Below are positions 1 through 64,000 of a stretch of 64,000 nucleotides of DNA, piece after piece. The DNA is taken from the NCBI GenBank assembly GCA_007118145.1, contig SKSD01000030.1, forward strand, positions 62,001-126,000. The letters run 5' to 3'. The stretch is from Halobacteriales archaeon. GTDB taxonomy: Archaea > Halobacteriota > Halobacteria > Halobacteriales > SKSH01. Both the position numbers and the translations under genes were made by a program. The notes beneath the pieces are model-generated. The model ran no database searches and was not told where the DNA came from. It saw only the letters and a list, made by a program, of their open reading frames with translations. Every line of letters begins with the position of its first letter. Positions within the stretch are counted from its first letter, which is position 1.

Positions 1-70
1 CCTCGACAGATCCCTCGAGCTCACCGCGGATGTCATCGCCGATGGCGTTACCGTCGATGATCGTGGTCAC
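1..70 (-). CDS. folD: FolD, methylene-THF dehydrogenase/cyclohydrolase (partial, N-terminus only)
   Basis: Only the first 23 codons lie in the window; the gene runs off the left edge. Reading from a GTG at 70 gives an N-terminus with TTIIDGNAIGDDIRGELE, which resembles the opening of FolD proteins (xxIIDGNAxAxxIR). FolD interconverts methylene-, methenyl- and formyl-tetrahydrofolate in the cytoplasm. It is the last gene of a minus-strand run after the DUF1638 and RACo genes, which fits a one-carbon locus. The 186 bases upstream hold no other gene I can support. The call rests on a short stretch, and the catalytic Lys and cofactor-binding region are outside the window. Confidence 0.7.
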   Translation of the reverse strand, partial: MTTIIDGNAIGDDIRGELEGSVE

Positions 71-256
71 CGTTGCTCACCTCTGTGTGTGACCGTGATG
101 GTATCCTGATTCCTCATTATCGTTCGCCTCGGTCTCGGTGTACACATGTGCATAACTGGGTGATCTCCTGTGGGGAGCATGGCCATTCTCACTCGTGGCC
201 GTCTCACGTGGTTGAGGGTTTCTGTCGGGTGTATTTAATGTTCTGTACTTTCCCAA

Positions 257-1099
257 TCAGTGACGGAAACGATCTCCCATGGCTCTGTGCGCGTCCCTGA
301 TCGGCATCGTCGGTGGCACCTCGGTGATGAGCGACTCGTATCGCTTGGGTACATCCCCCAACATGGCTCGGATGAATGCATCAGAGGCTGGCTCGACCGC
401 TACCTCGACTGACCGATCCGGTGTATCCTCGGCTGTGAGACGTTCGAAGAACGCACCAACGTCCTTGGCATACTCCTGATGGAATGGACGGAGCGTGCCG
501 GTATCGAGGAGCACGACACGACAATAATATCCAAGCAACTCACCGAAGAACGTGTCTACCACAGATGCATCACGCACGGGTGGGTTGGCGACGAGTTCAC
601 GATAGCGCTCACCCTTGTACCAGGTCGCGGTGGTGTCCTCATCGCTGACAGCAGCCTGCTCGAACGAGTCGACGAGCCGGTGTTCGGTACCGAGATAGCC
701 GTGATAGAGCTTGAGCGGATCGATGCCGTGGTCGATACTCCCGCTGGTCAGGTAATATGTGCCTGTCGCCTTCATCGGTGGCTCGGCAGGCTCTTCCCCG
801 ACGAGCAGTGCTGAGGTGCAATCCTCGACGGCCCACACACGGATCGTGCTCCGCTCGGCGTGGATCTCACCAAGAGCATCACCTGCGGTCGAGTAACAGA
901 TGGCGATCGGGTCACACCCCGCCGCCTCGAGATCAGAGACGGACTCCTGAACGGCTGCCGTGATGCGGGAATCGTCACCCGGATCGGCTGGCGATTCATG
1001 GAACTCCTGGGGGACATAGTTGACATCGACTGGTCGGTCGATCTGTTCGATTATATCGTACAGACTCGAACAGGCCACGCAGCCGGGCTGCTCGCTCAT
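257..1099 (-). CDS. DUF1638 family protein
   Basis: This is a 280-residue soluble protein of unknown biochemical function, assigned to DUF1638 from its overall pattern. DUF1638 proteins are often encoded near corrinoid methyltransferases and their activators in methanogens and anaerobic bacteria. Visible features are an N-terminal Cys pair (CVAC, residues 7-10), a central GSIDHGIDPLKLYHGYLG stretch and a YYCRVVLLDTG strand near residue 200. Its ATG overlaps the stop codon of the RACo gene by four bases (ATGA), so the two are translationally coupled and very probably work together. A role in corrinoid-protein activation or methyl transfer is inferred from this position, not demonstrated. Confidence 0.7.
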   Translation of the reverse strand: MSEQPGCVACSSLYDIIEQIDRPVDVNYVPQEFHESPADPGDDSRITAAVQESVSDLEAAGCDPIAICYSTAGDALGEIHAERSTIRVWAVEDCTSALLVGEEPAEPPMKATGTYYLTSGSIDHGIDPLKLYHGYLGTEHRLVDSFEQAAVSDEDTTATWYKGERYRELVANPPVRDASVVDTFFGELLGYYCRVVLLDTGTLRPFHQEYAKDVGAFFERLTAEDTPDRSVEVAVEPASDAFIRAMLGDVPKRYESLITEVPPTMPIRDAHRAMGDRFRH

Positions 1100-3036
1100 G
1101 ATTCACGAGGTTGCTCCACATCGATCGGTGTGCGGATCGATTCGAGGTCTGCCTTGACACCTGGGTAGGTATCGAACACCTGATGAGGGAGGTACATCGC
1201 CCGAAGGAACGCTGCCTCGAAGCGATCTGTCCCGGCTATCTCGTAGTAATCAACCTGTTCGACGATTCTCCCTGCCTCCTGTCGCGCATCGACATCGAGC
1301 AGCGCGAGTTGGGCACCGACCCCAGCCCCGTTACCGAGTTGTGTGATTGAGTCGTGGTCGACCTCTGGATACAGGCCGATGGTGACCGCAGATGACGGGT
1401 CGATATAGTTCCCAAAACCACCGGCGATAACGAGGCGGTCGATCGTATCGACACCGAGTTCATCCAGCAATACGCGTGTCCCCGCCTGGATGGCAGCCTT
1501 CGCCATCTGTACGTCTCGGATGTCGTTCTGTGTGAGGACGATGTCCTCCTCATCGGCTGCGTCACCACGTTGCACGACGAACTCCACCTCACCGTCAGCG
1601 TTGGTCCGTAGCCGTGGGTGTGCACCTGGATCGATGGCGAACGTCCCCCGTCGGTCGACGATACCGGCGAGGAAGAGCTGTGCGAGTGCATCGATCACAC
1701 CCGAACCACAGATGCCGATAGCAGGTTCGTCATCGATCGTCGTGACCGATACCTCGTGACTTTCAGGGTCGACTGAGACGCGTTCAATCGCACCAGGTTG
1801 TGCCCTGACACCATCGGTCAACTCTGCCCCCTCAAGTGCCGGTCCGGCCGGTGCCGAGGTGGTCCAGGTCTGTGTTGCATTCCCCACGGAGATCTCACCA
1901 TTCGTCCCGATATCGATACAGACCGTCATCGCCTCATCGCGGTAGTGTCCAGAGGCGAGCAGTACGGACACCTTGTCTGGACCGACCCAGCCACCACTGA
2001 CGGGTAGCCAGTGGAGGTACCCTGCGGGATGGATATCGATACCGAGCTCGCGTGCTTTGAGCGTGACGGACGCTTGCCTGGCGGGGATGTACGGTGACCC
2101 GGCGACGTAATCCGGGTCGTATCCCAGAAATAGGTGATGCATCGCGGTGTTGCCGACGAAGACCGCCTCATAGATCGCCTGCCGGTCGATACCAGCAGTA
2201 CCAACCACCTCCTCGATGGCGTCGTTCACCCCGGTGATGATGTCACGCTGGAGTCGCTCCCTGCCATCTTCCTCTCGCCTGCAGTAGCGCATCCTGGACA
2301 TGATATCTTCACCGGCATGGCGCTGTGGGTTCAACTGTGCGCTCACTGTCTCGACTGCACCAGTGTTGAGGTCGATCAGATAGACGGCTACGGTCGTCGT
2401 CCCGATATCGACCGCGAGTCCGTACATCGAGGGGAGACTGCCCGGATGGACATCGAGTATCTCACCACCGCGGTAGACCGTCGCGGTGAGTTCGATATGC
2501 TCACCGTCATCCCCGTTCCGGAGGGTGCTCGGTAGAGACTGGTGAACCTGGTGATCGATAGCGTCGATATCGAGGTTGTACTCAGCTGCTAACGCATCGA
2601 TGAGTCGCTCTCGGTCGGCACGATTATCGGCGAGCGACGGTGGGTCGATGAGCACCCGGTGGTTCGACACGGCTGGGTTGAGGTCGATCTCGAGCGATCG
2701 ACCATCAGTCAGGACGATGCCGCCGGTCACCTGCGAGACTGGTGGGACGATGATATCGACCGAGCCAGCCGCCTCGATCTCGACCCGGCAGGAGAGACGC
2801 CTGCCAGCGGCGAGCTCATCTTCGGTGAGGATGGTCTCCTCGACCTTCGAGACGGTGCTGAGACAGTCGGGCTCACCCTGGATATCCACCGGACACGTCC
2901 CACAGATACCCTCACCTCCACACAGGCTCTCGATACCGACGCCAGCTTCGCTCGCAATTGAGAGGACTGTCTCACCGACGGATGCCCGGGTGGTCACATC
3001 GTCTGGTTGGAACGACAGTTCTGCCTCCTCACCCAT
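1096..3036 (-). CDS. RACo/RamA-type reductive activator of corrinoid proteins
   Basis: This 646-residue protein has an N-terminal plant-type [2Fe-2S] ferredoxin domain and a large C-terminal ASKHA-type ATPase domain (DUF4445). Counting from the GTG nine bases upstream, the cluster cysteines are 42, 48, 51 and 86. The ATPase phosphate loops are VDIGTTTVAVYL (about 212) and CIDIGTNGEISVG (about 375), with AGGFGNYID near 545. The family reduces inactive Co(II) corrinoid proteins back to Co(I) using ATP hydrolysis. The ATG at 3036 is preferred over the upstream GTG because a GGGGTG-like site sits just before it. No corrinoid protein or methyltransferase is encoded in the window, so its client is unknown. 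A divergent ferredoxin gene lies 100 bases upstream. Confidence 0.85.
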   Translation of the reverse strand: MGEEAELSFQPDDVTTRASVGETVLSIASEAGVGIESLCGGEGICGTCPVDIQGEPDCLSTVSKVEETILTEDELAAGRRLSCRVEIEAAGSVDIIVPPVSQVTGGIVLTDGRSLEIDLNPAVSNHRVLIDPPSLADNRADRERLIDALAAEYNLDIDAIDHQVHQSLPSTLRNGDDGEHIELTATVYRGGEILDVHPGSLPSMYGLAVDIGTTTVAVYLIDLNTGAVETVSAQLNPQRHAGEDIMSRMRYCRREEDGRERLQRDIITGVNDAIEEVVGTAGIDRQAIYEAVFVGNTAMHHLFLGYDPDYVAGSPYIPARQASVTLKARELGIDIHPAGYLHWLPVSGGWVGPDKVSVLLASGHYRDEAMTVCIDIGTNGEISVGNATQTWTTSAPAGPALEGAELTDGVRAQPGAIERVSVDPESHEVSVTTIDDEPAIGICGSGVIDALAQLFLAGIVDRRGTFAIDPGAHPRLRTNADGEVEFVVQRGDAADEEDIVLTQNDIRDVQMAKAAIQAGTRVLLDELGVDTIDRLVIAGGFGNYIDPSSAVTIGLYPEVDHDSITQLGNGAGVGAQLALLDVDARQEAGRIVEQVDYYEIAGTDRFEAAFLRAMYLPHQVFDTYPGVKADLESIRTPIDVEQPRES

Positions 3037-3137
3037 GGCACACACCCCCGCTATCCTGTGTCACCGAGTACACCAGATCATGCCCTGGTACATGGCAAGA
3101 CCGATAGGTATCCATACCGAGGTGCACCTGTCGACAG

Positions 3138-3479
3138 ATGACCGCAGACGATCTTGACGGTGTGTACGAGATCACGTTCATCCACCCCGAAACGGGCAGT
3201 ATCTCGGCTCGTGCACAGGACGATGCGCCGTTGTTCGATGTTGCTCTCGAGTCGGGGATTGAGCTTGGTTACGGGTGTTACGATGGCACGTGTCTGAACT
3301 GTCTGGCTCGCCTGCGTGAGGGAGAGGTCGTCCACGCGAAGGAACCCGTCGCGTTGACGCCAGACCTGCTGGAGGCTGGATTCGTCCTCCTGTGTGTCGC
3401 CAAGGCCACGTCTCACTGCACCATCGAGATTGGTTCGCACCTCCGAGAGGAGGCATATCCGTCATTGTGGGGGGAGTGA
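3138..3479 (+). CDS. [2Fe-2S] ferredoxin
   Basis: This is a 113-residue plant-type ferredoxin domain. The cluster motif is GCYDGTCLNC (CxxxxCxxC, about residues 53-61), with a fourth cysteine in LLCVAKATSHC. Acidic residues predominate, as in halophilic ferredoxins. It is divergent from the RACo gene and convergent with the core methionine synthase gene. A plausible role is to supply low-potential electrons to RACo or to the corrinoid reactivation step, but general-purpose electron transfer is equally compatible with the sequence. It is shorter than the major haloarchaeal ferredoxin (about 129 residues), so it is probably a specialised paralogue. Confidence 0.8.
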   Translation: MTADDLDGVYEITFIHPETGSISARAQDDAPLFDVALESGIELGYGCYDGTCLNCLARLREGEVVHAKEPVALTPDLLEAGFVLLCVAKATSHCTIEIGSHLREEAYPSLWGE

Positions 3480-3500
3480 GCGACATCGGTCGTGTCGAGG

Positions 3501-4538
3501 CTAGTCTGCGTGAGTGAGTTCGATCCGGTCGTCGTCGAGGTCCGCCTCGACCAGCCGTGCCGCGCTTGCAAGGTTGCTCACCTTCTCGAACGCGACCGAT
3601 CTCGGCAGTGGTTTCAGGCCACAGTCAGGTGTGACCGTCAGCCGATCTGCAGGGACGTACTGTAGCGCGTTGCGGATGTTCGCCGCGATGGTATCGATGT
3701 CCTCGATATCCTTTGACTGTGAGTCGACGACACCGACGCTGACATCGACACCGAGGTCTACCTCGCCGAGAACCTGGTCGATCGCGTCAGCATCCTCGCT
3801 CGCGAACTCGAGGTCGACCTCGTCGACGGCGAAATCGAAGATGTCCGGAGCGAGTGTATCGTAGTTACCCGAGCAGACGTGCAGCCCGAGACGGACTGAT
3901 GCTGGGACATGGGATGCGATTTGTTCGATACTTTCCCTGGCGATCTCGACGTGCGGTGACATGCCTAGCGCTGGCTCATCCAGTTGGATCCATCTGGCAC
4001 CTGCAGCTGCTAATCGTTCGACCTCCCCGGCGACGAGTCCGGTGAAGTCATCGATCAACGTCTCCATCTCATCGTAGGCATCGAGGCTACAGAACGAGGA
4101 GAAGGTGAACGGACCTGGGAGGGTGACCTTGACCGGTCTGTCTGCGAGCTGGTGAGCGAAGGTGAAGTCATCGACGAGCCATGGCTCAAGCGTCTCGAGT
4201 TCACCCTCGACGGTCGGCATGTGTGCGTTCCAGTCACTGTCGTCATCTCCGGAGGGTGGTGCATACCCGTCGATGAACGGCGTGAAGTGCTCCACCATAC
4301 CGTCTCGTCTGATCTCACCATCGGTGATGACGTCCAATCCGGCTGCGGTGTAATCAGCGATCACAGCGCGACATCCATCCTCGAGTGCCTCCTGATAGGC
4401 CGCTTCACCGAGCTCATCGGCCTGATACGATGCCTGTACGGTATTGATCCACTCTGGTCGTGGGTGACTACCGACGACGGTCGTGAGGATGAAATGGTCA
4501 CTGGCGTGGTCATCGGGTCGAAACTGTGCTCTGGTCAT
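3501..4538 (-). CDS. Core MetE-like cobalamin-independent methionine synthase
   Basis: This 345-residue protein corresponds to only the C-terminal catalytic domain of MetE; the N-terminal half of classical MetE is absent. All four zinc ligands are visible: His220 and Cys222 (LHVCSGNYD), Glu244 (VDLEFASED) and Cys306 (TPDCGLKPLP). The domain transfers a methyl group to the zinc-bound thiolate of homocysteine. Core-MetE proteins are known to be able to use donors other than methyl-folate, including methyl-corrinoid proteins in some lineages. Location beside RACo and DUF1638 makes a corrinoid donor plausible here, but that is inference. A second methionine synthase copy, common in haloarchaea, is not seen in the window. 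Confidence 0.82.
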   Translation of the reverse strand: MTRAQFRPDDHASDHFILTTVVGSHPRPEWINTVQASYQADELGEAAYQEALEDGCRAVIADYTAAGLDVITDGEIRRDGMVEHFTPFIDGYAPPSGDDDSDWNAHMPTVEGELETLEPWLVDDFTFAHQLADRPVKVTLPGPFTFSSFCSLDAYDEMETLIDDFTGLVAGEVERLAAAGARWIQLDEPALGMSPHVEIARESIEQIASHVPASVRLGLHVCSGNYDTLAPDIFDFAVDEVDLEFASEDADAIDQVLGEVDLGVDVSVGVVDSQSKDIEDIDTIAANIRNALQYVPADRLTVTPDCGLKPLPRSVAFEKVSNLASAARLVEADLDDDRIELTHAD

Positions 4539-4569
4539 GCTCGGATGGTTGAGGCTAACGAGTGCAAGG

Positions 4570-4580
4570 ATTAAAACTTA
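4570..4580 (-). promoter_or_regulatory. AT-rich TATA-like element upstream of core metE
   Basis: An AT-rich patch (ATTAAAACTTA on the plus strand) lies 32-42 bases before the methionine synthase ATG. It fits an archaeal TATA box giving a very short 5' leader. A second AT-rich patch at about 4583-4605 could serve the divergent transporter gene. Confidence 0.4.
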
Positions 4581-4692
4581 TGGTTATTTTAGACGCGATA
4601 AAATGCTCTATAGTAATATCCTGTTCCATCAAACCCGGTACGTGAAGCCGCAATCGAGGTGACTTTCAGGGTCACGGGTCTCTCACCCGACT

Positions 4693-5592
4693 GTGAATCG
4701 AACGATCGGTTCAGTGCTGATACTTCTCGCCGCCATCGGGTTCGGGACGATCGGTATCTTCGGCAAGCTCGGGTTCGATGCCGGGTTGAACAACCCGACA
4801 CTGTTGACGTTTCGCTTCGCTATCGCGACAGTACTGCTCTCCCTCCTGTTGTTGCGACCGGGGCGGTCGTTACAAATGACCCGGAATGAGTTCCCGGTCG
4901 CCATCGGCCTCGGGGTCAGTTATGCCATCCTCGCAGGTGGCTTCTTCTGGGGGTTGCTCTACATCCCTGCCGGACTGGCAGCGATCACGCTGTATACCTA
5001 TCCGATCTATGTGTTCGCCATCTCTGTCGTCCTCCTCGGTGAGGTCATCAACCGCCGCAAGTTCGCCGCCTTGCTCCTGGCGATCCTCGGGGTCGTGGCG
5101 ATCGTCGGGTTCGACACGGCCGGATACGACCCCCGGGGGTTGTTCCTCGTCTCACTCGCTGCCATCGCCTACGCTATCTATACGACAGGGAGCCGCGTGG
5201 CCGTGAACGATATCAGCGCTGAGTGGCTCGCACTCTTTGCGGTCGCGACGACCACACTGGTCTTCCTCGGCTTCGGCCTGGTCACCAACGCATTGTTCGT
5301 CCCAACGACCCTCGAGCAGTGGGCGGTGATCATCGGTCTCGCTGTCTTCGGGACAGCTGCACCGATCGTGCTGTTCGTCTATGGGTTGGAGTTCGTCGAG
5401 GCAAGTCGGGCGAGTGTGCTGACGACGGCCGAACCTCCGGTCACGGTCATCCTCGGCGTGCTCATCTTACATGAGGTGCTCACCATCGGGATCGTCTCCG
5501 GTGGTGTGTTGATACTCATCGGGATCGTACTCATCCAACTCGACCAGCGGACGACGCGCCCGGCTGTCGCCCCGAGGGATGGCGATAGCTGA
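4693..5592 (+). CDS. DMT-superfamily (EamA) transporter
   Basis: This is a 299-residue integral membrane protein with about ten hydrophobic segments arranged as two EamA repeats of five, typical of drug/metabolite transporters. It starts at a GTG with the sequence MNRTIGSVLILLAAIGFG, so the first membrane helix begins at once. The C-terminal tail is short and charged. EamA proteins move amino acids, nucleosides or other metabolites, and the substrate cannot be read from sequence. It sits between the core methionine synthase and the dimethylglycine dehydrogenase-like operon, so a methylated amine, glycine derivative or amino acid is conceivable. This is context only. Confidence 0.8.
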   Translation: MNRTIGSVLILLAAIGFGTIGIFGKLGFDAGLNNPTLLTFRFAIATVLLSLLLLRPGRSLQMTRNEFPVAIGLGVSYAILAGGFFWGLLYIPAGLAAITLYTYPIYVFAISVVLLGEVINRRKFAALLLAILGVVAIVGFDTAGYDPRGLFLVSLAAIAYAIYTTGSRVAVNDISAEWLALFAVATTTLVFLGFGLVTNALFVPTTLEQWAVIIGLAVFGTAAPIVLFVYGLEFVEASRASVLTTAEPPVTVILGVLILHEVLTIGIVSGGVLILIGIVLIQLDQRTTRPAVAPRDGDS

Positions 5593-5709
5593 CCGAACCC
5601 TCTCGGTCGCACCGTGTGCTTTCGCAAAACGGATCGAGGGCACAAGGATATCCCAGCCAAACCATAGTTAATCGTAATAATTACTACAGGACCCTGAGAG
5701 GTCTAGGAC

Positions 5710-5817
5710 ATGGGCCTTCTAACCTTAGGTTTCGAACTAGAGGCAACCGACAGAGCGATCGGTCACCTCGAGGAAACCGACTGTAAACGCCCGTCAACTG
5801 GTGGTGTGTATCTATGA
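5710..5817 (+). CDS. Possible 35-residue leader ORF coupled to the downstream dehydrogenase
   Basis: A short ORF starting MGLLTLGFELEATDRAIGHL ends in a TGA that overlaps the ATG of the dehydrogenase gene (ATGA). A GAGAGGT stretch lies seven bases before its ATG and could act as a ribosome binding site. The combination suggests translational coupling or a leader peptide. It has no recognised homologue and could be chance. It also contains the 16-base motif repeated at 44168. Confidence 0.3.
   Translation: MGLLTLGFELEATDRAIGHLEETDCKRPSTGGVYL
5732..5747 (+). repeat. 16-base motif shared with the promoter at 44168
   Basis: The sequence TCGAACTAGAGGCAAC occurs here, 67 bases before the dehydrogenase ATG, and again at 44168-44183 just before the XRE regulator gene. 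Both copies are upstream of start codons. A shared regulator site is possible. A 16-base match in 64 kb is not by itself significant. Confidence 0.35.
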
Positions 5818-8342
5818 GCACGAAGGACTTCCCCACCAGTGCACGGACGGTCATCATCGGCGCGGGTATCGTCGGCAACAGCGTTGCGTACCACCTGGCA
5901 GAACAGGGGCGTACGGACATCGTCCTGATCGACAAGGGGCCACTCCCAGATCCAGGTGGCTCGACCGGGCATGCGTCGAACTTCATCTTCCCCGTCGAGC
6001 ACTCAAAGGAGATGACGCTCTTGACGCAGGATAGTCGTGAGCAGTTCAGAGATATGGACACCTTCACCCGCAGTGGCGGGATCGAGGTGGCACGTGACGA
6101 GGAGCGCCTAGAGGAGCTCAAACGCCGCATGCAATCGGCCAAGGCATGGGGCGAACCTGCGGAGATGCTCACCCCAGCGGAGGTCAAAGAGCTTGTCCCA
6201 TACATCAACGATGATATCATCCTCGGTGGCTTTCACAGCCCGGACGCAGGCGTCTGTGATCCACTCAGGGCTGGTGAGGTCATGCGTGCGAGGGCACAGG
6301 ACAAGGGTGCCCTCTCACTCGCACCCAACACCGAGGTGACGGATATCATCGTCGAGGGTGGCAGGGTCACCGCGGTCGAGACCGACCGCGGGACGATCGA
6401 GGCCGAGGAGGTCATCATCGCTGCCGGTCTCTGGAGCCCTAAGCTCGCCAAGATGGCCGGTGTCGAGATCCCTCTCACCCCGGCTGTGCACCAGATGATC
6501 AGTGTCGGCCCGATCGACCTCTTTGAGGAGGGCGAGGGTGAGATCAACTACCCGATCGTCCGAGACGTCGACACGCAGATGTATGAGCGCCAAAGCGGCA
6601 ACGACATGGAGGTCGGTTCGTACGAGCACCGACCCATCCTCTGGGATGTCGAAGACGTCCCCTCGCTCGATGAGGCACCGTTGTCACCCACACAACCGCC
6701 GCTGACGCACGATGCGTTCGAGCCATCGATGCAACATGCCCTCGAGATCATGCCGGAGATACTGGACGACCCATCCGTCGAGATTCGCCACGAGATCGAC
6801 GGCCTCCTCTCGGTCACCCCCGATGGCATGCCACTCATCGGCCGACTCCAGGATGTCGAGGGGTTGTGGTCGTGTGCGGCCATCTGGATCAAGGAGGGTC
6901 CTGCCTTCGGCAAGATGCTCGCACAGTTGATGACGCAGGGCTACTGCGATATCGATATCCACGCATCCGATGTCAACCGTTTTTACGAGTACGGTAACTC
7001 GCGGCGCTTTGTAAAGAACCGCGCAGACGAGGGTTACAGGAAGATCTACGGTATCATCCACCCGGCCGAGCAGTGGATGAGCTCTCGTGAACTTCGCACC
7101 AGCGCGTTTTACAACCGACAGCGAGACCTCGATGCGTACTTCTTCGAGGCAGCTGGCTGGGAGCGCCCACAGTGGTTCGAGTCGAACCGCGACTTGCTGA
7201 CGAAGTACAGTGCCGAGCTCGCCCACCTGATGCGACCCAACGAGTGGGACTCGCGGTGGTGGTCGCCGATCATCCTCGCCGAGCACCTCCACATGCGCGA
7301 CCACGTCGCGATGATCGGCGATACCGGCTTCACCATCTTCGATGTGGTCGGCCCCGGCGCGCTCGATTACCTCGAGCGTATCGCGGTCGGGCGGATGGAT
7401 GTCGATGTAGGTCGGTCGGTCTACACGCCGATCCTCGCCGAGAACGCTGGCTTCGTCTCCGACCTGACGATCGTCCGCCTCGCCGAGAACCGATTTCGCG
7501 TCATCACCGGTGGCGGCATGGGTGGAGCGGACAAGTCCTGGTTCAGGGCACACCTGCCAGCTGATGGGTCCGTCGTGCTGGACGACCAGACCTCTGCACT
7601 TTGTACTCTCGGGCTATGGGGTCCCAACGCACGTGACGTGCTCGCCTCCGTCGCCGAGGAGGATGTGTCACACGATGCCTTCCCACCGTACACCGCACAG
7701 GACGTCACCATCGGCGAGGTCGATGCATGGGCGTTCAGAATCTCGTACGTCGGCGAACTCGGCTGGGAGATCTACGCTCCGATGGAGCAGGGGCAACGCC
7801 TGTGGGACCTCATCGCCGAGGCAGGCGAACCACACAACATCCGACCCGCTGGCATGGGTGTGTATGGTACGACCGGACGTATCGAGAAGGGTTACCGACT
7901 CTACGGTCATGAACTCGAGCTCGAGTATGACCCAGCCGAGGCAGGTCTCACCTTCCACGGCGTGAAGGATCTCGACTTCATCGGCAAGGAGGCATATGCG
8001 GAGGCACTCGATGGCGAGCCTATCGCCAAGATGTGCACCCTCTCTGTCGATGATCACATGTCGTCAACGGGTGAGCGCCGCTTCATGCTGGGAAGCGAGC
8101 CGATACTCACGACCGACGGCGAGGAGATCGTCGACGACCACGGTCGCCGGTCGTACGTCACGACCGCGGGGACGGGCCCCAGCGTCGGCAAGCACCTGCT
8201 CATGGCCTACCTACCGACCGACCTCGCCGAGGAGGGTGAGCAGTTCCTCGTCGAGTACATGGGCGAGCAGTATCCCGTGTCGGTCGAGGTGGTCGGCAGC
8301 CGACCACTGTTCGACCCGAAGAACGAGCGGATCCGCTCCTGA
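5814..8342 (+). CDS. Dimethylglycine/sarcosine dehydrogenase-like FAD protein with GcvT domain
   Basis: This 842-residue protein has an N-terminal DAO-type FAD domain (IIGAGIVGN, residues 15-22) and, from about residue 430, a GcvT-like folate-binding domain plus GcvT C-terminal barrel. GGSTGHASNFIF matches the region that carries the covalently attached FAD in dimethylglycine dehydrogenases, with His53 as the likely attachment residue. The family oxidatively demethylates dimethylglycine or sarcosine and passes the C1 unit to tetrahydrofolate as methylene-THF. The genes for the two ETF subunits follow directly, so electrons probably go to ETF and then the quinone pool. The exact methylamine substrate is not readable, and related haloarchaeal proteins are often labelled only as FAD-dependent oxidoreductases. 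Confidence 0.82.
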   Translation: MSTKDFPTSARTVIIGAGIVGNSVAYHLAEQGRTDIVLIDKGPLPDPGGSTGHASNFIFPVEHSKEMTLLTQDSREQFRDMDTFTRSGGIEVARDEERLEELKRRMQSAKAWGEPAEMLTPAEVKELVPYINDDIILGGFHSPDAGVCDPLRAGEVMRARAQDKGALSLAPNTEVTDIIVEGGRVTAVETDRGTIEAEEVIIAAGLWSPKLAKMAGVEIPLTPAVHQMISVGPIDLFEEGEGEINYPIVRDVDTQMYERQSGNDMEVGSYEHRPILWDVEDVPSLDEAPLSPTQPPLTHDAFEPSMQHALEIMPEILDDPSVEIRHEIDGLLSVTPDGMPLIGRLQDVEGLWSCAAIWIKEGPAFGKMLAQLMTQGYCDIDIHASDVNRFYEYGNSRRFVKNRADEGYRKIYGIIHPAEQWMSSRELRTSAFYNRQRDLDAYFFEAAGWERPQWFESNRDLLTKYSAELAHLMRPNEWDSRWWSPIILAEHLHMRDHVAMIGDTGFTIFDVVGPGALDYLERIAVGRMDVDVGRSVYTPILAENAGFVSDLTIVRLAENRFRVITGGGMGGADKSWFRAHLPADGSVVLDDQTSALCTLGLWGPNARDVLASVAEEDVSHDAFPPYTAQDVTIGEVDAWAFRISYVGELGWEIYAPMEQGQRLWDLIAEAGEPHNIRPAGMGVYGTTGRIEKGYRLYGHELELEYDPAEAGLTFHGVKDLDFIGKEAYAEALDGEPIAKMCTLSVDDHMSSTGERRFMLGSEPILTTDGEEIVDDHGRRSYVTTAGTGPSVGKHLLMAYLPTDLAEEGEQFLVEYMGEQYPVSVEVVGSRPLFDPKNERIRS

Positions 8343-8405
8343 ACATCGAGACTTGTCGGGTGCATTGAAGGCCTGGTCGCTACAACCTCATCTCAGACGA
8401 AACCA

Positions 8406-9173
8406 ATGGACATCCTAACCTGCGTCAAACGAGTACCGAATACCGGCGAGAAGATCGTACTGACCGATGACAAGCAGGCGGTCGATGCGAGCGGCCTCGG
8501 CTTCACGGTCAGTCCACACGAGGAATGTGCCGTCGAGGAAGCCATCCAACAGGTCGAGCAACACGGTGGGACGGCGACCGTATTGACCCTCGGCCCCGAG
8601 GACGCATCCGACGAGCTAGTCACGGCGGTGGCACGTGGGGCTGATGAACCCGTGTTGCTCGAGGCACCGGACACCTCCGCCGATCCGATGGCGACGGCCG
8701 ATGCCATCGTCGACTACATCGAGTCCCGAGGTGACGGTGAGGTGCCATTCGACGTGTTGCTCTTTGGGAACGAGTCGGCCGATGCTGGTAACTATCAGGT
8801 CGGTGTCAGGGTGGCCAATGCCCTCGGCCTGCCGTGTGTCACCGGTATCAAGGATATCGAACTCGAGGATACGACAGCCACGGCGAAACGTGAGGTATCC
8901 GGTGGCTGGGAGGTATTCGAGGTGCCACTCCCAGCGGTCATCTCTGTGAAGGAGGGGATCAACCATCCCCGATACGCCTCGATGCGAGGTCGCATGCAGG
9001 CTCGACGGACGCCGATTGAGACGGTCGAGGTCGACCTTGCGGGGGACGAGCGCTTCGAGATGGTCGAACTCGAGGTACCCGAGACAGAGGCTGCAGAGGC
9101 AGAGATCCTTGGAGACAGTGCGGACGCAGCATCGGCTGTCGTTGATATCCTCGAGGAACTGGAGGTGCTATAG
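8406..9173 (+). CDS. etfB: Electron transfer flavoprotein subunit beta
   Basis: This is a 255-residue EtfB. It opens MDILTCVKRVPNTGEKIVL, carries the conserved GxxxADxGNYQVGVRVA nucleotide-binding region around residue 120, and has the EtfB signature VSGGWEVFEVPLPAVISVKEG around 160-185. The beta subunit binds AMP and contacts the partner dehydrogenase. It lies 63 bases after the dimethylglycine dehydrogenase-like gene and its stop codon abuts the etfA ATG, so the three genes form one operon. The acidic tail of alternating Glu and Ala is typical of halophilic proteins. Confidence 0.93.
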   Translation: MDILTCVKRVPNTGEKIVLTDDKQAVDASGLGFTVSPHEECAVEEAIQQVEQHGGTATVLTLGPEDASDELVTAVARGADEPVLLEAPDTSADPMATADAIVDYIESRGDGEVPFDVLLFGNESADAGNYQVGVRVANALGLPCVTGIKDIELEDTTATAKREVSGGWEVFEVPLPAVISVKEGINHPRYASMRGRMQARRTPIETVEVDLAGDERFEMVELEVPETEAAEAEILGDSADAASAVVDILEELEVL

Positions 9174-10145
9174 ATGGTACTCGCGCTGGTCGAACATGTC
9201 GAGGGTGAACCGCTTGAGGAGTCGCTCCAGATGCTCACCCTGGCACGTGAGATCGCCGAGGCGGAGGGTGAGTCGGTTCATGGGGTGGCCTTCGGTGACG
9301 GTGTCGACGGCCTCACCGACCGTCTGGAGGATGCCGGTTTGGAGGTTCTATACATGGTATCTCTCGACGGTATCGACCGATATGCACCGATTGCATGGGC
9401 GGCGAGTCTCGAACAGCTCGCCGATGAGACCGATCCTGCAGCCGTGCTCGCCGCGGGGACTGATCGGGGCAACGAGGTACTCGCCCATATCGGGGCGCGT
9501 AACGACCTACCGGTGGTGGCGAACTGCCTCAGCGTCGAGGTGGGCGAGACGTACACGCTCGAACGCCAGCGATGGGGTGGAAGCCTCATCGAACATGCCC
9601 GACTCAGGGCAGGCCCGAAGGTCATGTCCGTCGCACTCCACGAACTCCCGATCGAGTCAGCTGGCTCCGGTGCTCCGACTGTCGAGTCGTTCACCCCAGA
9701 GCTGACCGAGGTCGAACACCTCGTCACCGTCGATCGCTTCGAGGAGTCTGAGGAGGAGGGTATCTCGCTCACCGATGCGAACGTCGTCATCGGTGGTGGC
9801 CGAGGTGTTGGCAATGCCGAGGACTTCGACAAGCTCGAAGAGCTTGCCGAGCTCATCGGTGCGGCGGTGGGCTCGTCACGAGCGGCTGTCAACGAGGGGT
9901 GGCGTCCACACGACGACCAGATCGGTCAGACCGGTGCGAAGATCTCTCCAGAGCTCTACATCGCCGCCGGTATCAGCGGTGCCGTCCAGCATATGGTTGG
10001 CTGCAAGGGGTCGAAACACCTGCTTGCGATCAACACCGATCCCGAGGCGGGTATCATCCAGAAGGCGAACTGGGCGGTCTTGGGCGATCTCCATGAGGTC
10101 ATCCCGGCGATCACAGAGGAGATCAGACGTCGACAGGGTGAGTGA
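9174..10145 (+). CDS. etfA: Electron transfer flavoprotein subunit alpha
   Basis: This is a 323-residue EtfA. The C-terminal FAD domain shows GGGRGVGNAEDF (about 205-215), SSRAAVNEGW, GQTGAKISPELYIAAGISG and AINTDPEAGI, which are the standard FAD contacts of ETF alpha. It is of ordinary length with no ferredoxin domain or fused extension, so it looks like the classical electron-accepting ETF that serves dehydrogenases rather than a bifurcating one. It immediately follows etfB. The ETF-quinone oxidoreductase that would reoxidise it is not in this window. Confidence 0.93.
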   Translation: MVLALVEHVEGEPLEESLQMLTLAREIAEAEGESVHGVAFGDGVDGLTDRLEDAGLEVLYMVSLDGIDRYAPIAWAASLEQLADETDPAAVLAAGTDRGNEVLAHIGARNDLPVVANCLSVEVGETYTLERQRWGGSLIEHARLRAGPKVMSVALHELPIESAGSGAPTVESFTPELTEVEHLVTVDRFEESEEEGISLTDANVVIGGGRGVGNAEDFDKLEELAELIGAAVGSSRAAVNEGWRPHDDQIGQTGAKISPELYIAAGISGAVQHMVGCKGSKHLLAINTDPEAGIIQKANWAVLGDLHEVIPAITEEIRRRQGE

Positions 10146-10248
10146 GTCAGCGTTCGCGACACATCGTCCGCTGTCCATACAGTCTACGCACCGATACAGG
10201 CCCGTTTGCAACCGATATCGCTGCGGTGTGTGTCAACAGCTGTTCTCG

Positions 10249-12003
10249 TTACTCAAACCTATCGACCCCATCACCTACCTCAGCGAGCTCCTCCACCAGC
10301 CCCAGTGACTCACATAACGAGGCCGTGGGGACCCCTTCTTGTGTCCATCCTCGCCGCTCATAATAGTGGCTGAGCAGCCGGGCGAATGCCAAGCGATCGA
10401 TCGTTGCATGATCACCTCCAGTGTCGATCGGCTGTGTGAACACCTTGGGAAGGTTGTCATCATCTCTCGTCACACCCTCGCGGATGTTGAACAGACGGGT
10501 GAGTGTCCATACCCGCTCGCCGATGCGCTCGAGTTCGCCACTCGTGATATCGACACCGATGGCGTCGAAGTACTCGATACCAAGATCCGCCTCGAATGCC
10601 GGGGCGGTGACATCATCCACGATGTAGGACCAGAGGAGCGAACTCCGGTTCTGCTCGTTGATCACCGCGGTGATGCGATCGTTATCGTCCCAGTTAGTAC
10701 CTGTCACCTCGGCGAACACCGGATGCGATCGGCGGTGACAGGCACCGCGGTCACTCGTCGCGAACGCGAGTGCCATCGATGGTGCACGCCTCGGGTCGTA
10801 TGATGCGGCTGACATCGACTTGACCGTCGGGACGAGGTTCGCACCGCCAAGACGTGACGCAGCCCGGTCGATACCGTCGGCGAGGAGCTCACCGAGTCGC
10901 GATGAGCGGGTGGCGATCTCTTCGATGAGCTGACTGGCATCCTCGACCGCATCGAAACGAACCGTCCGATCGATGACGCCTTCCTCACTGGCGAGCATCG
11001 CCCAGGCGACGGCGTTACCGGTCTCGATGAAGTCCATCCCGAGGGTGTCACACAGCCTGGCGAGGTGCACCACCTCGTCGAGATCACCGATACCGAGATT
11101 CGCACCGAGAGCGATACCCAACCCACCCCTTGGGACCACATCACCGACCTGGAAGTCACCCTCGACCTCGCTGCCGCTGGCCTCTCGGCCGTCGGCCCGC
11201 GACTGGATCGCGTCGATGCCGATCGCATCAGCCCCGTCGAATCGGCCCGCTCTCCATCCCATCGTCGGGAGCACGCCAAGCTCGTCGGCTGCATCCACCG
11301 TCTCGAGCGTCCCACTCGCGCGGTGAGCCCGACCCTCTGGGTGGTCGTGAAATCGCTCCTCATATCTCGCACGAATCGCCTCGAGTTCTGGGTTGGCAGA
11401 TGGCTCACCCCGTGCTACGATCGCCTTGAGCCGTTTCGATCCCATGACCGCACCTGTGCCTCCTCTGCCAGCGTGGTGGTCACCGCCATCGGTCGCGATG
11501 GTGGCGAATCGCACGAGTGACTCACCGGCAGGTCCAATCCCGGCGACTGCACCGTCGAGCGATGCATCGAGTTCCCTGACATCACTACCCCACAGGGCAG
11601 GTGTCTCGTCGATCTCAACCTCACCACCCTCGAGGTGGACGGTCACAGGTTCGTCAGCGACACCTTCGATGATGATACCGACGTGAGCACCGAGTGCGTC
11701 GACGAACGCGTCGGCAAAGGAGCCACCACTGTACGAATCGACGAAGATGCCAGTCAGCGGTGATTTCGTGATGGCTGCGAATCGTGTCTCACCAGGCAGA
11801 TAGCCCGAGAAGGGCCCTCGAAAGAGACACAGTACGTTGGCAGAGCCGAGGGGGTCGATATCCGGATTCAACATCTCGAACAGGTACCGCACACCGAGAC
11901 CCTTCCCGCCGATGAACGAACGACGCCATGGCTCGGGGATATCCTCGGCAGTCACCGCCCGCTCGGTGAGATCGACTCTGAGTACCGCCTCGGGAAGTGA
12001 CAT
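10249..12003 (-). CDS. Aldehyde ferredoxin oxidoreductase family protein lacking the Fe-S cysteines
   Basis: This 584-residue protein follows the AOR fold: N-terminal domain with FIGGKGLGVRYLFE (30-43), RGPFSGYLPGETRF (62-75), SPLTGIFVDSYSGG (81-94) and GTGAVMGSKRLKAI (182-195), plus the first pterin motif DTLGMD (319-324). The CxxCxxxC stretch before it and the later cluster cysteine are missing. Only Cys59, Cys318, Cys422 and Cys564 exist, none at the cluster positions; the fourth ligand region reads SYIVDD. Classical AORs are tungstopterin enzymes that oxidise aldehydes to acids with ferredoxin. This one may bind the cofactor without a [4Fe-4S] cluster, or be inactive. It neighbours the cofactor biosynthesis cluster. 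Confidence 0.8.
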   Translation of the reverse strand: MSLPEAVLRVDLTERAVTAEDIPEPWRRSFIGGKGLGVRYLFEMLNPDIDPLGSANVLCLFRGPFSGYLPGETRFAAITKSPLTGIFVDSYSGGSFADAFVDALGAHVGIIIEGVADEPVTVHLEGGEVEIDETPALWGSDVRELDASLDGAVAGIGPAGESLVRFATIATDGGDHHAGRGGTGAVMGSKRLKAIVARGEPSANPELEAIRARYEERFHDHPEGRAHRASGTLETVDAADELGVLPTMGWRAGRFDGADAIGIDAIQSRADGREASGSEVEGDFQVGDVVPRGGLGIALGANLGIGDLDEVVHLARLCDTLGMDFIETGNAVAWAMLASEEGVIDRTVRFDAVEDASQLIEEIATRSSRLGELLADGIDRAASRLGGANLVPTVKSMSAASYDPRRAPSMALAFATSDRGACHRRSHPVFAEVTGTNWDDNDRITAVINEQNRSSLLWSYIVDDVTAPAFEADLGIEYFDAIGVDITSGELERIGERVWTLTRLFNIREGVTRDDDNLPKVFTQPIDTGGDHATIDRLAFARLLSHYYERRGWTQEGVPTASLCESLGLVEELAEVGDGVDRFE

Positions 12004-12142
12004 CGATGACTCAACCGAAGTGACGTACCTTCACCGATTAAGGGTTATGACGACCGGTCGATCCCCACCCTCGGTCTGGCTTTCGGTGGTGACTGGCCCC
12101 TCCGGGCGTGAGTCGGACACCCGTCAGACGGCTGTGAGACGC

Positions 12143-12190
12143 ATAAAAGGCACGACGCGATAGGGTTTTCATTGACCACTCGATAGGGTT
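12143..12190 (+). promoter_or_regulatory. TATA-like box and paired direct repeat before the 40-residue ORF
   Basis: ATAAAAG at about 12143-12149 is a TATA-like box, predicting transcription from about 12170. Two copies of CGATAGGGTT lie at 12158-12167 and 12181-12190, 23 bases apart (about two helical turns), flanking that start. This spacing is what a dimeric regulator's operator would have. No regulator gene is adjacent, so its identity is unknown. Confidence 0.4.
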
Positions 12191-12209
12191 ACGTCCGGAG
12201 GTCTAACCG

Positions 12210-12332
12210 ATGATGACATCACTCACACCGCTCCTCGCCGACCTCGTTGTCGTCGGTGCGTTCGTCACCTTCCTCATCGCACTCTTTCGAAGGATACTCA
12301 AATCGCGGGCGGGATCGCTCTCGAACACGTAA
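12210..12332 (+). CDS. 40-residue single-helix membrane microprotein
   Basis: The short ORF opens MMTSLTPLLADLVVVGAFVT and continues FLIALFRRILKSRAG. It is one hydrophobic helix followed by an Arg/Lys-rich cytoplasmic-side tail. A GGAGGT ribosome binding site sits at 12197-12202, seven bases before the ATG, which is strong support in a genome where many genes are leaderless. A TATA-like box and direct repeats lie upstream. It fills part of an otherwise empty 549-base gap between the AOR homologue and yqeC. No family is recognised. It could be a small regulator or subunit of a membrane complex. Confidence 0.55.
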   Translation: MMTSLTPLLADLVVVGAFVTFLIALFRRILKSRAGSLSNT

Positions 12333-12552
12333 GCAGGTCAAGATTGACGGGGCTAGCGACACAGTCAGCCCTCTTGCACATCAGGCGACCTGCCGTTGCG
12401 ATGACGGGGTATCGACAGTCACAGGATCTCTATGCAATGTGACCCCGATACCATCGAAAAGTGATACGACATGTGTATGGTGTCATAGCACCGTGAACCA
12501 TGACGAGCGAAGGCGCAATCGGTATGCACTCTCGGATTCGAGTGGTGACGTG

Positions 12553-13293
12553 ATGCGGTTGGTCGAGGCACTGGATGCGGACCAGGGGGTGGTGAGCGTG
12601 GTTGGTGCTGGTGGGAAGAAGTCGACGATGTACCGGCTGGCCGAACAGTTGGACCGTCCGCTGCTCACCTCGACGGTTCGGATCCCAATCTTCGACCAGT
12701 ATGTCGAGCGCGTCATCGTCACCGACGATCCTGTCGAGGCGGTCGCGAACGCGGAGGAGACACACTGGCCTCTCGGGGTTGTCTCCGAGCAGGATGGTTC
12801 CGATCGGTATCTCGGGTACCATCCATCCGTTATCGACACGCTCTCAGGAGTCGACGAGGTGCAGACGATACTCGTGAAGGCAGATGGTGCCCGGATGCGC
12901 AAGTTCAAGGCACCGGGTGAGAACGAGCCACAGCTACCGAGTTCGACATCGGTCGTGGTACCCATCGTCAGCGCGCACGTCATCGGTGAGCCGCTGTCCG
13001 ATGAGATCGTCCACCGAGTCGACCGAGTTGCACACCTCACCGGACTCTCACGTGGTGATACAATCACCCCATCCGCCGTCGCTGTGGTCATCGCCAGCCC
13101 GGACGGTGGTCACAAGGGCGTCCCTGATGGTGCAAGCGTGGTCCCACTCATCAACATGGTCGATGATGGGTCATTCCAGGACGATGCCAGGCGGGCAGCA
13201 GAGGAGATCTTGCGACGGTGTGATGCACCACGCGTCATCTTGACACGGCTCACCGCTTCGAACCCAGTCGTCGATACCATCGGGCGAAGTTAA
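12553..13293 (+). CDS. yqeC: YqeC-type cofactor accessory protein
   Basis: This is a 246-residue protein of the YqeC family, named for an association with selenium-dependent molybdenum hydroxylases. A P-loop-like [15 protein letters not shown] lies near residue 15-30, followed by a STVRIPIF strand and a [20 protein letters not shown] motif characteristic of the family. The reading frame is open further upstream, but the ATG at 12553 is preferred because a GGTG element precedes it and homology starts there. No selD, yqeB or xdhC partner is visible nearby. Adjacent genes are for Mo/W cofactor synthesis, so a cofactor maturation role is likely, but the reaction is unknown. It is convergent with moaA; their stop codons overlap. 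Confidence 0.75.
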
Positions 13294-14264
13294 TCAGCTG
13301 TCGGTGGCTGCTCGAGGTATGCCTCGTTGAGTTCCCACTCGCCGTTGGCGTTCTTGACCATGTACTCACCGTAAAACGGCACGCGATTGGCGACGACCGT
13401 CTCGAACGCCTCACGTATATCGGGCTTCGACATCGACCCCATAGGGACATAGTCATCGGTCCGGTTGAGACAGCCCTTGAGCTCACCCTGTGGTGTGACG
13501 CGCACACGGTGGCAGTTCGCACAGAAGGAGGGGTTCTCCACCGGATCGACGATCTCGACCATGCCGCCATCGACCCAGTATCGACGACGTGAGTGCATCT
13601 CACGTCGCTCGATGTGGTCTGCCCGACCAGCCAACCAGTCATGGACACGATCGATATCGATCGCCCACTCCTCGTTACCGGTCAGCTCTGGCATGTACTC
13701 GATGAGTTGCAACTGAAGCCCGGATTCACTCGAGACACGATCGACCATCTCGGGGATGTATGGTGCAGTCTGATCGAAGACGACCATATTGAGCTTGACC
13801 GGATGGAGGCCGGCTTCGAGTGCAGCATCGATCCCCTCGAGGACACGGTCGAACGCACCGGTCTTCGTCACCTGTGCGAACGCCTCCGGTTCCATGGAGT
13901 CCTGTGAGACATTGACTCGTTCGAGACCGGCATCGACGAGCCGTTCTGCCCGGCCTGGAAGGAACGTACCGTTGGTCGTCATCGACACCTCCATCGATGC
14001 CGGTGTGTTCGCGATAATCTCCTCGAGGTCCTGTCGGAGCATCGGTTCACCGCCGGTGAACTTGACCGCCTCGACACCGTACTCAGCGGCCACCTCTAAC
14101 ACGCGTATCACCTCGTGCGTCTCCATCTCGTCGTCCTGCGGGTCGAGCGGCCCGCGCGTATCGCCGAGGCCTTCGTTATGGCAATAGACACAGTCGAAGT
14201 TACAGCGATCGGTGAGAGATACCCGTATACCGGTGAGCTCACGACCGAACGCGTCTTCCAACAT
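13290..14264 (-). CDS. moaA: GTP 3',8-cyclase MoaA
   Basis: This 324-residue radical SAM enzyme catalyses the first step of molybdopterin synthesis, converting GTP to 3',8-cyclo-GTP. The N-terminal cluster cysteines are 21, 25 and 28 (CNFDCVYC) with the SAM-binding GGEP at 71-74. The C-terminal cluster cysteines are 248, 251 and 265 ([19 protein letters not shown]). The C-terminus ends EQPPTAD and lacks the terminal Gly-Gly of many MoaA proteins, so substrate closure may differ. A promoter region is shared with the divergent moaE gene. With moaC and moaE close by the pathway assignment is secure. Confidence 0.95.
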
Positions 14265-14352
14265 CTAGACGAGGTATGGCACGGGGTCGCATAAACCCCT
14301 TGCTGGTCTCCGTCGAGGTAGGTTCAAGGGCGTTCAGTACCTGCCATCGACC

Positions 14353-15150
14353 ATGTACGCGGTCAGGATCGAGACGGGTGCTACTCTCGACGAGGCCGAG
14401 GTTGCCAGGCGGGTGGCAACACACCTGGTGGATAGTGGTGAGGTTGCCACCCTCGAGCCACGTCGACGGTCACCCGCAAGGGTCGATGGCTCGCCATCGA
14501 TCGCATCGGTTCGTCTGTCGGCTGCGGATCAGGTGGAACTCGACCTCCCCGATCGAGACACCGCCGAGTTGCTCGATATGCTCTGTGACCTCGGGTTCTC
14601 GTACACCCTTGTCGTCAACGGTGACGATATCGACCTGCCCGTCATCTCAGTCGGCACCGAAATCGAGGAGGCGATACTCTCTGTCGAGCAGGTAGCACGT
14701 ATCGATGCATCAACGCTACGTGAAGCGATCGCACAGACCGAACCGCGTGAGACGCTCACCTCACTGGTCGAGAAGATACAGGACCATCCTGACTCTGCCA
14801 AGGCGGGTGCGATCGCAACGTTCACCGGTCGTGTCCGTGCCGATAACATCGAGGGTTCGCGGACAACCCACCTCGAGTACGAGAAGTACGACGGTGTCGC
14901 CGATGAGGAGCTGGCGGCCATCCGCGATGAGCTGGTCGCACGAGACGGTGTATACGAGGTGTTACTCCACCATCGGACGGGTGTGGTCGAGGCTGAGGAG
15001 GACGCCGTGTATGTCGTCGTCCTCGCGGGACATCGACCTGAGGCGTTTCGAGCTGTCGAGGATGGTATCGACCTCCTCAAAGAGCGCGTACCCATCTTCA
15101 AGAAAGAGGTGACCGAATCCGGTGATTTCTGGGCACACGACCGGCCGTAA
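14353..15150 (+). CDS. moaE: Molybdopterin synthase catalytic subunit with N-terminal extra domain
   Basis: This is a 265-residue protein. The C-terminal part (about 125-265) is MoaE: GAIATFTGRVRADNIEG, LEYEKYDG, HHRTGVVEAEEDAVYVVV, HRPEAF and the catalytic-region lysines in PIFKKEV. MoaE inserts two sulfurs from MoaD thiocarboxylate into precursor Z. The first 120 residues form a separate acidic domain without recognisable catalytic motifs, longer than bacterial MoaE (about 150 residues); similar long forms occur in haloarchaea. MoaD is not encoded in the window. The gene is divergent from moaA and convergent with moaC. Confidence 0.9.
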   Translation: MYAVRIETGATLDEAEVARRVATHLVDSGEVATLEPRRRSPARVDGSPSIASVRLSAADQVELDLPDRDTAELLDMLCDLGFSYTLVVNGDDIDLPVISVGTEIEEAILSVEQVARIDASTLREAIAQTEPRETLTSLVEKIQDHPDSAKAGAIATFTGRVRADNIEGSRTTHLEYEKYDGVADEELAAIRDELVARDGVYEVLLHHRTGVVEAEEDAVYVVVLAGHRPEAFRAVEDGIDLLKERVPIFKKEVTESGDFWAHDRP

Positions 15151-15159
15151 CGTGTCTCA

Positions 15160-15627
15160 TCAGTCGCCCTTGACCTTCTTGACGACCTCGATATCGCCGA
15201 TCCTTGTGGCTGGATACTGACCATCGGCGTCCTTTTCGAGGCTTTTGACCATGTCCCAGATGGTCAACAGTGCACCACTCACACCGTTGAGTGCCTCCAT
15301 CTCGACGCCGGTCTGCGCCGTGGTCCGCACCTCGGCAGTCGCGGTGACGTACCCGTCGCCGATATCGAACCTGATGTCGATGCTCGAGATGGGCAATGGG
15401 TGACACAGTGGGATCACCTCAGGGGTGCGTTTGACCGCTTGGATACCAGCAACCCGTGCCGTCTGCAGGACGTTCCCCTTCTCGACGCTCTCTGCGTTGA
15501 TCGCCTCGATCGTCGATGGTGAGAGGAAGATCGACCCCTCGGCAATGGCGACTCGGTCGATGTGTTCCTTGTCCCCGATATCGACCATCCTGACACGGCC
15601 ATCCTCCAGGTGTGAGAAGTCGCTCAT
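15160..15627 (-). CDS. moaC: Cyclic pyranopterin monophosphate synthase MoaC
   Basis: This 155-residue protein is the ordinary length for MoaC. It rearranges 3',8-cyclo-GTP to cyclic pyranopterin monophosphate. Conserved elements are MVDIGDKEHIDRVAIAEG near the start, PLCHPLPIS around residue 80 and TGVEMEALNGVSGALLTIWDM around 110-130, with the active-site KSLEKDA following. It is convergent with moaE, nine bases separating the stops, and lies 54 bases downstream of the cupin-MoaB fusion, so it may share that transcript. Nothing is unusual about it. Confidence 0.95.
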   Translation of the reverse strand: MSDFSHLEDGRVRMVDIGDKEHIDRVAIAEGSIFLSPSTIEAINAESVEKGNVLQTARVAGIQAVKRTPEVIPLCHPLPISSIDIRFDIGDGYVTATAEVRTTAQTGVEMEALNGVSGALLTIWDMVKSLEKDADGQYPATRIGDIEVVKKVKGD

Positions 15628-15681
15628 ACTGGGCGTGTGGTGGGCGTTGAACCTTATGGTGTCGGTCGCTCAGGATGTCGG

Positions 15682-16500
15682 TCACCGATGCGCCAGGCTG
15701 ACCACGTGATTCAACTCGGGGACGATCACGTCATCCATGGCGAGTTCGACCGCGTGTCGACTCCCTGGGATGGCGAACACGGCTGTCTCACCGACGATAC
15801 CAGCCGTGGCTCGCGACATGATGACGGCCGATCCGATGTCGTCAACACTCAGTCGGCGGAGGTGCTCACCGAAGCCGACGAGTTCCTTATCGAACAGCGG
15901 GCGGATCGCCTCGATCGTCACGTCATCAGGTGTGATGCCGGTTCCACCTGTGAGGATGATGGCATCCACATCATCGATCGCCCCTCTGACGGCCCGTCGG
16001 ATAGCCTGCTCATCGTCGTCGAGCATCTCGTATCTTGTGGGAGTATGACCCTCGGCCTCGAGCGATGCGTGGATGATGCGACCCCCCTCGTCATCGGCGA
16101 CCGTCCGGGTCGTACTCACCGTGAAGACAGCCACCTCTCGTGGATCGGTAGAAACGTGATGGTGATGGTCACCTCCACCAGATCCAGGGAGGGGTGCCAT
16201 CATGACGAGTGTGCGAAGTGGCTCATCGCCGTCATTGCGAATGCCGTGGCTGACCCCGGGTGCGGCGTGGACGAGTTGACCCTCTGCAATGTGTCGCTCC
16301 TCACCGTCGATGGTCGCGATGGCACGTCCCTCGAGGACGAGGTAGATCTTATCAGAGCCGTCGTGTGTATGGGGCTCTTGTGCCTGACCAGGCTCGAAGC
16401 ACCAACAGTCGACGAACATCCGCTCGGTGTCGATCAGATTGATCTTCTCGAATGACTCGGGTGAGAACGCCCCGATCGACCCAAGATCGTGTATCTCCAT
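15682..16500 (-). CDS. Cupin-MoaB fusion protein
   Basis: Two domains are joined in one frame. Residues about 1-105 form a cupin with metal-ligand pattern EPHTH (His47, His49), Glu60 and His88 (APGVSHG), numbered from an ATG nine bases upstream. After a glycine/histidine linker GSGGGDHHHH, the rest is MoaB/MogA, with ILTGGTGITPDDVTIEAI and FGEHLRRLS. MoaB adenylylates molybdopterin before metal insertion. A cupin fused to it is not an arrangement I know; it could sense or handle oxyanion, metal or a small ligand. The His-rich linker could also bind metal. An ATG at 16509 in the same frame is an alternative start. Confidence 0.88.
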   Translation of the reverse strand: MEIHDLGSIGAFSPESFEKINLIDTERMFVDCWCFEPGQAQEPHTHDGSDKIYLVLEGRAIATIDGEERHIAEGQLVHAAPGVSHGIRNDGDEPLRTLVMMAPLPGSGGGDHHHHVSTDPREVAVFTVSTTRTVADDEGGRIIHASLEAEGHTPTRYEMLDDDEQAIRRAVRGAIDDVDAIILTGGTGITPDDVTIEAIRPLFDKELVGFGEHLRRLSVDDIGSAVIMSRATAGIVGETAVFAIPGSRHAVELAMDDVIVPELNHVVSLAHR

Positions 16501-16561
16501 GCGACACATCTGAGGTAGCCCAGTGTCTTACCGTTTTCCTCCCCAAGAGACGATCCTCACA

Positions 16562-16582
16562 GGTTAACCCCGAGGTTTAACC
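16562..16582 (+). promoter_or_regulatory. Operator-like inverted/direct repeat in the cupin-moaB / mobA divergent promoter
   Basis: GGTTAA and TTAACC arms face each other across nine bases. The same bases also read as near-direct repeats AGGTTAACC and AGGTTTAACC. The site overlaps the TATA position for mobA (start 16610) and lies 62 bases from the divergent fusion gene, so a bound regulator could control both. Confidence 0.45.
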
Positions 16583-16609
16583 GCGTTCAGGTGCTCATTC
16601 ACCGATACG

Positions 16610-17245
16610 ATGCGGACCGGTGTCATCCTCGCTGGGGGGTATTCAACGCGATTCGGTGAGGCTGACAAGGCTTTCTCACACATCGATGGGACGCCACTCA
16701 TACGTCACGTTGCCGACCGTCTCAGGCCGGTCATCGACACCCTGGTGATCAATGCGCGGGAGGATCAACATGAGCGGTTCGCCAATGTCATGGATGGGTA
16801 CCCACTCGAGGTGACCTACGCGATCGATGACGTGGCAGGTGGTGGCCCCGTCTCTGGGATGGCGACCGGTCTGTCGGTGGTCCCTGAGGGGACGGCACTC
16901 GCGTTCGTCGTCGCTTGCGACATGCCGTTCGTCGAGGCTGACCTGGTCGATGCGTTGTTCGAGTTGGCCGAGGCCGAAGCTGACGTCGGTGCCGTGGTGC
17001 CCACCTCGAGCGATGGCTGGCACCAGGTGCTCCATGCAGTGTATCGACCAGCACCGACCATCGACGCCTGTCGAGCTGCCATCGCCCGAGATGAGCGCAA
17101 GGTGCTCGCACCGCTTTCACGCCTGCATGTCAGATACGTCGACCCGGATGAACTCACGCAATACGGCGGTGAGCGGTCGTTTGAGAACGTCAATACACCA
17201 GGCGAGTTGGAGGCTGCTGCTGCTGCGTTACAGTCGACCGAATAG
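16610..17245 (+). CDS. mobA: Molybdenum cofactor guanylyltransferase MobA
   Basis: This is a 211-residue nucleotidyltransferase of the MobA family. The signature GVILAGGYSTRFGEADKAF (residues 4-22) binds GTP, DGTPLIRHV follows, and FVVACDMPFV (about 100-109) gives the metal-binding Asp. MobA attaches GMP to molybdopterin to make the guanine dinucleotide used by bis-MGD enzymes such as DMSO-reductase family members. Its presence indicates that the host has MGD enzymes, none of which is in this window. The closing region PLSRLHVRYVDPDEL with ENVNTPGEL is also family-typical. An operator-like repeat overlaps its promoter. Confidence 0.9.
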   Translation: MRTGVILAGGYSTRFGEADKAFSHIDGTPLIRHVADRLRPVIDTLVINAREDQHERFANVMDGYPLEVTYAIDDVAGGGPVSGMATGLSVVPEGTALAFVVACDMPFVEADLVDALFELAEAEADVGAVVPTSSDGWHQVLHAVYRPAPTIDACRAAIARDERKVLAPLSRLHVRYVDPDELTQYGGERSFENVNTPGELEAAAAALQSTE

Positions 17246-17270
17246 ATATCACCTCGCCGTATGGGTCATA

Positions 17271-17660
17271 CTACAGTGGCGGCTTCAGGTCGATGACTGG
17301 TGTCTCATCCAGCATATCGATCCCCTCCACCTCGAGGCCGGCCTCATCCACCTCCAAGACGTGACACCTCGTCAGACAGATGGGGTTTGGTCTGTCCTGT
17401 GAGCGGGTGGTGAATATCCCCCGCCCAGAGAAGCGGTCGCTCTCGAGAATGGTGCGATCCGCGAGATGGGCGTGCCAGATGACGATGATGTCGTCTGCGT
17501 CATACCCCTTGATACCGATCCGATACGGCTCGTGAAGGTCGATCCGGCCCCGTATGGACTCGAGCGAACCCTGTCGAGGTGCATCCTCAGGCTCGATCAA
17601 CTGACTCGACACCGAACCGATCGGGTCATACGTGATGTCCATGAGCGAGGGTTCGGGCAT
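17271..17660 (-). CDS. TrmO-like SAM-dependent methyltransferase (UPF0066)
   Basis: This small protein has the complete TrmO/UPF0066 signature: YDPIGSVSS at the start, RGIFTTRSQDRPNPICLT and EVEGIDMLDETPVIDLKPP. TrmO methylates the N6-threonylcarbamoyladenosine at position 37 of tRNA. Archaeal members also occur near Mo/W cofactor genes, as here, and their substrate is less certain. At 129 residues it is a minimal single-domain form. The ATG at 17660 is used; an ATG at 17642 begins directly before the conserved motif and is equally likely, while the upstream GTG is weaker. Confidence 0.8.
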   Translation of the reverse strand: MPEPSLMDITYDPIGSVSSQLIEPEDAPRQGSLESIRGRIDLHEPYRIGIKGYDADDIIVIWHAHLADRTILESDRFSGRGIFTTRSQDRPNPICLTRCHVLEVDEAGLEVEGIDMLDETPVIDLKPPL

Positions 17661-17696
17661 GCGTACCAAATAGCGACTGCCGATTCCCACGAGTTG

Positions 17697-19535
17697 TCAC
17701 GAGGTATCGCCCGGTGGCCGATAACCATCGAGCATCTCGGTATTGAACGAGGTCACCTCCTCGACCAACCGTGTGACCCCTGGTTTTTCTCGTCGGTCAC
17801 CATCGACGAGGATATCGAACGGCTCCCACATAACGGATACCGTATCGAACTCGTCCGTATCGGTCACCGCTTCGAGCACCAATGCAGCGTCCACCTCACC
17901 CTCGGTCACCGCTCGCAACGCTGCCTGCTGTGAGGGGAACGTTCGAATCGAAGCCGAGGTATCGAGAGTCTCGAGGCGGTGATACAGGCCGGTCTGTTGC
18001 CCTGTGGTACCAAGCACATCAGCCTGCTCGAGAATGGACTCCAGGGAACCGAGCCCGAATGTACCGCGATGGGCGAGGACGACATGACGCTCAAAACACG
18101 CTATGCGTTCGATATCGTTGCGCGGTTCAACCCCGAGGGTATCGTCCCCGAGGTTCACACCGGCGATATCGACGATGCGGTCTCGAAGCTTCCTCGCACC
18201 ATCGACGGCACCATCGGCCAACCATCGCGTTGATGGCCCATCACGATCGAGGAGCTGGTCGACCCCGGGGCAGAACTCACCACCGATGAGCACATCTGGC
18301 GGTGAAATATGGCTCGCGAGGAGTTGGACGGACACCATCTCACCGGCATCGAGATAGTTGACGTTATCGTCGATCTGGATGAAGCCGTCAGCTTCTGCCA
18401 GCGACGTGATCGCACCACTCCCCTTATCGACATCGTACACAAGGAGCCCCTCACCGGGTGATTCGACGAGCCCGACCGGTAGCAACTGGGTACGGCCGAA
18501 CTCCGAGTCGACGGCGACTGAGAGCTTTGCCTCGACGGTCGGTGCATTCGCCTCGGCATCGAGCAGTCGCCGCCCGAACAGTCGGAAGGTCATCAACGCA
18601 CTGATCGGGTTACCTGGCAGGCCGAGCACGGCAGTCTCGTCGATACTTCCAATCACCGTCGGCTTACCTGGCTTGATCGCGATACCGTGAAGCAGTAACT
18701 CACCCATGTCCTCGACGACGCGATAGACGACATCCTCCGCACTCGCGCTCGTCGACCCGGTCGAGAGAACGATATCGCATGTCTCCACAGCCTCGTTGAA
18801 CGTCGACGTGATCACGTCGTAATCGTCGGCTGCATGGGGGAAGATGGTCACCTCTCCACCGGCGTCTGTGACGGCATTCGCCAGCGAGAACGAGTTGATA
18901 TCGAAGATCTCACCCGGTGCGAGTCGGTCAGCCGTGCTCGGCCTGATGATCTCAGCACCTGTCGAGATGATCCCCACCCTCGGCCTTGAGCGTACGGTGA
19001 GCTCGTCGATACCGAGTGCTGCAGCCAGGCCAATACGACGTGGGTCGAGCCGGTCACCCCGGCGAAGGACGGTCTCTCCGCTAGCGATATCTGCACCGCG
19101 TGCCATCACGTTCTGACCTGGTGTCACCGGTCGGAACACCTCGATCGCCTCACCATCTCGACTTGTCTGTTCGACCATGACGACCGCGTTGGCACCAGAT
19201 GGGATGACCGCACCCGTGGCGATCTCCACGGCGTGCCCCGGCTCGACATCGATGTCTGGCTGCTCGCCGGGATGTACTTTACCTCCGTAGGTCAGCTCGA
19301 CGGGATTGTCATCATACGCACCGACGGTATCATCGGCGATCACCGCATACCCGTCCATGATCGACCGGTCAAACCCGGGGACATCGATCGGCGATGTGAC
19401 CGAGCTGGCGAGTAGACGGCCATCTGCCTTTTCGATCCCAACCGACTCAGTCGAGACCTCGACCGAGAGCGAATCGAGTACCTCGAATGCATCCGCGAGC
19501 GGGCTGAGTTCTCGGAATTGCTTCCGCATGGTCAC
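17697..19535 (-). CDS. moeA: MoeA molybdopterin molybdenumtransferase fused to a periplasmic-binding-like domain
   Basis: This is a 612-residue two-part protein. The first 400 residues are MoeA, with DVPGFDRSIMDGYAV (52-66), ATGAVIPSGANAVVMVEQT (about 110-128), TGSTSASAEDVVY and GLPGNPISALM. The last 200 residues form a PBP-like domain (VLIGGEFCPGVDQLL, HRGTFGLGSLE, VMWEPFDILV) found fused to many archaeal MoeA proteins and probably able to bind molybdate, tungstate or a pterin-related ligand. MoeA inserts the metal into adenylylated molybdopterin. It overlaps the other moeA by four bases. Two paralogues might separate molybdenum from tungsten, but this cannot be told from sequence. Confidence 0.92.
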   Translation of the reverse strand: MTMRKQFRELSPLADAFEVLDSLSVEVSTESVGIEKADGRLLASSVTSPIDVPGFDRSIMDGYAVIADDTVGAYDDNPVELTYGGKVHPGEQPDIDVEPGHAVEIATGAVIPSGANAVVMVEQTSRDGEAIEVFRPVTPGQNVMARGADIASGETVLRRGDRLDPRRIGLAAALGIDELTVRSRPRVGIISTGAEIIRPSTADRLAPGEIFDINSFSLANAVTDAGGEVTIFPHAADDYDVITSTFNEAVETCDIVLSTGSTSASAEDVVYRVVEDMGELLLHGIAIKPGKPTVIGSIDETAVLGLPGNPISALMTFRLFGRRLLDAEANAPTVEAKLSVAVDSEFGRTQLLPVGLVESPGEGLLVYDVDKGSGAITSLAEADGFIQIDDNVNYLDAGEMVSVQLLASHISPPDVLIGGEFCPGVDQLLDRDGPSTRWLADGAVDGARKLRDRIVDIAGVNLGDDTLGVEPRNDIERIACFERHVVLAHRGTFGLGSLESILEQADVLGTTGQQTGLYHRLETLDTSASIRTFPSQQAALRAVTEGEVDAALVLEAVTDTDEFDTVSVMWEPFDILVDGDRREKPGVTRLVEEVTSFNTEMLDGYRPPGDTS

Positions 19536-20734
19536 TCCCAGTAGACAGCCTCGACCTGGTCTCCACGGTCGAACCCCTCGACAGCCTCGGGTATCTCGAC
19601 GATCCCATCAGTCTGTGCGATACTTGAGAGGATACCCGCACCACTCGTCATCGTCGGCGTTGCCAGGTATCTGTCACCATCTCGTTCGAGATGGACGCGT
19701 GTGTAGGTACGTCTCCCCACCTTCGAATGCACCTTCTCGGTGAGTTCGCACGAGCGTGTCGGCAGAGGGAGCGATCGGAAACGGCCCACCCGTTCGAGGG
19801 CTGGCCTGGCGAAGACGACGGAGTTGACCACGCACGACACGGGATATCCAGGGAGCATGATTAACGGTGTCCCATCGACATGTCCCATCCCCACCGGGTG
19901 ACCGGGTTGGATCGCCACGCCGTGGATGACCACCTCACCGATATCGTCGACCACCTCGGGGAGGTGATCACGCTCGCCGACGCTCGACCCACCGGTCGTG
20001 AGGATGAGGTCGGCGCCGACCTCGGCCAAGATCGCCTCGCCAAGTGTCTCTGGGTCATCCGTCACGATATCGCGATAGAGTGCATCACCTCCCCATGATT
20101 CGATATACTGTGCGACCATCATGCCGTTCGTCTCGATTACCTCACCAGGTTTCGGATCGGCGCTGACCAGCTCCTCACCGGTCGGGATGATCGCCACCTG
20201 CGGGCGTTCAAAGACGGTTACCTGCTCGACCTCGAGGCTTCGCAGTAGGCTCAATCTAGACGGCGTGAGGGTCGTCCCCTCCTCGACGACCGTCTCACCC
20301 GATGCAACATCCTCACCTGCGACGCCGACATGCCTCCCCGATGCGACCGCGTCGTATACCTCGATGGACGCACCAACCGTGCGTGTATCCTCAATCATCA
20401 CTACCGCATCCGCCCCCTCAGGGAGTGGACTCCCGGTGTGAACGCGCACTGCTTGCCCCGATGCGACCGGTTCACCCTCCCCGACCTCGAGGGTCCTCGG
20501 TGACCGCTTGGTCGCCCCATGGGTCTCCTCAGCGCGCACCGCCCAGCCGTCCATCGCGGCGCGATCATAATGAGGGATGTCGCGGTCAGCGGTGATCGAC
20601 GTGGCCGATACACGCCCCCGAGCGGCGTGCAATGCGACCGTCTCGGTTCGCTCGACGGGATCCACCAGGTCTAACAGAGTCTCCCTGGCTGTCGCAACGG
20701 GTGTCGCATCACGGAACCCGTGCTCATGTCTCAT
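19532..20734 (-). CDS. moeA: MoeA molybdopterin molybdenumtransferase, second paralogue
   Basis: This is a 400-residue single-unit MoeA without the C-terminal binding domain of its neighbour. Conserved stretches are PHYDRAAMDGWAVRAEE (about 54-70), VHTGSPLPEGADAVVMIED (about 98-116), PTGEELV, TTGGSSVGERDHL and MLPGYPVSCVVN. The TGGSSVG sequence is the equivalent of the MoeA/MogA-type TGGTS loop. It is the upstream gene of the pair and its stop overlaps the next start (ATGA), so both products are made from one transcript. Function in metal insertion into the pterin cofactor is secure at family level; metal preference is not known. Confidence 0.92.
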   Translation of the reverse strand: MRHEHGFRDATPVATARETLLDLVDPVERTETVALHAARGRVSATSITADRDIPHYDRAAMDGWAVRAEETHGATKRSPRTLEVGEGEPVASGQAVRVHTGSPLPEGADAVVMIEDTRTVGASIEVYDAVASGRHVGVAGEDVASGETVVEEGTTLTPSRLSLLRSLEVEQVTVFERPQVAIIPTGEELVSADPKPGEVIETNGMMVAQYIESWGGDALYRDIVTDDPETLGEAILAEVGADLILTTGGSSVGERDHLPEVVDDIGEVVIHGVAIQPGHPVGMGHVDGTPLIMLPGYPVSCVVNSVVFARPALERVGRFRSLPLPTRSCELTEKVHSKVGRRTYTRVHLERDGDRYLATPTMTSGAGILSSIAQTDGIVEIPEAVEGFDRGDQVEAVYWE

Positions 20735-20821
20735 CGGTCGGAGTTAGGTGTCAGGCTCAATAAACGCATCACACATCGATGCGTCTGGATTCGTACCGAT
20801 ACGGTCTCTGTGACCCACTGA

Positions 20822-20831
20822 TGTTTATACG
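20822..20831 (+). promoter_or_regulatory. TATA box of phoU (leaderless transcript)
   Basis: TGTTTATACG has its TTTATA core at 20824-20829, centred 27 bases before the phoU ATG. That distance puts transcription start at or next to the start codon. Confidence 0.6.
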
Positions 20832-20852
20832 ATCGACGACCAAGCTGGTGAC

Positions 20853-21530
20853 ATGGCGAGGCAGGGATATCAAGAGCAGCTCAGGACACTCCGTGAGGAC
20901 GTGCTCTTTATGAGCGAACTCGTCCTCGAGCGTCTCAGGCTGGGGTTGGACGCGTTGGAGACGAAGGATGATGACCTTGCCGAGGATGTCATCGTTGGCG
21001 ATCACGAGATCAACCAGATCTATCTCGATCTCGAGCAGGACTGTATTGATCTCCTCGCACTTCAGCAACCCGTCGCAAGTGACCTGCGATTCATCGCCGC
21101 CTCGTTCAAGATCATCACCGATCTTGAGCGTATCGCCGATCTGGCAACGAACCTGGCTGGCTATGCCATCGAGGCCGAGCGTGATGTCTACCCCGAGGTA
21201 GATATACAGTCACTTGGAACGGCGACCGCGCAGATGGTCGAGGATGCGATGGATGCGTACGCAGAGGAGGATACCGATCGATGCTACGAAATCGCCGAAC
21301 GCGATGACGAGATAGACGCCCTGTGTGAGGAGGCCAGTCGTGTCATCCTGACCGACCTCATCGACAGTCAGCTCGAATCGACCGATGACGACGCCATCGA
21401 GCGCATCTTCAGGGATGTCTCACGTCTACTGTTGACGATACGTGACCTCGAGCGTGTGGGCGATCACGCCGTGAATATCGCCGCCCGCACACTGTACATG
21501 GTCGAGAGCGATGACGAGTTGATCTACTAA
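20853..21530 (+). CDS. phoU: PhoU domain protein, phosphate signalling
   Basis: This is a 225-residue protein with two PhoU three-helix repeats. The repeat signatures are LRFIAASFKIITDLERIADLA (about 80-100) and RLLLTIRDLERVGDHAVNIA (about 190-210). PhoU couples phosphate availability to Pst transport and to signalling, using the acidic E/DxxxD patches for metal clusters. There is no pst gene cluster next to it. Its predicted leaderless promoter stands alone, so here it may be an independently regulated paralogue. It is not part of the moeA transcript, which runs the other way. Confidence 0.88.
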   Translation: MARQGYQEQLRTLREDVLFMSELVLERLRLGLDALETKDDDLAEDVIVGDHEINQIYLDLEQDCIDLLALQQPVASDLRFIAASFKIITDLERIADLATNLAGYAIEAERDVYPEVDIQSLGTATAQMVEDAMDAYAEEDTDRCYEIAERDDEIDALCEEASRVILTDLIDSQLESTDDDAIERIFRDVSRLLLTIRDLERVGDHAVNIAARTLYMVESDDELIY

Positions 21531-21587
21531 CCCTCCTGCTATCACATATCAGCCCACGGTTAAGCCACTGGAGGCCGTATATGTACC

Positions 21588-21848
21588 ATGGTCCAGAAAA
21601 TCACGATCTTTGAACCACACATCGAACAGATTGGCCCTGCCACACTCCCATCGATCTCGTCTGAGTCGACGGAGGAATCCACACCCGAGGAGGAGGCATC
21701 CGGGGGTTCCATCGCGAAGAAGCTCGCCATGGTAGTCGGCGGCGTGGTGACACTCGGCATCATCGGCGCAGTTCTCTACCGTCGACGCAATGGCCACTCG
21801 ATCGAGATCGAGGAGATTACTGAGAAGGCACGCAAGGTCGAAGCCTGA
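21588..21848 (+). CDS. Small single-pass membrane protein, uncharacterised
   Basis: This is an 86-residue protein. Residues 1-40 are acidic and Ser/Glu-rich and probably disordered. One hydrophobic segment, LAMVVGGVVTLGIIGAVLY (about 46-64), is followed by an Arg-rich stop-transfer RRR and an acidic-basic tail. The positive-inside rule would place the tail in the cytoplasm and the acidic N-terminus outside. I do not recognise a family. It lies 57 bases after phoU on the same strand and might be cotranscribed, but nothing ties the two functions together. Confidence 0.6.
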   Translation: MVQKITIFEPHIEQIGPATLPSISSESTEESTPEEEASGGSIAKKLAMVVGGVVTLGIIGAVLYRRRNGHSIEIEEITEKARKVEA

Positions 21849-21894
21849 CACTACACGCAGACACTTTTTATCGGCCTTGTTGCAATATACCCAC

Positions 21895-22458
21895 TCACAG
21901 CGAAGGGAAGATACCGGCCACCCTGACGATACCGGCGGCGATCAACCAGAGTAACACCAGATAGCCGGCATTACCGATGGTCGAGAAGAGGACGAACCGC
22001 CGCTGGGGGTAATGGCTCAAGCCAGCCGGTATCGTCATGATACTTCTGATCCCCGGGATGGTGTTCGTCACGGCGAGCGCGACGCCGCCGAAGCGGTCGA
22101 AGTTGCGCGAGACCAGTAGCATACGTCGCCTGCCGATGCGGGAACGCGCCATCGACGGGATGCGGTGGAGATACGGTATCCAACGCTTCGTCGGTGACGC
22201 GCCATCCTTCTCATCGAGTAACCAGCGATAGAGTGTCCACTGACCTAAAGTCGATGCAATCACACACGCGACCGTCAGTGCAACAAGCGCAACCAGCGTG
22301 AGTGAGACGAGTGCCACATACGAGATATACAGTGCTGCTGGTGGGAACACCTTCCCGACGATCATCCCGTCAAAGTAGAACGAGATGAGGATGAGGGGCA
22401 GAATCAACCAGCGTAGGACCGACCAGAGCGACGGGTCGATGGCGATTCCCTCGAGCAC
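21895..22458 (-). CDS. DedA/VTT-domain membrane protein
   Basis: This is a 187-residue integral membrane protein with four to five hydrophobic segments. The VTT (SNARE-associated, DedA) region is recognised by RNFDRFGGVALAVTNTIPGIRSIMTIPAGL (about residues 120-150; an arginine-bearing re-entrant loop) preceded by ASTLGQWTLYRW. DedA proteins are implicated in lipid scrambling and membrane homeostasis. It is shorter than bacterial DedA (about 220 residues). It is divergent from the metal ATPase gene, with 130 bases between the starts. Confidence 0.75.
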   Translation of the reverse strand: MLEGIAIDPSLWSVLRWLILPLILISFYFDGMIVGKVFPPAALYISYVALVSLTLVALVALTVACVIASTLGQWTLYRWLLDEKDGASPTKRWIPYLHRIPSMARSRIGRRRMLLVSRNFDRFGGVALAVTNTIPGIRSIMTIPAGLSHYPQRRFVLFSTIGNAGYLVLLWLIAAGIVRVAGIFPSL

Positions 22459-22588
22459 GTCTCACCATCCGAGTTACACACACATATGGTTCGTGCCCAG
22501 CAGCCGTGGCTGGCTTCACACGAGTCGAATGACCCGCTCAGGCTTTCGAACCAGCTTTCACCGTGTCGAGACCATAGTCACATAGGAG

Positions 22589-24778
22589 ATGGAGACGCCA
22601 GTATCGCGCACCGAACAGAAGGTCACCTTCCGGGTTTCACCGACGAGGGGGCGGAGTCAGGAGGTGTCCGCCCTCTGGCTAGAACGCCGTCTCGAGGAGC
22701 TCGACGGCGTGACCGATGCCGAGGCATCCTTTCACACCGGGTTGATACACGTCGATCTCGACCCCGAGATCATCGAACCGAGGGCGGTTGGTGAGCGCAT
22801 CCAGGCGCTTGGCATAGAGTTGGACGACGGTGTGGAACCGATCGCGCTTGAGGACATCCCGACGCACGAGAGGACGTTGCGTATCGAGGCGATCTTCGTC
22901 GCACTCACCTTCGCTGGCATGACCGTCGGCCTCATCGCAGGTTGGTTCGACCTCCCGACTGAGGTGGGCTGGATCGGTTATGGGGTGGCCTATGTCTTCG
23001 GTGGATACTACGGTCTCAAGGCGAGCATCGAGACGCTCCGTCACGTCGCGGTTGATATCGATCTACTCATGATCCTTGCCGCGACTGGTGCACTCATCAT
23101 CGGCGCGCCATTCGAGGGTGCGATGTTGTTGTTCCTCTTCTCGCTGTCGAACGTGCTTCAGCACTATGCGTTCGGTCGATCGCGACGTGCGATCAGGTCG
23201 CTCATGGAGCTTCGACCGGAGTCAGCACAGGTTCTCATCGAGGGTGAGGAGGTAACGCGTTCGATCGACGAGGTCGAACTCGGCGATATCTTCGTCATCA
23301 GACCGGGTGACCGGATCCCACTCGACGGGGTGGTCGTCGATGGAGAGAGCACGGTCGATCAGGCATCACTGACCGGTGAGTCCGTGCCGGTTGCCAAGTC
23401 GGTCGACGACCAGGTGTTCAGCGGGACGATCAACGAGACAGGTCGACTCGAGGTGGAGGTGACCCGACTCGCACACGAGTCGGCCATCGCGAGATTGATC
23501 CATCTCGTTGAGGAGGCACAAAGCGAGAAGGCACCGACACAGCGTCTCATCGATCGCTTCGAGCAGCCGTACGTCATCGGTGTATTCGCCATGACCGCAC
23601 TGGCGATCGCCATCCCACTCTCCCTCGGATTCGAGTTCGACAGTACCTTTTATCGGGCGATGACGTTGATGGTGGCTGCATCGCCCTGTGCGGTCATCAT
23701 CTCGACGCCGGCGGCCGTTCTCTCGGCGATCACCGCGGGGGCACGCCAGGGTGTGCTCTTCAAGGGTGGTGAATATGTCGAGTCCATAGCCGATGTCGAC
23801 GTGGTCGCCCTGGACAAGACCGGGACGCTGACAGAGGGGAACACCCGTCTCACCGATGCAGTGGTCAGGTCAGACGATGCCGAGGAGACACGTTCACAAG
23901 CCGATCTCCTCGCCCTCGCCGCAGCCGTACAGTCCGGTTCGGAGCATCACCTCGCCGAGGCGACGGTCGACGCAGCTCGCGAGCGTGAGCTCGCTATCCC
24001 GTCATCATCGAGATTCCAGGCACGCTTTGGCAAGGGCGTCTATGCCGAGGTGGATGGGTCGACCATCCATATCGGCAATCCGAGGTACTTCGAGGACGAC
24101 CTCGTCGACGGGCCGATCGCCGGGCTTGATGAGGGACTCGATGCGGTCAACGAGCTTCAACGGGAGGGCAAGACGAGTGTCCTCGTCGTCAGGGAGACCG
24201 AGGGGCATGCGGCAGTCATCGGATGGTTGGCCTACAGCGATACCATCCGCCAGGGGGCTGCAGAGATGATCGAGGAGCTGCGTCGTCATGGGGTTGAGCG
24301 GGTGATCATGGTGACTGGAGACAACGAGGTGGTCGCCCAGGCGATCGCCGAGGAGGTGGGGATCGACGAGGTGCATGCTGAGTTGCTCCCCGAGCAGAAG
24401 GTCGAGATCATTGAGGAGCTCACCGAGCAGTTCGGGAGTGTCGTCATGGTGGGTGACGGGGTGAACGATGCCCCGGCTCTGGCGGTGGCTTCGATCGGCG
24501 TGGCCATGGGTGGTGCCGGGACTGACGTTGCACTTGAGACGGCCGATATCGTCCTCATGGGCGATGACCTGACGAAACTACCTTATGTGCTTGAGCTCGG
24601 TTCGCGCACCCGACGGACCCTCATGACCAACTTCGGTGTCGCATTCGGTGCGATCGGCATCATGGTGGCTGCCATCATCATCACGGGCATGCCACTCCCG
24701 TTGGCCGTCGTCGGTCACGAGGGGTCGACTGTCGCCGTCTCACTCAATGGGTTGCGCCTGCTCGGATTCCGCTCTTGA
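22589..24778 (+). CDS. P1B-4-type heavy-metal transporting ATPase
   Basis: This 729-residue P-type ATPase carries the SPC motif in its metal-path helix (365-367), the phosphorylated Asp409 in DKTGTLTEG, the LTGES actuator loop (261-265) and VGDGVNDAPALA near the hinge. The HEGST motif at 710-714 in the last helix is diagnostic of P1B-4, which exports cobalt, iron(II), zinc or nickel-like ions. The N-terminal 75 residues resemble a heavy-metal-associated domain but lack its CxxC, so this domain probably does not bind metal in the usual way. An AGGAG almost abuts the ATG, so the true start may be leaderless. Confidence 0.88.
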   Translation: METPVSRTEQKVTFRVSPTRGRSQEVSALWLERRLEELDGVTDAEASFHTGLIHVDLDPEIIEPRAVGERIQALGIELDDGVEPIALEDIPTHERTLRIEAIFVALTFAGMTVGLIAGWFDLPTEVGWIGYGVAYVFGGYYGLKASIETLRHVAVDIDLLMILAATGALIIGAPFEGAMLLFLFSLSNVLQHYAFGRSRRAIRSLMELRPESAQVLIEGEEVTRSIDEVELGDIFVIRPGDRIPLDGVVVDGESTVDQASLTGESVPVAKSVDDQVFSGTINETGRLEVEVTRLAHESAIARLIHLVEEAQSEKAPTQRLIDRFEQPYVIGVFAMTALAIAIPLSLGFEFDSTFYRAMTLMVAASPCAVIISTPAAVLSAITAGARQGVLFKGGEYVESIADVDVVALDKTGTLTEGNTRLTDAVVRSDDAEETRSQADLLALAAAVQSGSEHHLAEATVDAARERELAIPSSSRFQARFGKGVYAEVDGSTIHIGNPRYFEDDLVDGPIAGLDEGLDAVNELQREGKTSVLVVRETEGHAAVIGWLAYSDTIRQGAAEMIEELRRHGVERVIMVTGDNEVVAQAIAEEVGIDEVHAELLPEQKVEIIEELTEQFGSVVMVGDGVNDAPALAVASIGVAMGGAGTDVALETADIVLMGDDLTKLPYVLELGSRTRRTLMTNFGVAFGAIGIMVAAIIITGMPLPLAVVGHEGSTVAVSLNGLRLLGFRS

Positions 24779-24857
24779 GCGTGTTATCGTTGCCATCAGC
24801 TGAAGATGAGGGTTCCTCGCTGAGCTATCTGCGGCGCGTATTGATTTGATGAACCGT

Positions 24858-25619
24858 TCACGTGGTGCGTTTTGCCTCATCCAGCCAGTCTGGCTCGGTT
24901 ACCGTCACATCGTTGAACCCCTCGTATTCGATCTCCCAGCTCCTAGTTCCACGCTCAAACTCCGCGAGTATCCGAAGTGAATGTACCATACCCTCCTCGT
25001 CGATGACGAGCGTCATCTCGCCGTGTGTGAACGGACCGTCGTGTTCTGCCCAACTCTGGATACGTGCATTCGATTCCATCCCCTGCGTATCTGTGTGAAA
25101 GACAGCCTCTCTCGGATGGACATTCTCATTGATCTCCACTTGCTCGAGTGCCACATCCTCAGTGATACTCGTCAGAAAATCGAGCATCGTGAGTGCCCGG
25201 TACGTTCGAGCCGGTCCTGCTAGCTGATTGAAGTCGATATCCCCGTCGATGTAACGAAGTCTGAGGTAGGTGATGTGACCGTCGAAAAACTCGGCAACAG
25301 TTTCGATGTTGAGAGTGAATGGATCAGTCCATGTCCGAGCGTACTCGTCATCGATGCGGTTGAACTCGACTGAGCCCTCCATCACGATCTCACCGGCATC
25401 GGTTGTCCGCATCTCGCGTTGGAACAGACTGACGCTGTCGAGGTCGTCGTCCATCGGAGACCCAAAGCCAAATGCGAGGTTGCCCTGTACACCGTCTTCG
25501 CTGAACCCAGGTGGATACTCGAAATCATCTGTCGAGCCAAGACACCCCGAAACGCCGATCGCCATCCCCGAGACGGAGCACGCGAGGAACCGCCGCCGAC
25601 TGATCGTTGGTCGATACAT
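24858..25619 (-). CDS. Tat-dependent lipoprotein, haloarchaeal
   Basis: This is a 253-residue secreted protein. The twin-arginine signal SRRRFLACSVSGMAIGVSGC (residues 8-27) contains both the RR motif and a lipobox ending in Cys27, so it should be exported folded and lipid-anchored on the outer face. The mature part is acidic and beta-rich, with no catalytic motif visible. It resembles the DUF7537 group of haloarchaeal lipoproteins, but I am not certain of the family number. It is cotranscribed with nothing obvious; the stress-protein gene on the same strand starts 477 bases before it. Confidence 0.75.
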   Translation of the reverse strand: MYRPTISRRRFLACSVSGMAIGVSGCLGSTDDFEYPPGFSEDGVQGNLAFGFGSPMDDDLDSVSLFQREMRTTDAGEIVMEGSVEFNRIDDEYARTWTDPFTLNIETVAEFFDGHITYLRLRYIDGDIDFNQLAGPARTYRALTMLDFLTSITEDVALEQVEINENVHPREAVFHTDTQGMESNARIQSWAEHDGPFTHGEMTLVIDEEGMVHSLRILAEFERGTRSWEIEYEGFNDVTVTEPDWLDEAKRTT

Positions 25620-25655
25620 ATCACCGGGCTAGGCCACCAATATATACACGTGCTG

Positions 25656-26096
25656 TCATCTGACGACCAGTACGGGCGTCGGCGAACGACGTACCACCCG
25701 TTCGGCGACACTGCCGAGGAGTATACGGGCCACACCGGTACGGCCGTGTGATCCCATCACGATCAGGTCGACATCTGCGTCCTCGGCGAAGGAGATGATG
25801 GCGCGAGCCTCTTGCCCCTTCTCGTAGGCCATCTCGTGTGCTGCCGTTGCAGCAATACCTGCCTCCTCAGCCTGTTGCACATACGCTTCGAGGAATGCAG
25901 TTGCCTCTTCCAACGCCTCATCGAAGCGAGACCCCTCTTCGAGCCACTCCTCTTCACCTGTCAGGTAATGCACCTCCGGTGGGGTGACCACATACAGCAG
26001 CGTTATCTCGGCATCTGGGTACGTCTCGAGGGCGAATTCGAATGCCAGATCACCCTGTTCGGATCCGTCGATGGCGACGAGGACGTGCTCTACCAT
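25656..26096 (-). CDS. Universal stress protein (UspA family)
   Basis: This is a 146-residue single-domain Usp. It begins [19 protein letters not shown] and carries the ATP-binding pattern [31 protein letters not shown] (G-2x-G-9x-G-S/T; about 113-143). Proteins with this intact motif usually bind ATP and form dimers. Haloarchaeal genomes contain dozens of such genes with roles in stress and transport regulation. A TATA-like element lies 22-30 bases upstream of the ATG, so the mRNA is probably leaderless. No partner transporter is adjacent. Confidence 0.9.
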
Positions 26097-26117
26097 ACTG
26101 GCTGTTCACAGACAGGC

Positions 26118-26126
26118 GATAAATTT
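26118..26126 (-). promoter_or_regulatory. TATA box of the universal stress protein gene
   Basis: GATAAATTT on the plus strand (AAATTTATC on the coding strand) is centred 26 bases before the ATG at 26096, the position expected for a leaderless archaeal transcript. Confidence 0.55.
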
Positions 26127-26176
26127 CTAGTCCCGAAATGAGATGATTATGCCATGAGGCGATCGTCTCGTGAGAG

Positions 26177-26929
26177 TTATGTCTCGAACAACTCGACCTT
26201 GTGACCCTCAGGGTCACTGATGAACCCGTATGCGGGGGACTCCTCGACTGGCTCGCTGATGATAGGTGCCTCACGGATCGTCATCCGACTCCACGCATCA
26301 TCGAGATCGTCAACACCGATACCGACGTGATCCCAGGCGTTGCCGATGGTGTACGTCCGGCCATCGTAGTTGTAGGTGAGTTCCACTGCCAGAGATTCCC
26401 GAGGTGCCTCCGGTGGGCGCATGAAGAAGTTCGCGAAGGTGTCAGCCTCCCACCGCCCGACATGTTCGTATTCAAACTTCCGTGTCCAGAAGCCGATCGC
26501 CCGGTCGGCATCCTCGACCCGCATCATGACGTGATCGATGCTCCACGGCGAACCGAAATCCCTGGGGACGATCTCGACCTCGTGACCGTCTGGATCCTTC
26601 ACGAATGCGTAGTTGCCCCCGCATGAATCGGGATCGCGGTAGTCAGGGACGCCCGCATCCATCAAGCCCTCGTATGCCTCGTACAGGTCCTCGACACGTA
26701 CGGCGATGTGACCCCAGGCGTCACCGACCTCCACGTCACCGTCTGGTGTCTCGCGAAGCTCAAGGTGTGCCTCTGCATCGTCAGCACTCGATGGTGCCAT
26801 GAAGACCGAGGTGTGACCATCGAACGATTGACGGTCGCGCTCGGTGTAGTCGAGGTGCTCTCGATACCAGGACTGACTTGCCTCGAGATCGGACACGTTG
26901 AGTGTCACATGATCGATGGTGCTATCCAT
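26177..26929 (-). CDS. Two-domain VOC (glyoxalase I-like) metalloprotein
   Basis: This is a 250-residue tandem duplication of the vicinal oxygen chelate fold. Each half keeps a full set of possible metal ligands: His in IDHVTLNV, Glu in LELRE, His in WGHIAV and Glu in HEVEIV for the first half; His in IDHVMMRV, Glu in VELTYN, His in WDHVGI and Glu in KVELFE for the second. This H/E/H/E pattern suits glyoxalase I (methylglyoxal removal) or a related lyase rather than an extradiol dioxygenase (H/H/E). The substrate is unproven. It lies near other detoxification-like genes. Confidence 0.8.
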   Translation of the reverse strand: MDSTIDHVTLNVSDLEASQSWYREHLDYTERDRQSFDGHTSVFMAPSSADDAEAHLELRETPDGDVEVGDAWGHIAVRVEDLYEAYEGLMDAGVPDYRDPDSCGGNYAFVKDPDGHEVEIVPRDFGSPWSIDHVMMRVEDADRAIGFWTRKFEYEHVGRWEADTFANFFMRPPEAPRESLAVELTYNYDGRTYTIGNAWDHVGIGVDDLDDAWSRMTIREAPIISEPVEESPAYGFISDPEGHKVELFET

Positions 26930-27036
26930 ATCAGGTCATGCGCCCGTGAGCGGCAAAAGACCACCGGGTTCGAGGGTAGCTAGCGCGGGATCACCGACCG
27001 ATAACGAGCGTTTGTCGGCAGTCCGTGAGCCTACTC

Positions 27037-28239
27037 CTACCAGGCACGTTCGAGCAACTTGAGCAGTGCAGTCTCGTCCATATCGATACCCCGAGGTTGA
27101 TTCGCCATCAGGCTATCATCGGCCGTTCGCTTGGCGATGAGGTCGAGGTGGTCTCGAGTTAGGCCGGGTATCTCGTGTAGCCTACTCGGAAGACGGAGAC
27201 GATCGCGGATCAGCTCGACGGTCGAGATAATCTCATCAGCGAGTGCATCATCACCGAGATGTGTGTCGACCCCGAGGGCATCCCCGAGGAACCGTCGTCG
27301 TCCCTCGACCCGGTCGAAGATGAACCGTAACACGTGAGGTACCATGATGGCATGGACGAGACCCTGTTGGACATCGACCGTTGCCTTCACACCGTGTCCG
27401 AGGGCATGGATGATCGAGAGCTTTCGAGCATCAGGTCTGGCGATACCGTATTGCACCAGAGCGGTACCCTCGAGGATCGTCGAGATCGTATCTGTATCAC
27501 CTTCAGTAGCGATGAGTTCGGGTAACCCACGCCGCAGTAGTCTGAGGCCACGAGCAGCCGTGGCGTCAGTGATTGGCGTCGCACTCGGCGCATAGAGCGT
27601 CTCGATACCCTTATCGAAACCGTTCATCGCTGATCCAGCCAGCACATCCATGGGTGTGGTGGCGACGATGCTTGGGTCGTAAAAGGCCGCAGCCGGCATC
27701 AACGCTGGGTTGGATACCCCACCAGAGACCGGTTTGTCGATGGGATCGGTCGCTGGGTCGGCTGTGATCCCGGCACCGAAGGACAGATCTGCACCAGCGA
27801 GGGTGGTTGGGATGACGATCAATGGAATCGGATTCTCGCTTACCGGGATGGTCCCTTGCTCGCCGAACGTCTGGGTGAGTTCGGGCTGGTTGAGGTCACC
27901 GCTCCCGAGAGCACTGGCGGTCTTGGCGACATCGAGGCTGCTCCCTCCACCAACTGCGACGATGGCATCGGCTTGCTCATCGGTGAGTCTGTGCGAGGCA
28001 GCCACGGCGGTTGCGAGCCGTTTGTCCGGTGTCGTCTCGGCGAACAGCCCGCCGAAGGTATCACCGAGGCCATCGCGTATCGGCTCGATCACCGCAGGGT
28101 TCGCACCGACGGACCGGCCACAGACGATCAGTGCCCGTTGTGCCCCGGTATGTCGAATGGCCGCATGAAGATCGTCCACACAGCTGTCCCCGAAGTGGAG
28201 AACCGGTCCATCGTATTCGTACCGAACCCGATCCATCAT
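27037..28239 (-). CDS. Iron-containing alcohol dehydrogenase family protein
   Basis: This is a roughly 400-residue group III dehydrogenase. The nucleotide-binding VAVGGGSSLDVAKTASAL lies near residue 95-110, the PTTLAGADLSFG loop near 140, and the metal ligands in AMNGFDKGIETLY and HALGHGVKATVDVQQGLVHAIMVPH. These enzymes reduce aldehydes or ketones with NAD(P)H; the compact form resembles maleylacetate reductases as much as alcohol dehydrogenases. The ATG at 28239 (adjacent to another at 28236) is chosen over one at 28317 because conservation begins there. It is divergent from the MhqO-like gene, suggesting a shared promoter region and function. Confidence 0.85.
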   Translation of the reverse strand: MMDRVRYEYDGPVLHFGDSCVDDLHAAIRHTGAQRALIVCGRSVGANPAVIEPIRDGLGDTFGGLFAETTPDKRLATAVAASHRLTDEQADAIVAVGGGSSLDVAKTASALGSGDLNQPELTQTFGEQGTIPVSENPIPLIVIPTTLAGADLSFGAGITADPATDPIDKPVSGGVSNPALMPAAAFYDPSIVATTPMDVLAGSAMNGFDKGIETLYAPSATPITDATAARGLRLLRRGLPELIATEGDTDTISTILEGTALVQYGIARPDARKLSIIHALGHGVKATVDVQQGLVHAIMVPHVLRFIFDRVEGRRRFLGDALGVDTHLGDDALADEIISTVELIRDRLRLPSRLHEIPGLTRDHLDLIAKRTADDSLMANQPRGIDMDETALLKLLERAW

Positions 28240-28340
28240 GGTATGGGAGATTGAGGCCGAGGCACCATGAACCCAGTCGAATGCCGGTTCCATTGCTGCT
28301 AAAGTGGTGTGGCACATAGACCGATCAACGACGAGCCATC

Positions 28341-29282
28341 ATGACGCTAACCTCCCCTGGTATCCACCACGTGACGGCTATTGCGGGTGATACCGGACCG
28401 AACCTCGCCTTCTATACGGATACCCTCGGCCTCAGACTCGTCAAGCAGACGATCAACTTCGATGATCCAACGACGTATCACCTGTATTACGGAGATCGGG
28501 TCGGGACACCTGGGACGGCGATGACGTTCTTTCCGATCCCCGTAACAGGCACGGGATCGATCGGTACCGGTCAAGTGGTCACCACGTCCTTCACCGTCCC
28601 ACCCGATTCGCTCGACTGGTGGTATCGCCGACTCACCGATCATGATTTCGACCCATCAGAGCCGTTCACACGCTTCGATGAGCGCGTGTTGGCCGTGGCC
28701 GACCCCGACGGCCTCGACCTCGAACTGGTCGAGCGTCAACCTGACGATTCGATCGACCCCTGGACGGCAGGTATCGACGAGGCCCATGCGATCGCCGGTT
28801 TTGACGGTGTGACGCTCGACTCACGCTCGCCTGGAGAGACGACTACCGTGCTCGAACTCCTCGGATTCACGCACGTCGATTCCGCCGCAGACCGAAGACG
28901 CTTCGAGGCAACGGGGACACACGGCCGCTTCATCGATCTCGTCGACGAACATGACCACACCGGACGAAGCGGACCTGGTACCGTCCATCACGTCGCCATA
29001 CGGGCGACCGATGAGGAGGAACAGCTCGAGTGGCGAGAGTGGTTACTCGATGCTGGCTATCATGTCACCCCCGTCCGTGACCGTCACTATTTCAAGTCCA
29101 TCTACTTCCGGGAACCTGGAGGGATCCTCTTCGAGATAGCCACGGATGGACCAGGCTTCGATCTCGACGAGTCGGTCGATACCCTCGGTGAGTCACTGCA
29201 GGTGCCGCCATGGTTGGACCACCAACGCTCGGAAATCCTCCGTCAGCTCCCTCCACTCGAGTTCCCGACGGAGGTGTCGTGA
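28341..29282 (+). CDS. Ring-cleaving dioxygenase-like VOC protein (MhqO-like)
   Basis: This 313-residue protein has two VOC modules. The N-terminal module starts GIHHVTAIAGDTGPNLAFY and FYTDTLGLRLVKQTINFDDP; the C-terminal one shows VHHVAIRATDEEEQLEW and RDRHYFKSIYFREPGGILFEIAT. This arrangement is that of MhqO/LinE-type proteins linked to (methyl)hydroquinone and catechol stress. It overlaps the downstream hydrolase by one base (TGATG), forming a two-gene unit. In Bacillus the comparable MhqO and MhqD genes are members of a quinone-stress regulon; that assignment here is by analogy. Confidence 0.85.
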   Translation: MTLTSPGIHHVTAIAGDTGPNLAFYTDTLGLRLVKQTINFDDPTTYHLYYGDRVGTPGTAMTFFPIPVTGTGSIGTGQVVTTSFTVPPDSLDWWYRRLTDHDFDPSEPFTRFDERVLAVADPDGLDLELVERQPDDSIDPWTAGIDEAHAIAGFDGVTLDSRSPGETTTVLELLGFTHVDSAADRRRFEATGTHGRFIDLVDEHDHTGRSGPGTVHHVAIRATDEEEQLEWREWLLDAGYHVTPVRDRHYFKSIYFREPGGILFEIATDGPGFDLDESVDTLGESLQVPPWLDHQRSEILRQLPPLEFPTEVS

Positions 29283-29929
29283 TGAGTCAACGAGATCCAA
29301 ACGCCGATGGTGAGGTGCTCTCCGGTGGTACTCCTCTTGACGAGGCTGTCGCGATCGCGATCGCGATACATGGCCGTGGGGCAACGGCACAGAGCATCCT
29401 TCAACTCGTGGCACAGGCGGATCGAAGCGATGGGGACATTGCATATCTTGCACCTCAGGCGACACGTGCGACGTGGTATCCACGCTCGTTCCTGGCACCA
29501 CCGGAGCACAACCAACCGTATCTCGATTCGGCACTCTCGACGGTCGAGCGGGTGATGCAGATGGCTCTCGGACAGGTCAGTGCTGATCGAGTCGCGATCG
29601 TCGGCTTCTCGCAGGGTGGTTGTCTGGCCAGCGAGTTCGTCGCAAGGAATCCCCGTCGATACGGTGGTCTCTTCGCATTCAGTGGTGGGCTCATCGGCGA
29701 TGAGGTTGATACTGACAGATATGCAGGCTCACTCGATGGCAGCCCGGTCTATCTCGGGTGTAGCGATATCGATCCCCATATCCCGGTCGAACGTGTGCAC
29801 GAGACGGCAGATGTGTTCGAGATGCTCGATGGCGAAGTCACAACCGATATCTTCCCAGGGATGGGCCACACTGTCAACGCTGACGAGCTCGAACAACTCT
29901 CGAAACGATTCGAGCAGCTCACCGCCTGA
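29282..29929 (+). CDS. Alpha/beta hydrolase, carboxylesterase/MhqD-like
   Basis: This is a 215-residue hydrolase of the phospholipase/carboxylesterase class. The nucleophile elbow is GFSQGG (Ser about 108), with the acid residue in YLGCSDIDPHIP and the catalytic His in FPGMGHTVN. An early IHGRGATAQSIL gives the oxyanion region. The frame is open further upstream, but the ATG at 29282 overlaps the stop of the dioxygenase-like gene, which fixes the start. It probably acts on an ester or product of the upstream enzyme. The pair fits detoxification of quinone-type electrophiles, as in bacterial mhqO/mhqD. Confidence 0.85.
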   Translation: MSQRDPNADGEVLSGGTPLDEAVAIAIAIHGRGATAQSILQLVAQADRSDGDIAYLAPQATRATWYPRSFLAPPEHNQPYLDSALSTVERVMQMALGQVSADRVAIVGFSQGGCLASEFVARNPRRYGGLFAFSGGLIGDEVDTDRYAGSLDGSPVYLGCSDIDPHIPVERVHETADVFEMLDGEVTTDIFPGMGHTVNADELEQLSKRFEQLTA

Positions 29930-29993
29930 TGATGGTCGAGTCAACGACACAGTCGCTCTGGACGACCGCCTCAAACGACTGCACAGGTGGCAG

Positions 29994-30674
29994 ATGACGA
30001 GGTCTGTTGCCATCTCGTGGAGTGGGGGGAAGGATGCCGCATTCATGCTGTATGAACTGCGCCAGGAGGCAATCGAGATCGCCACACTGGTGACCACGAT
30101 CAACGAGGCGACCGACCGGAGTTCGATGCACGGTGTGCGACGTGAGTTGTATCACCACCAGGCATCGTCGCTTGATATCCCACTCGAGATCGTCACATTA
30201 CCGCCCGAGCCATCCAATGAGGTGTACGAGGAGGTCATGGCCGGTGTGTTCGACCGGTTGGCAGACGATGGCGTCGACACGATCGCCTACGGCGATCTCT
30301 TCCTCGATGATATCCGAGCATATCGCCAGAAGCAGTTGGCCGATACACCGATTGACGGGTGGTGGCCCCTGTGGGATAGAGACTCGACGGCGTTCATGGA
30401 CGACCTTCTCGACGTTGGTTTTCGCCCAATCATCACAGCAGTGACGGGCGACTCGCTCGATGCATCATTTGCTGGACGCCCGCTCGACCGAGCCTGCCTC
30501 GAAGACTTCCCCTCCGAGATTGATCCGGCTGGAGAACACGGTGAGTTTCACACGTTCGTCATTGACGGCCCAACGTTCTCATACCCCCTCAAGGTAGCCC
30601 GAGGAAGGCAGGTCACACGCGAGGTGGGAGATACCGAAATCCACTATCGAGATCTGATGATCGATACGCCGTGA
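29994..30674 (+). CDS. Dph6-like adenine nucleotide alpha hydrolase
   Basis: This is a 226-residue PP-loop ATP pyrophosphatase related to Dph6 (diphthine-ammonia ligase). The P-loop is SWSGGKDAAFMLYEL; the usual terminal Ser of SGGKDS is Ala here. A family block, TIAYGDLFLDDIRAYRQKQL (about 95-114), and GEHGEFHTFVIDGPTF near the end are present. Canonical Dph6 amidates diphthine on elongation factor 2; many short homologues have unknown substrates. The ATG at 29994 is preferred because AGGTGG precedes it by three bases and homology starts there. It follows the MhqD-like gene by 64 bases on the same strand. Confidence 0.82.
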   Translation: MTRSVAISWSGGKDAAFMLYELRQEAIEIATLVTTINEATDRSSMHGVRRELYHHQASSLDIPLEIVTLPPEPSNEVYEEVMAGVFDRLADDGVDTIAYGDLFLDDIRAYRQKQLADTPIDGWWPLWDRDSTAFMDDLLDVGFRPIITAVTGDSLDASFAGRPLDRACLEDFPSEIDPAGEHGEFHTFVIDGPTFSYPLKVARGRQVTREVGDTEIHYRDLMIDTP

Positions 30675-30732
30675 AAGGCACGGCGATCTGGTTTCTACAC
30701 CCTCGACAGAGAGGTAGCCACCGCTGTGTCAG

Positions 30733-31263
30733 CTAGCGGTCGAACCAATCATCGGCCAGGAGGCCGAAACGGAACACATCGACGTACTCACCCTCGATGA
30801 ACGCCTCATCGCTAAATCGCCCCTCTTCCTCAAATCCTACCTTCTCAAGTACCCGTCTCGAGGCCGGGTTTGTCTCGTACACCTGGGCGGCCACCTTGTT
30901 GTACCGACATTCCTCGAATGCGTATCGACACATACACCTGAGCGCGTCCGTCGCATACCCATTACCCCAGTGTTCTGGGTCGATGAAGTACCCAACCTCG
31001 ACTACCCCCCATGCCAGGTGTATCGGATGCAGGCCGATGATACCGACCCGTTCGTCATCGACGGTAACGAGCAGGTGCACTTCATCGGTATCTGCCCGTG
31101 ACTCTACCCAGTCCACCTCCTCATCAAACGTGTACGGTTCGAAGGAACCGATGCGACTGCGAACCGCAGGTGCGTTCACGATGTGCTGAAGGAAAGTTGC
31201 GTCATCTGTACCGAGCGGTCGGAGTTCAACACGTTCACCTTCAAGGAACACAGGACGGTCCAT
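30733..31263 (-). CDS. GNAT N-acetyltransferase, RimJ/RimL type
   Basis: This is a 176-residue acetyltransferase. It opens with GERVELRPLGTDDATFL and has the acetyl-CoA-binding region HWGNGYATDALRCMCRYAFEE (about 95-115) followed by VYETNPASRRVLEKVGFEEEGRF, the hallmark of the RimJ/RimL group that acetylates protein N-termini or small amines. The ATG at 31263 is used; the upstream TTG/ATG region lacks homology. It is divergent from the coiled-coil protein gene and convergent with the Dph6-like gene. Its substrate is not predictable. Confidence 0.85.
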   Translation of the reverse strand: MDRPVFLEGERVELRPLGTDDATFLQHIVNAPAVRSRIGSFEPYTFDEEVDWVESRADTDEVHLLVTVDDERVGIIGLHPIHLAWGVVEVGYFIDPEHWGNGYATDALRCMCRYAFEECRYNKVAAQVYETNPASRRVLEKVGFEEEGRFSDEAFIEGEYVDVFRFGLLADDWFDR

Positions 31264-31354
31264 GCAGATTCTGTCGTCTCTAGCCGAAGCAGTATTCAAT
31301 AACGTATCGATTCCTTGGAAAACCGATAAGTGTGTTCGAGACGGATATTATGGT

Positions 31355-31666
31355 ATGGCAGAACTAGACCGAAAAGAGATCGTCGAGGATATCAAAGACC
31401 TCCTTGACCGACTGGATGACCAGATCGATGAGAAGGTTGACGAGGGGAAGGCTGGCCTGGATCAGCTTACCGCTACTGCTCGTGAGAAGCTCGATTCTGG
31501 TGCTGCAGAGTCACAGGACAGGATCGGCGAACTCAAGCAGAAACTCGACGAGCTCGATGATGAACTTGATGAGAAGACCATCGAGGGACGCGAGCGACTC
31601 GCGAATACGATCAGTCAGATCCGGACGAAACTCGGTCAGCTCGAAGACCGACTGCGAACCGACTGA
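31355..31666 (+). CDS. Small coiled-coil protein
   Basis: This is a 103-residue, highly charged, alpha-helical protein rich in Asp, Glu, Lys and Leu with heptad spacing through most of its length (for example IKDLLDRLDDQIDEKV and LKQKLDELDDELDEKT). It has no signal peptide or membrane segment. It resembles the apolipoprotein-like or structural coiled coils seen in haloarchaea, with no catalytic motif. The ATG at 31355 is preferred; the frame's upstream part is not acidic and looks non-coding. An AT-containing element (about 31322-31330) is at the right distance for a leaderless start. Confidence 0.65.
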   Translation: MAELDRKEIVEDIKDLLDRLDDQIDEKVDEGKAGLDQLTATAREKLDSGAAESQDRIGELKQKLDELDDELDEKTIEGRERLANTISQIRTKLGQLEDRLRTD

Positions 31667-31697
31667 TACCCTGCTCGCCTAACTGGCTCATCTTCGA

Positions 31698-32303
31698 TCA
31701 ATCACGAACGGTAGTGATCTCACCCTGTCTCGTGTACTCAACTCGGGCTGCAGTTTCATCCGCACGTGACCTACCGAGTTCGCGCTCGATGAGCCATAGC
31801 CCGAGATCGAGCCCGGCTGTCACCCCACCGGCTGTGATGACTGTTCCTGCATCGATCACTCGGTCGTCGGAGACGTCGACACCGGCTCGCTCGAGGTCAT
31901 CGAATGCGGTGTGATGCGTGGTCGCACGACGCCCCTTGAGCAGGCCAGCTGCGGCCAGGACCATCGCCCCAGTACAGACGGATGCGACCACTCTCGATTC
32001 GTCCGCATGTGTGGCGATATACGTTGGGAGAGCGCCATGTGCAATCTCTGCACTCACACCACGGTCAGCTTCCTGCCACCCGCCTCCGGGGACGATTACC
32101 ACGTCATATCGCACCTCCGGGTCGGTCACGTGTGGCGTCACACGCAGTCCGTGACTCGCCGTGATGGGAATCGGCGTGTGATCGAGTGCGAACGTCTCGA
32201 CAGTCAACACATCGGATCGGTCGCTTGCCATGGCAAGAATCTCAAGTGGACCGATGGCATCGAGCTCCTCGAATCCCTCAAAGAGTGCAATTCCGACCCT
32301 CAT
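31698..32303 (-). CDS. DJ-1/PfpI family protein
   Basis: This is a 201-residue protein of the DJ-1/ThiJ/PfpI superfamily. It starts MRVGIALFEGFEELDAIGPLEIL, shows VVIVPGGGW and contains the nucleophile elbow SVCTGAMVLAAAGLLKGRRAT with the reactive Cys near residue 105. The layout resembles the ligand domain of GlxA-type regulators but there is no DNA-binding domain. Members act as chaperones, glyoxalases, cyanide hydratases (isonitrile hydratase-like) or stress proteins. The ATG at 32303 marks the conserved start; upstream sequence in the frame is not conserved-looking. Confidence 0.82.
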   Translation of the reverse strand: MRVGIALFEGFEELDAIGPLEILAMASDRSDVLTVETFALDHTPIPITASHGLRVTPHVTDPEVRYDVVIVPGGGWQEADRGVSAEIAHGALPTYIATHADESRVVASVCTGAMVLAAAGLLKGRRATTHHTAFDDLERAGVDVSDDRVIDAGTVITAGGVTAGLDLGLWLIERELGRSRADETAARVEYTRQGEITTVRD

Positions 32304-32431
32304 TGATACCAACTCGTACAGATAGCCATGGTGATGTTGTCGGTGTCTGGCTGGGAAAACCTCTCGGGTGATCCTGACCGCCAAATCGCAAGCAACGGAG
32401 TTTCGTACTCTGGCCATCTAACCCTCATCCA

Positions 32432-33100
32432 GTGTCGATCGATCTCGCAACTGCGGTGGCGGGCATCATCTTCGGACTTGCCCTGGCGGTCCCCCCTGGG
32501 CCGATGAACGCCATCATCGCCGAGGAGAGCGTTTCCCGCGGATGGTATGCTGGCTTCCTCGCTGGATTCGGTGCGATGCTCGCCGACGTGATCTTCTTCG
32601 GCCTGGCAATCCTCGGTGCGGCGACCGTGTTCGACGTGATCGACCGTCTGGAGGTCGCGCTCTTCCTCCTCGGAGGGCTGTTGATGCTCATCTTCGCGGT
32701 TGATGCATTGACCACCTCGATACGGTCCACATCGTTCACTGATACCGATGTGACCGTCTCAGCGACCGGATTCCAGAAGACGTTGGTCCTCGGGTTGACG
32801 AACCTGTTCCAGATCGCCTTCTGGTTGACCATCGGATTGACGCTCGTCCGTTCGGGCGAGCTCGATATCGCGTCCTATCTTCCGCTGGTGAGTGAGTTTA
32901 TCGTCAACACAGGGAGTGTCTCGCTGTTAGGGGGTTTCTTCCTCGGCATCGTCATCTGGATCGGCATCTATCCAGCTGCACTTGTCGCCATCGGTGAACG
33001 CTTCGATGCGTTCGCACCCTTCGTCGCCGCACTCAGTGGCGTGGTACTCCTCGGGTTCGGCCTGCTGTTTTGTTGGGTCGGTATCGATGGATTGTTGTGA
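32432..33100 (+). CDS. LysE family translocator
   Basis: This is a 222-residue membrane protein with six hydrophobic segments. The N-terminal VPPGPMNAIIAEESVSRGWYAGFLAGFGAML (about 20-50) carries the PGP motif of the LysE superfamily of amino acid exporters. It starts at a GTG. Members export lysine, arginine, homoserine or threonine, or act in other small-molecule efflux. The substrate is unknown. It sits between the DJ-1 gene, divergent from it, and the amino acid dehydrogenase gene, convergent with it. Confidence 0.85.
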   Translation: MSIDLATAVAGIIFGLALAVPPGPMNAIIAEESVSRGWYAGFLAGFGAMLADVIFFGLAILGAATVFDVIDRLEVALFLLGGLLMLIFAVDALTTSIRSTSFTDTDVTVSATGFQKTLVLGLTNLFQIAFWLTIGLTLVRSGELDIASYLPLVSEFIVNTGSVSLLGGFFLGIVIWIGIYPAALVAIGERFDAFAPFVAALSGVVLLGFGLLFCWVGIDGLL

Positions 33101-33159
33101 GCGGTGCTGAGGCGAACCCGAGGGTCCACATCACGAGAAACAGGACAAACGCAGTCCGT

Positions 33160-34188
33160 TCAGGCTCCAGCCTGTATACGTTTTTCAGCGTATCGCTCTG
33201 CCGCCTCGAGGACGGTGATATCCTCGTCCTCTGCTGTCTCGAACATCTGTAAGAGCCTGTCTCCAATCTTGTTCGCATCGCGGATGGCGTCGCCCATCGA
33301 ACCACCCTCAGCCTCGGTCGCCACCGTGATGAGCCCACCGGCGTTGATCACGTAATCAGGCGCGTAGAGGATGTCTCGGTTCTTGAGCGTTGCAGCGTGA
33401 CTACGGGTTTCCAAGACGTTGTTCGCCCCACCAGCCACGATATCGCACTCGAGTCGAGGGATGGTCTCGTCGTTGAGCACACCGCCGATCGCACACGGGG
33501 CGAAGATATCGCATGGTTCATCGTAGACGACCTCAGGAGCGACCACCTCGAGGCCATGTTCATCAGCATACTGGTTGACCTTCTCGTCGTTGATGTCCGA
33601 GACGGTGACCGTCGCACCTGCATCGAGGAGACGTTCGACCAAACCCCTTCCCACCTTCCCGATACCCTGGATGACGACGTGACGGTCGGACAGATCACCT
33701 GTGTCGTACCGGTGCTCGACACATGCCTCGATACCGCTGAAGACACCCTCTGCGGTCACTGGTGAAGGGTCACCGAGGCCGTCTTCTCTCCCGACGACAT
33801 GCTCGGTCAGCTCGGCGATAATCTCCATGTCGGCCACGCCGGTGTTCATATCGACCGACGTGATGTACCTGCCACCCAGCCAGTCGACCGCCTGGCCGTA
33901 ACTACGCATCAAGTCGGCAGATTTGTCGTCCGGATCTGCGATGATGACCGCCTTCCCACCACCCAGGTCGAGGTCGGCTGCCGCCGCCTTGTAGGTCATG
34001 GCCTCTGACAGTCGGAGGACGTCGGTCAGTGCGTCAGCCTCGGTCTCGTACGGTCGAAGCCGTGTCCCACCGAGGCTCGGTCCGAGCGTCGTGTCGTGGA
34101 TGGCGATGATCGCTTTGAGGCCTGTCTCATCGTCGGTGACGTAGGTCACCTGCTCGTGACCGTGGTCGCCCATCTCACTGATAACCAT
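33160..34188 (-). CDS. Leucine/phenylalanine/valine dehydrogenase-type amino acid dehydrogenase
   Basis: This is a 342-residue Glu/Leu/Phe/Val dehydrogenase. The substrate-binding DLGGGKAVIIADP contains the catalytic-region Lys; RYITSVDMNTG gives the Asp. The NAD-binding motif is VVIQGIGKVGRGLVERLLDAGATVTVSDIN (GxGxxG, about 175-205), and CAIGGVLNDETI and DYVINAGGLI follow. Length and the DMNTG motif favour leucine dehydrogenase over glutamate dehydrogenase. It interconverts branched-chain amino acids and 2-oxo acids with NADH. A LysE-type exporter is convergent with it, but a link is speculative. Confidence 0.85.
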   Translation of the reverse strand: MVISEMGDHGHEQVTYVTDDETGLKAIIAIHDTTLGPSLGGTRLRPYETEADALTDVLRLSEAMTYKAAAADLDLGGGKAVIIADPDDKSADLMRSYGQAVDWLGGRYITSVDMNTGVADMEIIAELTEHVVGREDGLGDPSPVTAEGVFSGIEACVEHRYDTGDLSDRHVVIQGIGKVGRGLVERLLDAGATVTVSDINDEKVNQYADEHGLEVVAPEVVYDEPCDIFAPCAIGGVLNDETIPRLECDIVAGGANNVLETRSHAATLKNRDILYAPDYVINAGGLITVATEAEGGSMGDAIRDANKIGDRLLQMFETAEDEDITVLEAAERYAEKRIQAGA

Positions 34189-34250
34189 ATCACAGAGGTT
34201 CGAACGATGTCAACAGTAAACTTTCGTTGTTCGTCTGGAATGTGTGACCT

Positions 34251-34703
34251 TCAGACGACGTCGTGACGGCGAAGGACTGACACCTGTTTGTACATCATAC
34301 AGCCGAGACAGAGCCCAGAGACGGCAGCCAGAGCGGCGAGGAGCCCGATGACAGCCGCGACAGCGAAACCGATCATCGCCAACTCAAACACGAGGAAGAT
34401 CGCTGCCAGGGTTGAGCCCAAAGCACCGAGAAGACGGGCGAAGCGATGCGGTGCTGCAGCCTCACGGTGTGATGTTGGTCCAACGAATGGGACCATCACG
34501 TTCCGCCAGAGCGTGGCGTAGAGATCGACCCTCCACCCACTGAGCACGCTCAACACCAAGATGGCCGCCACGAGATAGACCACCACTGGCTCCCAGAGTG
34601 CAACACCGACCAGTAACAACGTCGCGGTTAGGCCCTGTCCGAACCTCGGTGCCCGTGGGTCGACCATGGCGCGATTGTCCGATTGCTCCCCGGTGATCTC
34701 CAT
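34251..34703 (-). CDS. DUF4395 membrane protein
   Basis: This is a 150-residue protein with four hydrophobic segments and an acidic N-terminus. VDPRAPRFGQGLTATLLLVG and the C-terminal LCLGCMMYKQ (a CxxC pair at the membrane edge) are DUF4395 hallmarks. DUF4395 proteins are often encoded near thioredoxin-like or sulfurtransferase genes and may participate in membrane thiol redox, but no function is established. No such partner is adjacent; the nearest rhodanese is about 8 kb away. It lies on the same strand as the leucine-dehydrogenase-like gene. Confidence 0.8.
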   Translation of the reverse strand: MEITGEQSDNRAMVDPRAPRFGQGLTATLLLVGVALWEPVVVYLVAAILVLSVLSGWRVDLYATLWRNVMVPFVGPTSHREAAAPHRFARLLGALGSTLAAIFLVFELAMIGFAVAAVIGLLAALAAVSGLCLGCMMYKQVSVLRRHDVV

Positions 34704-34780
34704 AACCTATCTCAGTTATGTGATGCCCCACTCTAAACCTTGCCCTTGTTGCAAATCCAGCCGATATGTAATCTCGATGG

Positions 34781-36109
34781 CTATGGCCCGAGGTATCCCC
34801 AGGCCAACAACCGATCCCCGTCACCCTCGATCCACCGCTCGCCGATATCATCGCGATAGTAGAGGTTCGGGATGACGATATCGTCGACGCGGCCGTAGGC
34901 CTGCTCACGTGCCTCGTGCATGGTCTCACCCTTCCCGGTGACGACGATCGGCATGCCGTTCTCACCCGCGACACGCCACTGGCCGTCTACCTTCTTCGCA
35001 TCCTCGATGTGGATACCCTCCTTGTCACCCGATTCGAAGACGACCGCCGCGTTACGTGAGTTCTCGTCGTAGGTCTTCTCATCATCGAACGGGAACGGTG
35101 GGAGGACGATCCGGATGGCGACCTGGTAGCCCTGGTGCACCTGCAGCTGTGGATCTTCACCATGGGCGAGTCGGTAGAGGAACTCCCCGGTGGCCGATTC
35201 GAACGATTCCTCCTGAAGGATGATCGTGGGATACCCGAACCGTGGTGTGAACTCGAGCGGATAGATACCTCGCTCGTTGACGATACAGTTGAGATCGATA
35301 CTCCCGACATACCCCTGGTCGGCGAGCCAATCCTCGAGCTTGCCGAGTGTCTCCTTGAACAGCTGTGTCCGACCCGTCCAGAACATCGAGGTACCCATCT
35401 CACCCGTCTGCGGGCCGATATTCCCCGGGAAGAGTCGCTTGTGTTCGAAGTTGAGGTTCACTTGGTCGATGAACCTGTCACCATTGAAGAAGCCACAGAT
35501 GGCGACCTCGACTCCCTCGACGCGTCGTTGTAACTGAAAGCCCTTCATGCGGTGTCCCCATGCCTTCTTGTAAGCGGTGAGCACGTCGATGACGTCACCG
35601 CCGTCGTCATCCCTGCCCACGTATAACAGCCGCTTGACGTTTTGCACCTCACCGAGTGGTTTGATGACGTACGGTCCGGGATGCTCTCTGACGAAGTCGA
35701 TACCCTCATCGAAATCGGTGAACTCACGGTGGTCAAGTGTCGTCACGTCGTGTTCCTCGAGGATGTCCATCGCATACCCTCGGTCCTCCTCGAGCCGGTC
35801 GGTATCTGGTGTTCCGCCGATGACAGCGTGTCCGTCCGCTCTGAGTTCTTCTGCCAACGCACCGGTACCCACCTCGGTACCGACCCATACATCGTCGAAG
35901 ACGATCACGTCAGCCCAGTCTACCTCGCGCTTCCAGTCTTGCGTCTTCGGGACGAATCCATCTCCGATCTTTTTGTCCTTCGGCGCCTCGATGTAGTACT
36001 TCACATCGTGACCCTCCTGGTGCACCTGCCAGGCGAGATCGGCAACGAGTGCTGCATCCAACGAGGCGAAGAGGAATCGCTTTGAATCCATAGGGTCGTC
36101 GTTCGCCAT
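34781..36109 (-). CDS. PurD-like ATP-grasp protein
   Basis: This is a 442-residue protein with an N-terminal PurD-type pre-ATP-grasp part and a full ATP-grasp domain. YVIKPLGEVQNVKRLLYVG, the GSIDLNCIVNERGIYPLEFTPRFGYPT block (where PurD has EFNxRFGDPE) and a C-terminal GETMHEAREQAYGRVDDI region are visible. True PurD makes glycinamide ribonucleotide; the altered RFGYPT and surrounding sequence argue for another substrate. It may be annotated as phosphoribosylamine-glycine ligase, but I would not transfer that activity. No other purine gene is in the window. An ATG six codons downstream is an alternative start. Confidence 0.72.
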   Translation of the reverse strand: MANDDPMDSKRFLFASLDAALVADLAWQVHQEGHDVKYYIEAPKDKKIGDGFVPKTQDWKREVDWADVIVFDDVWVGTEVGTGALAEELRADGHAVIGGTPDTDRLEEDRGYAMDILEEHDVTTLDHREFTDFDEGIDFVREHPGPYVIKPLGEVQNVKRLLYVGRDDDGGDVIDVLTAYKKAWGHRMKGFQLQRRVEGVEVAICGFFNGDRFIDQVNLNFEHKRLFPGNIGPQTGEMGTSMFWTGRTQLFKETLGKLEDWLADQGYVGSIDLNCIVNERGIYPLEFTPRFGYPTIILQEESFESATGEFLYRLAHGEDPQLQVHQGYQVAIRIVLPPFPFDDEKTYDENSRNAAVVFESGDKEGIHIEDAKKVDGQWRVAGENGMPIVVTGKGETMHEAREQAYGRVDDIVIPNLYYRDDIGERWIEGDGDRLLAWGYLGP

Positions 36110-36181
36110 CAGCGCCCATTAACCTAGGGCTGGCTCTCACGACCTGCAAGTCACGTATAGTGCTGTCAGAGTATGTAGTAC

Positions 36182-36454
36182 CTATGCGACCTCGAGGTCG
36201 CCACCATTGCCGTTTTCGTCCCATTCGATCTCGAACTCGATGCTCAGCTCACCCGGACCATCAGGTGGGCCTTCTCGCTCTGCCTTCACCTCGAACGTCG
36301 CCCGTTCCGGTGGGTCCATCGAGAGCTCCTGCGATCCAGCCTTGAGCGTGATCGACTCACCCTGAGCCAACCGTTCGGCGACCGATCGGAGATAGTCTGC
36401 GATCTCTCCACGCGTGGATGACTGTTCGGACTCGAACAGAACTTCTTCGACCAT
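36182..36454 (-). CDS. Amphi-Trp domain protein
   Basis: This is a 90-residue protein of the small amphi-Trp domain family common in haloarchaea. It has VLFESEQSSTRGEIADYLRSVAERLAQGESI and then a beta-rich stretch (ITLKAGSQELSMDPP, FEVKAEREG) ending in FEIEWDENG with the characteristic WD/E near the end. The family has no established function; members are cytoplasmic and very acidic. The ATG at 36454 matches the usual start; one at 36463 is also in frame. It is divergent from the SLC13-type transporter gene. Confidence 0.8.
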   Translation of the reverse strand: MVEEVLFESEQSSTRGEIADYLRSVAERLAQGESITLKAGSQELSMDPPERATFEVKAEREGPPDGPGELSIEFEIEWDENGNGGDLEVA

Positions 36455-36562
36455 GACTAACATATGGTGAGTACCGAGAAAAGCCTGCCCGTTCGGGATG
36501 CTCAGACAGATGCATTCACCGCAGTCGAAACAGTAAGGTGCCTACCGGGAGGTCGAACGTCC

Positions 36563-38404
36563 ATGACCGTGATGGGTGTCCCCGAGGGTGCGCTCATCGT
36601 CTACGTCATCGTTCTCATCGCCCTCGTGTTGTTCGTCAGTGAAGTCATCCCCAACGATATCACAGCTATCGGGGTGATCGTCGCCCTTGCTGCACTCGAA
36701 CCCTGGACTGAGGTCGCACCGGTCGATGCCATCTCAGGGTTTGCGAATCCAGCGACCATCACGATCGTCGCCATGTACATGTTGAGTGGGGGGATTCAAA
36801 ACACCGGCCTCGTCAACCGACTCGGCGCGACACTCGCCCGTGTGACCGCCGGTGATCACAGAAAGGTGCTGTTTGCCACGGTCGGGACCGCTGGACCGAT
36901 CGCGGGTTTCATCAACAATACACCGGTCGTTACCGTGTTCATCCCGATGATCGATGACCTCGCACGTCGGAGTCAGATCTCCGCCTCCAAGCTGTTGTTA
37001 CCCCTCTCGTATGCGGCCATCCTCGGTGGGACACTCACCCTCATCGGCTCATCGACGAACATCATTGCGAGCAACCTGACCGATGAGTTGCTCGACCGGG
37101 GTCCGATCGGCTTCTTCGAGTTCACCCACCTGGGAATCATCATCTTCCTGGTTGGTGTGGTCTATCTCTTCACCATCGGCTGGCGACTCACCCCTGAGCG
37201 GGTAGCTCCAGCCAGGAATCTGACCGAGGAGTTCGCCCTTGAGGACTACCTCTTCCAGGTGGCCGTTCGCGAACGCTCTCCACTGGTCGGGAAGCGGCTA
37301 TCCGATATCGAAGAGCCAGCTGGTGTCGATATCCTCCAGCTCGAGCGTGGTGGAGAGGTGTTCAATGCGGCGACGACCGACCAAAAGCTCCTAGCGAATG
37401 ATCGACTCGTCCTCCTCGGTCGCTTTTCCGAAGTAGATCAGTTTGCCCGAGACAACGCCCTACTCAGACTCTATGGGAGGACGGTGGACGATACCGCATT
37501 TGAGACGCCATTGCAAGGCGACACGCTGGCAAAGCTCCTCATCCCGCCAGAGTCTGCATATGTCGGGCAGACAGTCGACGACTCTAGACTCGAACGTCGC
37601 TACGCGACGACCGTCATGGCGGTTAGCAGACATGGCGAACAGCTGCTCGAGCACATCGATGAGACCCGTCTCGAGGCAGGTGATGTGTTGCTTGTTCGCT
37701 CCACCGATGAGGCACTCGCCTTCCTGGCCGAACGCGATGATGTCATCAGGACCGACACGCCCTCCTATGAGACCCTGGCAGACCATGCCGGAATCAAACC
37801 GCCACTCTCACCGAAGACCCTCACCGCGATCAGTGCGATGGCGGTCGTGGTTGGGCTTGCTGCCTTCGATATCGTCCCCATCGTCATCTCCGCGCTGCTT
37901 GGGGTGTTCATCATGGTGGTCTCCGGTTGTCTCACCCCATCGGAGGCGTATGACTCGGTGAGTTGGAACATCATCTTCCTGATCGCCGGGGTGATCCCTC
38001 TTGGTCTTGCACTCGAGGCGAGCGGTGGCGCTGGTGTGATCGCCGACATCCTTGTCCAAAGCGAGGCGGTACTCCCGCTGATCGGGGTGTTACTTCTGTT
38101 CGTCATCGTGACTGGCTTGCTCGCCAACGTCATCACCCCGGTCGCCACCATCGTCCTCATGATCCCGATCGCGGTCGATGCTGCGACGCAACTCGGTGCG
38201 AATGAGTTCTCCTTCCTCCTTGGGGTGATGTTTGCGAGTGCGACCTCGTTCATGACCCCCGTCGGTTATCAGACCAACATCATGGTCTATGGCCCCGGTG
38301 GCTACCGATTCATCGATTTCGTCAGGGTTGGCGCGCCGTTACAGTTCATCCTCGCCGTGGTCATCACCCTCGGTATCGCATTCTTCTGGGGGTTGACCCC
38401 CTGA
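36563..38404 (+). CDS. SLC13/ArsB-type transporter with two TrkA-C (RCK_C) domains
   Basis: This is a membrane protein of about 613 residues. The N-terminal half has ion-transporter-type helices with the NNTPVV and GSSTNIIAS motifs, the central cytosolic region has two TrkA_C domains (AVRERSPLVGKRLSDIEE and PPESAYVGQTVDDSRLERR), and the C-terminal half repeats the helical core with NVITPVATIVLM and TPVGYQTNIMVYGPGGY. This is the plan of SLC13-family Na+/dicarboxylate or sulfate transporters (SdcS/YfbS type). The frame extends to 36464, but the ATG at 36563 precedes the first helix and is preferred (36572 is another). The substrate is unknown. Confidence 0.85.
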   Translation: MTVMGVPEGALIVYVIVLIALVLFVSEVIPNDITAIGVIVALAALEPWTEVAPVDAISGFANPATITIVAMYMLSGGIQNTGLVNRLGATLARVTAGDHRKVLFATVGTAGPIAGFINNTPVVTVFIPMIDDLARRSQISASKLLLPLSYAAILGGTLTLIGSSTNIIASNLTDELLDRGPIGFFEFTHLGIIIFLVGVVYLFTIGWRLTPERVAPARNLTEEFALEDYLFQVAVRERSPLVGKRLSDIEEPAGVDILQLERGGEVFNAATTDQKLLANDRLVLLGRFSEVDQFARDNALLRLYGRTVDDTAFETPLQGDTLAKLLIPPESAYVGQTVDDSRLERRYATTVMAVSRHGEQLLEHIDETRLEAGDVLLVRSTDEALAFLAERDDVIRTDTPSYETLADHAGIKPPLSPKTLTAISAMAVVVGLAAFDIVPIVISALLGVFIMVVSGCLTPSEAYDSVSWNIIFLIAGVIPLGLALEASGGAGVIADILVQSEAVLPLIGVLLLFVIVTGLLANVITPVATIVLMIPIAVDAATQLGANEFSFLLGVMFASATSFMTPVGYQTNIMVYGPGGYRFIDFVRVGAPLQFILAVVITLGIAFFWGLTP

Positions 38405-38540
38405 CCGTGTTCGGTGTGATGAGGCGAACATTCAAGGCACCTGACGAGCACATGTCAGTTCGAAGCAGTGACACTCCATAGCCTTCGGAACTTGCGTCCT
38501 GTATATGCGAGGGGTCGAGCATCTCATCGGAGGTGTTGCC

Positions 38541-39953
38541 ATGAGTGAACCACCTGTCGAACGAAACATCGCGGGCGAACAACCGACGGTTGAACCGGTC
38601 GTCGATACCGATGAGGCCACGATCGTCGATGAGGACGTTCAACTCGAACGGACGATCGGGCTGACCGGCGGTCTGGCTATCGGTATCGGGACGATGATCG
38701 GTGCAGGCATCTTCGTCTTCCCAGGTCTGGCTGCGGGCCGTGTCGGTGCCTCAGGTGCGATCGCATTCCTCATCGGCGCTGTGATTGCCCTCCTGGTTGC
38801 ACTTCCAACCTCCGAGCTTGCGACTGCCATGCCTCGAAGCGGCGGTGGATATTACTTCATCTCCAGAGCGATGGGGTCTGTCTTCGGATCGGCCATTGGA
38901 ATCGGGCTGTGGTTCGGACTCGTGTTCGCAACTGCGTTTTACCTGGTGGGATTGGGACATTACGCTGCTGCCGTCCTCGCTGAGGTGGGATTCGAACTCG
39001 GTCTCAACCCGGTCATCCCGCTCGGACTACTCTTCGGTGTGTTCTTGACGGCACTCAGTGTGACCGGCACGGAGAACACAGAGAAGCTGCAGAACCTGAT
39101 CGTCGGGCTGTTACTCATAATTCTGACGCTGTTTCTGGGTTATGGTGGGATTGATGCGGTGGGACTCGTCGGTGAGCCCACCGCTCCACAACGCTTCGAG
39201 TTCGGACCGTTCGTACTCCTATCAACGGCTGCACTGGTCTTTACCTCATATCTCGGCTTCGCTCAGGTGGCCACCGTCTCCGGTGAGATCGAGAACCCCT
39301 CGCGTAACCTACCACTCGCGATGGTCGGTTCGGTCGTGATCGTTGGGCTGTTGTACATCATCACGATGTTGGTTGCGACGAGTATCGCTGGGTCGGAGAT
39401 GCTCGAGGCGGCAGGTGAGACTGCGATGGTCGAGGTAGGGAGGATCTTGTTCGGTTTGCCTGGTGCGGTGATCATCCTTCTGGCTGGTCTGCTCGCGACG
39501 ATCTCAAGCGCGAACGCATCGATACTCAGCGCCTCACGGGCAATATACGCACTCAGCCGCGATGCGTTGTTACCCCAGCGGGCATCGTCGATCAACCTCC
39601 GCTATGGGACACCACATATCGCACTCGGGATGGCAGGCGCGCCGATTCTCCTCCTCACGGCAACCGGAGAGGTGGAGTTATTGGCAGAGGTCGCGTCCTT
39701 CCTTCATCTCGTCATGTATGGATTGATCTGCATCGCCTTGATTCAACTCAGGCGCGACCCACCAAGCTGGTATGACCCTGATTATATCTCACCTGGTTAC
39801 CCCTATCTTCCCGCCCTCGGTGCGGTTTCAAGCTTCGGACTCATCCTGTTCATGCACTGGCTCTCGATCATCCTGGGGGTGGCGGTGATGTTGATCGCCG
39901 TCGGATGGTTCCACTATTATGCACCAGATATCACACTCAAGGGGGTGTTATGA
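38541..39953 (+). CDS. APC family amino acid permease
   Basis: This is a 470-residue, twelve-segment APC permease. The first helix is [24 protein letters not shown] with the GxG(I/M) substrate-binding loop, and [20 protein letters not shown] follows. The N-terminal 45 residues are acidic and cytosolic. A GGAGGT ribosome binding site at 38529-38534 lies six bases before the ATG at 38541, which fixes the start over the in-frame ATG at 38505. The next gene encodes a stress-protein-type regulator, a common haloarchaeal pairing with cationic or other amino acid transporters. Substrate specificity is not readable. Confidence 0.88.
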
Positions 39954-40020
39954 CCGTGCGAATCCACCGAATTCGTATCGATGACACACATATGTGGCAT
40001 ACACGTATATGGGGTGTACC

Positions 40021-40818
40021 ATGAGTGAGCCCATCCGCGAGTGGGTGAGCGAACTCCGCCGGGCGACGATCGATACCGCTGAGCGTCCCACTATCTTGGT
40101 CCCATTCGAACTCTTTCGAGGTGAGAGTATCCCACCAGGAACGTTCGAGCTCCTGGCTGAGACACACGTGGTGCTACTCGGATACTTCAAGGTACCCGAT
40201 CAGACCGCCCCAGGTCAGGCGAGTATGCAGTTTGAGGAACGAGGTGAGCAACTACTCGAGGACCTGAGCGATCGCTTCGAGGAGGCAGGAGCTGTTGTGG
40301 ATTCATTACTGTGTTTCACCCGGGATCCCGATGACTCAGTCGCACGTATCGCGATGGATTTCGATTGCGAGGCACGGCTGATTATCAATCAGGTTGCCGA
40401 TGTGGAGGACGTACTGCTGGCTGTCACAGCAGACCTCGATACCGAGACCGTCATCGGCATATTCGGTGCGATGTTCCTGCAATCACGGCCGACCGTTCAT
40501 TTACTCGACATCGGAAAAGAGGTCAGCCCGGAGGCTGTCGATCGAGTCCGACGCACCCTGGTCAGTATCGGGTTCGATGATGAGGACATCACCGTCCGTG
40601 ATGCCCGTGCCAGGCGTCCGGTCCCACGTGTGGTCGAGGCGGCTGCGGACGTCGATGTCGTGGTCATCACCAGGCAACGCCATGGTCTTGAGACATACAT
40701 CCTCGGTGACCGTGCCAAACGAATCGCGAAGGGATACGTCGGACCGGTCCTCGTCATCTACGAGAAAACCGGGATAGACTCGAATGGAGACGATACAACG
40801 TCGACACCTGCGGAGTGA
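40021..40818 (+). CDS. Universal stress protein family protein, permease-associated
   Basis: This is a 265-residue Usp-like protein with an N-terminal half (TILVPFELFRGESIPP) and a C-terminal half ending DRAKRIAKGYVGPVLVIYEK. The canonical ATP-binding G-2x-G-9x-G is not clear in either half, so it may be of the non-ATP-binding type. It lies 67 bases after the APC permease gene on the same strand and is probably cotranscribed; such Usp genes next to haloarchaeal permeases are thought to modulate transport. The ATG at 40021 is used because the upstream frame has no homology and includes a short palindrome. Confidence 0.75.
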   Translation: MSEPIREWVSELRRATIDTAERPTILVPFELFRGESIPPGTFELLAETHVVLLGYFKVPDQTAPGQASMQFEERGEQLLEDLSDRFEEAGAVVDSLLCFTRDPDDSVARIAMDFDCEARLIINQVADVEDVLLAVTADLDTETVIGIFGAMFLQSRPTVHLLDIGKEVSPEAVDRVRRTLVSIGFDDEDITVRDARARRPVPRVVEAAADVDVVVITRQRHGLETYILGDRAKRIAKGYVGPVLVIYEKTGIDSNGDDTTSTPAE

Positions 40819-41073
40819 TTCGCATCACGATTGGATGACTGTATCACCCGCCCCTTCCGCTATCCAATACGACACTGAGGGGTGAACGTGTCTGTGGCCG
40901 ATCGCTGATGTCAAGTTGCAGGTGAAGCACACGGTCACTCTCTGCAGAGGAGATGGAATAGGCTCGCAGACGCAACGTTTATCCCTGGAATTTGCAAAAC
41001 CTCCCTGTGAGCACGGATTCGACGACCAAGCTCGGCCATCTCAGTCCTGTCGAGTAGCGTAACAGCCTATACC

Positions 41074-41199
41074 ATGACGACGATACACGACATCGCATGT
41101 CCGAAGTGTGAGGCGATTGACGAGGTCATCAAGGAGGGCCTCGATACCTACCGATGTACCGAGTGTGAGGAGACGTTCTCAGCAGAGGATATCCTCTGA
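41074..41199 (+). CDS. 41-residue zinc-ribbon microprotein
   Basis: This short ORF encodes a protein with two CxxC knuckles, ACPKCEAIDE (Cys9, Cys12) and YRCTECEETFSAEDIL (Cys28, Cys31), a zinc ribbon of the rubredoxin-like type. It is shorter than common annotation cut-offs, but the four-cysteine spacing is compelling. Such HVO-type microproteins are frequent in haloarchaea and contribute to stress or biofilm phenotypes in Haloferax. It is alone on its strand between the Usp gene and the convergent hydroxyacid dehydrogenase gene. The 255 bases upstream contain a TTTAT element at 40978-40982 and no other gene I support. Confidence 0.8.
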   Translation: MTTIHDIACPKCEAIDEVIKEGLDTYRCTECEETFSAEDIL

Positions 41200-41202
41200 G
41201 TA

Positions 41203-42165
41203 CTAGACGATTCGATTGTCCATCTCGTCGTACGAACCTGCCTCATAGAGCGGATAGTTCGCTGTGAATAGGTCGACACACCGTTGCCAGTAATGTGGCG
41301 TTGATCCGGCCATGTGTGGCGTGATGATGACGTTCGGGAGCTCCCACAGCGGTGAGTCATCGGGGAGTGGCTCCTCCTCGAACACATCGAGGCCAGCACC
41401 ACCGAGCTCGTCGTTCTGTAATGCCCTGATGAGGTCCTTCTCGACCGCCACCTCACCGCGTGCGATATTGATCACCACGGCATCGTCGTCGAGGTGGTCG
41501 ATCGCATCGCGATCGAGCAACCCCCGTGTCTCATCCGTTAGCGGGCAGGCGAGGACGAGATAGTCGACAGCCACGAGGACCTCCTCAAGTGCTTCGGGTG
41601 GGTAGAGGCGATCTACATCCTCAAGCTCCACCTCGATATCCCGTTTCGTACCGATGACGTCCATTCCAAACGACTGGCAGTATCGTGCCACCTGTCTCCC
41701 GATCGAACCGAGACCGACGATCCCCACGGTCTTGTCATCGAGTTCACCACCGGGGAAGCGCTCCCAATCACCCGATACCTGTTGGTGCATTGCCTGCAGC
41801 AGATTTCTCTCGAACATGAGCATGTATCCGAGCACCTGCTGGGCGATTGGCTTGGCATGTACGCCAGCAGCATTGGTGAGGATGGTGCCCGCCTCCTCGA
41901 TGGCATCGAGGTCATAATGATTCACCCCCGAACTGAGTGCCTGGATCCAGGTGATATCCCCGAGGTGATCATACCACCCATCCTCCATACCCATCGTGAT
42001 GAGGATGTCAGCCTCGTCGAACCCATCGCGCGTCTCCTCCGGGGTGGCTGCGGCAATGACGTTGAGTGTCGGGACCGCCTCAGTAAGATGGTCACGGATC
42101 GTATCTCTCGAGGATTGTCGTCTCGTGTGGGGTATCAGGGCAACATGATGACTCGACATCGACAT
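41203..42165 (-). CDS. D-2-hydroxyacid dehydrogenase
   Basis: This is a 320-residue D-isomer-specific 2-hydroxyacid dehydrogenase. The Rossmann motif is VGIVGLGSIGRQVARYCQSFGMDVIGTKRD, with Lys/Arg rather than Asp after the strand, suggesting NADPH preference. The catalytic triad is Arg in NIARGEV, Glu in DVFEEEPLP and His in ITPHMAGSTP. Enzymes of this class reduce pyruvate-, glyoxylate- or ketoacid-type substrates. The start is either the ATG at 42165 or at 42159. It is divergent from the SDR-like gene, with about 85 bases between the starts. Confidence 0.9.
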   Translation of the reverse strand: MSMSSHHVALIPHTRRQSSRDTIRDHLTEAVPTLNVIAAATPEETRDGFDEADILITMGMEDGWYDHLGDITWIQALSSGVNHYDLDAIEEAGTILTNAAGVHAKPIAQQVLGYMLMFERNLLQAMHQQVSGDWERFPGGELDDKTVGIVGLGSIGRQVARYCQSFGMDVIGTKRDIEVELEDVDRLYPPEALEEVLVAVDYLVLACPLTDETRGLLDRDAIDHLDDDAVVINIARGEVAVEKDLIRALQNDELGGAGLDVFEEEPLPDDSPLWELPNVIITPHMAGSTPHYWQRCVDLFTANYPLYEAGSYDEMDNRIV

Positions 42166-42250
42166 TTTGGTACAGGTCGGTACCACTAATACGTTCCTTC
42201 ACGGTCGTCGGTCGGTGACCCTATGTGTATGGTCGACCGATACCCTGGCG

Positions 42251-42835
42251 ATGACCACGCGAACTGCCGTGATCACCGGTGCCGACCAGCCGTTCGGCAC
42301 CGCGGTGGCTCGAGCACTGTCACCGAAGGTCGACACGATCCTCCTCGGTGGGACAGACGAGGCGAGACTGAATGAGCTCGTTGAGGAGCTTGAGGCACAC
42401 GCTGGCACCGTCACCTCACTCAGAACTGACGTGCGCGATGAGTTCGATGTCGAGCGACTCATGGAGACCGCATCGCGTCTTGGTGGCGGATCGATCGACT
42501 ATATCGTTCCGTGCGCACGGGTTAGCCATCTGGATAGCTCGTCGCCGATTACCGCATGGTCGTATGCTGGATTCGATGACGAGCTCAGAACGAACCTCCG
42601 GGGGGTGTTCGCGTCCGTCCGTGAGGCGATCCCACACTGCGATGATGATTCGCACATTGTGGTCCCCCGCGAGGATGGCTCCTCTACCGGTACCTTTTCG
42701 CCGATAGCTGAGCATGCCATCGATGCACTGGTCGAGCTGGCGGACGCAGATGGCCCGACGGTGTCGGTCGTGACCGTCGAGCGTATCTCATCCGAAGCTG
42801 ATGTTGAGCCGATCATCGATGCGTTGCTCATATAG
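42251..42835 (+). CDS. SDR-fold protein lacking the catalytic YxxxK
   Basis: This is a 194-residue short-chain dehydrogenase/reductase-like protein. The N-terminal Rossmann segment is AVITGADQPFGTAVARAL, a variant of TGxxxGxG, and LRTDVRDEFDVERL is typical of the family. The active-site tetrad is absent: the position of YxxxK reads FSPIAEHAIDALVE and the usual catalytic Ser context is missing. It may bind NAD(P) without catalysis, for example as a regulator or scaffold. The ATG at 42251 precedes the conserved fold; the upstream frame lacks homology. It is divergent from the hydroxyacid dehydrogenase gene. Confidence 0.78.
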   Translation: MTTRTAVITGADQPFGTAVARALSPKVDTILLGGTDEARLNELVEELEAHAGTVTSLRTDVRDEFDVERLMETASRLGGGSIDYIVPCARVSHLDSSSPITAWSYAGFDDELRTNLRGVFASVREAIPHCDDDSHIVVPREDGSSTGTFSPIAEHAIDALVELADADGPTVSVVTVERISSEADVEPIIDALLI

Positions 42836-42887
42836 TGAGAGGGTATGGTCTCGGTACAGGGCTGACGAGACAGCGGGATGGGTTTGG

Positions 42888-43067
42888 TTACTGCGGTATC
42901 CACCCGCAGACGCTACACTCTCGGGCTGTCCCTCGATGAAGCCCGTAGCACTCTGGACACTGTTTCTTATTACCATCCCACAGCCATTCTGGGTCACGTT
43001 GCTCATGACCGCGTTGTATCAGAAAACGTTCCACGGAGTCACCGATCTTATCGGGAGTGGACCCCAT
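42888..43067 (-). CDS. HVO_0416-type zinc finger protein
   Basis: This 59-residue protein has an N-terminal acidic/basic helix (IGDSVERFLIQRGHEQRD), a WLWDGNKKQCPECYG knuckle and a TARECSVCGWIPQ knuckle, so four cysteines CxxC...CxxC. This layout matches the HVO_0416 family zinc fingers of haloarchaea as I recall them. It is one residue short of a 60-residue cut-off. A GGTTATG-like element about 30 bases upstream supports a leaderless transcript. It lies between the SDR-like gene and the rhodanese gene. Function is unknown; related microproteins influence stress adaptation. Confidence 0.8.
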   Translation of the reverse strand: MGSTPDKIGDSVERFLIQRGHEQRDPEWLWDGNKKQCPECYGLHRGTARECSVCGWIPQ

Positions 43068-43115
43068 GTGTCATGGTATCGCACACCACGGACATAACCC
43101 TTGTGGTAACGGCTA

Positions 43116-43442
43116 TCACGGATGGCCCTGCTGAGTGAGCGGACCATCCCAGCCGAGGAGCCCATCGGTGAGGTTGTAGACGGTCGTCTCGTTGACACCT
43201 TCGTAGGCACTGAGCAGGGTCGCTGCCTGCCGTGAACGTTCACCGTATGGACAGACGAAGACGACGCGGTCACCCCATTCGACCGAGTCGATATCCTCGA
43301 GCAGCCGTTCGAAAGGGATATTCACCGACCCAGGGATATGTCCGTGCTCGAACGTCTCACGGGGTCGTACATCGACGATCTGTACGTCCGCACCAGCCTC
43401 GAGGAGTTGGCCGAGGGTTGCGGCATCGAGCTCGGCTGCCAT
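43116..43442 (-). CDS. Rhodanese-like sulfurtransferase
   Basis: This is a 108-residue single rhodanese domain. VQIVDVRPRETFEHGHIPGSVNIPF is the CH2A-like region and RVVFVCPYGERSRQAATLL the active-site loop, with the persulfide-forming Cys in CPYGERS. The six-residue loop points to sulfurtransferase rather than phosphatase activity. Such stand-alone domains carry sulfane sulfur for cofactor or tRNA thiolation, or detoxify cyanide. The ATG at 43442 marks the start of the domain. It is next to the zinc-finger microprotein gene on the same strand. Confidence 0.88.
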   Translation of the reverse strand: MAAELDAATLGQLLEAGADVQIVDVRPRETFEHGHIPGSVNIPFERLLEDIDSVEWGDRVVFVCPYGERSRQAATLLSAYEGVNETTVYNLTDGLLGWDGPLTQQGHP

Positions 43443-43484
43443 CTCCCTCTCAGTAGCATACCCACGCAATAAAGACTGGCGGTG

Positions 43485-44126
43485 CTAGCGGTCGAGCAGG
43501 TGTACCTCGACGAGTCGGATACCGGCGACGACGAATCCAGACACCATGACGACGAAGAGCGTACCGTTATCTGCGAGTGGGAAGATCCGCTCGACATCCC
43601 CAGCTGGTTCCCCCCGTGGGGTCGGATCGACCCCCGTTCGATAGTGTGTATCGGCGGTCGTACCCCTGATCGATGCTGATGGATCGTCGAGTTCGATGAA
43701 GGTTTGGACGATGCCACGTTCGGTCGAGAAAATGAGACGGCCGCTGAGATCGATGAACGAGTCGTGCAACGGCCAGAACAGGTTCACCCCGTTGAAGAAC
43801 GCATCGAGCAGAATATGCGCGAACAACAATGCCACGAGCGATACCCAACCGACACGTACACCCCAGTCTCCCCACCTTGTTCGGACGAACGAACGATCGC
43901 GAATACGCACGTCCCAGGTGAGGAGGATGGCTGGGATAAGCACCACCCACAGATTATGTAAGTAGGCACGATGAGCCCCATCGAACCAGAAGCCAAGGAA
44001 GGTATCGAGTTCGGGAAACGCAACGACGGCGAATACCACAACGAGTGCCTTCCAGTCGAAGTGATCTGAGAGGAGTGCCGTGGCGATGAGGGCGGCGAGA
44101 CCCAGGTGGACCAGTGTTGATGGCAT
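43485..44126 (-). CDS. Membrane-bound metal-dependent hydrolase (YdjM/DUF457 type)
   Basis: This is a 213-residue membrane protein with four or five hydrophobic segments. It begins MPSTLVHLGLAALIAT and carries AFPELDTFLGFWFDGAHRAYLHNLWV and LLFAHILLDAFFNGVNLFWPL, so the histidines and acidic residues of the LexA-regulated YdjM family (HxG, DxD/E, H, HxxLD) are present. These proteins are predicted metal-dependent hydrolases, perhaps on phospholipids. No direct evidence for substrate exists. It is divergent from the XRE-type regulator gene, whose promoter lies 40 to 90 bases away. Confidence 0.82.
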   Translation of the reverse strand: MPSTLVHLGLAALIATALLSDHFDWKALVVVFAVVAFPELDTFLGFWFDGAHRAYLHNLWVVLIPAILLTWDVRIRDRSFVRTRWGDWGVRVGWVSLVALLFAHILLDAFFNGVNLFWPLHDSFIDLSGRLIFSTERGIVQTFIELDDPSASIRGTTADTHYRTGVDPTPRGEPAGDVERIFPLADNGTLFVVMVSGFVVAGIRLVEVHLLDR

Positions 44127-44167
44127 AGCGGGGTAAGGAGGTACTCGACCATATCTTTTCGGCAGGC

Positions 44168-44183
44168 TCGAACTAGAGGCAAC
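44168..44183 (+). repeat. Second copy of the 16-base motif
   Basis: TCGAACTAGAGGCAAC is identical to 5732-5747. It lies 35-50 bases before the predicted XRE start, just upstream of a CTTTA element at 44188-44192 that could be the TATA box. Confidence 0.35.
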
Positions 44184-44217
44184 AACGCTTTAGGGGAGCG
44201 ATGGATTGGTCACAGCG

Positions 44218-44928
44218 ATGGGAGCGGTCAGTCCCCGCACTGAACTCGGCAAACAGATAGCCGGTGAGATCGTCATGAGCGAGGACCCCGGAGCGACCAT
44301 CCGCAAGTGGCGGACGGATTTCGATATCTCACAGACCGACCTCGCCGAGGAGCTTGAGGTATCCTCCTCGGTCATCAGCGATTATGAGAGTGGCCGGCGC
44401 TCGAGTCCGGGTGTCGCGATGATCGAGGGTATCGTCGAGGCACTCATCAGCATCGACGAGCGCCGCGGTGGCGACCGCATCAGACAGTACGCACGGGTGC
44501 TCTCAGCTGGGTTTCAGAGTGACATCGTTCTCGATCTCAGAGAGTACACCGCGGCCGTCCCGATCGACCGTCTCTATGAGGTGATCGGAGCGGAGAAGAT
44601 CGTCGACGGCGAATGGGACCGCGTCACCGGCCATACCGTCGTCGACAGCATCCGTGCGATCACCAATCTCACGAGTGAGGAGTTCTTCCATCTGTACGGT
44701 CAGAGCACGAGCCGTGCACTCATCTTCACTGAGATAAGCCGAGGTGAGTCACCACTGGTCGCACTCCGCGTTGTCAACCCGACACCGAATGCGGTTGTCC
44801 TACACGGTATCACGCGCGAGGAGCTCTGGGAACATGCCCCTCGGCTTGCACGCATGGATGGCTACTCACTGGCGGTCTGTACCACACCGATCGATGAGAT
44901 GCTCGAGGGATTGGCGACCCTCCCGTGA
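44218..44928 (+). CDS. XRE-family transcriptional regulator, haloarchaeal conserved type
   Basis: This is a 236-residue cytoplasmic regulator. An N-terminal helix-turn-helix domain, RKWRTDFDISQTDLAEELEVSSSVISDYESGRR (about 24-57), is followed by a long conserved C-terminal part (RRGGDRIRQYARVLSAGFQSDIVLDLREY and SPLVALRVVNPTPNAVVLHG). The same two-part protein is widespread in haloarchaea and in other archaea. The ligand and targets are unknown. The ATG at 44218 is chosen; a TTG at 44206 and an ATG at 44275 are alternatives. The CTTTA element 26-30 bases upstream suggests a leaderless mRNA. Confidence 0.88.
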   Translation: MGAVSPRTELGKQIAGEIVMSEDPGATIRKWRTDFDISQTDLAEELEVSSSVISDYESGRRSSPGVAMIEGIVEALISIDERRGGDRIRQYARVLSAGFQSDIVLDLREYTAAVPIDRLYEVIGAEKIVDGEWDRVTGHTVVDSIRAITNLTSEEFFHLYGQSTSRALIFTEISRGESPLVALRVVNPTPNAVVLHGITREELWEHAPRLARMDGYSLAVCTTPIDEMLEGLATLP

Positions 44929-44934
44929 GGCGTG

Positions 44935-46086
44935 TTATCTCGGTGTAGCCTGAGTACCGACGAGGCCGATGACCGTCTCCCACCAGTCGGTCTCCTCGAG
45001 GTCCAGGCTAGCGTTCCAGTCCTCGAGCTCCTCATCAGTCGGCGGGGTCATCCCGATGACCGTACAGGTACGGTCGGAGACACCGGATGACTGCTCGACG
45101 AGGATCGCCGTCTGTAGATTGAACGTACAGCTGATTGCCTCATCATCAGGTGGGATGGTCATCGTGTGCCCGCTCAGTTGTAACGCGAGTTGCCCGGTGA
45201 TGCGGGCATCGGTCGTCTCGTCACGCTCGACATGTGTTGAAAACCAAGCCGCGATGGCCTCGTTGTCGATGGTGACCGAGTAGCGAATCTCCCGGGTCTC
45301 ACCCGGGGGGATGAGGCCGTCATCAGGCCCATCGACCAGGTCGACATCGTGCGCATCCCAGTCACCGATATCGATCTCATTGAACTCGAGTGCCCCCGTG
45401 AATGCGGGTGTGGGAATGGGGTACTCGTTGGGATTGTGTACCGTGAAATCGAACCATACCTCGGTCTCAGACTCCGTGACCGACCCCCACTGGGCATCGG
45501 TATCGGTCACCTCGACCGTCCGCTCGACCGTCACCACGGAGAGGTCGATACCTGGCCCGGTGTGTTCACCTTCGAACCCCTCTAACGCCTCTGCGAGCGT
45601 TGTCTCGAGATCTGTCTCGATGGTATCGCCGTGTGAGACCCTTGCCGCACGGTCGAATGGCCCGAACGAGACGAGGATGGCTGCATCGATGTCTACCTCG
45701 CTCACCTCATCGTTCTCGATATGAGACGCCCACCACGGTGGGATCGCATCGGTTAAGAGGTACGTACTGAGGTTCAAGGTACCAGCCCCTCGGGGAATGT
45801 CGATCGCTGAGACATTCCCCTCGGCCACCTTGATCTGGTTCATCTCGAGCGTATACTCAGCACCGTCGATCCCGTAGCCAATGGGGAGTGGGTTGGGATT
45901 ATCGATATCGAGTTGTGTCCTGATCTCGATGCGGTCATCCTCCACCTCACCCCACTCGTTGGACATCCCGTCGAGCGAGGGTGCACCGATGACACCGAGG
46001 GTGAACAGTCCGACGCCGAGAAACACCAAGGCTCCGGCGATGGTAGCGATCCACTGCACGCGTGAGAGCTCAACGGGTAATTGCAT
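44935..46086 (-). CDS. LEA14-like (WHy domain) membrane-anchored protein
   Basis: This is a 383-residue protein with one N-terminal membrane helix (IATIAGALVFLGVGLFTLGVIG, about 12-33) and an outward part with two LEA14/WHy-type beta-sandwich repeats, each with a D(I/F)xxxNPN signature (DIDNPNPLPIGY about 58 and FTVHNPNEYPIPTP about 216). The WHy domain is linked to desiccation and water-stress protection. The mature region is strongly acidic. It is convergent with the XRE regulator gene and lies upstream-adjacent to HMG-CoA synthase on the same strand. A direct role in salt or drying stress is plausible but unproven. Confidence 0.82.
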   Translation of the reverse strand: MQLPVELSRVQWIATIAGALVFLGVGLFTLGVIGAPSLDGMSNEWGEVEDDRIEIRTQLDIDNPNPLPIGYGIDGAEYTLEMNQIKVAEGNVSAIDIPRGAGTLNLSTYLLTDAIPPWWASHIENDEVSEVDIDAAILVSFGPFDRAARVSHGDTIETDLETTLAEALEGFEGEHTGPGIDLSVVTVERTVEVTDTDAQWGSVTESETEVWFDFTVHNPNEYPIPTPAFTGALEFNEIDIGDWDAHDVDLVDGPDDGLIPPGETREIRYSVTIDNEAIAAWFSTHVERDETTDARITGQLALQLSGHTMTIPPDDEAISCTFNLQTAILVEQSSGVSDRTCTVIGMTPPTDEELEDWNASLDLEETDWWETVIGLVGTQATPR

Positions 46087-46106
46087 GGGTACGCCTGCCC
46101 GCCCGG

Positions 46107-47444
46107 TTACGCGACGAACTGGTACTTTCGCTCACCCATCGGTCCCCATCCGGCGAAGACGAACTCGTCATCGGGGGTGGTGAGCGGTTCCACATCGGTC
46201 TCAAGGTCGAGATTGTGGTTGTCGTGGATGAGTTCATACTCGGCGAAGCTGAGGTCATACCGGCTATCGAGTTGCTCCTGGATATCGAGCCTCCCGATCG
46301 CCCGCTTCCAGTTTGGTTGGATGGTCTCTGCGTGAATCTCTGCCTGAGCGCCTGATCCATATGACCCGACGATCATCTGCGATCCGACGAGATCGCGGTC
46401 TCGATCGTACCCGTCCAAGAGTGCACTCGTTCGGGCGACGTGGACCGAACCGGTGTACCAGTTACCCACCTCACGGGAGATGGTCAGCGTCGGTCGGATG
46501 CGCTCTTTGTACCACCGTTGATACCGCTCGGTATCTCTGAGTGAGTCGGTGTACTCACGGAGGGCTGCGAGGTAGTCCTCCTGATCGGTGAAATCCTCGG
46601 GCTCGGGCTGTCTTCCCACCTCTGCTTCGAGTTCGTCAGCCACCTCCGTATCGCGTATGACGTTACGATAGGCGAGTACGGCTGCCTTCTTGACCATCCC
46701 CGGAAACGGCGTGTGGAACGGTCCGTAGACGATATCGTCCGGATGGATATCGCCAGCTGCCGCCTTGTAATCCTCGAGTGCCTCTCGCATGCGTGCCAGG
46801 TATACCTGCATCGACCGGTGGCCGTCGACACTCGGGAACTGCTGATTCGGCTTAAGGAAGTCCGTCTCGTCTGCACTGCCGATCCCCTGTTCCTTGCTGA
46901 GTGTGACGATGTCGGGGTCCTCGTCGATGAACATGGCGACCGCACCAGCGCCCTGGGTCGCCTCACCGGCGTCACCACGTTCGTACAGTGCGGTATCGGT
47001 TGCGATGACCAGTGCACCACGCCCTCGGTTTCGCCCAGAGGCGATCCAGTTGTACGCGTCGTTCAGACTCTGTGTACCGGAGATACATGCGAACTTGCGT
47101 TCGCCCTTGTTGGCGTTCGTCAGGCTCTTGCCGTAGACCTGTTCGAGACAGCCAGCGACATAGGTCGACACCGGCTTGGACTTGTCAAAGGCCGTCTCCG
47201 TCGCCACGTCGATACGACCAATATCTGCCGGTTCGAGGCCATTTCGCTCCATCAGGCGGTACGAGGCGTTCGCCGCCATGGTGACGATATCCTCGTAACT
47301 GTCCGGGAACGAGCTCGCGAAGAGGCCAAGCCCCTTTGTATACTTCTCTGGATCTTCACCGTTCTCCGGTGCGAACGTCTTCGGAAGATCGAGTTTGAGG
47401 TTGCTCACCCACACCTCGATGGCGTCGATACCTACATCTGTCAT
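46107..47444 (-). CDS. Hydroxymethylglutaryl-CoA synthase
   Basis: This is a 445-residue HMG-CoA synthase, which condenses acetoacetyl-CoA and acetyl-CoA for mevalonate and archaeal isoprenoid lipid synthesis. Catalytic Cys120 is in KFACISGTQS, Glu83 in DVATETAFDKSKP, and His244 in VYGPFHTPFPGM. Its length fits the haloarchaeal enzyme, which resembles the eukaryotic/bacterial soluble type more than the short archaeal one linked to DUF35. No other mevalonate gene is in the window. It is upstream of the LEA14-like gene; the 20-base gap allows cotranscription. Confidence 0.95.
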   Translation of the reverse strand: MTDVGIDAIEVWVSNLKLDLPKTFAPENGEDPEKYTKGLGLFASSFPDSYEDIVTMAANASYRLMERNGLEPADIGRIDVATETAFDKSKPVSTYVAGCLEQVYGKSLTNANKGERKFACISGTQSLNDAYNWIASGRNRGRGALVIATDTALYERGDAGEATQGAGAVAMFIDEDPDIVTLSKEQGIGSADETDFLKPNQQFPSVDGHRSMQVYLARMREALEDYKAAAGDIHPDDIVYGPFHTPFPGMVKKAAVLAYRNVIRDTEVADELEAEVGRQPEPEDFTDQEDYLAALREYTDSLRDTERYQRWYKERIRPTLTISREVGNWYTGSVHVARTSALLDGYDRDRDLVGSQMIVGSYGSGAQAEIHAETIQPNWKRAIGRLDIQEQLDSRYDLSFAEYELIHDNHNLDLETDVEPLTTPDDEFVFAGWGPMGERKYQFVA

Positions 47445-47530
47445 GCTTGTATCACCGTGGATTGAGCAGCTATTTGGCCGTGTCGATGGAGGTTTCGACG
47501 ATTGTCGAAAAAACGGTTACCGTCAAGCGG

Positions 47531-48109
47531 TCAGTCATCCTCGACGACCTTCGGGCCTGCAAGTGCCTCCTGCAGGCTATCGAGCCCACCGAGCCACTCG
47601 GTAACCAGACCGTACTCCATCTCCTCCTCATCGAGCTCCAGATCGAGTGACTCGCCATCGATGAGCCTCGTGCCGATGCTCGTCATGTAGTGCAGTGCCT
47701 CCTCGTACTCCTCTCGAGCCTCCGCGTCTATGGCTGCCTCGTAGAGCTCATGCAACGATGCGTCCTCGTCGGCTGGACCATCGGTAAGGAATCGATCTGC
47801 CGCGAGGAATGGACAGACGAGGCTCGTCTGCACCGCGTCGATGAGCATGACGGATGATTCGTCATGCATTTCGACCTCGGCCAACACGATCTCTTGGATG
47901 GTGGCGAGCTCCTTGCGTGCCTGTTCGGGAGCGATGGTGCCATCCTCATATGCCGTGAATATCTTGGCGATGGCGATAGTCGCATCCGACTGCAGATTCA
48001 GAAACAGGCGAGATGCCTCAGATTCGTCCTCGAGATCAGCATCTTCGATACGGTCTAACCAGTTATCCCACCGGTCTTTCGAATAGAACTCCACAGGTCC
48101 ATCGTCCAT
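47531..48109 (-). CDS. DUF2150 family protein
   Basis: This is a 192-residue, very acidic helical protein of the DUF2150 family, seen in haloarchaea. It begins MDDGPVEFYSKDRWDNWLDR and includes RLFLNLQSDATIAIAKIFTAYEDG, VQTSLVCPFLAADRFL and EYGLVTEWLGGLDSLQEAL. The frame is open for another 89 codons upstream, but those are basic and unlike the family, so the ATG at 48109 is used. The family has no known function; no catalytic motif stands out. It is downstream of the TatD-like gene, 43 bases apart. Confidence 0.85.
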   Translation of the reverse strand: MDDGPVEFYSKDRWDNWLDRIEDADLEDESEASRLFLNLQSDATIAIAKIFTAYEDGTIAPEQARKELATIQEIVLAEVEMHDESSVMLIDAVQTSLVCPFLAADRFLTDGPADEDASLHELYEAAIDAEAREEYEEALHYMTSIGTRLIDGESLDLELDEEEMEYGLVTEWLGGLDSLQEALAGPKVVEDD

Positions 48110-48152
48110 ATATCGAAGGTACCAAGCTGCGATGAAAGGCCTTTCCTTCCAC

Positions 48153-48998
48153 TTACTCGGTGAGGGTCGCCTCGGTATCGATCCCGTACACCTCACGAGG
48201 CGTCTCGATATGTGCCGTGCGCAGTGCGTCGAGGTGGCCGTCAGCGGCCAGCTCACGACTCCGGCGTGGGACGAGCTTCGGCCCGAGGACCGCACCGGGC
48301 CGGCCTGGATCATCGAGGTAGTCCGTCTCGAGGAGAAAGCGTTCAGCTCCTGCGACCGCACTCCGCACCGCTTCACCTCTGGCGATGACGCTCGGGGTCA
48401 CACCGGTGATCGGCCCTGTCGAGAAGTGTTTGACAACACGTCTCGGATCGAGTCCATTGTCGCTCGCGATCGTCGCGATATCGTCGAAATCGTCACCCCC
48501 CTCAGTGTGTAACTGTAGTGCACATGCCCTGTCTGCGGCTGTCCGCGCCGCATGGCCGATTACCTCGTTCGAGACGTCCCAGACGGCAGCTGAGACATCG
48601 TAATGTGGCCGACCAGATTTGAGGGCGAGTGCATCCCCCTGCCAAACGTACCGCCCCGCAAGGTCGATACCTTCCATCATCAACTCACAGGCACGGTCGA
48701 CCGACCAGCCGTTATGATCGACCAGCTGGCTGATGAGCGCGGGGTGCACACCGAGGACCGGCCATGCCTGACCGGGGAGTACAGCAGATGCCGCATCGAC
48801 GAGGTCGAGCGTCACCTCGAACGTGGTCTCGAACGCCGAGACGTCCTCGACCGAATCAACGATATGCCACGAGGGACGGTTCACCACCAGTAGGTGTGTG
48901 CCGCCAGCCCTCGCGAACTCCTTGACCGCCTCGACACCCTTACCCTCGGCGTGGAGATGCAGGTGGTTATCGAGTACCGGGGTGGGCAGGTCGTCCAT
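48153..48998 (-). CDS. TatD-related metal-dependent hydrolase
   Basis: This is a 281-residue TIM-barrel hydrolase. The metal-ligand set of TatD nucleases is visible in order: VLDNHLHLHAEG (HxH), VLGVHPALI, LQLHTEGGDD, VVKHFSTGP and LLETDYLDDPGRPGAVLGP. These proteins act as DNases or other phosphodiesterases. ATGs at 49019 and 48998 both precede the conserved start; the later one is used. The longer frame would overlap the NYN-domain gene upstream, which argues against the most upstream start. It and the DUF2150 gene may share a transcript. Confidence 0.82.
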   Translation of the reverse strand: MDDLPTPVLDNHLHLHAEGKGVEAVKEFARAGGTHLLVVNRPSWHIVDSVEDVSAFETTFEVTLDLVDAASAVLPGQAWPVLGVHPALISQLVDHNGWSVDRACELMMEGIDLAGRYVWQGDALALKSGRPHYDVSAAVWDVSNEVIGHAARTAADRACALQLHTEGGDDFDDIATIASDNGLDPRRVVKHFSTGPITGVTPSVIARGEAVRSAVAGAERFLLETDYLDDPGRPGAVLGPKLVPRRSRELAADGHLDALRTAHIETPREVYGIDTEATLTE

Positions 48999-49038
48999 AT
49001 ACCCATAGCAGTTGACCATCCGCAAAAAGGCGGTGACT

Positions 49039-49500
49039 CTATCCCTCGAGGAGGATCGCCTCATCTGCCACCGCCGTCAGTCCGGTCGAGCGACCAACCT
49101 CCCCTGGGGCGACCACGATCGTCTGCAATCCCCGGCGTCTGGCGAGTTCGATGACGGGCTTGAAGTCGATATCGCGGGTGGCGATGGCGATGCCATCGAG
49201 CTCGTCTCGCTCGATCGCACTCGTCGCATCGACCGCCAACGTTACATCGACATCACCACTCGTGATGTGTATCTCGAACCCAGCAGCCTCGCCAGCCTGG
49301 ATCAGTCCGGTCGATGCCCGATGATCCAGGTAGAGCCTCGCCAGACGGAGCCGGCCTCGACCGCTGACCACTTCACGCACCTGATGGAGGTCGGTGTCGA
49401 ACGGTTCACGCAGCACATTCGGTCCGTCGACGAACAGTCCAATACCACCACTGGCTCGTTGTCCGGCCCGATCGCGGTCGCCTAGCCAGCGTTTGAACAC
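49039..49500 (-). CDS. NYN domain (PIN-like RNase) protein
   Basis: This is a 153-residue protein with a NYN/PIN-like fold. The LabA-like signature GLFVDGPNVLREP (about 20-33) carries the first catalytic Asp; the second acidic cluster includes SGDVDVTLAVDATSAIERDELDGIAIATRDIDFKPVIELARRRG. NYN proteins are usually single-strand RNA endonucleases involved in RNA processing or decay. It is the upstream gene of the TatD-like gene, pointing to nucleic-acid metabolism. It is divergent from gcvT; their shared 79-base region contains an inverted repeat. Confidence 0.85.
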   Translation of the reverse strand: MFKRWLGDRDRAGQRASGGIGLFVDGPNVLREPFDTDLHQVREVVSGRGRLRLARLYLDHRASTGLIQAGEAAGFEIHITSGDVDVTLAVDATSAIERDELDGIAIATRDIDFKPVIELARRRGLQTIVVAPGEVGRSTGLTAVADEAILLEG

Positions 49501-49511
49501 GGTGAATCATC

Positions 49512-49539
49512 CTCGGTGGTATGCCATAATCCCACCGAG
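49512..49539. promoter_or_regulatory. Perfect 8-base inverted repeat in the NYN / gcvT divergent promoter
   Basis: The arms CTCGGTGG (49512-49519) and CCACCGAG (49532-49539) are exact reverse complements across a 12-base spacer. It lies 41 bases upstream of gcvT and 12 bases upstream of the NYN gene. The shape suits a dimeric repressor or activator, for example one responding to glycine. Confidence 0.45.
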
Positions 49540-49579
49540 TTGAGAAACCCCTTAGTCACTCCTCTGTGGGGGTGTAGAT

Positions 49580-50671
49580 ATGGACGCACGACGGACACCA
49601 CTGTACGATCAGCATGAGGCACTGGGTGCCCGCCTCACCGAGTTCGGTGGCTGGTCGATGCCGGTCACCTTCGAGTCGATTCGTGAGGAGCACAGAGCCG
49701 TTCGCACCGAGGTCGGTAAGTTCGATGTCTCACATATGGGTGAGATCGAGGTGGCCGGCCCGGATGCGACGGAGCTCATGCAGCGCCTGACATCGAACGA
49801 TGTCACGAGACTTGAGGTCGGTCGAGCACAGTACGCTGCGATTACCGACGAGGATGGGATCATGCTCGAGGATACGATCATCACGCGCCTGGTCGATGAT
49901 GCTGATGGTTCACGCTATCTCTTCGTGCCGAACGCTGGTAACAATGCATCGATGGCTTCGAGATGGACCGACCATCGAGACGCGTGGGGACTCGATGCGA
50001 CGGTGAACGACCGCACCGACGAACTGGCGATGATTGCCGTCCAGGGACCTGATTCACAGGCTCTGCTAGACCCGCTCGTCGATGCCGATCTTGGTGATGT
50101 CAAGCGCTTTGCCACGATCGAGACAGCGGTGGCCGACACGGCATGTTCGCTTTCACGGACGGGGTACACCGGGGAGGACGGGTTCGAACTGCTCGTCGAT
50201 TGGTCAGATGCGAGTGCAGTGTGGGAGGCCATCGATTGCACCCCGTGTGGCCTTGGTGCACGTGATACGTTACGTCTCGAGGCTGGCTTGCTGCTTCGAG
50301 GGAACGAGTTCCATCCTGAATCCAACCCACGGAACCCGATCGAGGCAGGTATCTCGTTCGCGGTCGATCTTGAGACGTCATTCGTCGGTCGCGACGCGCT
50401 CGAGGAGGTGGCACGCGACGGGCCGAGACAGCGACTCGTCGGGATTAGCATGACCGGGCGTGGCATCCCCCGGACAGGGTACGACATCACCGATGCGGAG
50501 GGGACTGTCATCGGCACGGTCACCAGTGGGACACAGAGTCCGACACTCGATGTTGCCATCGGGATGGGCTATGTCGATAGTGACCAGGCCACACCTGACA
50601 ACGGTATTTCTGTCAGTATCCGTGACCGTCTCGTAACAGCAAAGATTGAATCCCTCCCCTTCGTGGAGTGA
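49580..50671 (+). CDS. gcvT: Glycine cleavage system T protein (aminomethyltransferase)
   Basis: This is a 363-residue GcvT, which transfers the aminomethyl group of lipoyl-H to tetrahydrofolate, giving methylene-THF and ammonia. Conserved elements are RTPLYDQHEALGARLTEFGGW near the N-terminus, KFDVSHMGEIEV (about 48-58), DGIMLEDTIITRL (about 93-106), RTGYTGEDGFELLV (about 193) and NPIEAGISFAVDLETSFVGRDAL. It starts the operon gcvT-gcvH-gcvPA-gcvPB. Its product methylene-THF would feed the same folate pool as the dimethylglycine dehydrogenase-like enzyme and FolD at the other end of the window. Confidence 0.96.
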   Translation: MDARRTPLYDQHEALGARLTEFGGWSMPVTFESIREEHRAVRTEVGKFDVSHMGEIEVAGPDATELMQRLTSNDVTRLEVGRAQYAAITDEDGIMLEDTIITRLVDDADGSRYLFVPNAGNNASMASRWTDHRDAWGLDATVNDRTDELAMIAVQGPDSQALLDPLVDADLGDVKRFATIETAVADTACSLSRTGYTGEDGFELLVDWSDASAVWEAIDCTPCGLGARDTLRLEAGLLLRGNEFHPESNPRNPIEAGISFAVDLETSFVGRDALEEVARDGPRQRLVGISMTGRGIPRTGYDITDAEGTVIGTVTSGTQSPTLDVAIGMGYVDSDQATPDNGISVSIRDRLVTAKIESLPFVE

Positions 50672-50674
50672 CAT

Positions 50675-51058
50675 ATGAGCCTCGACATCCCCGACGACAG
50701 GCGGTACATCGAGAGTCACGAATGGGCAAAAGATGAGGACGGACACGTCCGTATCGGCATCTCTGACTTCGCCCAGGACGAACTCGGCGATATCGTGTTC
50801 GTCGAGCTCCCCGATGTCGGCGAGGAGATCATCGCCGATGAACCATTCGGCGTCATCGAGAGCATCAAGGCGGTATCTGATCTCTACGCACCACTTGGCG
50901 GGAGCGTCACGGCGATCAACGAAGAGCTGTTCGACCGCCCCGAGCTGGTGAACCAAGAGCCGTATGAGGGGGGATGGATGCTCGAGATCGACCCGAGCGA
51001 CCCCGACGCACTGGATGCACTGATGAGTGCATCGGAGTACGAAGGCCAACTCGCCTGA
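50675..51058 (+). CDS. gcvH: Glycine cleavage system H protein
   Basis: This is a 127-residue GcvH, the lipoyl-carrier protein of the complex. The lipoylated lysine is Lys65 in [19 protein letters not shown]. The overall frame [39 protein letters not shown] is typical. It starts three bases after the gcvT stop, so coupling is likely. It has extra acidic residues at the C-terminus in keeping with halophily. There is no lipoate ligase or lipoyl synthase gene nearby, nor a dihydrolipoamide dehydrogenase. Confidence 0.96.
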
Positions 51059-51135
51059 GTGGAAAACCACCGGTCTCATAAGGTCCACCTACGGAGTGTC
51101 AGCTACGGATACCACTCACGGGGGCACTTCAGGCT

Positions 51136-52476
51136 ATGTCATCACCAGATACCGAAGACGGAAGCCCGTATGCACCGCACACCGAGGCGGAGACCGAGGC
51201 GATGCTCGACGCCATCGGGGCGAGCGATGTGGAGGAGCTATTCGATATCCCCTCCGCCGTCGCCTTCGATGACACCTTCGATATACCAGCAAGATCGGAG
51301 GCGGAGATCACCCACGAGGTTCGGTCCATCCTCGACCGCAACGCGTCTGTCACCTGTCTGCTCGGACGTGGCCATTACGATCACTTCATACCAGCCATCG
51401 TCGATCATATCGCAGACCGGTCGGAGTTCCTCACCTCCTATACGCAGTACCAACCAGAGGCGAGCCAGGGCTATCTCCAGGCGTTGTTTGAGTACCAATC
51501 ACTGCTGGTCGAGTTGACCGGCCTCGGCGTCGCCAACTGTTCACTGTACGATGCCGCGAGTGCACTCGGCGAGGCAGCTACATTCGCTGCTCGGTTGCGA
51601 CATACCGACGGCAATCGCGTCCTCGTCCCTGAACTGTTACATCCGGGACGTCGTTCAACCCTCGAGAATTACTGTGCTGGTCCAGGCATCGAGGTGGCGA
51701 CATACCCCTCCGATGACGGCACCGCGGATGTCGACGCACTCGAAGCATTGGTCGATGACGATACGCTGATGATCTACGCGGAGTCTCCGACCATCCGTGG
51801 GACGCTCGAACCAGCGTCTCGTGCCCTGGGTGAGCTTGCGGATGACCATGATGCGGCGTTCTGTCTCGGCAGTGATCCGTATGCACTGTCCATTCTCGAG
51901 ACCCCACATGAGGTCGGTGCAGATATCGTCGTGGGCGATGCCGGTGTGCTCGGTCTGCCCACCTCCTTCGGGATGGGTCTCGGACTCTTCGCCACCCGTG
52001 AGGAGTATGTGCGACAGACACCTGGCCGCCTCGTCGGTGTCTCAGAGGACCTCGAGGGCACACGGGCGTTCTCCCTCACACTCGTCACCAGGGAACAACA
52101 TATCCGTCGCGAGCGGGCGACGAGCAACATCTGCACGAATCAGGCATGGGTCGCCCTGCGAGCCGCCATGCACGCCGCATGGCTCGGCCCGACCGGGCTG
52201 GTCGATGCAGCGACCTCGTACGTCGAGCGGCCACGCGAACTGGCCGAGCGACTCGATGCGATCGACGGTGTGAGCGCACCGGTACATGACCGAGCACACT
52301 TTCGTGAGTTCACCTGGCGCGTCGATGATGATGCGAGCAAGGTAGCGAATGCGTTGCTCGAACACGGTTATGCCGTCCACGCCCTCGATGACGATACCCT
52401 ACAGGTATGTGTGACCGACCAGCCAAACGCTGCCATCGATGGCTTCGTTCACGCTGTCGAGGAGGTGATCACATGA
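51136..52476 (+). CDS. gcvPA: Glycine dehydrogenase subunit 1 (GcvPA)
   Basis: This is a 446-residue protein, the N-terminal half of the split P protein. It binds no PLP itself but completes the active-site dimer with GcvPB. Family features are [71 protein letters not shown] and [14 protein letters not shown]. The split PA/PB form is usual in archaea and Gram-positive bacteria. Its stop overlaps the gcvPB start by four bases (ATGA). It is slightly longer than most bacterial GcvPA. Confidence 0.95.
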
Positions 52477-53912
52477 AGATACATGAGCAGGCACGGTGGT
52501 ACCGACGTGATGATGATCTCACCGAACCGTTGCTCGTCGAGAAGGACTCGACAACCGTCGATGTCTCGGTCGATGGCCTTGATGATTCACTGACACGAGA
52601 CGAACTCACATTACCGAACATCGCCGAACCAGAGGTGGCTGCCCATTACACCCGACTATCCCAGATGACGTTCGGGATCGAATCCGGACCATATCCCCTC
52701 GGTAGCTGTACGATGAAGTACAATCCCAAGTTCACCGAGCGACTGGCAGCCGATCCTGGTGCCCATGTACATCCTGATCTCCCCGATGAAGCGTGTCAGG
52801 GCATACTCGAGATCATGTACCACCTCCAACGATACCTGGCTCGCATCTGTGGGATGGACAGGGTGTCACTCCAACCGCCGGCTGGGGCGGCTGGAGAGTT
52901 CGCCGGTATTCTCATCTGCCGTGCCTTCCATGCGGACAACGGCGAGGATGGACAACGGACCGAGGTGATCGTCCCTGCGAGCGCACATGGGACGAACTTC
53001 GCATCGGCCGCCATGGGTGGCTATGAGGTGGTGACCGTCCCATCGAACGAAGAGGGTCGTGTCGATCTGGAGGCTCTCGAGGCGGCACTCGGGCCGGAGA
53101 CGGCCGCATTGATGCTGACCAACCCGAACACCCTCGGGGTGATCGAGCGAGATATCGAGGAGATAGCCTCACTCGTCCACGAGGCAGGTGGTCTGTTGTA
53201 TTACGATGGTGCCAATCTGAACGCACTGCTTGGGCGTGCCCGCCCGGGTGATATGGGCTTTGATATCACGCATTACAACGTCCACAAGACGTTCGCGACA
53301 CCACACGGTGGTGGCGGGCCTGGCGCTGGGCCGGTCGGGGTGACCGATAGACTGGCTGACTACCTCCCTGACCCGGTTGTCACCGTTGATGACGACGAGA
53401 CGTATCGACGTGTCACGCCGGAGCGTTCGATCGGCAAGGTCCATGGATTCGAGGGTAACTGGCTGGTCCTGTTGAAGGCGTTCGCGTACATCGCCCGCCT
53501 TGGCGATGATGGACTACTCGATGCGAGTGCGAAGGCCGTCCTCAACGCCAACTACCTCGCCGAGCGAGTCGGGTACCCCATCCCATACGGACCCGTCCAG
53601 CACGAGTTCGTCGCCAGTGCGAGCGGTCAGGATGCAGGTGAGGTGGCCCGTGCGATGCTCGATTACGGTGTCCACCCACCGACGACGAAGTGGCCAGAGC
53701 TAGTCGATGAGGCATTGATGACCGAACCGACCGAGGTCGAGACCAAGGAGTCGCTCGACCACCTCGCCGATGCATTCAACGCGGTCAGAGACCTCGACGA
53801 TGACGAACTCGCCGAGCGTCCAAAGCGAACCTCGGTCAGGAAGATCGACCAGGTGGCAGCCGCACGCTCGCCGGTGTTGAACTGGCAATCGATTGAGACG
53901 CCTAAGTCATAA
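52473..53912 (+). CDS. gcvPB: Glycine dehydrogenase subunit 2 (GcvPB)
   Basis: This is a 479-residue catalytic half of the P protein. It decarboxylates glycine via PLP; the Schiff-base lysine is Lys272 in [22 protein letters not shown]. Other marks are [16 protein letters not shown] (about 72-87), [20 protein letters not shown] and [19 protein letters not shown]. The ATG at 52473 overlaps the gcvPA stop, which sets the start although the frame is open 66 bases further upstream. NikR follows 33 bases after the stop and may be on the same transcript. Confidence 0.96.
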
Positions 53913-53945
53913 TTGTTAAACGGGGCGTGGTCAGATAACAACCCG

Positions 53946-54371
53946 ATGACGGTCGTCAGCATCTCCATGCCGGACGCCCTCGTCGAGCGTATCGACGACT
54001 TCGTGGATGATCACGGCTATACCGGCAGGAGTGAGGTAATCAGGGAGGCAGCACGTGGTCTGCTCGCAGAGTTCGAAGAACAGGATCTCGAGGGTCGTAA
54101 CCTCATGTCTGTCGTGACCGTCCTGTTCAACTATGAGAACCCAACTGTCGAGCACGAGATGACGCACCTCCGACACCGACACGAGGAGCTCGTCACCTCG
54201 AACGTCCACAGTCACGTCGGTGATGGATACTGCATGGAGCTGTTCATCCTCGAGGGGACACTCGATGATATCTCGGCGTTCGTCGGGAAGGTCCGCGCCA
54301 TCCAGGAGACGCTGTCGGTCGATTACTCTGTGATACCGATTGACGAGGTACCCTCTGCGGTTCACGGCTGA
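53946..54371 (+). CDS. nikR: NikR nickel-responsive regulator
   Basis: This is a 141-residue ribbon-helix-helix regulator. The N-terminal RHH is [37 protein letters not shown], followed by the ACT-like domain. The high-affinity nickel site is intact: His79 (RHE), His88 and His90 (NVHSHV) and Cys96 (GYCMEL). NikR represses nickel uptake when Ni(II) is bound. No nickel transporter gene is in the window. The ATG at 53946 precedes the RHH; an ORF start 33 bases earlier is not supported. It is downstream of gcvPB on the same strand. Confidence 0.92.
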
Positions 54372-54441
54372 GGTCGACCCTTTTCAGATTGCCATACTTG
54401 GTGAGGTGACGGTTTATCACCTCTCCACCTGAACGAGACCC

Positions 54442-54888
54442 ATGCCCACGGTCGAGGACACGTTCATCGAGAACCGCAGTCGAATTCAACCAAATCACAC
54501 CAACAACTACGGGACAGCTCATGGTGGCAATGTGATGAAGTGGATGGATGAGGTGGGTGTGATGTCGGCGATGCGGTTTGCCGGTGAGACCTGCGTCACC
54601 GCAGGGGTGGCCAAGATGGACTTTCGCCGGCCGATCCCCGTTGGTTCGATCGCACTCATCGAGGCCTACGTGTACGAGGCTGGCAGGACGAGCGTGCGCG
54701 TCCGTGTCCGCGCGTCAAGGGAGGATCCGTTGACCGGTGAGGCCGCACCGACGACCGAGTCGTTGTTCGTCTTTGTGGCGATACATGACGGCGAACCAAC
54801 CCCGGTTCCCGACCTGACCATCGAGAGCGAGACCGATCGGCGATTGCACGCAGCCGCGATCGAGCAATCGGAGCGAGACGGGGTTTGA
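54442..54888 (+). CDS. Acyl-CoA thioesterase (hotdog fold)
   Basis: This is a 148-residue hotdog thioesterase of the YciA/acyl-CoA thioester hydrolase type. NNYGTAHGGNVMKWMDEVGVMSAMRFAG (about 22-48) carries the catalytic region with the Asp/His positions, and VAKMDFRRPIPVGSIALIEAYVYE follows. Such enzymes hydrolyse medium- to long-chain acyl-CoA. The acyl specificity cannot be told. It stands alone 70 bases after nikR and ends 125 bases before the cold shock gene. Confidence 0.88.
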   Translation: MPTVEDTFIENRSRIQPNHTNNYGTAHGGNVMKWMDEVGVMSAMRFAGETCVTAGVAKMDFRRPIPVGSIALIEAYVYEAGRTSVRVRVRASREDPLTGEAAPTTESLFVFVAIHDGEPTPVPDLTIESETDRRLHAAAIEQSERDGV

Positions 54889-55013
54889 GTGTCTCTCGTT
54901 GGTATTTCCGGATGGACATGTCCGAGTACGGTCTGATAACACGTGTCACGAGTGCGACCATACCGCCAGGTATATCTGTACAAGCGCCTTCTCAACGGGT
55001 GGAGTCTTAACGA

Positions 55014-55208
55014 ATGCCAACTGGTACGGTTGCCTTTTTCCACGATCGGAAAGGCTACGGATTTATCGAATCGGACGATTCCGACGACGATGTCTTCTTC
55101 CACATGGAGGACGTCGGCGGTGACGACCTTCAGGAAGGTCAGGAAGTGGAATTTGAGATTACAGCTGGGCAGAAGGGCCCACGAGCAACGAACCTGAAGC
55201 GCCTGTAA
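55014..55208 (+). CDS. Cold shock protein CspA-like
   Basis: This is a 64-residue single cold shock domain. The RNA-binding motifs are RNP1-like RKGYGFIESD (about 13-22) and RNP2 VFFHMED (about 27-33). It is the standard haloarchaeal CspA length and is thought to act as an RNA chaperone in the cytoplasm. A GTATATCTGTA element (54970-54980) and a preceding CTTAACG lie upstream as probable promoter parts. It is followed, after 117 bases, by the MATE exporter gene on the same strand. Confidence 0.95.
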   Translation: MPTGTVAFFHDRKGYGFIESDDSDDDVFFHMEDVGGDDLQEGQEVEFEITAGQKGPRATNLKRL

Positions 55209-55325
55209 ACCCGACATCGTCGGTCGGCCTTCTACGTTTCATTTCACCGACGAGCTTTTGCCACGTCGGTTGCCGTGTCGAGAAGGCCTTTGGGTCCGTG
55301 TTAGAAACACCTGAACGAATCGCCC

Positions 55326-56771
55326 GTGTCCTGGTCACGTCTACCGAACCCGATCCGAGCGAGCATCCTCTGGGTAGGCTATGCCCTGGCCAGCGTCGGT
55401 CTGATCGATCGACATCGGGCACAGCGGACGACCGATCTCGCATGGCCACGGATCGTCACGGGTATCGCCCGCATGTCGAAAACGGCAGCAGACGTGGCGA
55501 TGGTGGGGATCGCCATCGGGTCATCCGCTATTGCAGGTCTCGCCTTCGCCGGGCCATACTGGGGGATGGCGTTCGCACTCGGTGGAGGTATCGCCGGTGG
55601 AACCATCAGCCTCGTCTCACAGCGATATGGGGCAAAAGCGTGGCACGAACTCGATCTGGCCATCAAGAGTAGCGCGATTGTCGTTGTCATCATCACGGTA
55701 CCGGTGGCACTGTTCTTCTTCCTCTTCGCAGAACAGTTGATCTCCCTGCTCGGTGCGGAGGGTGACGCCTTGCGATACGGGAGCGACTACCTCCGCGTCA
55801 TCGCACTTGGTGTACCCTTCGCGGGGTTGAACCTCATCGGTAGCCGTGCCCTCGTCGGTGCAGATGATGCCTGGACGCCCATGATCATCCGCTCAGGCGG
55901 CGCTGTCGCGAACATCGGGCTCAATGCCATCTTCATCTTCGGTCTCGGCCTCGGCGTCGTCGGTGCGGCGTTAGGGACGGTCGTCTCCAACGTCCTCGTC
56001 ATGGCCGTCTTCACCCTCGGTTTCCTGTCCGGTGGCGTCCGAGGTGTCGGTAGCTTCCCGGTGACGGTACGAGCTGGTGGGCCATACCTCGAACGTGGCC
56101 TCGTCCGCGATCTCGTCGAGATTTCGACACCGCTCGTCCTCGGTGACAGTGCGCGCTTTGGTGCACAGTTCCCACTGATCTTTATCGTCGCCACCTTCGG
56201 CGATACCGTACTCGCTGCCTACGAGATAGCCAAGCGCGTCCGCGGTCTACTCAACACACCTGGCTGGGGATTCAGCCTCGCCTCAAGCAGCCTGGTCGGT
56301 CAACAACTCGGTGTCGGAGATGAGGATACAGCAGGTGAGTATGGCCGCGAGATCATCATCTTCGCGATGACCGTGTACGCCTTCGGTGCGATCTTCGCGT
56401 TCGTGTTCGCCGAGCAGATCAGTCGTATGTTCGTCGATGATCCCGCCACGTTGCCGATCGCCGAGCCGTTCGTACAGATCGCCGCCTTGAGCGTGGTATT
56501 CTGGGGGATCGATGGTGCCGCGACCGGCCCATTACGGGCAAGTGGCGACACGCGTTGGCCGTTTTACGCCGGCCTCCTCGGGCTGTACGCGTTCGCGATC
56601 CCACTGGCCTACCTCGGTTCGGCGACCGCACTGGGCATCTACGGGCTCTACCTAGCTCTCGTTGCTGAGACCGTCGTGCCAGCTGGGGTGGTCTACTACC
56701 GCTTCGCCACCGACAAGTGGAAGGAGGTGAGCAGGCGGTACCGACCGGAGGTGGCACTCGGGGATGACTAA
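55326..56771 (+). CDS. MATE family efflux protein
   Basis: This is a 481-residue, twelve-segment MATE transporter in two six-helix halves. The N-terminal half includes TAADVAMVGIAIGSSAIAGLAFAGPYWGM and GGGIAGGTISLVSQRYGA; the C-terminal half includes GWGFSLASSSLVGQQLGVGDEDTAGEYGRE. The N-terminal 35 residues are charged and contain a short membrane-proximal helix. MATE proteins export drugs or metabolites using Na+ or H+ gradients. It begins with a GTG. Substrate is unknown. It is convergent with the GNAT gene at 56795. Confidence 0.9.
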   Translation: MSWSRLPNPIRASILWVGYALASVGLIDRHRAQRTTDLAWPRIVTGIARMSKTAADVAMVGIAIGSSAIAGLAFAGPYWGMAFALGGGIAGGTISLVSQRYGAKAWHELDLAIKSSAIVVVIITVPVALFFFLFAEQLISLLGAEGDALRYGSDYLRVIALGVPFAGLNLIGSRALVGADDAWTPMIIRSGGAVANIGLNAIFIFGLGLGVVGAALGTVVSNVLVMAVFTLGFLSGGVRGVGSFPVTVRAGGPYLERGLVRDLVEISTPLVLGDSARFGAQFPLIFIVATFGDTVLAAYEIAKRVRGLLNTPGWGFSLASSSLVGQQLGVGDEDTAGEYGREIIIFAMTVYAFGAIFAFVFAEQISRMFVDDPATLPIAEPFVQIAALSVVFWGIDGAATGPLRASGDTRWPFYAGLLGLYAFAIPLAYLGSATALGIYGLYLALVAETVVPAGVVYYRFATDKWKEVSRRYRPEVALGDD

Positions 56772-56794
56772 CACCTCGTCGACCGCAGGTCAAT

Positions 56795-57391
56795 TCAGCG
56801 ACCTGTGTCGTACTTGTACGTGGTCTCCTCTGGGTCGATACCGAACTCATCCCTGAGCTCGCTCACCTCGTCCTCGGAAACGTCGTCCTCCTCCTCAGGG
56901 TCGTGTCGACCGGCGAGCTTGAACGCTTCTCGCAGGTGCGCAGGCATGGTGAAGTCGCCAACCTCGATGATGAGTCCGATGATGTCCTCGTCTTGCTTGC
57001 GGCGCTCTTCAAGGCGGTCGCGCAGCTGCGGCGGTAACTCACTGCGCTCGATCGGCTCGAAGCCAAACTGCGTGAGATAGGCGACCTCGCTGGTGAGCGA
57101 GTAGACGGTGGCAAAGCCCTGGTCACTCGCATGGTCGAGCAGGCGCTCGATCACATGGGCACCGACACCCTGTTCCCGCCATTCCGGAAGCACACCGATC
57201 GATGTCAGCTCGCAAACCTCGGGCTCACCGGGGTGGATTCGGATACGTCCGAATCCCGCCTTGTCACCGGTCGTCTCATCCACGGCGACGACGTAATCCC
57301 GTGAACGAAAGGCCGGATCGTCGAGATCCAACTGCTCGATCCGATCGAGGAGCCACACCTCCTCACGATTCTTGGCCTCTCGGACGTACAT
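56795..57391 (-). CDS. GNAT N-acetyltransferase with acidic tail
   Basis: This is a 198-residue protein. The acetyl-CoA-binding motif is LTSIGVLPEWREQGVGAHVIERLLDHASDQG (about 67-97), followed by SEVAYLTQFGFEPIERSELPPQLRDRL. The region after about residue 155 is a very acidic tail (HDPEEEDDVSEDEVSELRDE) ending YKYDTGR. The arrangement resembles ArgA-type or related small-molecule acetyltransferases. The ATG at 57391 begins the conserved part (MYVREAKNREEVWLL); 44 further codons upstream in the frame are unlikely. It is divergent from the acetyl-CoA synthetase gene. Confidence 0.85.
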   Translation of the reverse strand: MYVREAKNREEVWLLDRIEQLDLDDPAFRSRDYVVAVDETTGDKAGFGRIRIHPGEPEVCELTSIGVLPEWREQGVGAHVIERLLDHASDQGFATVYSLTSEVAYLTQFGFEPIERSELPPQLRDRLEERRKQDEDIIGLIIEVGDFTMPAHLREAFKLAGRHDPEEEDDVSEDEVSELRDEFGIDPEETTYKYDTGR

Positions 57392-57515
57392 TGACAGGTC
57401 GTACGACTGGGGTCGGTAAAGACGTTCGGTACGTCCGTCGTCCGGTACCACCACGGCGAGTAGGCTGCTTTTCAATGCAATGTTTACATCACCTCCCCGG
57501 TAAGTCCCGAGTAGT

Positions 57516-59483
57516 ATGGACACACTGACCGATATAGACGAGTTCGTCTACGAGCCTTCCGAATCGGTCGTACAGGAGACGAACGTCTACGCGTTCATGC
57601 AGGAATATGGCATCGAGTCGTACGATGCTTTGATCGAGCGGACGTGCTCAGATATCGAGTGGTTCTGGGACGAGTTGATCACCCACCTCGACATCGAGTT
57701 CTACGAGCCGTATGAGCGGGTGCGAGACGATACCGACGGACCGCAGTTCTCTGACTGGTATCCAGGTGGTGAGCTCAATATCGCCCATAACGTGGTCGAC
57801 CGTCACGCAGATACTGCCTCTTCGACACGCAACACCGTGGCCGTCATCTGGGAGGGCGAGCCCGGTGAGGTGCGCGAGGTCACCTTCCACGAGCTTCACC
57901 GACAGAGCAACCAGGTAGCCAACACGCTTGACGAACTCGGCGTGGGGACTGGTGACACCGTTGGACTGTACATGCCGATGGTACCCGAGGTGGTCTCCAT
58001 CCTCTACGGCTGTTTCAAGGTCGGTGCGATAGCTGTCCCGATATTCTCTGGTTTCGGTGTCGACGCGATAGCCACTCGCATCGAGGCATCCACATGTTCA
58101 GTCATGTTCACCGGCGATGGCTTCTACCGACGTGGTGACGAGATCTTGCTCAAGGAACAACTCGATGCGGCGATCGAGCAGGTCGGTCACGTCGAGGATG
58201 TGATCGTCTACGACCGCCTCGGTGCTGATATCCCGTGGGTCGATGAACGAGACTCGTACTGGGAGGATGTCATCACCGGACAACCAGCTACCTTCGAGAC
58301 ACGTTCGCTTCCGTCCGATGCAGAGTCGATGTTGTTGTACTCATCAGGTACGACCGGTAAGCCGAAGGGGATTGTCCACACACATGCTGGTGTCCTCGCC
58401 AAGGTAGCCAAGGAGATCTATTTCGGCTTCGATCACAAGCCATCCGATCGGTTCTTCTGGGTGTCTGATATCGGTTGGATGATGGGGCCTTGGATGCTCA
58501 TCGGGAATCACACCTTCGGTGGGACGGTCTTCCTGTACGAGGGCGCACCGGACTATCCACATCCCGGACGGTACTGGGAGATGGTCGAACGACACGGGCT
58601 CACCGTCTTCGGCATCAGCCCGACGGCTATCAGGGCGCTTCGAAAGGCAGGAGACGAGTGGGTCGACCGGTTCGACCTCTCCTCGCTTCGATTGCTGGGG
58701 TCGACCGGTGAACCCTGGGATCCTGAATCGTGGCTGTGGTTCTTCGAGGAGGTCGGTGGGGGTGATGCGCCGATCATCAACATCAGTGGTGGGACGGAGA
58801 TCTGTGGCTGCTTCCTCATGCCGTTGCCGATCCAACCACTCAAGCCTTGCACCCTTGGCGGGCCAGGGCTCGGCATGGATATCGATATCGTCGACCTCCA
58901 CGGTAACTCTATCAAGGACGAGCACCGGCGCGGGTACCTCGTCGCACGTGACTCATGCCCGTCGATGACGAAGGGGCTCTGGGAGGGCGATGAGCGATAT
59001 CTTGAGGAGTACTGGAGTACCTGGCCCGACCTCTGGGATCACGGTGACTGGGCACAGATGGACGAGGACGGCCTGTGGTTCCTCCATGGACGTGCTGATG
59101 ACGTGCTCAACGTCGCTGGCCGTCGAGTCGGCCCAGCCGAGGTCGAGGGTACCCTGATCGACCATCCCGCCGTGACAGCAGCTGCAGCTGTCGGCGTACC
59201 CGATGACACCACCGGCGAGGCGGTGGTGACGTACGTGATCACCGAGCCCGATGTGGAGGAATCCGACGAACTTCGCGACGAGCTCCTCGATCACGTGGCC
59301 AGTGAGCTTGGGAAACCGTTCAGGCCGAGGGAGCTCTTGTTTGTCGACCAGTTCCCGATGACACAAAGTGGGAAGATCATCCGACGTGCCATTGCGGCCA
59401 CCTATCGGGGGGATCCGGCCGGAGACCTCAGCAGTATCGAGAATCCTGAGGCGATCGAACACATCGACTCCGACGCACGCTGA
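57516..59483 (+). CDS. AMP-forming acyl-CoA (acetyl-CoA-type) synthetase
   Basis: This is a 655-residue ANL-superfamily ligase. The adenylation motif LLYSSGTTGKPKGIVHTHAG lies near residue 270, ISGGTEICGCF near 425, LWFLHGRADDVLNVAGRRVGP near 525, and the catalytic-lysine motif SGKIIRRAIAA near 625. An N-terminal acetyl-CoA-synthetase extension gives it the length of Acs proteins. It activates acetate or a short-chain acid to the CoA thioester through an acyl-AMP. A TTTACA element at 57482-57487 is about 30 bases upstream, consistent with a near-leaderless transcript. Confidence 0.9.
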   Translation: MDTLTDIDEFVYEPSESVVQETNVYAFMQEYGIESYDALIERTCSDIEWFWDELITHLDIEFYEPYERVRDDTDGPQFSDWYPGGELNIAHNVVDRHADTASSTRNTVAVIWEGEPGEVREVTFHELHRQSNQVANTLDELGVGTGDTVGLYMPMVPEVVSILYGCFKVGAIAVPIFSGFGVDAIATRIEASTCSVMFTGDGFYRRGDEILLKEQLDAAIEQVGHVEDVIVYDRLGADIPWVDERDSYWEDVITGQPATFETRSLPSDAESMLLYSSGTTGKPKGIVHTHAGVLAKVAKEIYFGFDHKPSDRFFWVSDIGWMMGPWMLIGNHTFGGTVFLYEGAPDYPHPGRYWEMVERHGLTVFGISPTAIRALRKAGDEWVDRFDLSSLRLLGSTGEPWDPESWLWFFEEVGGGDAPIINISGGTEICGCFLMPLPIQPLKPCTLGGPGLGMDIDIVDLHGNSIKDEHRRGYLVARDSCPSMTKGLWEGDERYLEEYWSTWPDLWDHGDWAQMDEDGLWFLHGRADDVLNVAGRRVGPAEVEGTLIDHPAVTAAAAVGVPDDTTGEAVVTYVITEPDVEESDELRDELLDHVASELGKPFRPRELLFVDQFPMTQSGKIIRRAIAATYRGDPAGDLSSIENPEAIEHIDSDAR

Positions 59484-59508
59484 TCCCCGTTCCGATAGCT
59501 TTCTGAGA

Positions 59509-60660
59509 TTACAGCGAACCGCGGATCCGGTCGAATAGCGAGGTATCCATCTCGAGGTCCACATCCATTGCCTCGGCGAGTGACTCGATCGCCTCTCGCT
59601 GCTCATCAGTCAGCCGATCTGGCACGGCCACATGCGCTTCGACGATCAGGTCACCGTAGCCACGTCGGTTGAGTCGTGGCATACCCTTATCGTCGAGTCG
59701 GAAGCGTTCGCCATTTTGTGTCCCCGCAGGTATCCGCATCTCGACACTCCCGTCGATGGTCGGTACGGTGACGCGATCGCCGAGGGCTGCTTGTGGGAAT
59801 GACAGCTCGAGAGCGTAATAGAGGTTGTCACCCTCGCGGTCGAACTCTGGATGGCTGCGAACGGTCACCTCGATCAATAAGTCACCTGGTGGCCCACCGT
59901 GAGATCCTGGGCCACCCTCACCCTCCATGCGGAGTCGTTGACCATCACGGATACCAGGTGGTACCTCGACCTCGAGTGTCGCCTCGCGTTCGACGATACC
60001 CTCGCCTTGACAGGCTGAACACTGACCCTCATAAAGCTGACCCTCACCCTCACAGCGTGGGCACGTCTCAGTGTGTTGCACCCGACCGAAGGGTGACCGT
60101 TGCACCCTGGTCCGTTGCCCCCGACCATCACATTCGGGACACCTGACCGGGTCCGCACCAGGTGGTCGACCGGTACCATCACAGGTATCACAGCCCTCCG
60201 GTCGTCGGATGGTGATTCGCTTTCGCGACCCATGATAGGCCTCCTCGAGGTCGATCGTCATCGAGGTCCGAAGATCGGCTCCTTGTTGGCGACGCCGACC
60301 CTGGCCACGACCGCGTCGCGTGCCGAAGAACTGCTCGAAGATATCTCCGAACGGGTCACCGCCGCCGAACGCATCGCCCCCGCCGAAGAAGTCACCCGCT
60401 GCCTGCCCCCCTGCATCGGTGCCACCGGTCTTTTCGAACTGGAGGAACCGCTCGTGACCGAGGCGGTCGTACAGGTCACGTTTTTCCTCATCGGCGAGGA
60501 CCTCCTTGGCCTTCTTCGCCCGCTTGAACTTCTCATCGGCATCGGGCTCATCGCTGACATCGGGGTGGTACTTCGCCGCGAGTTTGCGAAACGCGCGGTT
60601 GATCTCCTCCTCGCTGGCATCGCGACCGACCCCGAGCACGTCGTAGAAGTCCTCTGCCAT
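59509..60660 (-). CDS. dnaJ: Chaperone DnaJ
   Basis: This is a 383-residue type I Hsp40. The J-domain has HPD (YHPDVSDEP, about 32), a G/F-rich linker follows ([18 protein letters not shown]), and the zinc domain has four CxxCxGxG repeats: [24 protein letters not shown] and CSACQGEG. It delivers clients to DnaK. It is downstream of dnaK on the same strand but has its own TATA-like element about 30 bases before its ATG, so it can be transcribed independently. In archaea this system was probably acquired from bacteria. Confidence 0.97.
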
Positions 60661-60685
60661 CGTTATCCCTGTAACCAGTCAGACT

Positions 60686-60693
60686 ACTTTAAC
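60686..60693 (-). promoter_or_regulatory. TATA-like box of dnaJ
   Basis: The plus strand reads ACTTTAAC (GTTAAAGT on the coding strand), centred 30 bases before the dnaJ ATG. This is the distance for a leaderless mRNA. Confidence 0.55.
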
Positions 60694-60708
60694 AATGTGG
60701 GGACGGTT

Positions 60709-62562
60709 TCAGTCCTCGTCGTCATCTTCGACATCCTCGAACTCTGCATCGAGGACATCCTCATCGAAGTCCGCCTCCGTCGCACCACCTGCCCCTGCGG
60801 CTGCTTGCTGTTGCATCTGCTCTTGATAGAGCTGCTTACCGATCTCCTGCAGCGAGGTAGACAGCGCCTCGATACCGTCGCGGAGCTCCTCGGTGGCGAC
60901 CTCATCGTCCTCGAGGAGTTCCTCAAGCGAAGCCATCTCCGCCTCGATCTCATCAGCGAGGTCGGCATCGATGCTCTCCTCGTTCTCCTCAAGTAGCGTC
61001 TCAGCACGCCTGAGTGCACCTTCTGCCTCATTACGTGCCTCGATACGCTCACGACGCTGCTCGTCCTCCTCAGCATGCTCTTCAGCCTCGGCCTTCATCT
61101 GCTCGATCTCCTCATCCGACAGCCCGACACCACCCTCGATGGTGATCTCCTCGGACTCGCCGGTCCCCTTGTCCTCTGCTGAGACATTGACGATACCGTT
61201 TTCATCGATGGCGAACATCACCTCGATCTGTGGCATGCCAGCGGGTGCCGGTGGGATGCCTGCCAGGAAGAACTCGCCGAGTTGTTCGTTCTTCTCGGCG
61301 ATCTCTCGTTCACCCTGGAAGACACGAATCTGGACGGATGTCTGGTTGTCTGCGGCCGTGGTGAACAACTTCGACTCCTCGGTGGGGATGGTGGTGTTAC
61401 GTTCGATCAGGCGTTCGAACAGGCCACCCTTCACCTCGATACCGAGTGAGAGCGGTGTCACATCGAGCAGGACGATATCGTCGACATCTCCAGCGAGGAC
61501 GCCACCCTGGATCGCCGCCCCGAGTGCGACGACCTCATCCGGGTTGACGTTCTTCTTCGGCTCCTGCCCGGTGAGCGCTTCGACCTTCTCCTGGATCATC
61601 GGCATCCTCGTCGAACCACCCACGAGGATGACCTCATCGATATCGTCCGTCTCGTACCCAGCATCCTCGAGTGCCTGTCTGGTCGGTGAAGACAACCGGT
61701 CGAGCAGGTCGCTCGCCAGAGATTCGAACGTTGCCCTGGTGAGTCGCTCCTCGAGGTGGAGCGGACCAGTGTCGGTCGCCGAGATGTACGGCAGATGGAT
61801 CTCCGTCTCCTTCCGACTCGACAGCTCGATCTTCGCGCCCTCAGCCGCGTCCTTCAGCCGCTGAAGTGCCTGTCTATCCTCACGGAGGTCGACACCGTGA
61901 TCCTCCTTGAACGATTCGGCCAGCCAGTCGATGATGACCTCGTCCCAATCATCACCACCGAGTTCGTTGTCACCGTTGGTCGCGACCACCTCGTAGACTC
62001 CACCACCGAGGTCGAGGATCGAGACATCGAACGTCCCACCGCCGAGGTCGAAGACCAGCACCGTCTGCTCGCTATCATCGTCGAGCCCGTATGCCATCGA
62101 TGCGGCGGTCGGTTCGTTGACGATCCGCTCGACCTCGAAGCCAGCGATCTCTCCAGCATCCTTGGTCGACTGACGCTGCTTATCGTTGAAGTACGCCGGT
62201 ACGGTGATCACCGCCCGTTCGATCTCTTCTCCGAGGTAATCTTCCGCATCACGTTTGATCTTCTGTAAGATCATCGCCGAGATCTCCTCGGGGGTGTAGG
62301 ATTTTTCGTCGAGATCGACGGTATAGTTTTGCTCGCCCATGTGGCGCTTGATCGAACCGATCGTTCGAGTCGGGTTCTGTATCGCCTGGTTTTTCGCCGG
62401 TTTTCCGACCAATCGCTCACCGTCATCGGTGAAGGCGACCACAGACGGTGTCGTCCGGTCACCTTCAGCATTGACGATGATCTCGGGTTCACTACCCTCC
62501 ATCACGGCGAACGCACTGTTCGTCGTCCCCAGATCAATCCCGAGAATCTTGTTGCTCGTCAT
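60709..62562 (-). CDS. dnaK: Chaperone DnaK (Hsp70)
   Basis: This is a 617-residue Hsp70. The ATPase domain starts [17 protein letters not shown], with [39 protein letters not shown] and [16 protein letters not shown] (adenosine). The linker and substrate domain include [21 protein letters not shown] and [17 protein letters not shown] long acidic C-terminus ([11 protein letters not shown]) is present. It refolds proteins with DnaJ and GrpE. The gene order in transcription direction is grpE, dnaK, dnaJ. A TATA-like box is located 28 bases upstream. Confidence 0.98.
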
Positions 62563-62586
62563 CGAAAGGAGAGTAACAACTTCATT

Positions 62587-62594
62587 CTTTTAAA
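62587..62594 (-). promoter_or_regulatory. TATA box of dnaK
   Basis: The coding strand reads TTTAAAAG, centred 28 bases before the dnaK ATG. It is a strong archaeal TATA box for a leaderless transcript. Confidence 0.6.
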
Positions 62595-62634
62595 CCCTGC
62601 TGGACGACGTTTGTCACACCTGGTCGATCGGTGG

Positions 62635-63255
62635 TCACTCCTCGGTGTGAGTGTCGTCCTCGGCACTGATGGTCACCTTTGCAGCATTGAGGACACGACC
62701 AGCCTGTTCATACCCGGGTTCAAACACGTCGACGATCTCCCCCGCCGGTTGATCACTCTCGACGCGCATCATCACCTCGTGGCGATGTGGATCGACCTGC
62801 TCACCAGGATCTGGGTCGATCTCCTCGACATTCTCAGCATCGAGGATACGATCGAGGTCGTGCAAGATCATGCGTACACCTTCCCTGAGGTCATCGACGG
62901 ACTGACCCTCGGTCTCGAGCGCCCGGCTCATGTCCGTCCTGATATCGACCAATCGCTTGACGAGACGCTCGGTGGCACGCGCCTTGATATCCTCGCGCTG
63001 TGCCTCCATCCTGCGCTTGTAGTTCTCGAAGTCGGCACGAGACCGCGTTAACCGACTGGAGAGCTCGTCTATCGTCGCTTGTGCCTCATCGAGTTCCTCC
63101 TCAAGCGTAGAAGATCGCTCGATGAGGGTCGCTGCCACCTCAGCCAACGCCTCGTCGTGGGCTGCCACTTGTTCGACGAACCCCTCGGGAACCTCCGGTG
63201 ATTCTCCATCGACGGCGTCGCCCGAGGGATCGTCAGGTGAGACCTCCTCGCTCAT
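62635..63255 (-). CDS. grpE: Nucleotide exchange factor GrpE
   Basis: This is a 206-residue GrpE. The N-terminal half is a long acidic coiled coil (AEVAATLIERSSTLEEELDEAQATIDELSSRL), followed by SRADFENYKRRMEAQREDIKARATE and the beta domain with HRHEVMMRVESDQPAGEIVDVFEPGYEQAGRVLNAAKVTIS. It releases ADP from DnaK. The ATG at 63255 is used; the previous codon is a TTG. A TATA-like element lies 26-35 bases upstream. It is 72 bases from the dnaK start. Confidence 0.96.
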   Translation of the reverse strand: MSEEVSPDDPSGDAVDGESPEVPEGFVEQVAAHDEALAEVAATLIERSSTLEEELDEAQATIDELSSRLTRSRADFENYKRRMEAQREDIKARATERLVKRLVDIRTDMSRALETEGQSVDDLREGVRMILHDLDRILDAENVEEIDPDPGEQVDPHRHEVMMRVESDQPAGEIVDVFEPGYEQAGRVLNAAKVTISAEDDTHTEE

Positions 63256-63280
63256 CAACTGGAATCGTACTTGTTGGTCA

Positions 63281-63290
63281 CCTAAAAGGA
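63281..63290 (-). promoter_or_regulatory. TATA-like box of grpE
   Basis: The coding strand reads TCCTTTTAGG, centred 31 bases before the ATG at 63255. It resembles the dnaK and dnaJ elements in spacing but not in flanking sequence. Confidence 0.5.
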
Positions 63291-63378
63291 TTCCACAATG
63301 GAGTCGTGGGTGATATCGCAGAGTAAAGGGATTCTGTTTCCCTCAAGTGATTGACGTGACCCTGCATACGGGACACAT

Positions 63379-63798
63379 TCACGGGCAATCGACCGCTTCG
63401 AGATGTGCATCGATCACCCATTGGATCGGCGCGGACGGGTCATTGAGGTCGCTCCCCTCAGCGAGTCGCTCACCCTCGAATCGAAAGATCATATAGCCTG
63501 ATGTGAGCATCTGCTCCTCTACCGCAGTATCGATTTCGGAGTATCCGATCAGGACGATATCACCGCTGACGGTGATATCCTCCACTATCCTCGTCCAGGT
63601 GGGTGCCGGGTCGTGCATGACCCTGATCATCTCAGATAGGTGCTCTCGGCCACGAACCTTCTCCGGCGGGTGGTTGATGTACTCCACGTAGTCCTCAGCG
63701 ACGAATTCGTCGACCACATCGAGATCACCACCATCCCAGAGCTCCGTCACCATCCGGTGACAAATTGTCGCCTTCTCAGCGTCCGATAGTTGGCTCAT
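63379..63798 (-). CDS. SnoaL-like/ester cyclase family protein
   Basis: This is a 139-residue protein of the SnoaL-like (NTF2-fold) family. It starts with an AEKATICHRMVTELWDGGDLDVVDEFVAEDYVEY block and has GREHLSEMIRVMHDPAPTWTRIVEDI, then VLIGYSEIDTAV and a C-terminal MIFRFEGERLAEGSDLNDPSAPIQWV. These proteins are small cone-shaped binders or isomerases acting on diverse hydrophobic molecules; catalytic identity is rarely predictable. The ATG at 63798 is used. It is upstream of the chaperone cluster on the same strand but separated from grpE by 123 bases. Confidence 0.82.
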   Translation of the reverse strand: MSQLSDAEKATICHRMVTELWDGGDLDVVDEFVAEDYVEYINHPPEKVRGREHLSEMIRVMHDPAPTWTRIVEDITVSGDIVLIGYSEIDTAVEEQMLTSGYMIFRFEGERLAEGSDLNDPSAPIQWVIDAHLEAVDCP

Positions 63799-63909
63799 AT
63801 GTGTCAATCCTTGGAGTCTATCCGTCCGAACGATGTCTCACGTGGCGGTCACTGGCAAGGAGACCTTCCTGTGAGGGACTGCCGTGACTGCGCCCCCCTG
63901 TTTCGTCGA

Positions 63910-64000
63910 TCAACGTCTCGTTCTGGGATTCACGGTGAACGTCTCCAGCATCGACACTGGCTCACCGATGGGTTCGAATGTGACTGGGTCGACTGGCTGG
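63910..64000 (-). CDS. Partial CDS, C-terminal end of an unknown protein
   Basis: A minus-strand frame enters from the right edge and stops at 63910-63912. The 29 visible residues (QPVDPVTFEPIGEPVSMLET and a basic TVNPRTRR end) resemble a genuine C-terminus. There is no ORF of similar quality on the other strand here. No family can be named from this short stretch. The 111 bases between it and the SnoaL-like gene hold nothing I can support. Confidence 0.4.
   Translation of the reverse strand, partial: QPVDPVTFEPIGEPVSMLETFTVNPRTRR

Follow-up and report, generated by a model that had tools for sequence, protein, structure and literature searches.

Background

In the aldehyde:ferredoxin oxidoreductases (AORs), electrons travel from tungsten to the pterin and from there to a [4Fe-4S] cluster. 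The ligands of this cluster in the Pyrococcus enzyme (1AOR structure) we take to be C288, C291, C295 and C494. According to a 2025 review (PMC12096430), all tungstoenzymes have been described with a bis-pterin cofactor beside at least one Fe4S4 cluster; Glu311, Tyr312 and Glu313 are conserved residues around the W site, the AOR second shell consists of Thr243, Glu313, Tyr427 and His448, and the YdhV and BamB clades are family members which do not have the usual second-shell residues. Formate dehydrogenases (FDHs) of the Halobacteria occur without FdhD, and a review leaves unanswered how they obtain their sulfurated cofactor and which proteins take part (PMC10609526).

Here we analyzed an AOR-family gene (P0001) in a window of 64,000 nucleotides from a haloarchaeon, that is, the whole stretch of DNA under study (positions 62001-126000 of contig 12; the assembly is 1.72 Mb and 79% complete). 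The protein had been reported in a preliminary description as an AOR homologue without the ligands of its [4Fe-4S] cluster. Alignments extend this observation from one gene to an order-wide cluster-free clade, which is best regarded as a variant of the known AOR family. In the literature searched, the coverage of which is incomplete, no published description of this clade was found.

Gene and predicted structure

P0001 is an uninterrupted open reading frame of 584 codons on the minus strand (10249..12003), and the plus strand of the same interval contains many stops. The whole 584 aa product is spanned by the Pfam domains of the AOR/WOR family, AFOR_N (E 2e-60) and AFOR_C (E 3e-85), and the closest solved structures in a PDB sequence search were 9mqx, 1aor, 8c0z, 9q1t (HvWOR83) and 1b25; P0001 is a full-length AOR-family protein. 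An AlphaFold2 model was made from a 70-row alignment (pLDDT 93.7, pTM 0.94) and matched by Foldseek to 9mqx, 1b25 and 1aor at TM 0.91. The AOR fold, as predicted, is complete, in keeping with the homology first proposed, and the confidence of the model dips only in the former cluster loop (residues 271-290), in residues 421-440 and at the C-terminus.

Lost cluster ligands and changes in the active site

In the alignment to 1AOR, none of the four ligand positions is Cys in P0001, and the same is true of 58/58 clade members. RE-ASGSEVEGDF stands where AORs have the CxxCxxxC loop, and the segment equivalent to C288/C291/C295 (E-ASGSEVEGD, residues 274-283; 11155..11184, minus strand) is without Cys. 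The position of C494 is taken by D463, which lies inside SYIVDD, the very reading given in the preliminary description. In place of the second pterin/cluster motif D489xxGLC494 the protein has WSYIVDD (residues 458-464; 10612..10632, minus strand), where W458 replaces the pterin anchor Asp489; this Trp and the Asp at 463 are both present in 58/58 members, although D489 is variable in some cluster-bearing relatives too.

The changes go beyond the cluster. R292-G293-G294 (11122..11130, minus strand) occupies the place of Glu311-Tyr312-Glu313 of 1AOR, and across the clade these positions are Arg (58/58), Gly (58/58) and Ala/Gly/Ser (58/58), against E, Y/F and E in 68/68 others. All four Cys together with Glu313 are lost in every clade member and kept in all 68 cluster-bearing homologues; on this residue table, chance is ruled out as the source of the cluster-free state (58/58 in the clade versus 0/68). 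The ligand loss claimed earlier is therefore real, but it was an incomplete account: Glu311-Tyr312-Glu313 and Asp489 have changed as well, whereas the rest of the second shell (three of its four residues) has been kept.

The four Cys of P0001 (C59, C318, C422 and C564) lie elsewhere, as had been noticed. They do not rebuild the site, because C318 and C422 align with C337 and C447 of 1AOR, which are Cys there but not cluster ligands, and no conserved set of four Cys was found in the clade alignment. A cluster site on other Cys is ruled out by the alignment, barring a cluster on non-Cys ligands.

Retained pocket and new invariant residues

P0001 keeps the equivalents of R76, T243, D338, D343, Y427 and H448 of 1AOR. 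Within the clade, Thr243, His448 and Asp343 are each found in 58/58 members and Tyr427 and Arg76 each in 56/58, and the residues of the bis-metallopterin pocket are present, both the N-terminal pterin/phosphate residues, including the AGRGG/GSK region, and D338xxG(L)D343 with D338 as D or N. The first pterin motif, reported before as DTLGMD, is retained as CDTLGMD (residues 318-324; 11032..11052, minus strand). So is the SDRGACHRRS block (residues 417-426; 10726..10755, minus strand), which holds His423, the counterpart of His448, and the clade-specific Arg424. The cofactor pocket looks intact, since Thr243, Tyr427, His448 and Asp343 are kept.

At about 50% identity among its members, the clade has gained the invariant residues R292, R424, W458, D463 and E234. 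These new residues at the site, along with the kept second shell, argue for a rebuilt active site and not for decay; the clade is under purifying selection across the order.

Origin and distribution of the clade

The cluster-free state is shared by 58 haloarchaeal sequences from independent assemblies, so the clade with the same loss, whose existence was left to be seen, does exist. In a maximum-likelihood tree (a quick build with SH-aLRT support, compositional heterogeneity being present), all 55 distinct cluster-free rows form a single branch (support 100) that lies within the cluster-bearing AORs. The neighbours of this branch are the cluster-bearing haloarchaeal proteins L053/L054, followed by L102, L103 and L113 of Thermoplasmata. 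By this topology the [4Fe-4S] cluster was lost once, with a single origin.

Scores over 295 genomes across the phylum were bimodal, with values of at least 865 bits in this order only and values of 621 bits or less for the remainder; all lower-score representatives inspected (L053, L054, L152, L153, L157) have Cys, and no cluster-free homologue was found outside this order among the 295 genomes sampled. A search of viral contigs gave no relative. The single-sequence scan of genome contigs with P0001 also gave none, while the profile scan and the whole-genome search found the relatives.

In L053/L054, L102, L103 and L113 the residue at the Asp489 position is already F or W. Outside the haloarchaeal order, W for Asp489 is seen in the cluster-bearing L102, L103, L113 and L152 (G255:C28), an intermediate state, and L152 pairs it with a complete Cys set. 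Because of these relatives, the change at 489 appears older than the loss of the cluster. The L103/L113 genes have a dicluster-ferredoxin gene directly upstream, whereas the cluster-free genes are without such a neighbour.

Neighbourhood in the window and on the contig

P0001 sits between a dimethylglycine oxidase/dehydrogenase gene with etfBA and a YqeC/moa/mobA/moeA set. The N,N-dimethylglycine oxidase/dehydrogenase (5814..8342, plus strand; DAO and GCV_T in Pfam; 1pj5 at E 3e-154) is C1-generating, and the etfB and etfA genes (8406..10145, plus strand; named from sequence) are convergent with P0001. The divergent neighbour is a YqeC homologue (12559..13293, plus strand; TIGR03172 at 167 bits against a cut-off of 73), found in the same order in G001. 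It is followed by moaA, a radical-SAM gene of a recurrent neighbour family (13290..14264, minus strand), a moaE-type molybdopterin synthase gene, MobB-MoaE-like (14353..15150, plus strand; NF011061 above cut-off), moaC (15160..15627, minus strand), a cupin-moaB fusion (15682..16500, minus strand; TIGR02667/TIGR00177) and a mobA-like guanylyltransferase gene (16610..17245, plus strand; TIGR02665, NTP_transf_3), moaA and moaC being named from sequence. With two moeA-like genes also in the window, the cofactor gene set described beside the gene is borne out.

The window region 260-5589 looks like a region of methyl-group/betaine catabolism. It adjoins the dimethylglycine dehydrogenase and holds an AcsV/RACo-related corrinoid-activation protein (1099-3036), a small ferredoxin-like protein (3138-3476), a methionine-synthase-like protein (3504-4538) and an EamA-like transporter. 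Genes for FTHFS, FdhA, a BCCT transporter and FolD lie on this contig to the left of the window. Probable glycine cleavage genes (T, H and two P subunits, named from sequence) lie at 49580-53909 of the window and are consistent with betaine-to-glycine C1 metabolism.

Genomic context across loci

The context of 55 non-redundant cluster-free loci was compared with that of 28 loci of cluster-bearing AORs, most of them in the same genomes, within a range of about 8 kb, using neighbour families built from coding-potential gene calls. FdhA was found in 30/55 cluster-free loci, YqeC in 28/55, TorD in 17/55 and an Hdr/FlpD-like protein in 16/55, against 0/28 cluster-bearing loci for each of these; MobA was near 18/55 versus 1/28. 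The link is to formate dehydrogenase and YqeC/MobA specifically, not to Moco genes in general.

Three FDH architectures are linked to the cluster-free gene: one with a NuoF-type beta subunit, one with an alpha subunit of about 700 aa plus fam11, and the Hdr/FlpD type. Likely co-transcribed units are fdhA-AOR-formaldehyde dehydrogenase in L036 (fdhA-AOR gap of about 11 nt) and L042, DMGDH-AOR-fdhB-fdhA in L076, and AOR-DUF7124 in L091, where stop and start overlap as ATGA. C1-folate genes (FTHFS, FolD, FolC/P, SHMT, BCCT and DMGDH) stand beside other cluster-free copies, and the copies in L034, L039 and L096 have C1 genes as neighbours but neither a Moco nor an FDH gene in the vicinity. Many loci of the Hdr/FlpD-type FDH have no formaldehyde or folate gene.

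Some small families recur at these loci. In 21/55 loci the gene after the cluster-free AOR is a DUF7124 paralogue (9758-10429 in L091); as a specific partner the domain was set aside, being present in 57/59 genomes, and only the AOR-linked paralogue may matter. The fam11 protein (about 190 aa; L081:13568-14125, L052:6450-7073, L154:9189-9758) lies beside the FdhA type of about 700 aa and gave no Pfam or NCBIfam match in the one member scanned. The fam6 protein (about 113 aa; L047:6547-6885) is found in 16/55 loci, flanked by DUF7124 on one side and by the TorD/Hdr-FlpD genes of the FDH operon on the other.

Among 59 related genomes, 25 have the cluster-free gene. Cluster-bearing AOR occurs in 25/25 of these versus 12/34 others, YqeC in 25/25 versus 10/34 and an FdhA-like gene (E<=1e-60) in 25/25 versus 11/34, with Fisher p of about 1e-8 to 7e-8 when shared ancestry is ignored; FTHFS is present in 12/25 versus 3/34. 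FdhD was found in none of these haloarchaeal genomes (0/59), many of which have FDH-like genes; this matches the remark in PMC10609526. The YqeC-MobA pair recurs beside FDH-like genes with or without the cluster-free AOR (L178-L182, L189-L191 and window 12559-17245). As the pair recurs there and FdhD is absent from the 59 genomes, YqeC is a candidate FdhD substitute.

Functional interpretation

The function of the protein has probably diverged from that of its AOR relatives. Its residues make the role of an ordinary aldehyde:ferredoxin oxidoreductase unlikely, since the cluster and Glu313 are lost. With Glu313, the proposed general acid/base of AOR, gone and Glu311 charge-reversed, any chemistry must be of another kind, and there may be none; with Asp489 gone the binding of the cofactor is not certain. 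The choice posed at the outset, between another electron route and a non-redox relative, still holds.

We tentatively favour a neofunctionalised, cofactor-binding, cluster-free AOR paralogue which serves formate/C1 metabolism. The clade would have lost the [4Fe-4S] cluster once, kept the bis-metallopterin pocket (W or Mo), with the cofactor presumably still bound, and then gained a formate or one-carbon function. In favour of this reading are the residue table, the single well-supported clade, the predicted AOR fold, the new invariant residues, FdhA near 30/55 loci, the apparent operons with fdhA, formaldehyde dehydrogenase or DMGDH, and the C1-folate genes beside other copies. As there is no electron relay, the reaction would be completed at the metal itself. 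It may follow a ping-pong scheme with two substrates, as in a dismutase or transhydrogenase, it may send electrons straight to an acceptor that diffuses or docks, or it may be non-redox chemistry of the acetylene hydratase kind. We would expect a small C1 aldehyde or carboxylate as substrate, with formate as its product or source, and the clade-specific Arg292/Arg424 beside His423 would favour an anion. Against this enzyme reading, the MobA, YqeC and Moa neighbours fit a maturation role equally well, many Hdr/FlpD-type loci lack formaldehyde or folate genes, and the substrate is suggested only as a class, C1. With similar reserve we put forward a bis-metallopterin AOR-family protein without an Fe-S cluster which supplies a missing step of the FdhD-less haloarchaeal FDH system, either by delivering or tailoring the cofactor or by a reaction linked directly to formate.

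A role in FDH maturation is somewhat doubtful but possible, the handling of bis-MPT being nearly as likely as the C1 enzyme. Here a retired AOR would bind W/Mo-bis-MPT, the pre-MobA intermediate, and store it, select it or pass it to FDH in organisms without FdhD. The absence of FdhD beside common FDH-like genes, the open question on cofactor supply, the YqeC, MobA and TorD neighbours, the full co-occurrence with YqeC, FDH-like genes and cluster-bearing AOR, the link to three FDH operon types, and a retained pocket from which electron relay and catalytic Glu have gone all speak for it. However, YqeC-MobA-FDH islands without the gene occur in five genomes (G022, G042, G044, G046, G054), with FDHs 57-84% identical to the queries. 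The gene therefore cannot be essential for FDH maturation and is not needed merely to build these FDH types, a result which weakens the idea of an essential factor; moreover, the new invariant active-site residues suggest catalysis, and the three copies beside C1 genes have no Moco or FDH gene near them.

It is rather improbable that the protein is a pseudoenzyme or regulatory subunit which no longer binds the cofactor and acts as partner or regulator of an FDH or a cluster-bearing AOR. The joint loss of cluster, Glu313 and Asp489 would fit, as would the presence of a cluster-bearing AOR in every genome with the gene, and the ATGA overlap and frequent adjacency with DUF7124 suggest a partner protein. 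But the conservation of T243, H448, D343, Y427 and AGRGG/GSK is hard to explain without cofactor binding, and the closest cluster-bearing AOR gene lies elsewhere in the genome.

An ordinary AOR with its cluster on other ligands, or a sequencing or assembly artefact, is very improbable: one of the ligands in Pyrococcus WOR5 is an Asp (PMC12096430), and a C494->D change by itself could therefore be accommodated, but the three loop Cys are gone too, no alternative conserved Cys exists, and intact frames and invariant columns in 58 sequences from independent assemblies dispose of an assembly error or pseudogene.

Significance

This conserved, order-wide clade is an apparent exception to the rule of cofactor plus cluster. 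An exception with an intact pocket would separate the role of the cluster from that of the cofactor, and would have its parallel in those DMSO-reductase-family enzymes that are without a cluster. The recurrent YqeC-MobA-FDH island, in which the cluster-free AOR is frequently present, provides named candidates for haloarchaeal FDH maturation without FdhD. Homologues are present in Haloarcula (japonica, argentinensis, sebkhae), and therefore culturable strains exist.

Comparison with known systems

The clade shares with P. furiosus AOR (1AOR), 9mqx, 9g7j and 8c0z the fold (TM about 0.9), the N-terminal pterin/phosphate region, the first pterin motif, Thr243, Tyr427 and His448; unlike these, it is without the [4Fe-4S] ligands, Glu311/Tyr312/Glu313 and Asp489, and its genomic context is different. 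With Haloferax volcanii WOR83 (9q1t) and its haloarchaeal orthologues it has the family and the order of organisms in common, but WOR83-type proteins keep CHSCPVAC, EYE and DSFDIC and form a separate clade, the identity being about 45% in the N domain and about 34% in the C domain. The sisters L053/L054 of haloarchaea and L102/L103/L113 of Thermoplasmata are 37-44% identical and share the F or W at 489, but they have four Cys and Glu313, and L103/L113 a ferredoxin-subunit gene.

TorA, DorA and BisC of the DMSO-reductase family, an unrelated fold family with the bis-MGD cofactor, are cluster-free bis-pterin enzymes. They are a precedent for bis-pterin family members without an Fe-S cluster, though no haem partner comparable to theirs was identified for the cluster-free AOR. 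The FDH sulfurtransferase/chaperone FdhD may have its functional slot in common with the clade, in FdhD-less organisms with FDH, but has no sequence relation to it. Judged on the absent cluster ligands, the clade does not belong with YdhV/BamB, in which a metal-ligating Cys (Cys336 in YdhV) goes with a [4Fe-4S] cluster; those clades retain the cluster and have gained a Cys that ligates the metal, and the present clade is nearly the reverse.

Follow-up and report, generated by a model that had tools for sequence, protein, structure and literature searches.

A cupin-MoaB fusion in a haloarchaeal molybdenum-cofactor cluster as a candidate one-chain form of a cupin and MoaB pair

We analysed a stretch of 64,000 nucleotides from a Halobacteriales archaeon (assembly GCA_007118145.1, contig SKSD01000030.1, positions 62,001 to 126,000 of the forward strand), called the window below, and focused on a gene that joins a cupin to a MoaB-type domain among molybdenum-cofactor (Moco) genes (Table 1). 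The original prediction had described an in-frame fusion through GSGGGDHHHH, and the sequence bore this out: a single open frame carried both Pfam domains above their cut-offs, Cupin_2 at residues 36-103 (E 3.9e-17; 62.2 bits, cut-off 27.2) and MoCF_biosynth (PF00994) at residues 128-268 (E 3e-31; 108.5 bits, cut-off 26.6), with GSGGGDHHHH between them (HHHH at 16156-16167, minus strand). Aligned relatives begin at the second Met, so translation probably starts at 16500, which matches the gene end given in that prediction. In a structure model built on an alignment of nine sequences (mean pLDDT 77), the linker (model residues 104-115) was predicted with a pLDDT below 50 between two better folded halves.

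Table 1. Coordinates of the fusion gene, its parts and the neighbouring Moco genes in the window.
Feature	Position	Strand	Detail	Evidence
cupin-MoaB fusion gene	15682..16509	-	275 codons; probable start ATG 16500	open frame, Pfam, recurrence, alignment
cupin domain (TTHA0104-like)	16186..16500	-		Cupin_2; 1v70 E 2.4e-23; alignment
flexible His-rich linker	16147..16185	-	resembles N-terminal tails of standalone MoaBs	low model confidence
MoaB (MPT adenylyltransferase-type) domain	15685..16146	-		MoCF_biosynth; E. coli MogA alignment; Foldseek 1y5e
moaC	15160..15627	-	next gene downstream of fusion	Pfam
moaE-type molybdopterin synthase	14353..15150	+		Pfam; NCBIfam NF011061 over cut-off
moaA (GTP 3',8-cyclase)	13290..14264	-		Pfam
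mobA-like nucleotidyltransferase	16610..17245	+	divergent from fusion	Pfam
moeA with C-terminal PBP-like domain (Mo insertase)	17697..19535	-		Pfam; NCBIfam NF011068 over cut-off
second moeA	19532..20734	-		Pfam

The fusion lay among Moco genes in five of the six genomes that carry it, the exception being G012, and in three of them it directly followed moeA, the two frames being 9, 9 and 36 bases apart. The chain itself contained only the cupin and MoCF_biosynth; a MoeA-like E domain was absent, moeA being encoded on its own. The cluster of the window also included a gene for a TrmO-like tRNA methyltransferase (17271-17690), and an aldehyde ferredoxin oxidoreductase gene and a YqeC-type gene flanked it (10249-12003 and 12247-13293). 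A role of the fusion as a partner of tungsten aldehyde oxidoreductases was not supported, the AFOR_N domain being present in 64/98 relatives and in only two of the six fusion genomes.

The residues of the MoaB half were assessed by alignment to E. coli MogA. MogA Asp49, the GGTG motif and Asp82 were all kept in the fusion, and the same alignment placed a Glu at the Asp49 position of E. coli MoaB. Asp49 and Asp82 of MogA are named as critical for MPT adenylylation (PMC9458074), and the inactivity of E. coli MoaB has been ascribed to the Glu at the Asp49 position (PMC11656743). The top Foldseek matches of the modelled chain were MoaB structures (1y5e, E 8.4e-18; Pyrococcus furiosus 4lhb, E 2.7e-14), and the 50 fold matches listed were all of the MoaB/MogA type, so this search says nothing on the cupin fold. 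Among the NCBIfam models, the fusion satisfied the domain model TIGR00177 (113.5 vs 85.35 bits) and fell below the cut-offs of the MoaB equivalog TIGR02667 (149.9 bits, cut-off 222.4) and the MogA equivalog NF006932 (66.4 bits, cut-off 158). A separate haloarchaeal MoaB likewise fell below both, indicating that these models do not cover the haloarchaeal group. Judged by its residues and gene context, the MoaB half of the fusion looks catalytically competent.

To follow the architecture search proposed in the original prediction, we surveyed 98 relatives, 391 genomes of the class and 163 other genomes of the phylum; together, the first two samples held 406 different genomes from a single order. 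The full cupin-MoaB architecture was present in 6/98 relatives (G000 and G001 of family f1; G010, G025 and G036 of f10; G012 of f12) and in 5/391 genomes of the class, a sample that does not include G001, and in none of the 163 genomes outside Halobacteriales. The six genomes measured 1.7 to 2.3 Mb and were 76 to 98% complete. The same domain order was thus found in five other, separately assembled genomes, and this six-genome recurrence excludes a frameshift error, named earlier as a possible source of the fusion, or an assembly artefact. A plasmid search returned no place covering 80% of the fusion query, and a scan of genome contigs returned nine relatives, each matching one half of the fusion only. 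In the free MoaB tree the six fusions (rows OWN_L002 and HALO_L007 to L011, duplicates merged) did not form one clade; a single origin was not rejected for either the MoaB half (p-AU 0.19) or the cupin half (p-AU 0.463).

The His-rich linker, which the original prediction had presented as a feature of the fusion, proved to be the usual N-terminal tail of haloarchaeal MoaB. Standalone haloarchaeal MoaBs carried a His- and Asp-rich stretch immediately before the domain, and in counts over loci that were mostly best-scoring matches, at least four His occurred in the last 25 pre-domain residues of 46/49 standalone copies (median 8), 5/6 fusions (median 4) and 1/9 other MoaBs. As background, any such 25-residue window was present in seven of 72 predicted proteins from seven loci, the 72 including five fusions and one MoaB. 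A linker peculiar to the fusion was therefore rejected, and this flexible His-rich segment is to be counted with the MoaB half of the chain. The tail also tracked the active site. Asp49, GGTG and Asp82 were intact in 58 of the 69 distinct haloarchaeal MoaB domains at the fetched loci, and at least four His were found in the 45 residues before the domain in 55/58 of these intact copies (the remaining three had two His each), compared to 0/11 of the non-intact ones, which were second, weaker matches in the relatives search (Fisher's p 2e-10, calculated over related sequences that are not independent). Ten of the 11 MoaBs from outside haloarchaea had the intact motif, and one of these ten had four His. 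Since intact non-haloarchaeal MoaBs mostly lack the tail, it is a haloarchaeal trait that is unneeded for the chemistry as such.

The proposed four-ligand cupin site was only partly upheld. His47, His49 and His88 were placed as the original prediction had them, were invariant across the six fusions and supply the three His of the two cupin motifs; Glu60, in contrast, is the Glu of the strand 'LVLEG' and not a ligand. Against the printed motif GX5HXHX3,4EX6G (PMC2684688), the canonical Glu position of motif 1 was occupied by Lys54, which leaves the fusion cupin with three His ligands at most. Each of the 12 fused-type cupins compared (6 fusions, 5 bacterial and 1v70) had Lys at this position, and the residue before it was Asp or Glu in every one. 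The three His could still hold a metal by themselves. The nearest solved relative, over a full-length alignment, was Thermus thermophilus TTHA0104 (1v70), which is listed as a dimer without metal (PMC2684688). At five bacterial loci, we found no clear link of fused-type cupins to Moco or other cofactor biosynthesis genes. At one of the bacterial loci the cupin gene was in divergent orientation with the gene of a molybdenum hydroxylase large subunit (MoCoBD_1, MoCoBD_2; L127:1750-4071 and L127:4433-4897), and in two genomes a small membrane protein was encoded just upstream of the cupin (L031:2855-3424; L129:5015-5482), with weak matches to CopD or DUF2214 below cut-off.

Another cupin subfamily accompanied moaB as a separate gene. 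It was present as a single copy in each of 68/98 relatives; a 69th match came from G001 and was the fusion's own cupin. Of the 68 carriers, 38 had it within 6 kb of moaB, tail to tail in 37 and in tandem in one. These 38 cases spanned seven families (f4, f6, f7, f9, f13, f15 and f17); among the remaining carriers, cupin and moaB were on different contigs in 11 and further apart on one contig in 19. The original prediction had reckoned with relatives that encode the two parts separately and far apart: they are indeed mostly separate genes, but often stand side by side. The usual order was guaA, cupin, moaB on the opposite strand and adh, and tail-to-tail pairs with guaA and alcohol-dehydrogenase-like neighbours were seen at loci L040-L048 and L130-L141. 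Given the tail-to-tail orientation, neighbour cupin and moaB do not share an operon, and their linkage could be due to common descent of the locus. This cupin was not found as a separate gene in any of the six fusion genomes; of the 92 genomes that have no fusion, 24 lacked it too. In the cupin tree, the fused cupins grouped with bacterial TTHA0104-like cupins and the neighbour cupins formed a clade of their own (support 99/100; branch length 2.52); a single clade for the TTHA0104-like cupins was not rejected (p-AU 0.56). Because the two lie in different clades, direct descent of the fused cupin from the neighbour cupin is unsupported, and the two subfamilies need not share a function.

The old moaB locus persisted in the window's genome. 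On another contig (contig 28, L156:9237-9686), guaA and adh still flanked a MoaB-like gene, whose product had GGLG in place of GGTG and no His tail and kept the catalytic Asp. The cupin was gone from this locus of the window's genome (G000) and had left no recognisable remnant, the only matches being weak ones elsewhere in the stretch. Ten genomes from families f4 and f8 yielded a similar second MoaB-like protein (L146-L155), these being ten of the weaker second matches in the relatives search. The catalytic Asp was lost in all ten, guaA lay within the stretch in eight and a cupin in none; each of the ten genomes had a better-matching MoaB elsewhere, and the four of these that were read (G020, G035, G054 and G058) were intact. 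This divergent protein, mostly found between guaA and adh and having neither an intact active site nor a His tail, is possibly a pseudoenzyme with a new role. The window's genome gave five PF00994 matches, including two MoeA, one degenerate MoaB-like and, by eye, one CinA-like protein, and among them there was no further intact MoaB that stands alone. The assembly is 78.7% complete, so another MoaB may be missing from it. As the copy at the old locus is degenerate, the fusion appears to be the working MoaB of this genome.

From the observed architecture, its recurrence, the residues and the gene neighbourhoods we infer an activity, a partnership and a role for the cupin, and lean, with modest confidence, towards the fusion being a one-chain cupin-plus-MoaB partnership at MPT adenylylation in which the cupin is an accessory domain. 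The gene product would be the organism's MPT adenylyltransferase of the MogA/MoaB type, extended at its N-terminus by a TTHA0104-type cupin, and its MoaB half would supply the MoeA insertases encoded in this cluster with MPT-AMP. It would represent the one-chain form of a cupin and MoaB pair that many haloarchaea keep as two neighbouring genes. The cupin would most likely bind a small ligand, or a metal through its three His, at the adenylylation step, and such binding may stabilise or control MPT-AMP formation. That cupin and MoaB work together is suggested by the fusion in few relatives and adjacent genes in many, and the partnership reading rests on these being two separate associations, by neighbourhood and by fusion, of two cupin subfamilies with the same enzyme. 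The separate cupin was not found where the cupin is fused, and the old MoaB copy has decayed in the window's genome; both support the one-chain reading. The interpretation in the original prediction, that the cupin delivers or senses something needed at the adenylylation or metal insertion step, such as a metal or an oxyanion, thus retains a true fusion, a competent-looking MoaB, a Moco cluster and an evolutionary tie to cupins, and loses the four-ligand site and the fusion-specific linker. The cupin may serve as a metal cap, a sensor or a scaffold, and metal or oxyanion delivery or sensing may be part of that role.

Two other readings take the cupin or the whole protein away from MPT adenylylation. 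The cupin might be a passenger whose fold helps with solubility or assembly, or whose activity is unrelated, while the neighbourhood of cupin and moaB reflects inherited synteny. Such a passenger would fit the rarity of the fusion (6/98), its confinement to three families, the placement of the neighbour cupin in another clade and, in many genomes, at a distance from moaB, and the conservation of guaA and adh at that locus with no evident functional tie. However, two cupin subfamilies are each associated with this enzyme in a way of their own, three families have retained the fusion, and genomes that have it lack the separate cupin; we regard a passenger as rather unlikely. Far more improbable is a switch from Moco enzyme to regulator of the kind reported for mycobacterial MoaB2: Mycobacterium smegmatis MoaB2 binds sigma-A (PMC11656743), but the catalytic Asp and GGTG are intact in the fusion, its gene sits among moaA, moaC, moaE, mobA and moeA, and the search of the window's genome gave no other intact standalone MoaB.

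A third alternative is a specific form of the partnership reading and stands nearest to the idea of the original prediction. Here, the three-His cupin and the His-rich tail would keep a soft or borderline metal, copper or zinc, close to the MPT dithiolene as a cap, which MoeA would then swap for molybdate or tungstate. This places two His-rich elements beside a dithiolene substrate, and it draws on the restriction of the His tail to intact haloarchaeal MoaB domains (55/58 vs 0/11) and on a Cnx1G structure with bound molybdopterin (1uux/1uuy), whose title links molybdenum and copper metabolism. The Lys in place of the canonical Glu ligand in all 12 fused-type cupins, the listing of TTHA0104 without metal (PMC2684688) and the intact non-haloarchaeal MoaBs that mostly do without the tail speak against it, and we consider it unlikely. 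In a broader form, haloarchaea would carry out MPT adenylylation with a dedicated module for handling a metal or ligand, made up of the His-rich tail and a neighbouring or fused cupin. It would cap or control the MPT dithiolene until molybdate or tungstate is inserted, with the tail kept only alongside an active site; this form seems to us just as doubtful.

At the MPT-AMP stage the MPT dithiolene carries a metal of debated origin. The fusion, the conserved cupin neighbour and the His tail linked to the active site provide concrete candidate parts for this step. Halobacteriales is an order with well-used laboratory species, and the two-gene cupin and moaB form is widespread in it.

In the open-access literature on cupins, MoaB and the molybdenum cofactor, we found no description of a cupin-MoaB architecture. 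A survey of archaeal fusions names MoaC-MoaB and others, and the word 'cupin' is absent from its main text (PMC11237513). The fusion is a new arrangement of already known parts. P. furiosus MoaB (4lhb) and MogA/Cnx1G have the same fold by model comparison and the same Asp49, GGTG and Asp82, but have no cupin; the fusion adds an N-terminal cupin and a His-rich linker. TTHA0104 (1v70, 2dct), a small cupin of T. thermophilus, shares the three His and the Lys at the Glu position, but is a free-standing 105-residue protein that is listed as a metal-free dimer, whereas the fusion cupin is joined to MoaB. The standalone haloarchaeal MoaB is the same enzyme with a similar His-rich stretch before the domain and an associated cupin; it differs in being one of two genes, in the subfamily of its cupin and in a tail that is longer and richer in His. 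Finally, gephyrin/Cnx1 and the archaeal MoaC-MoaB likewise join a MoaB/MogA-type domain to another domain (PMC9458074, PMC11237513), but their partners are Moco enzymes, whereas the partner in the fusion is a cupin.
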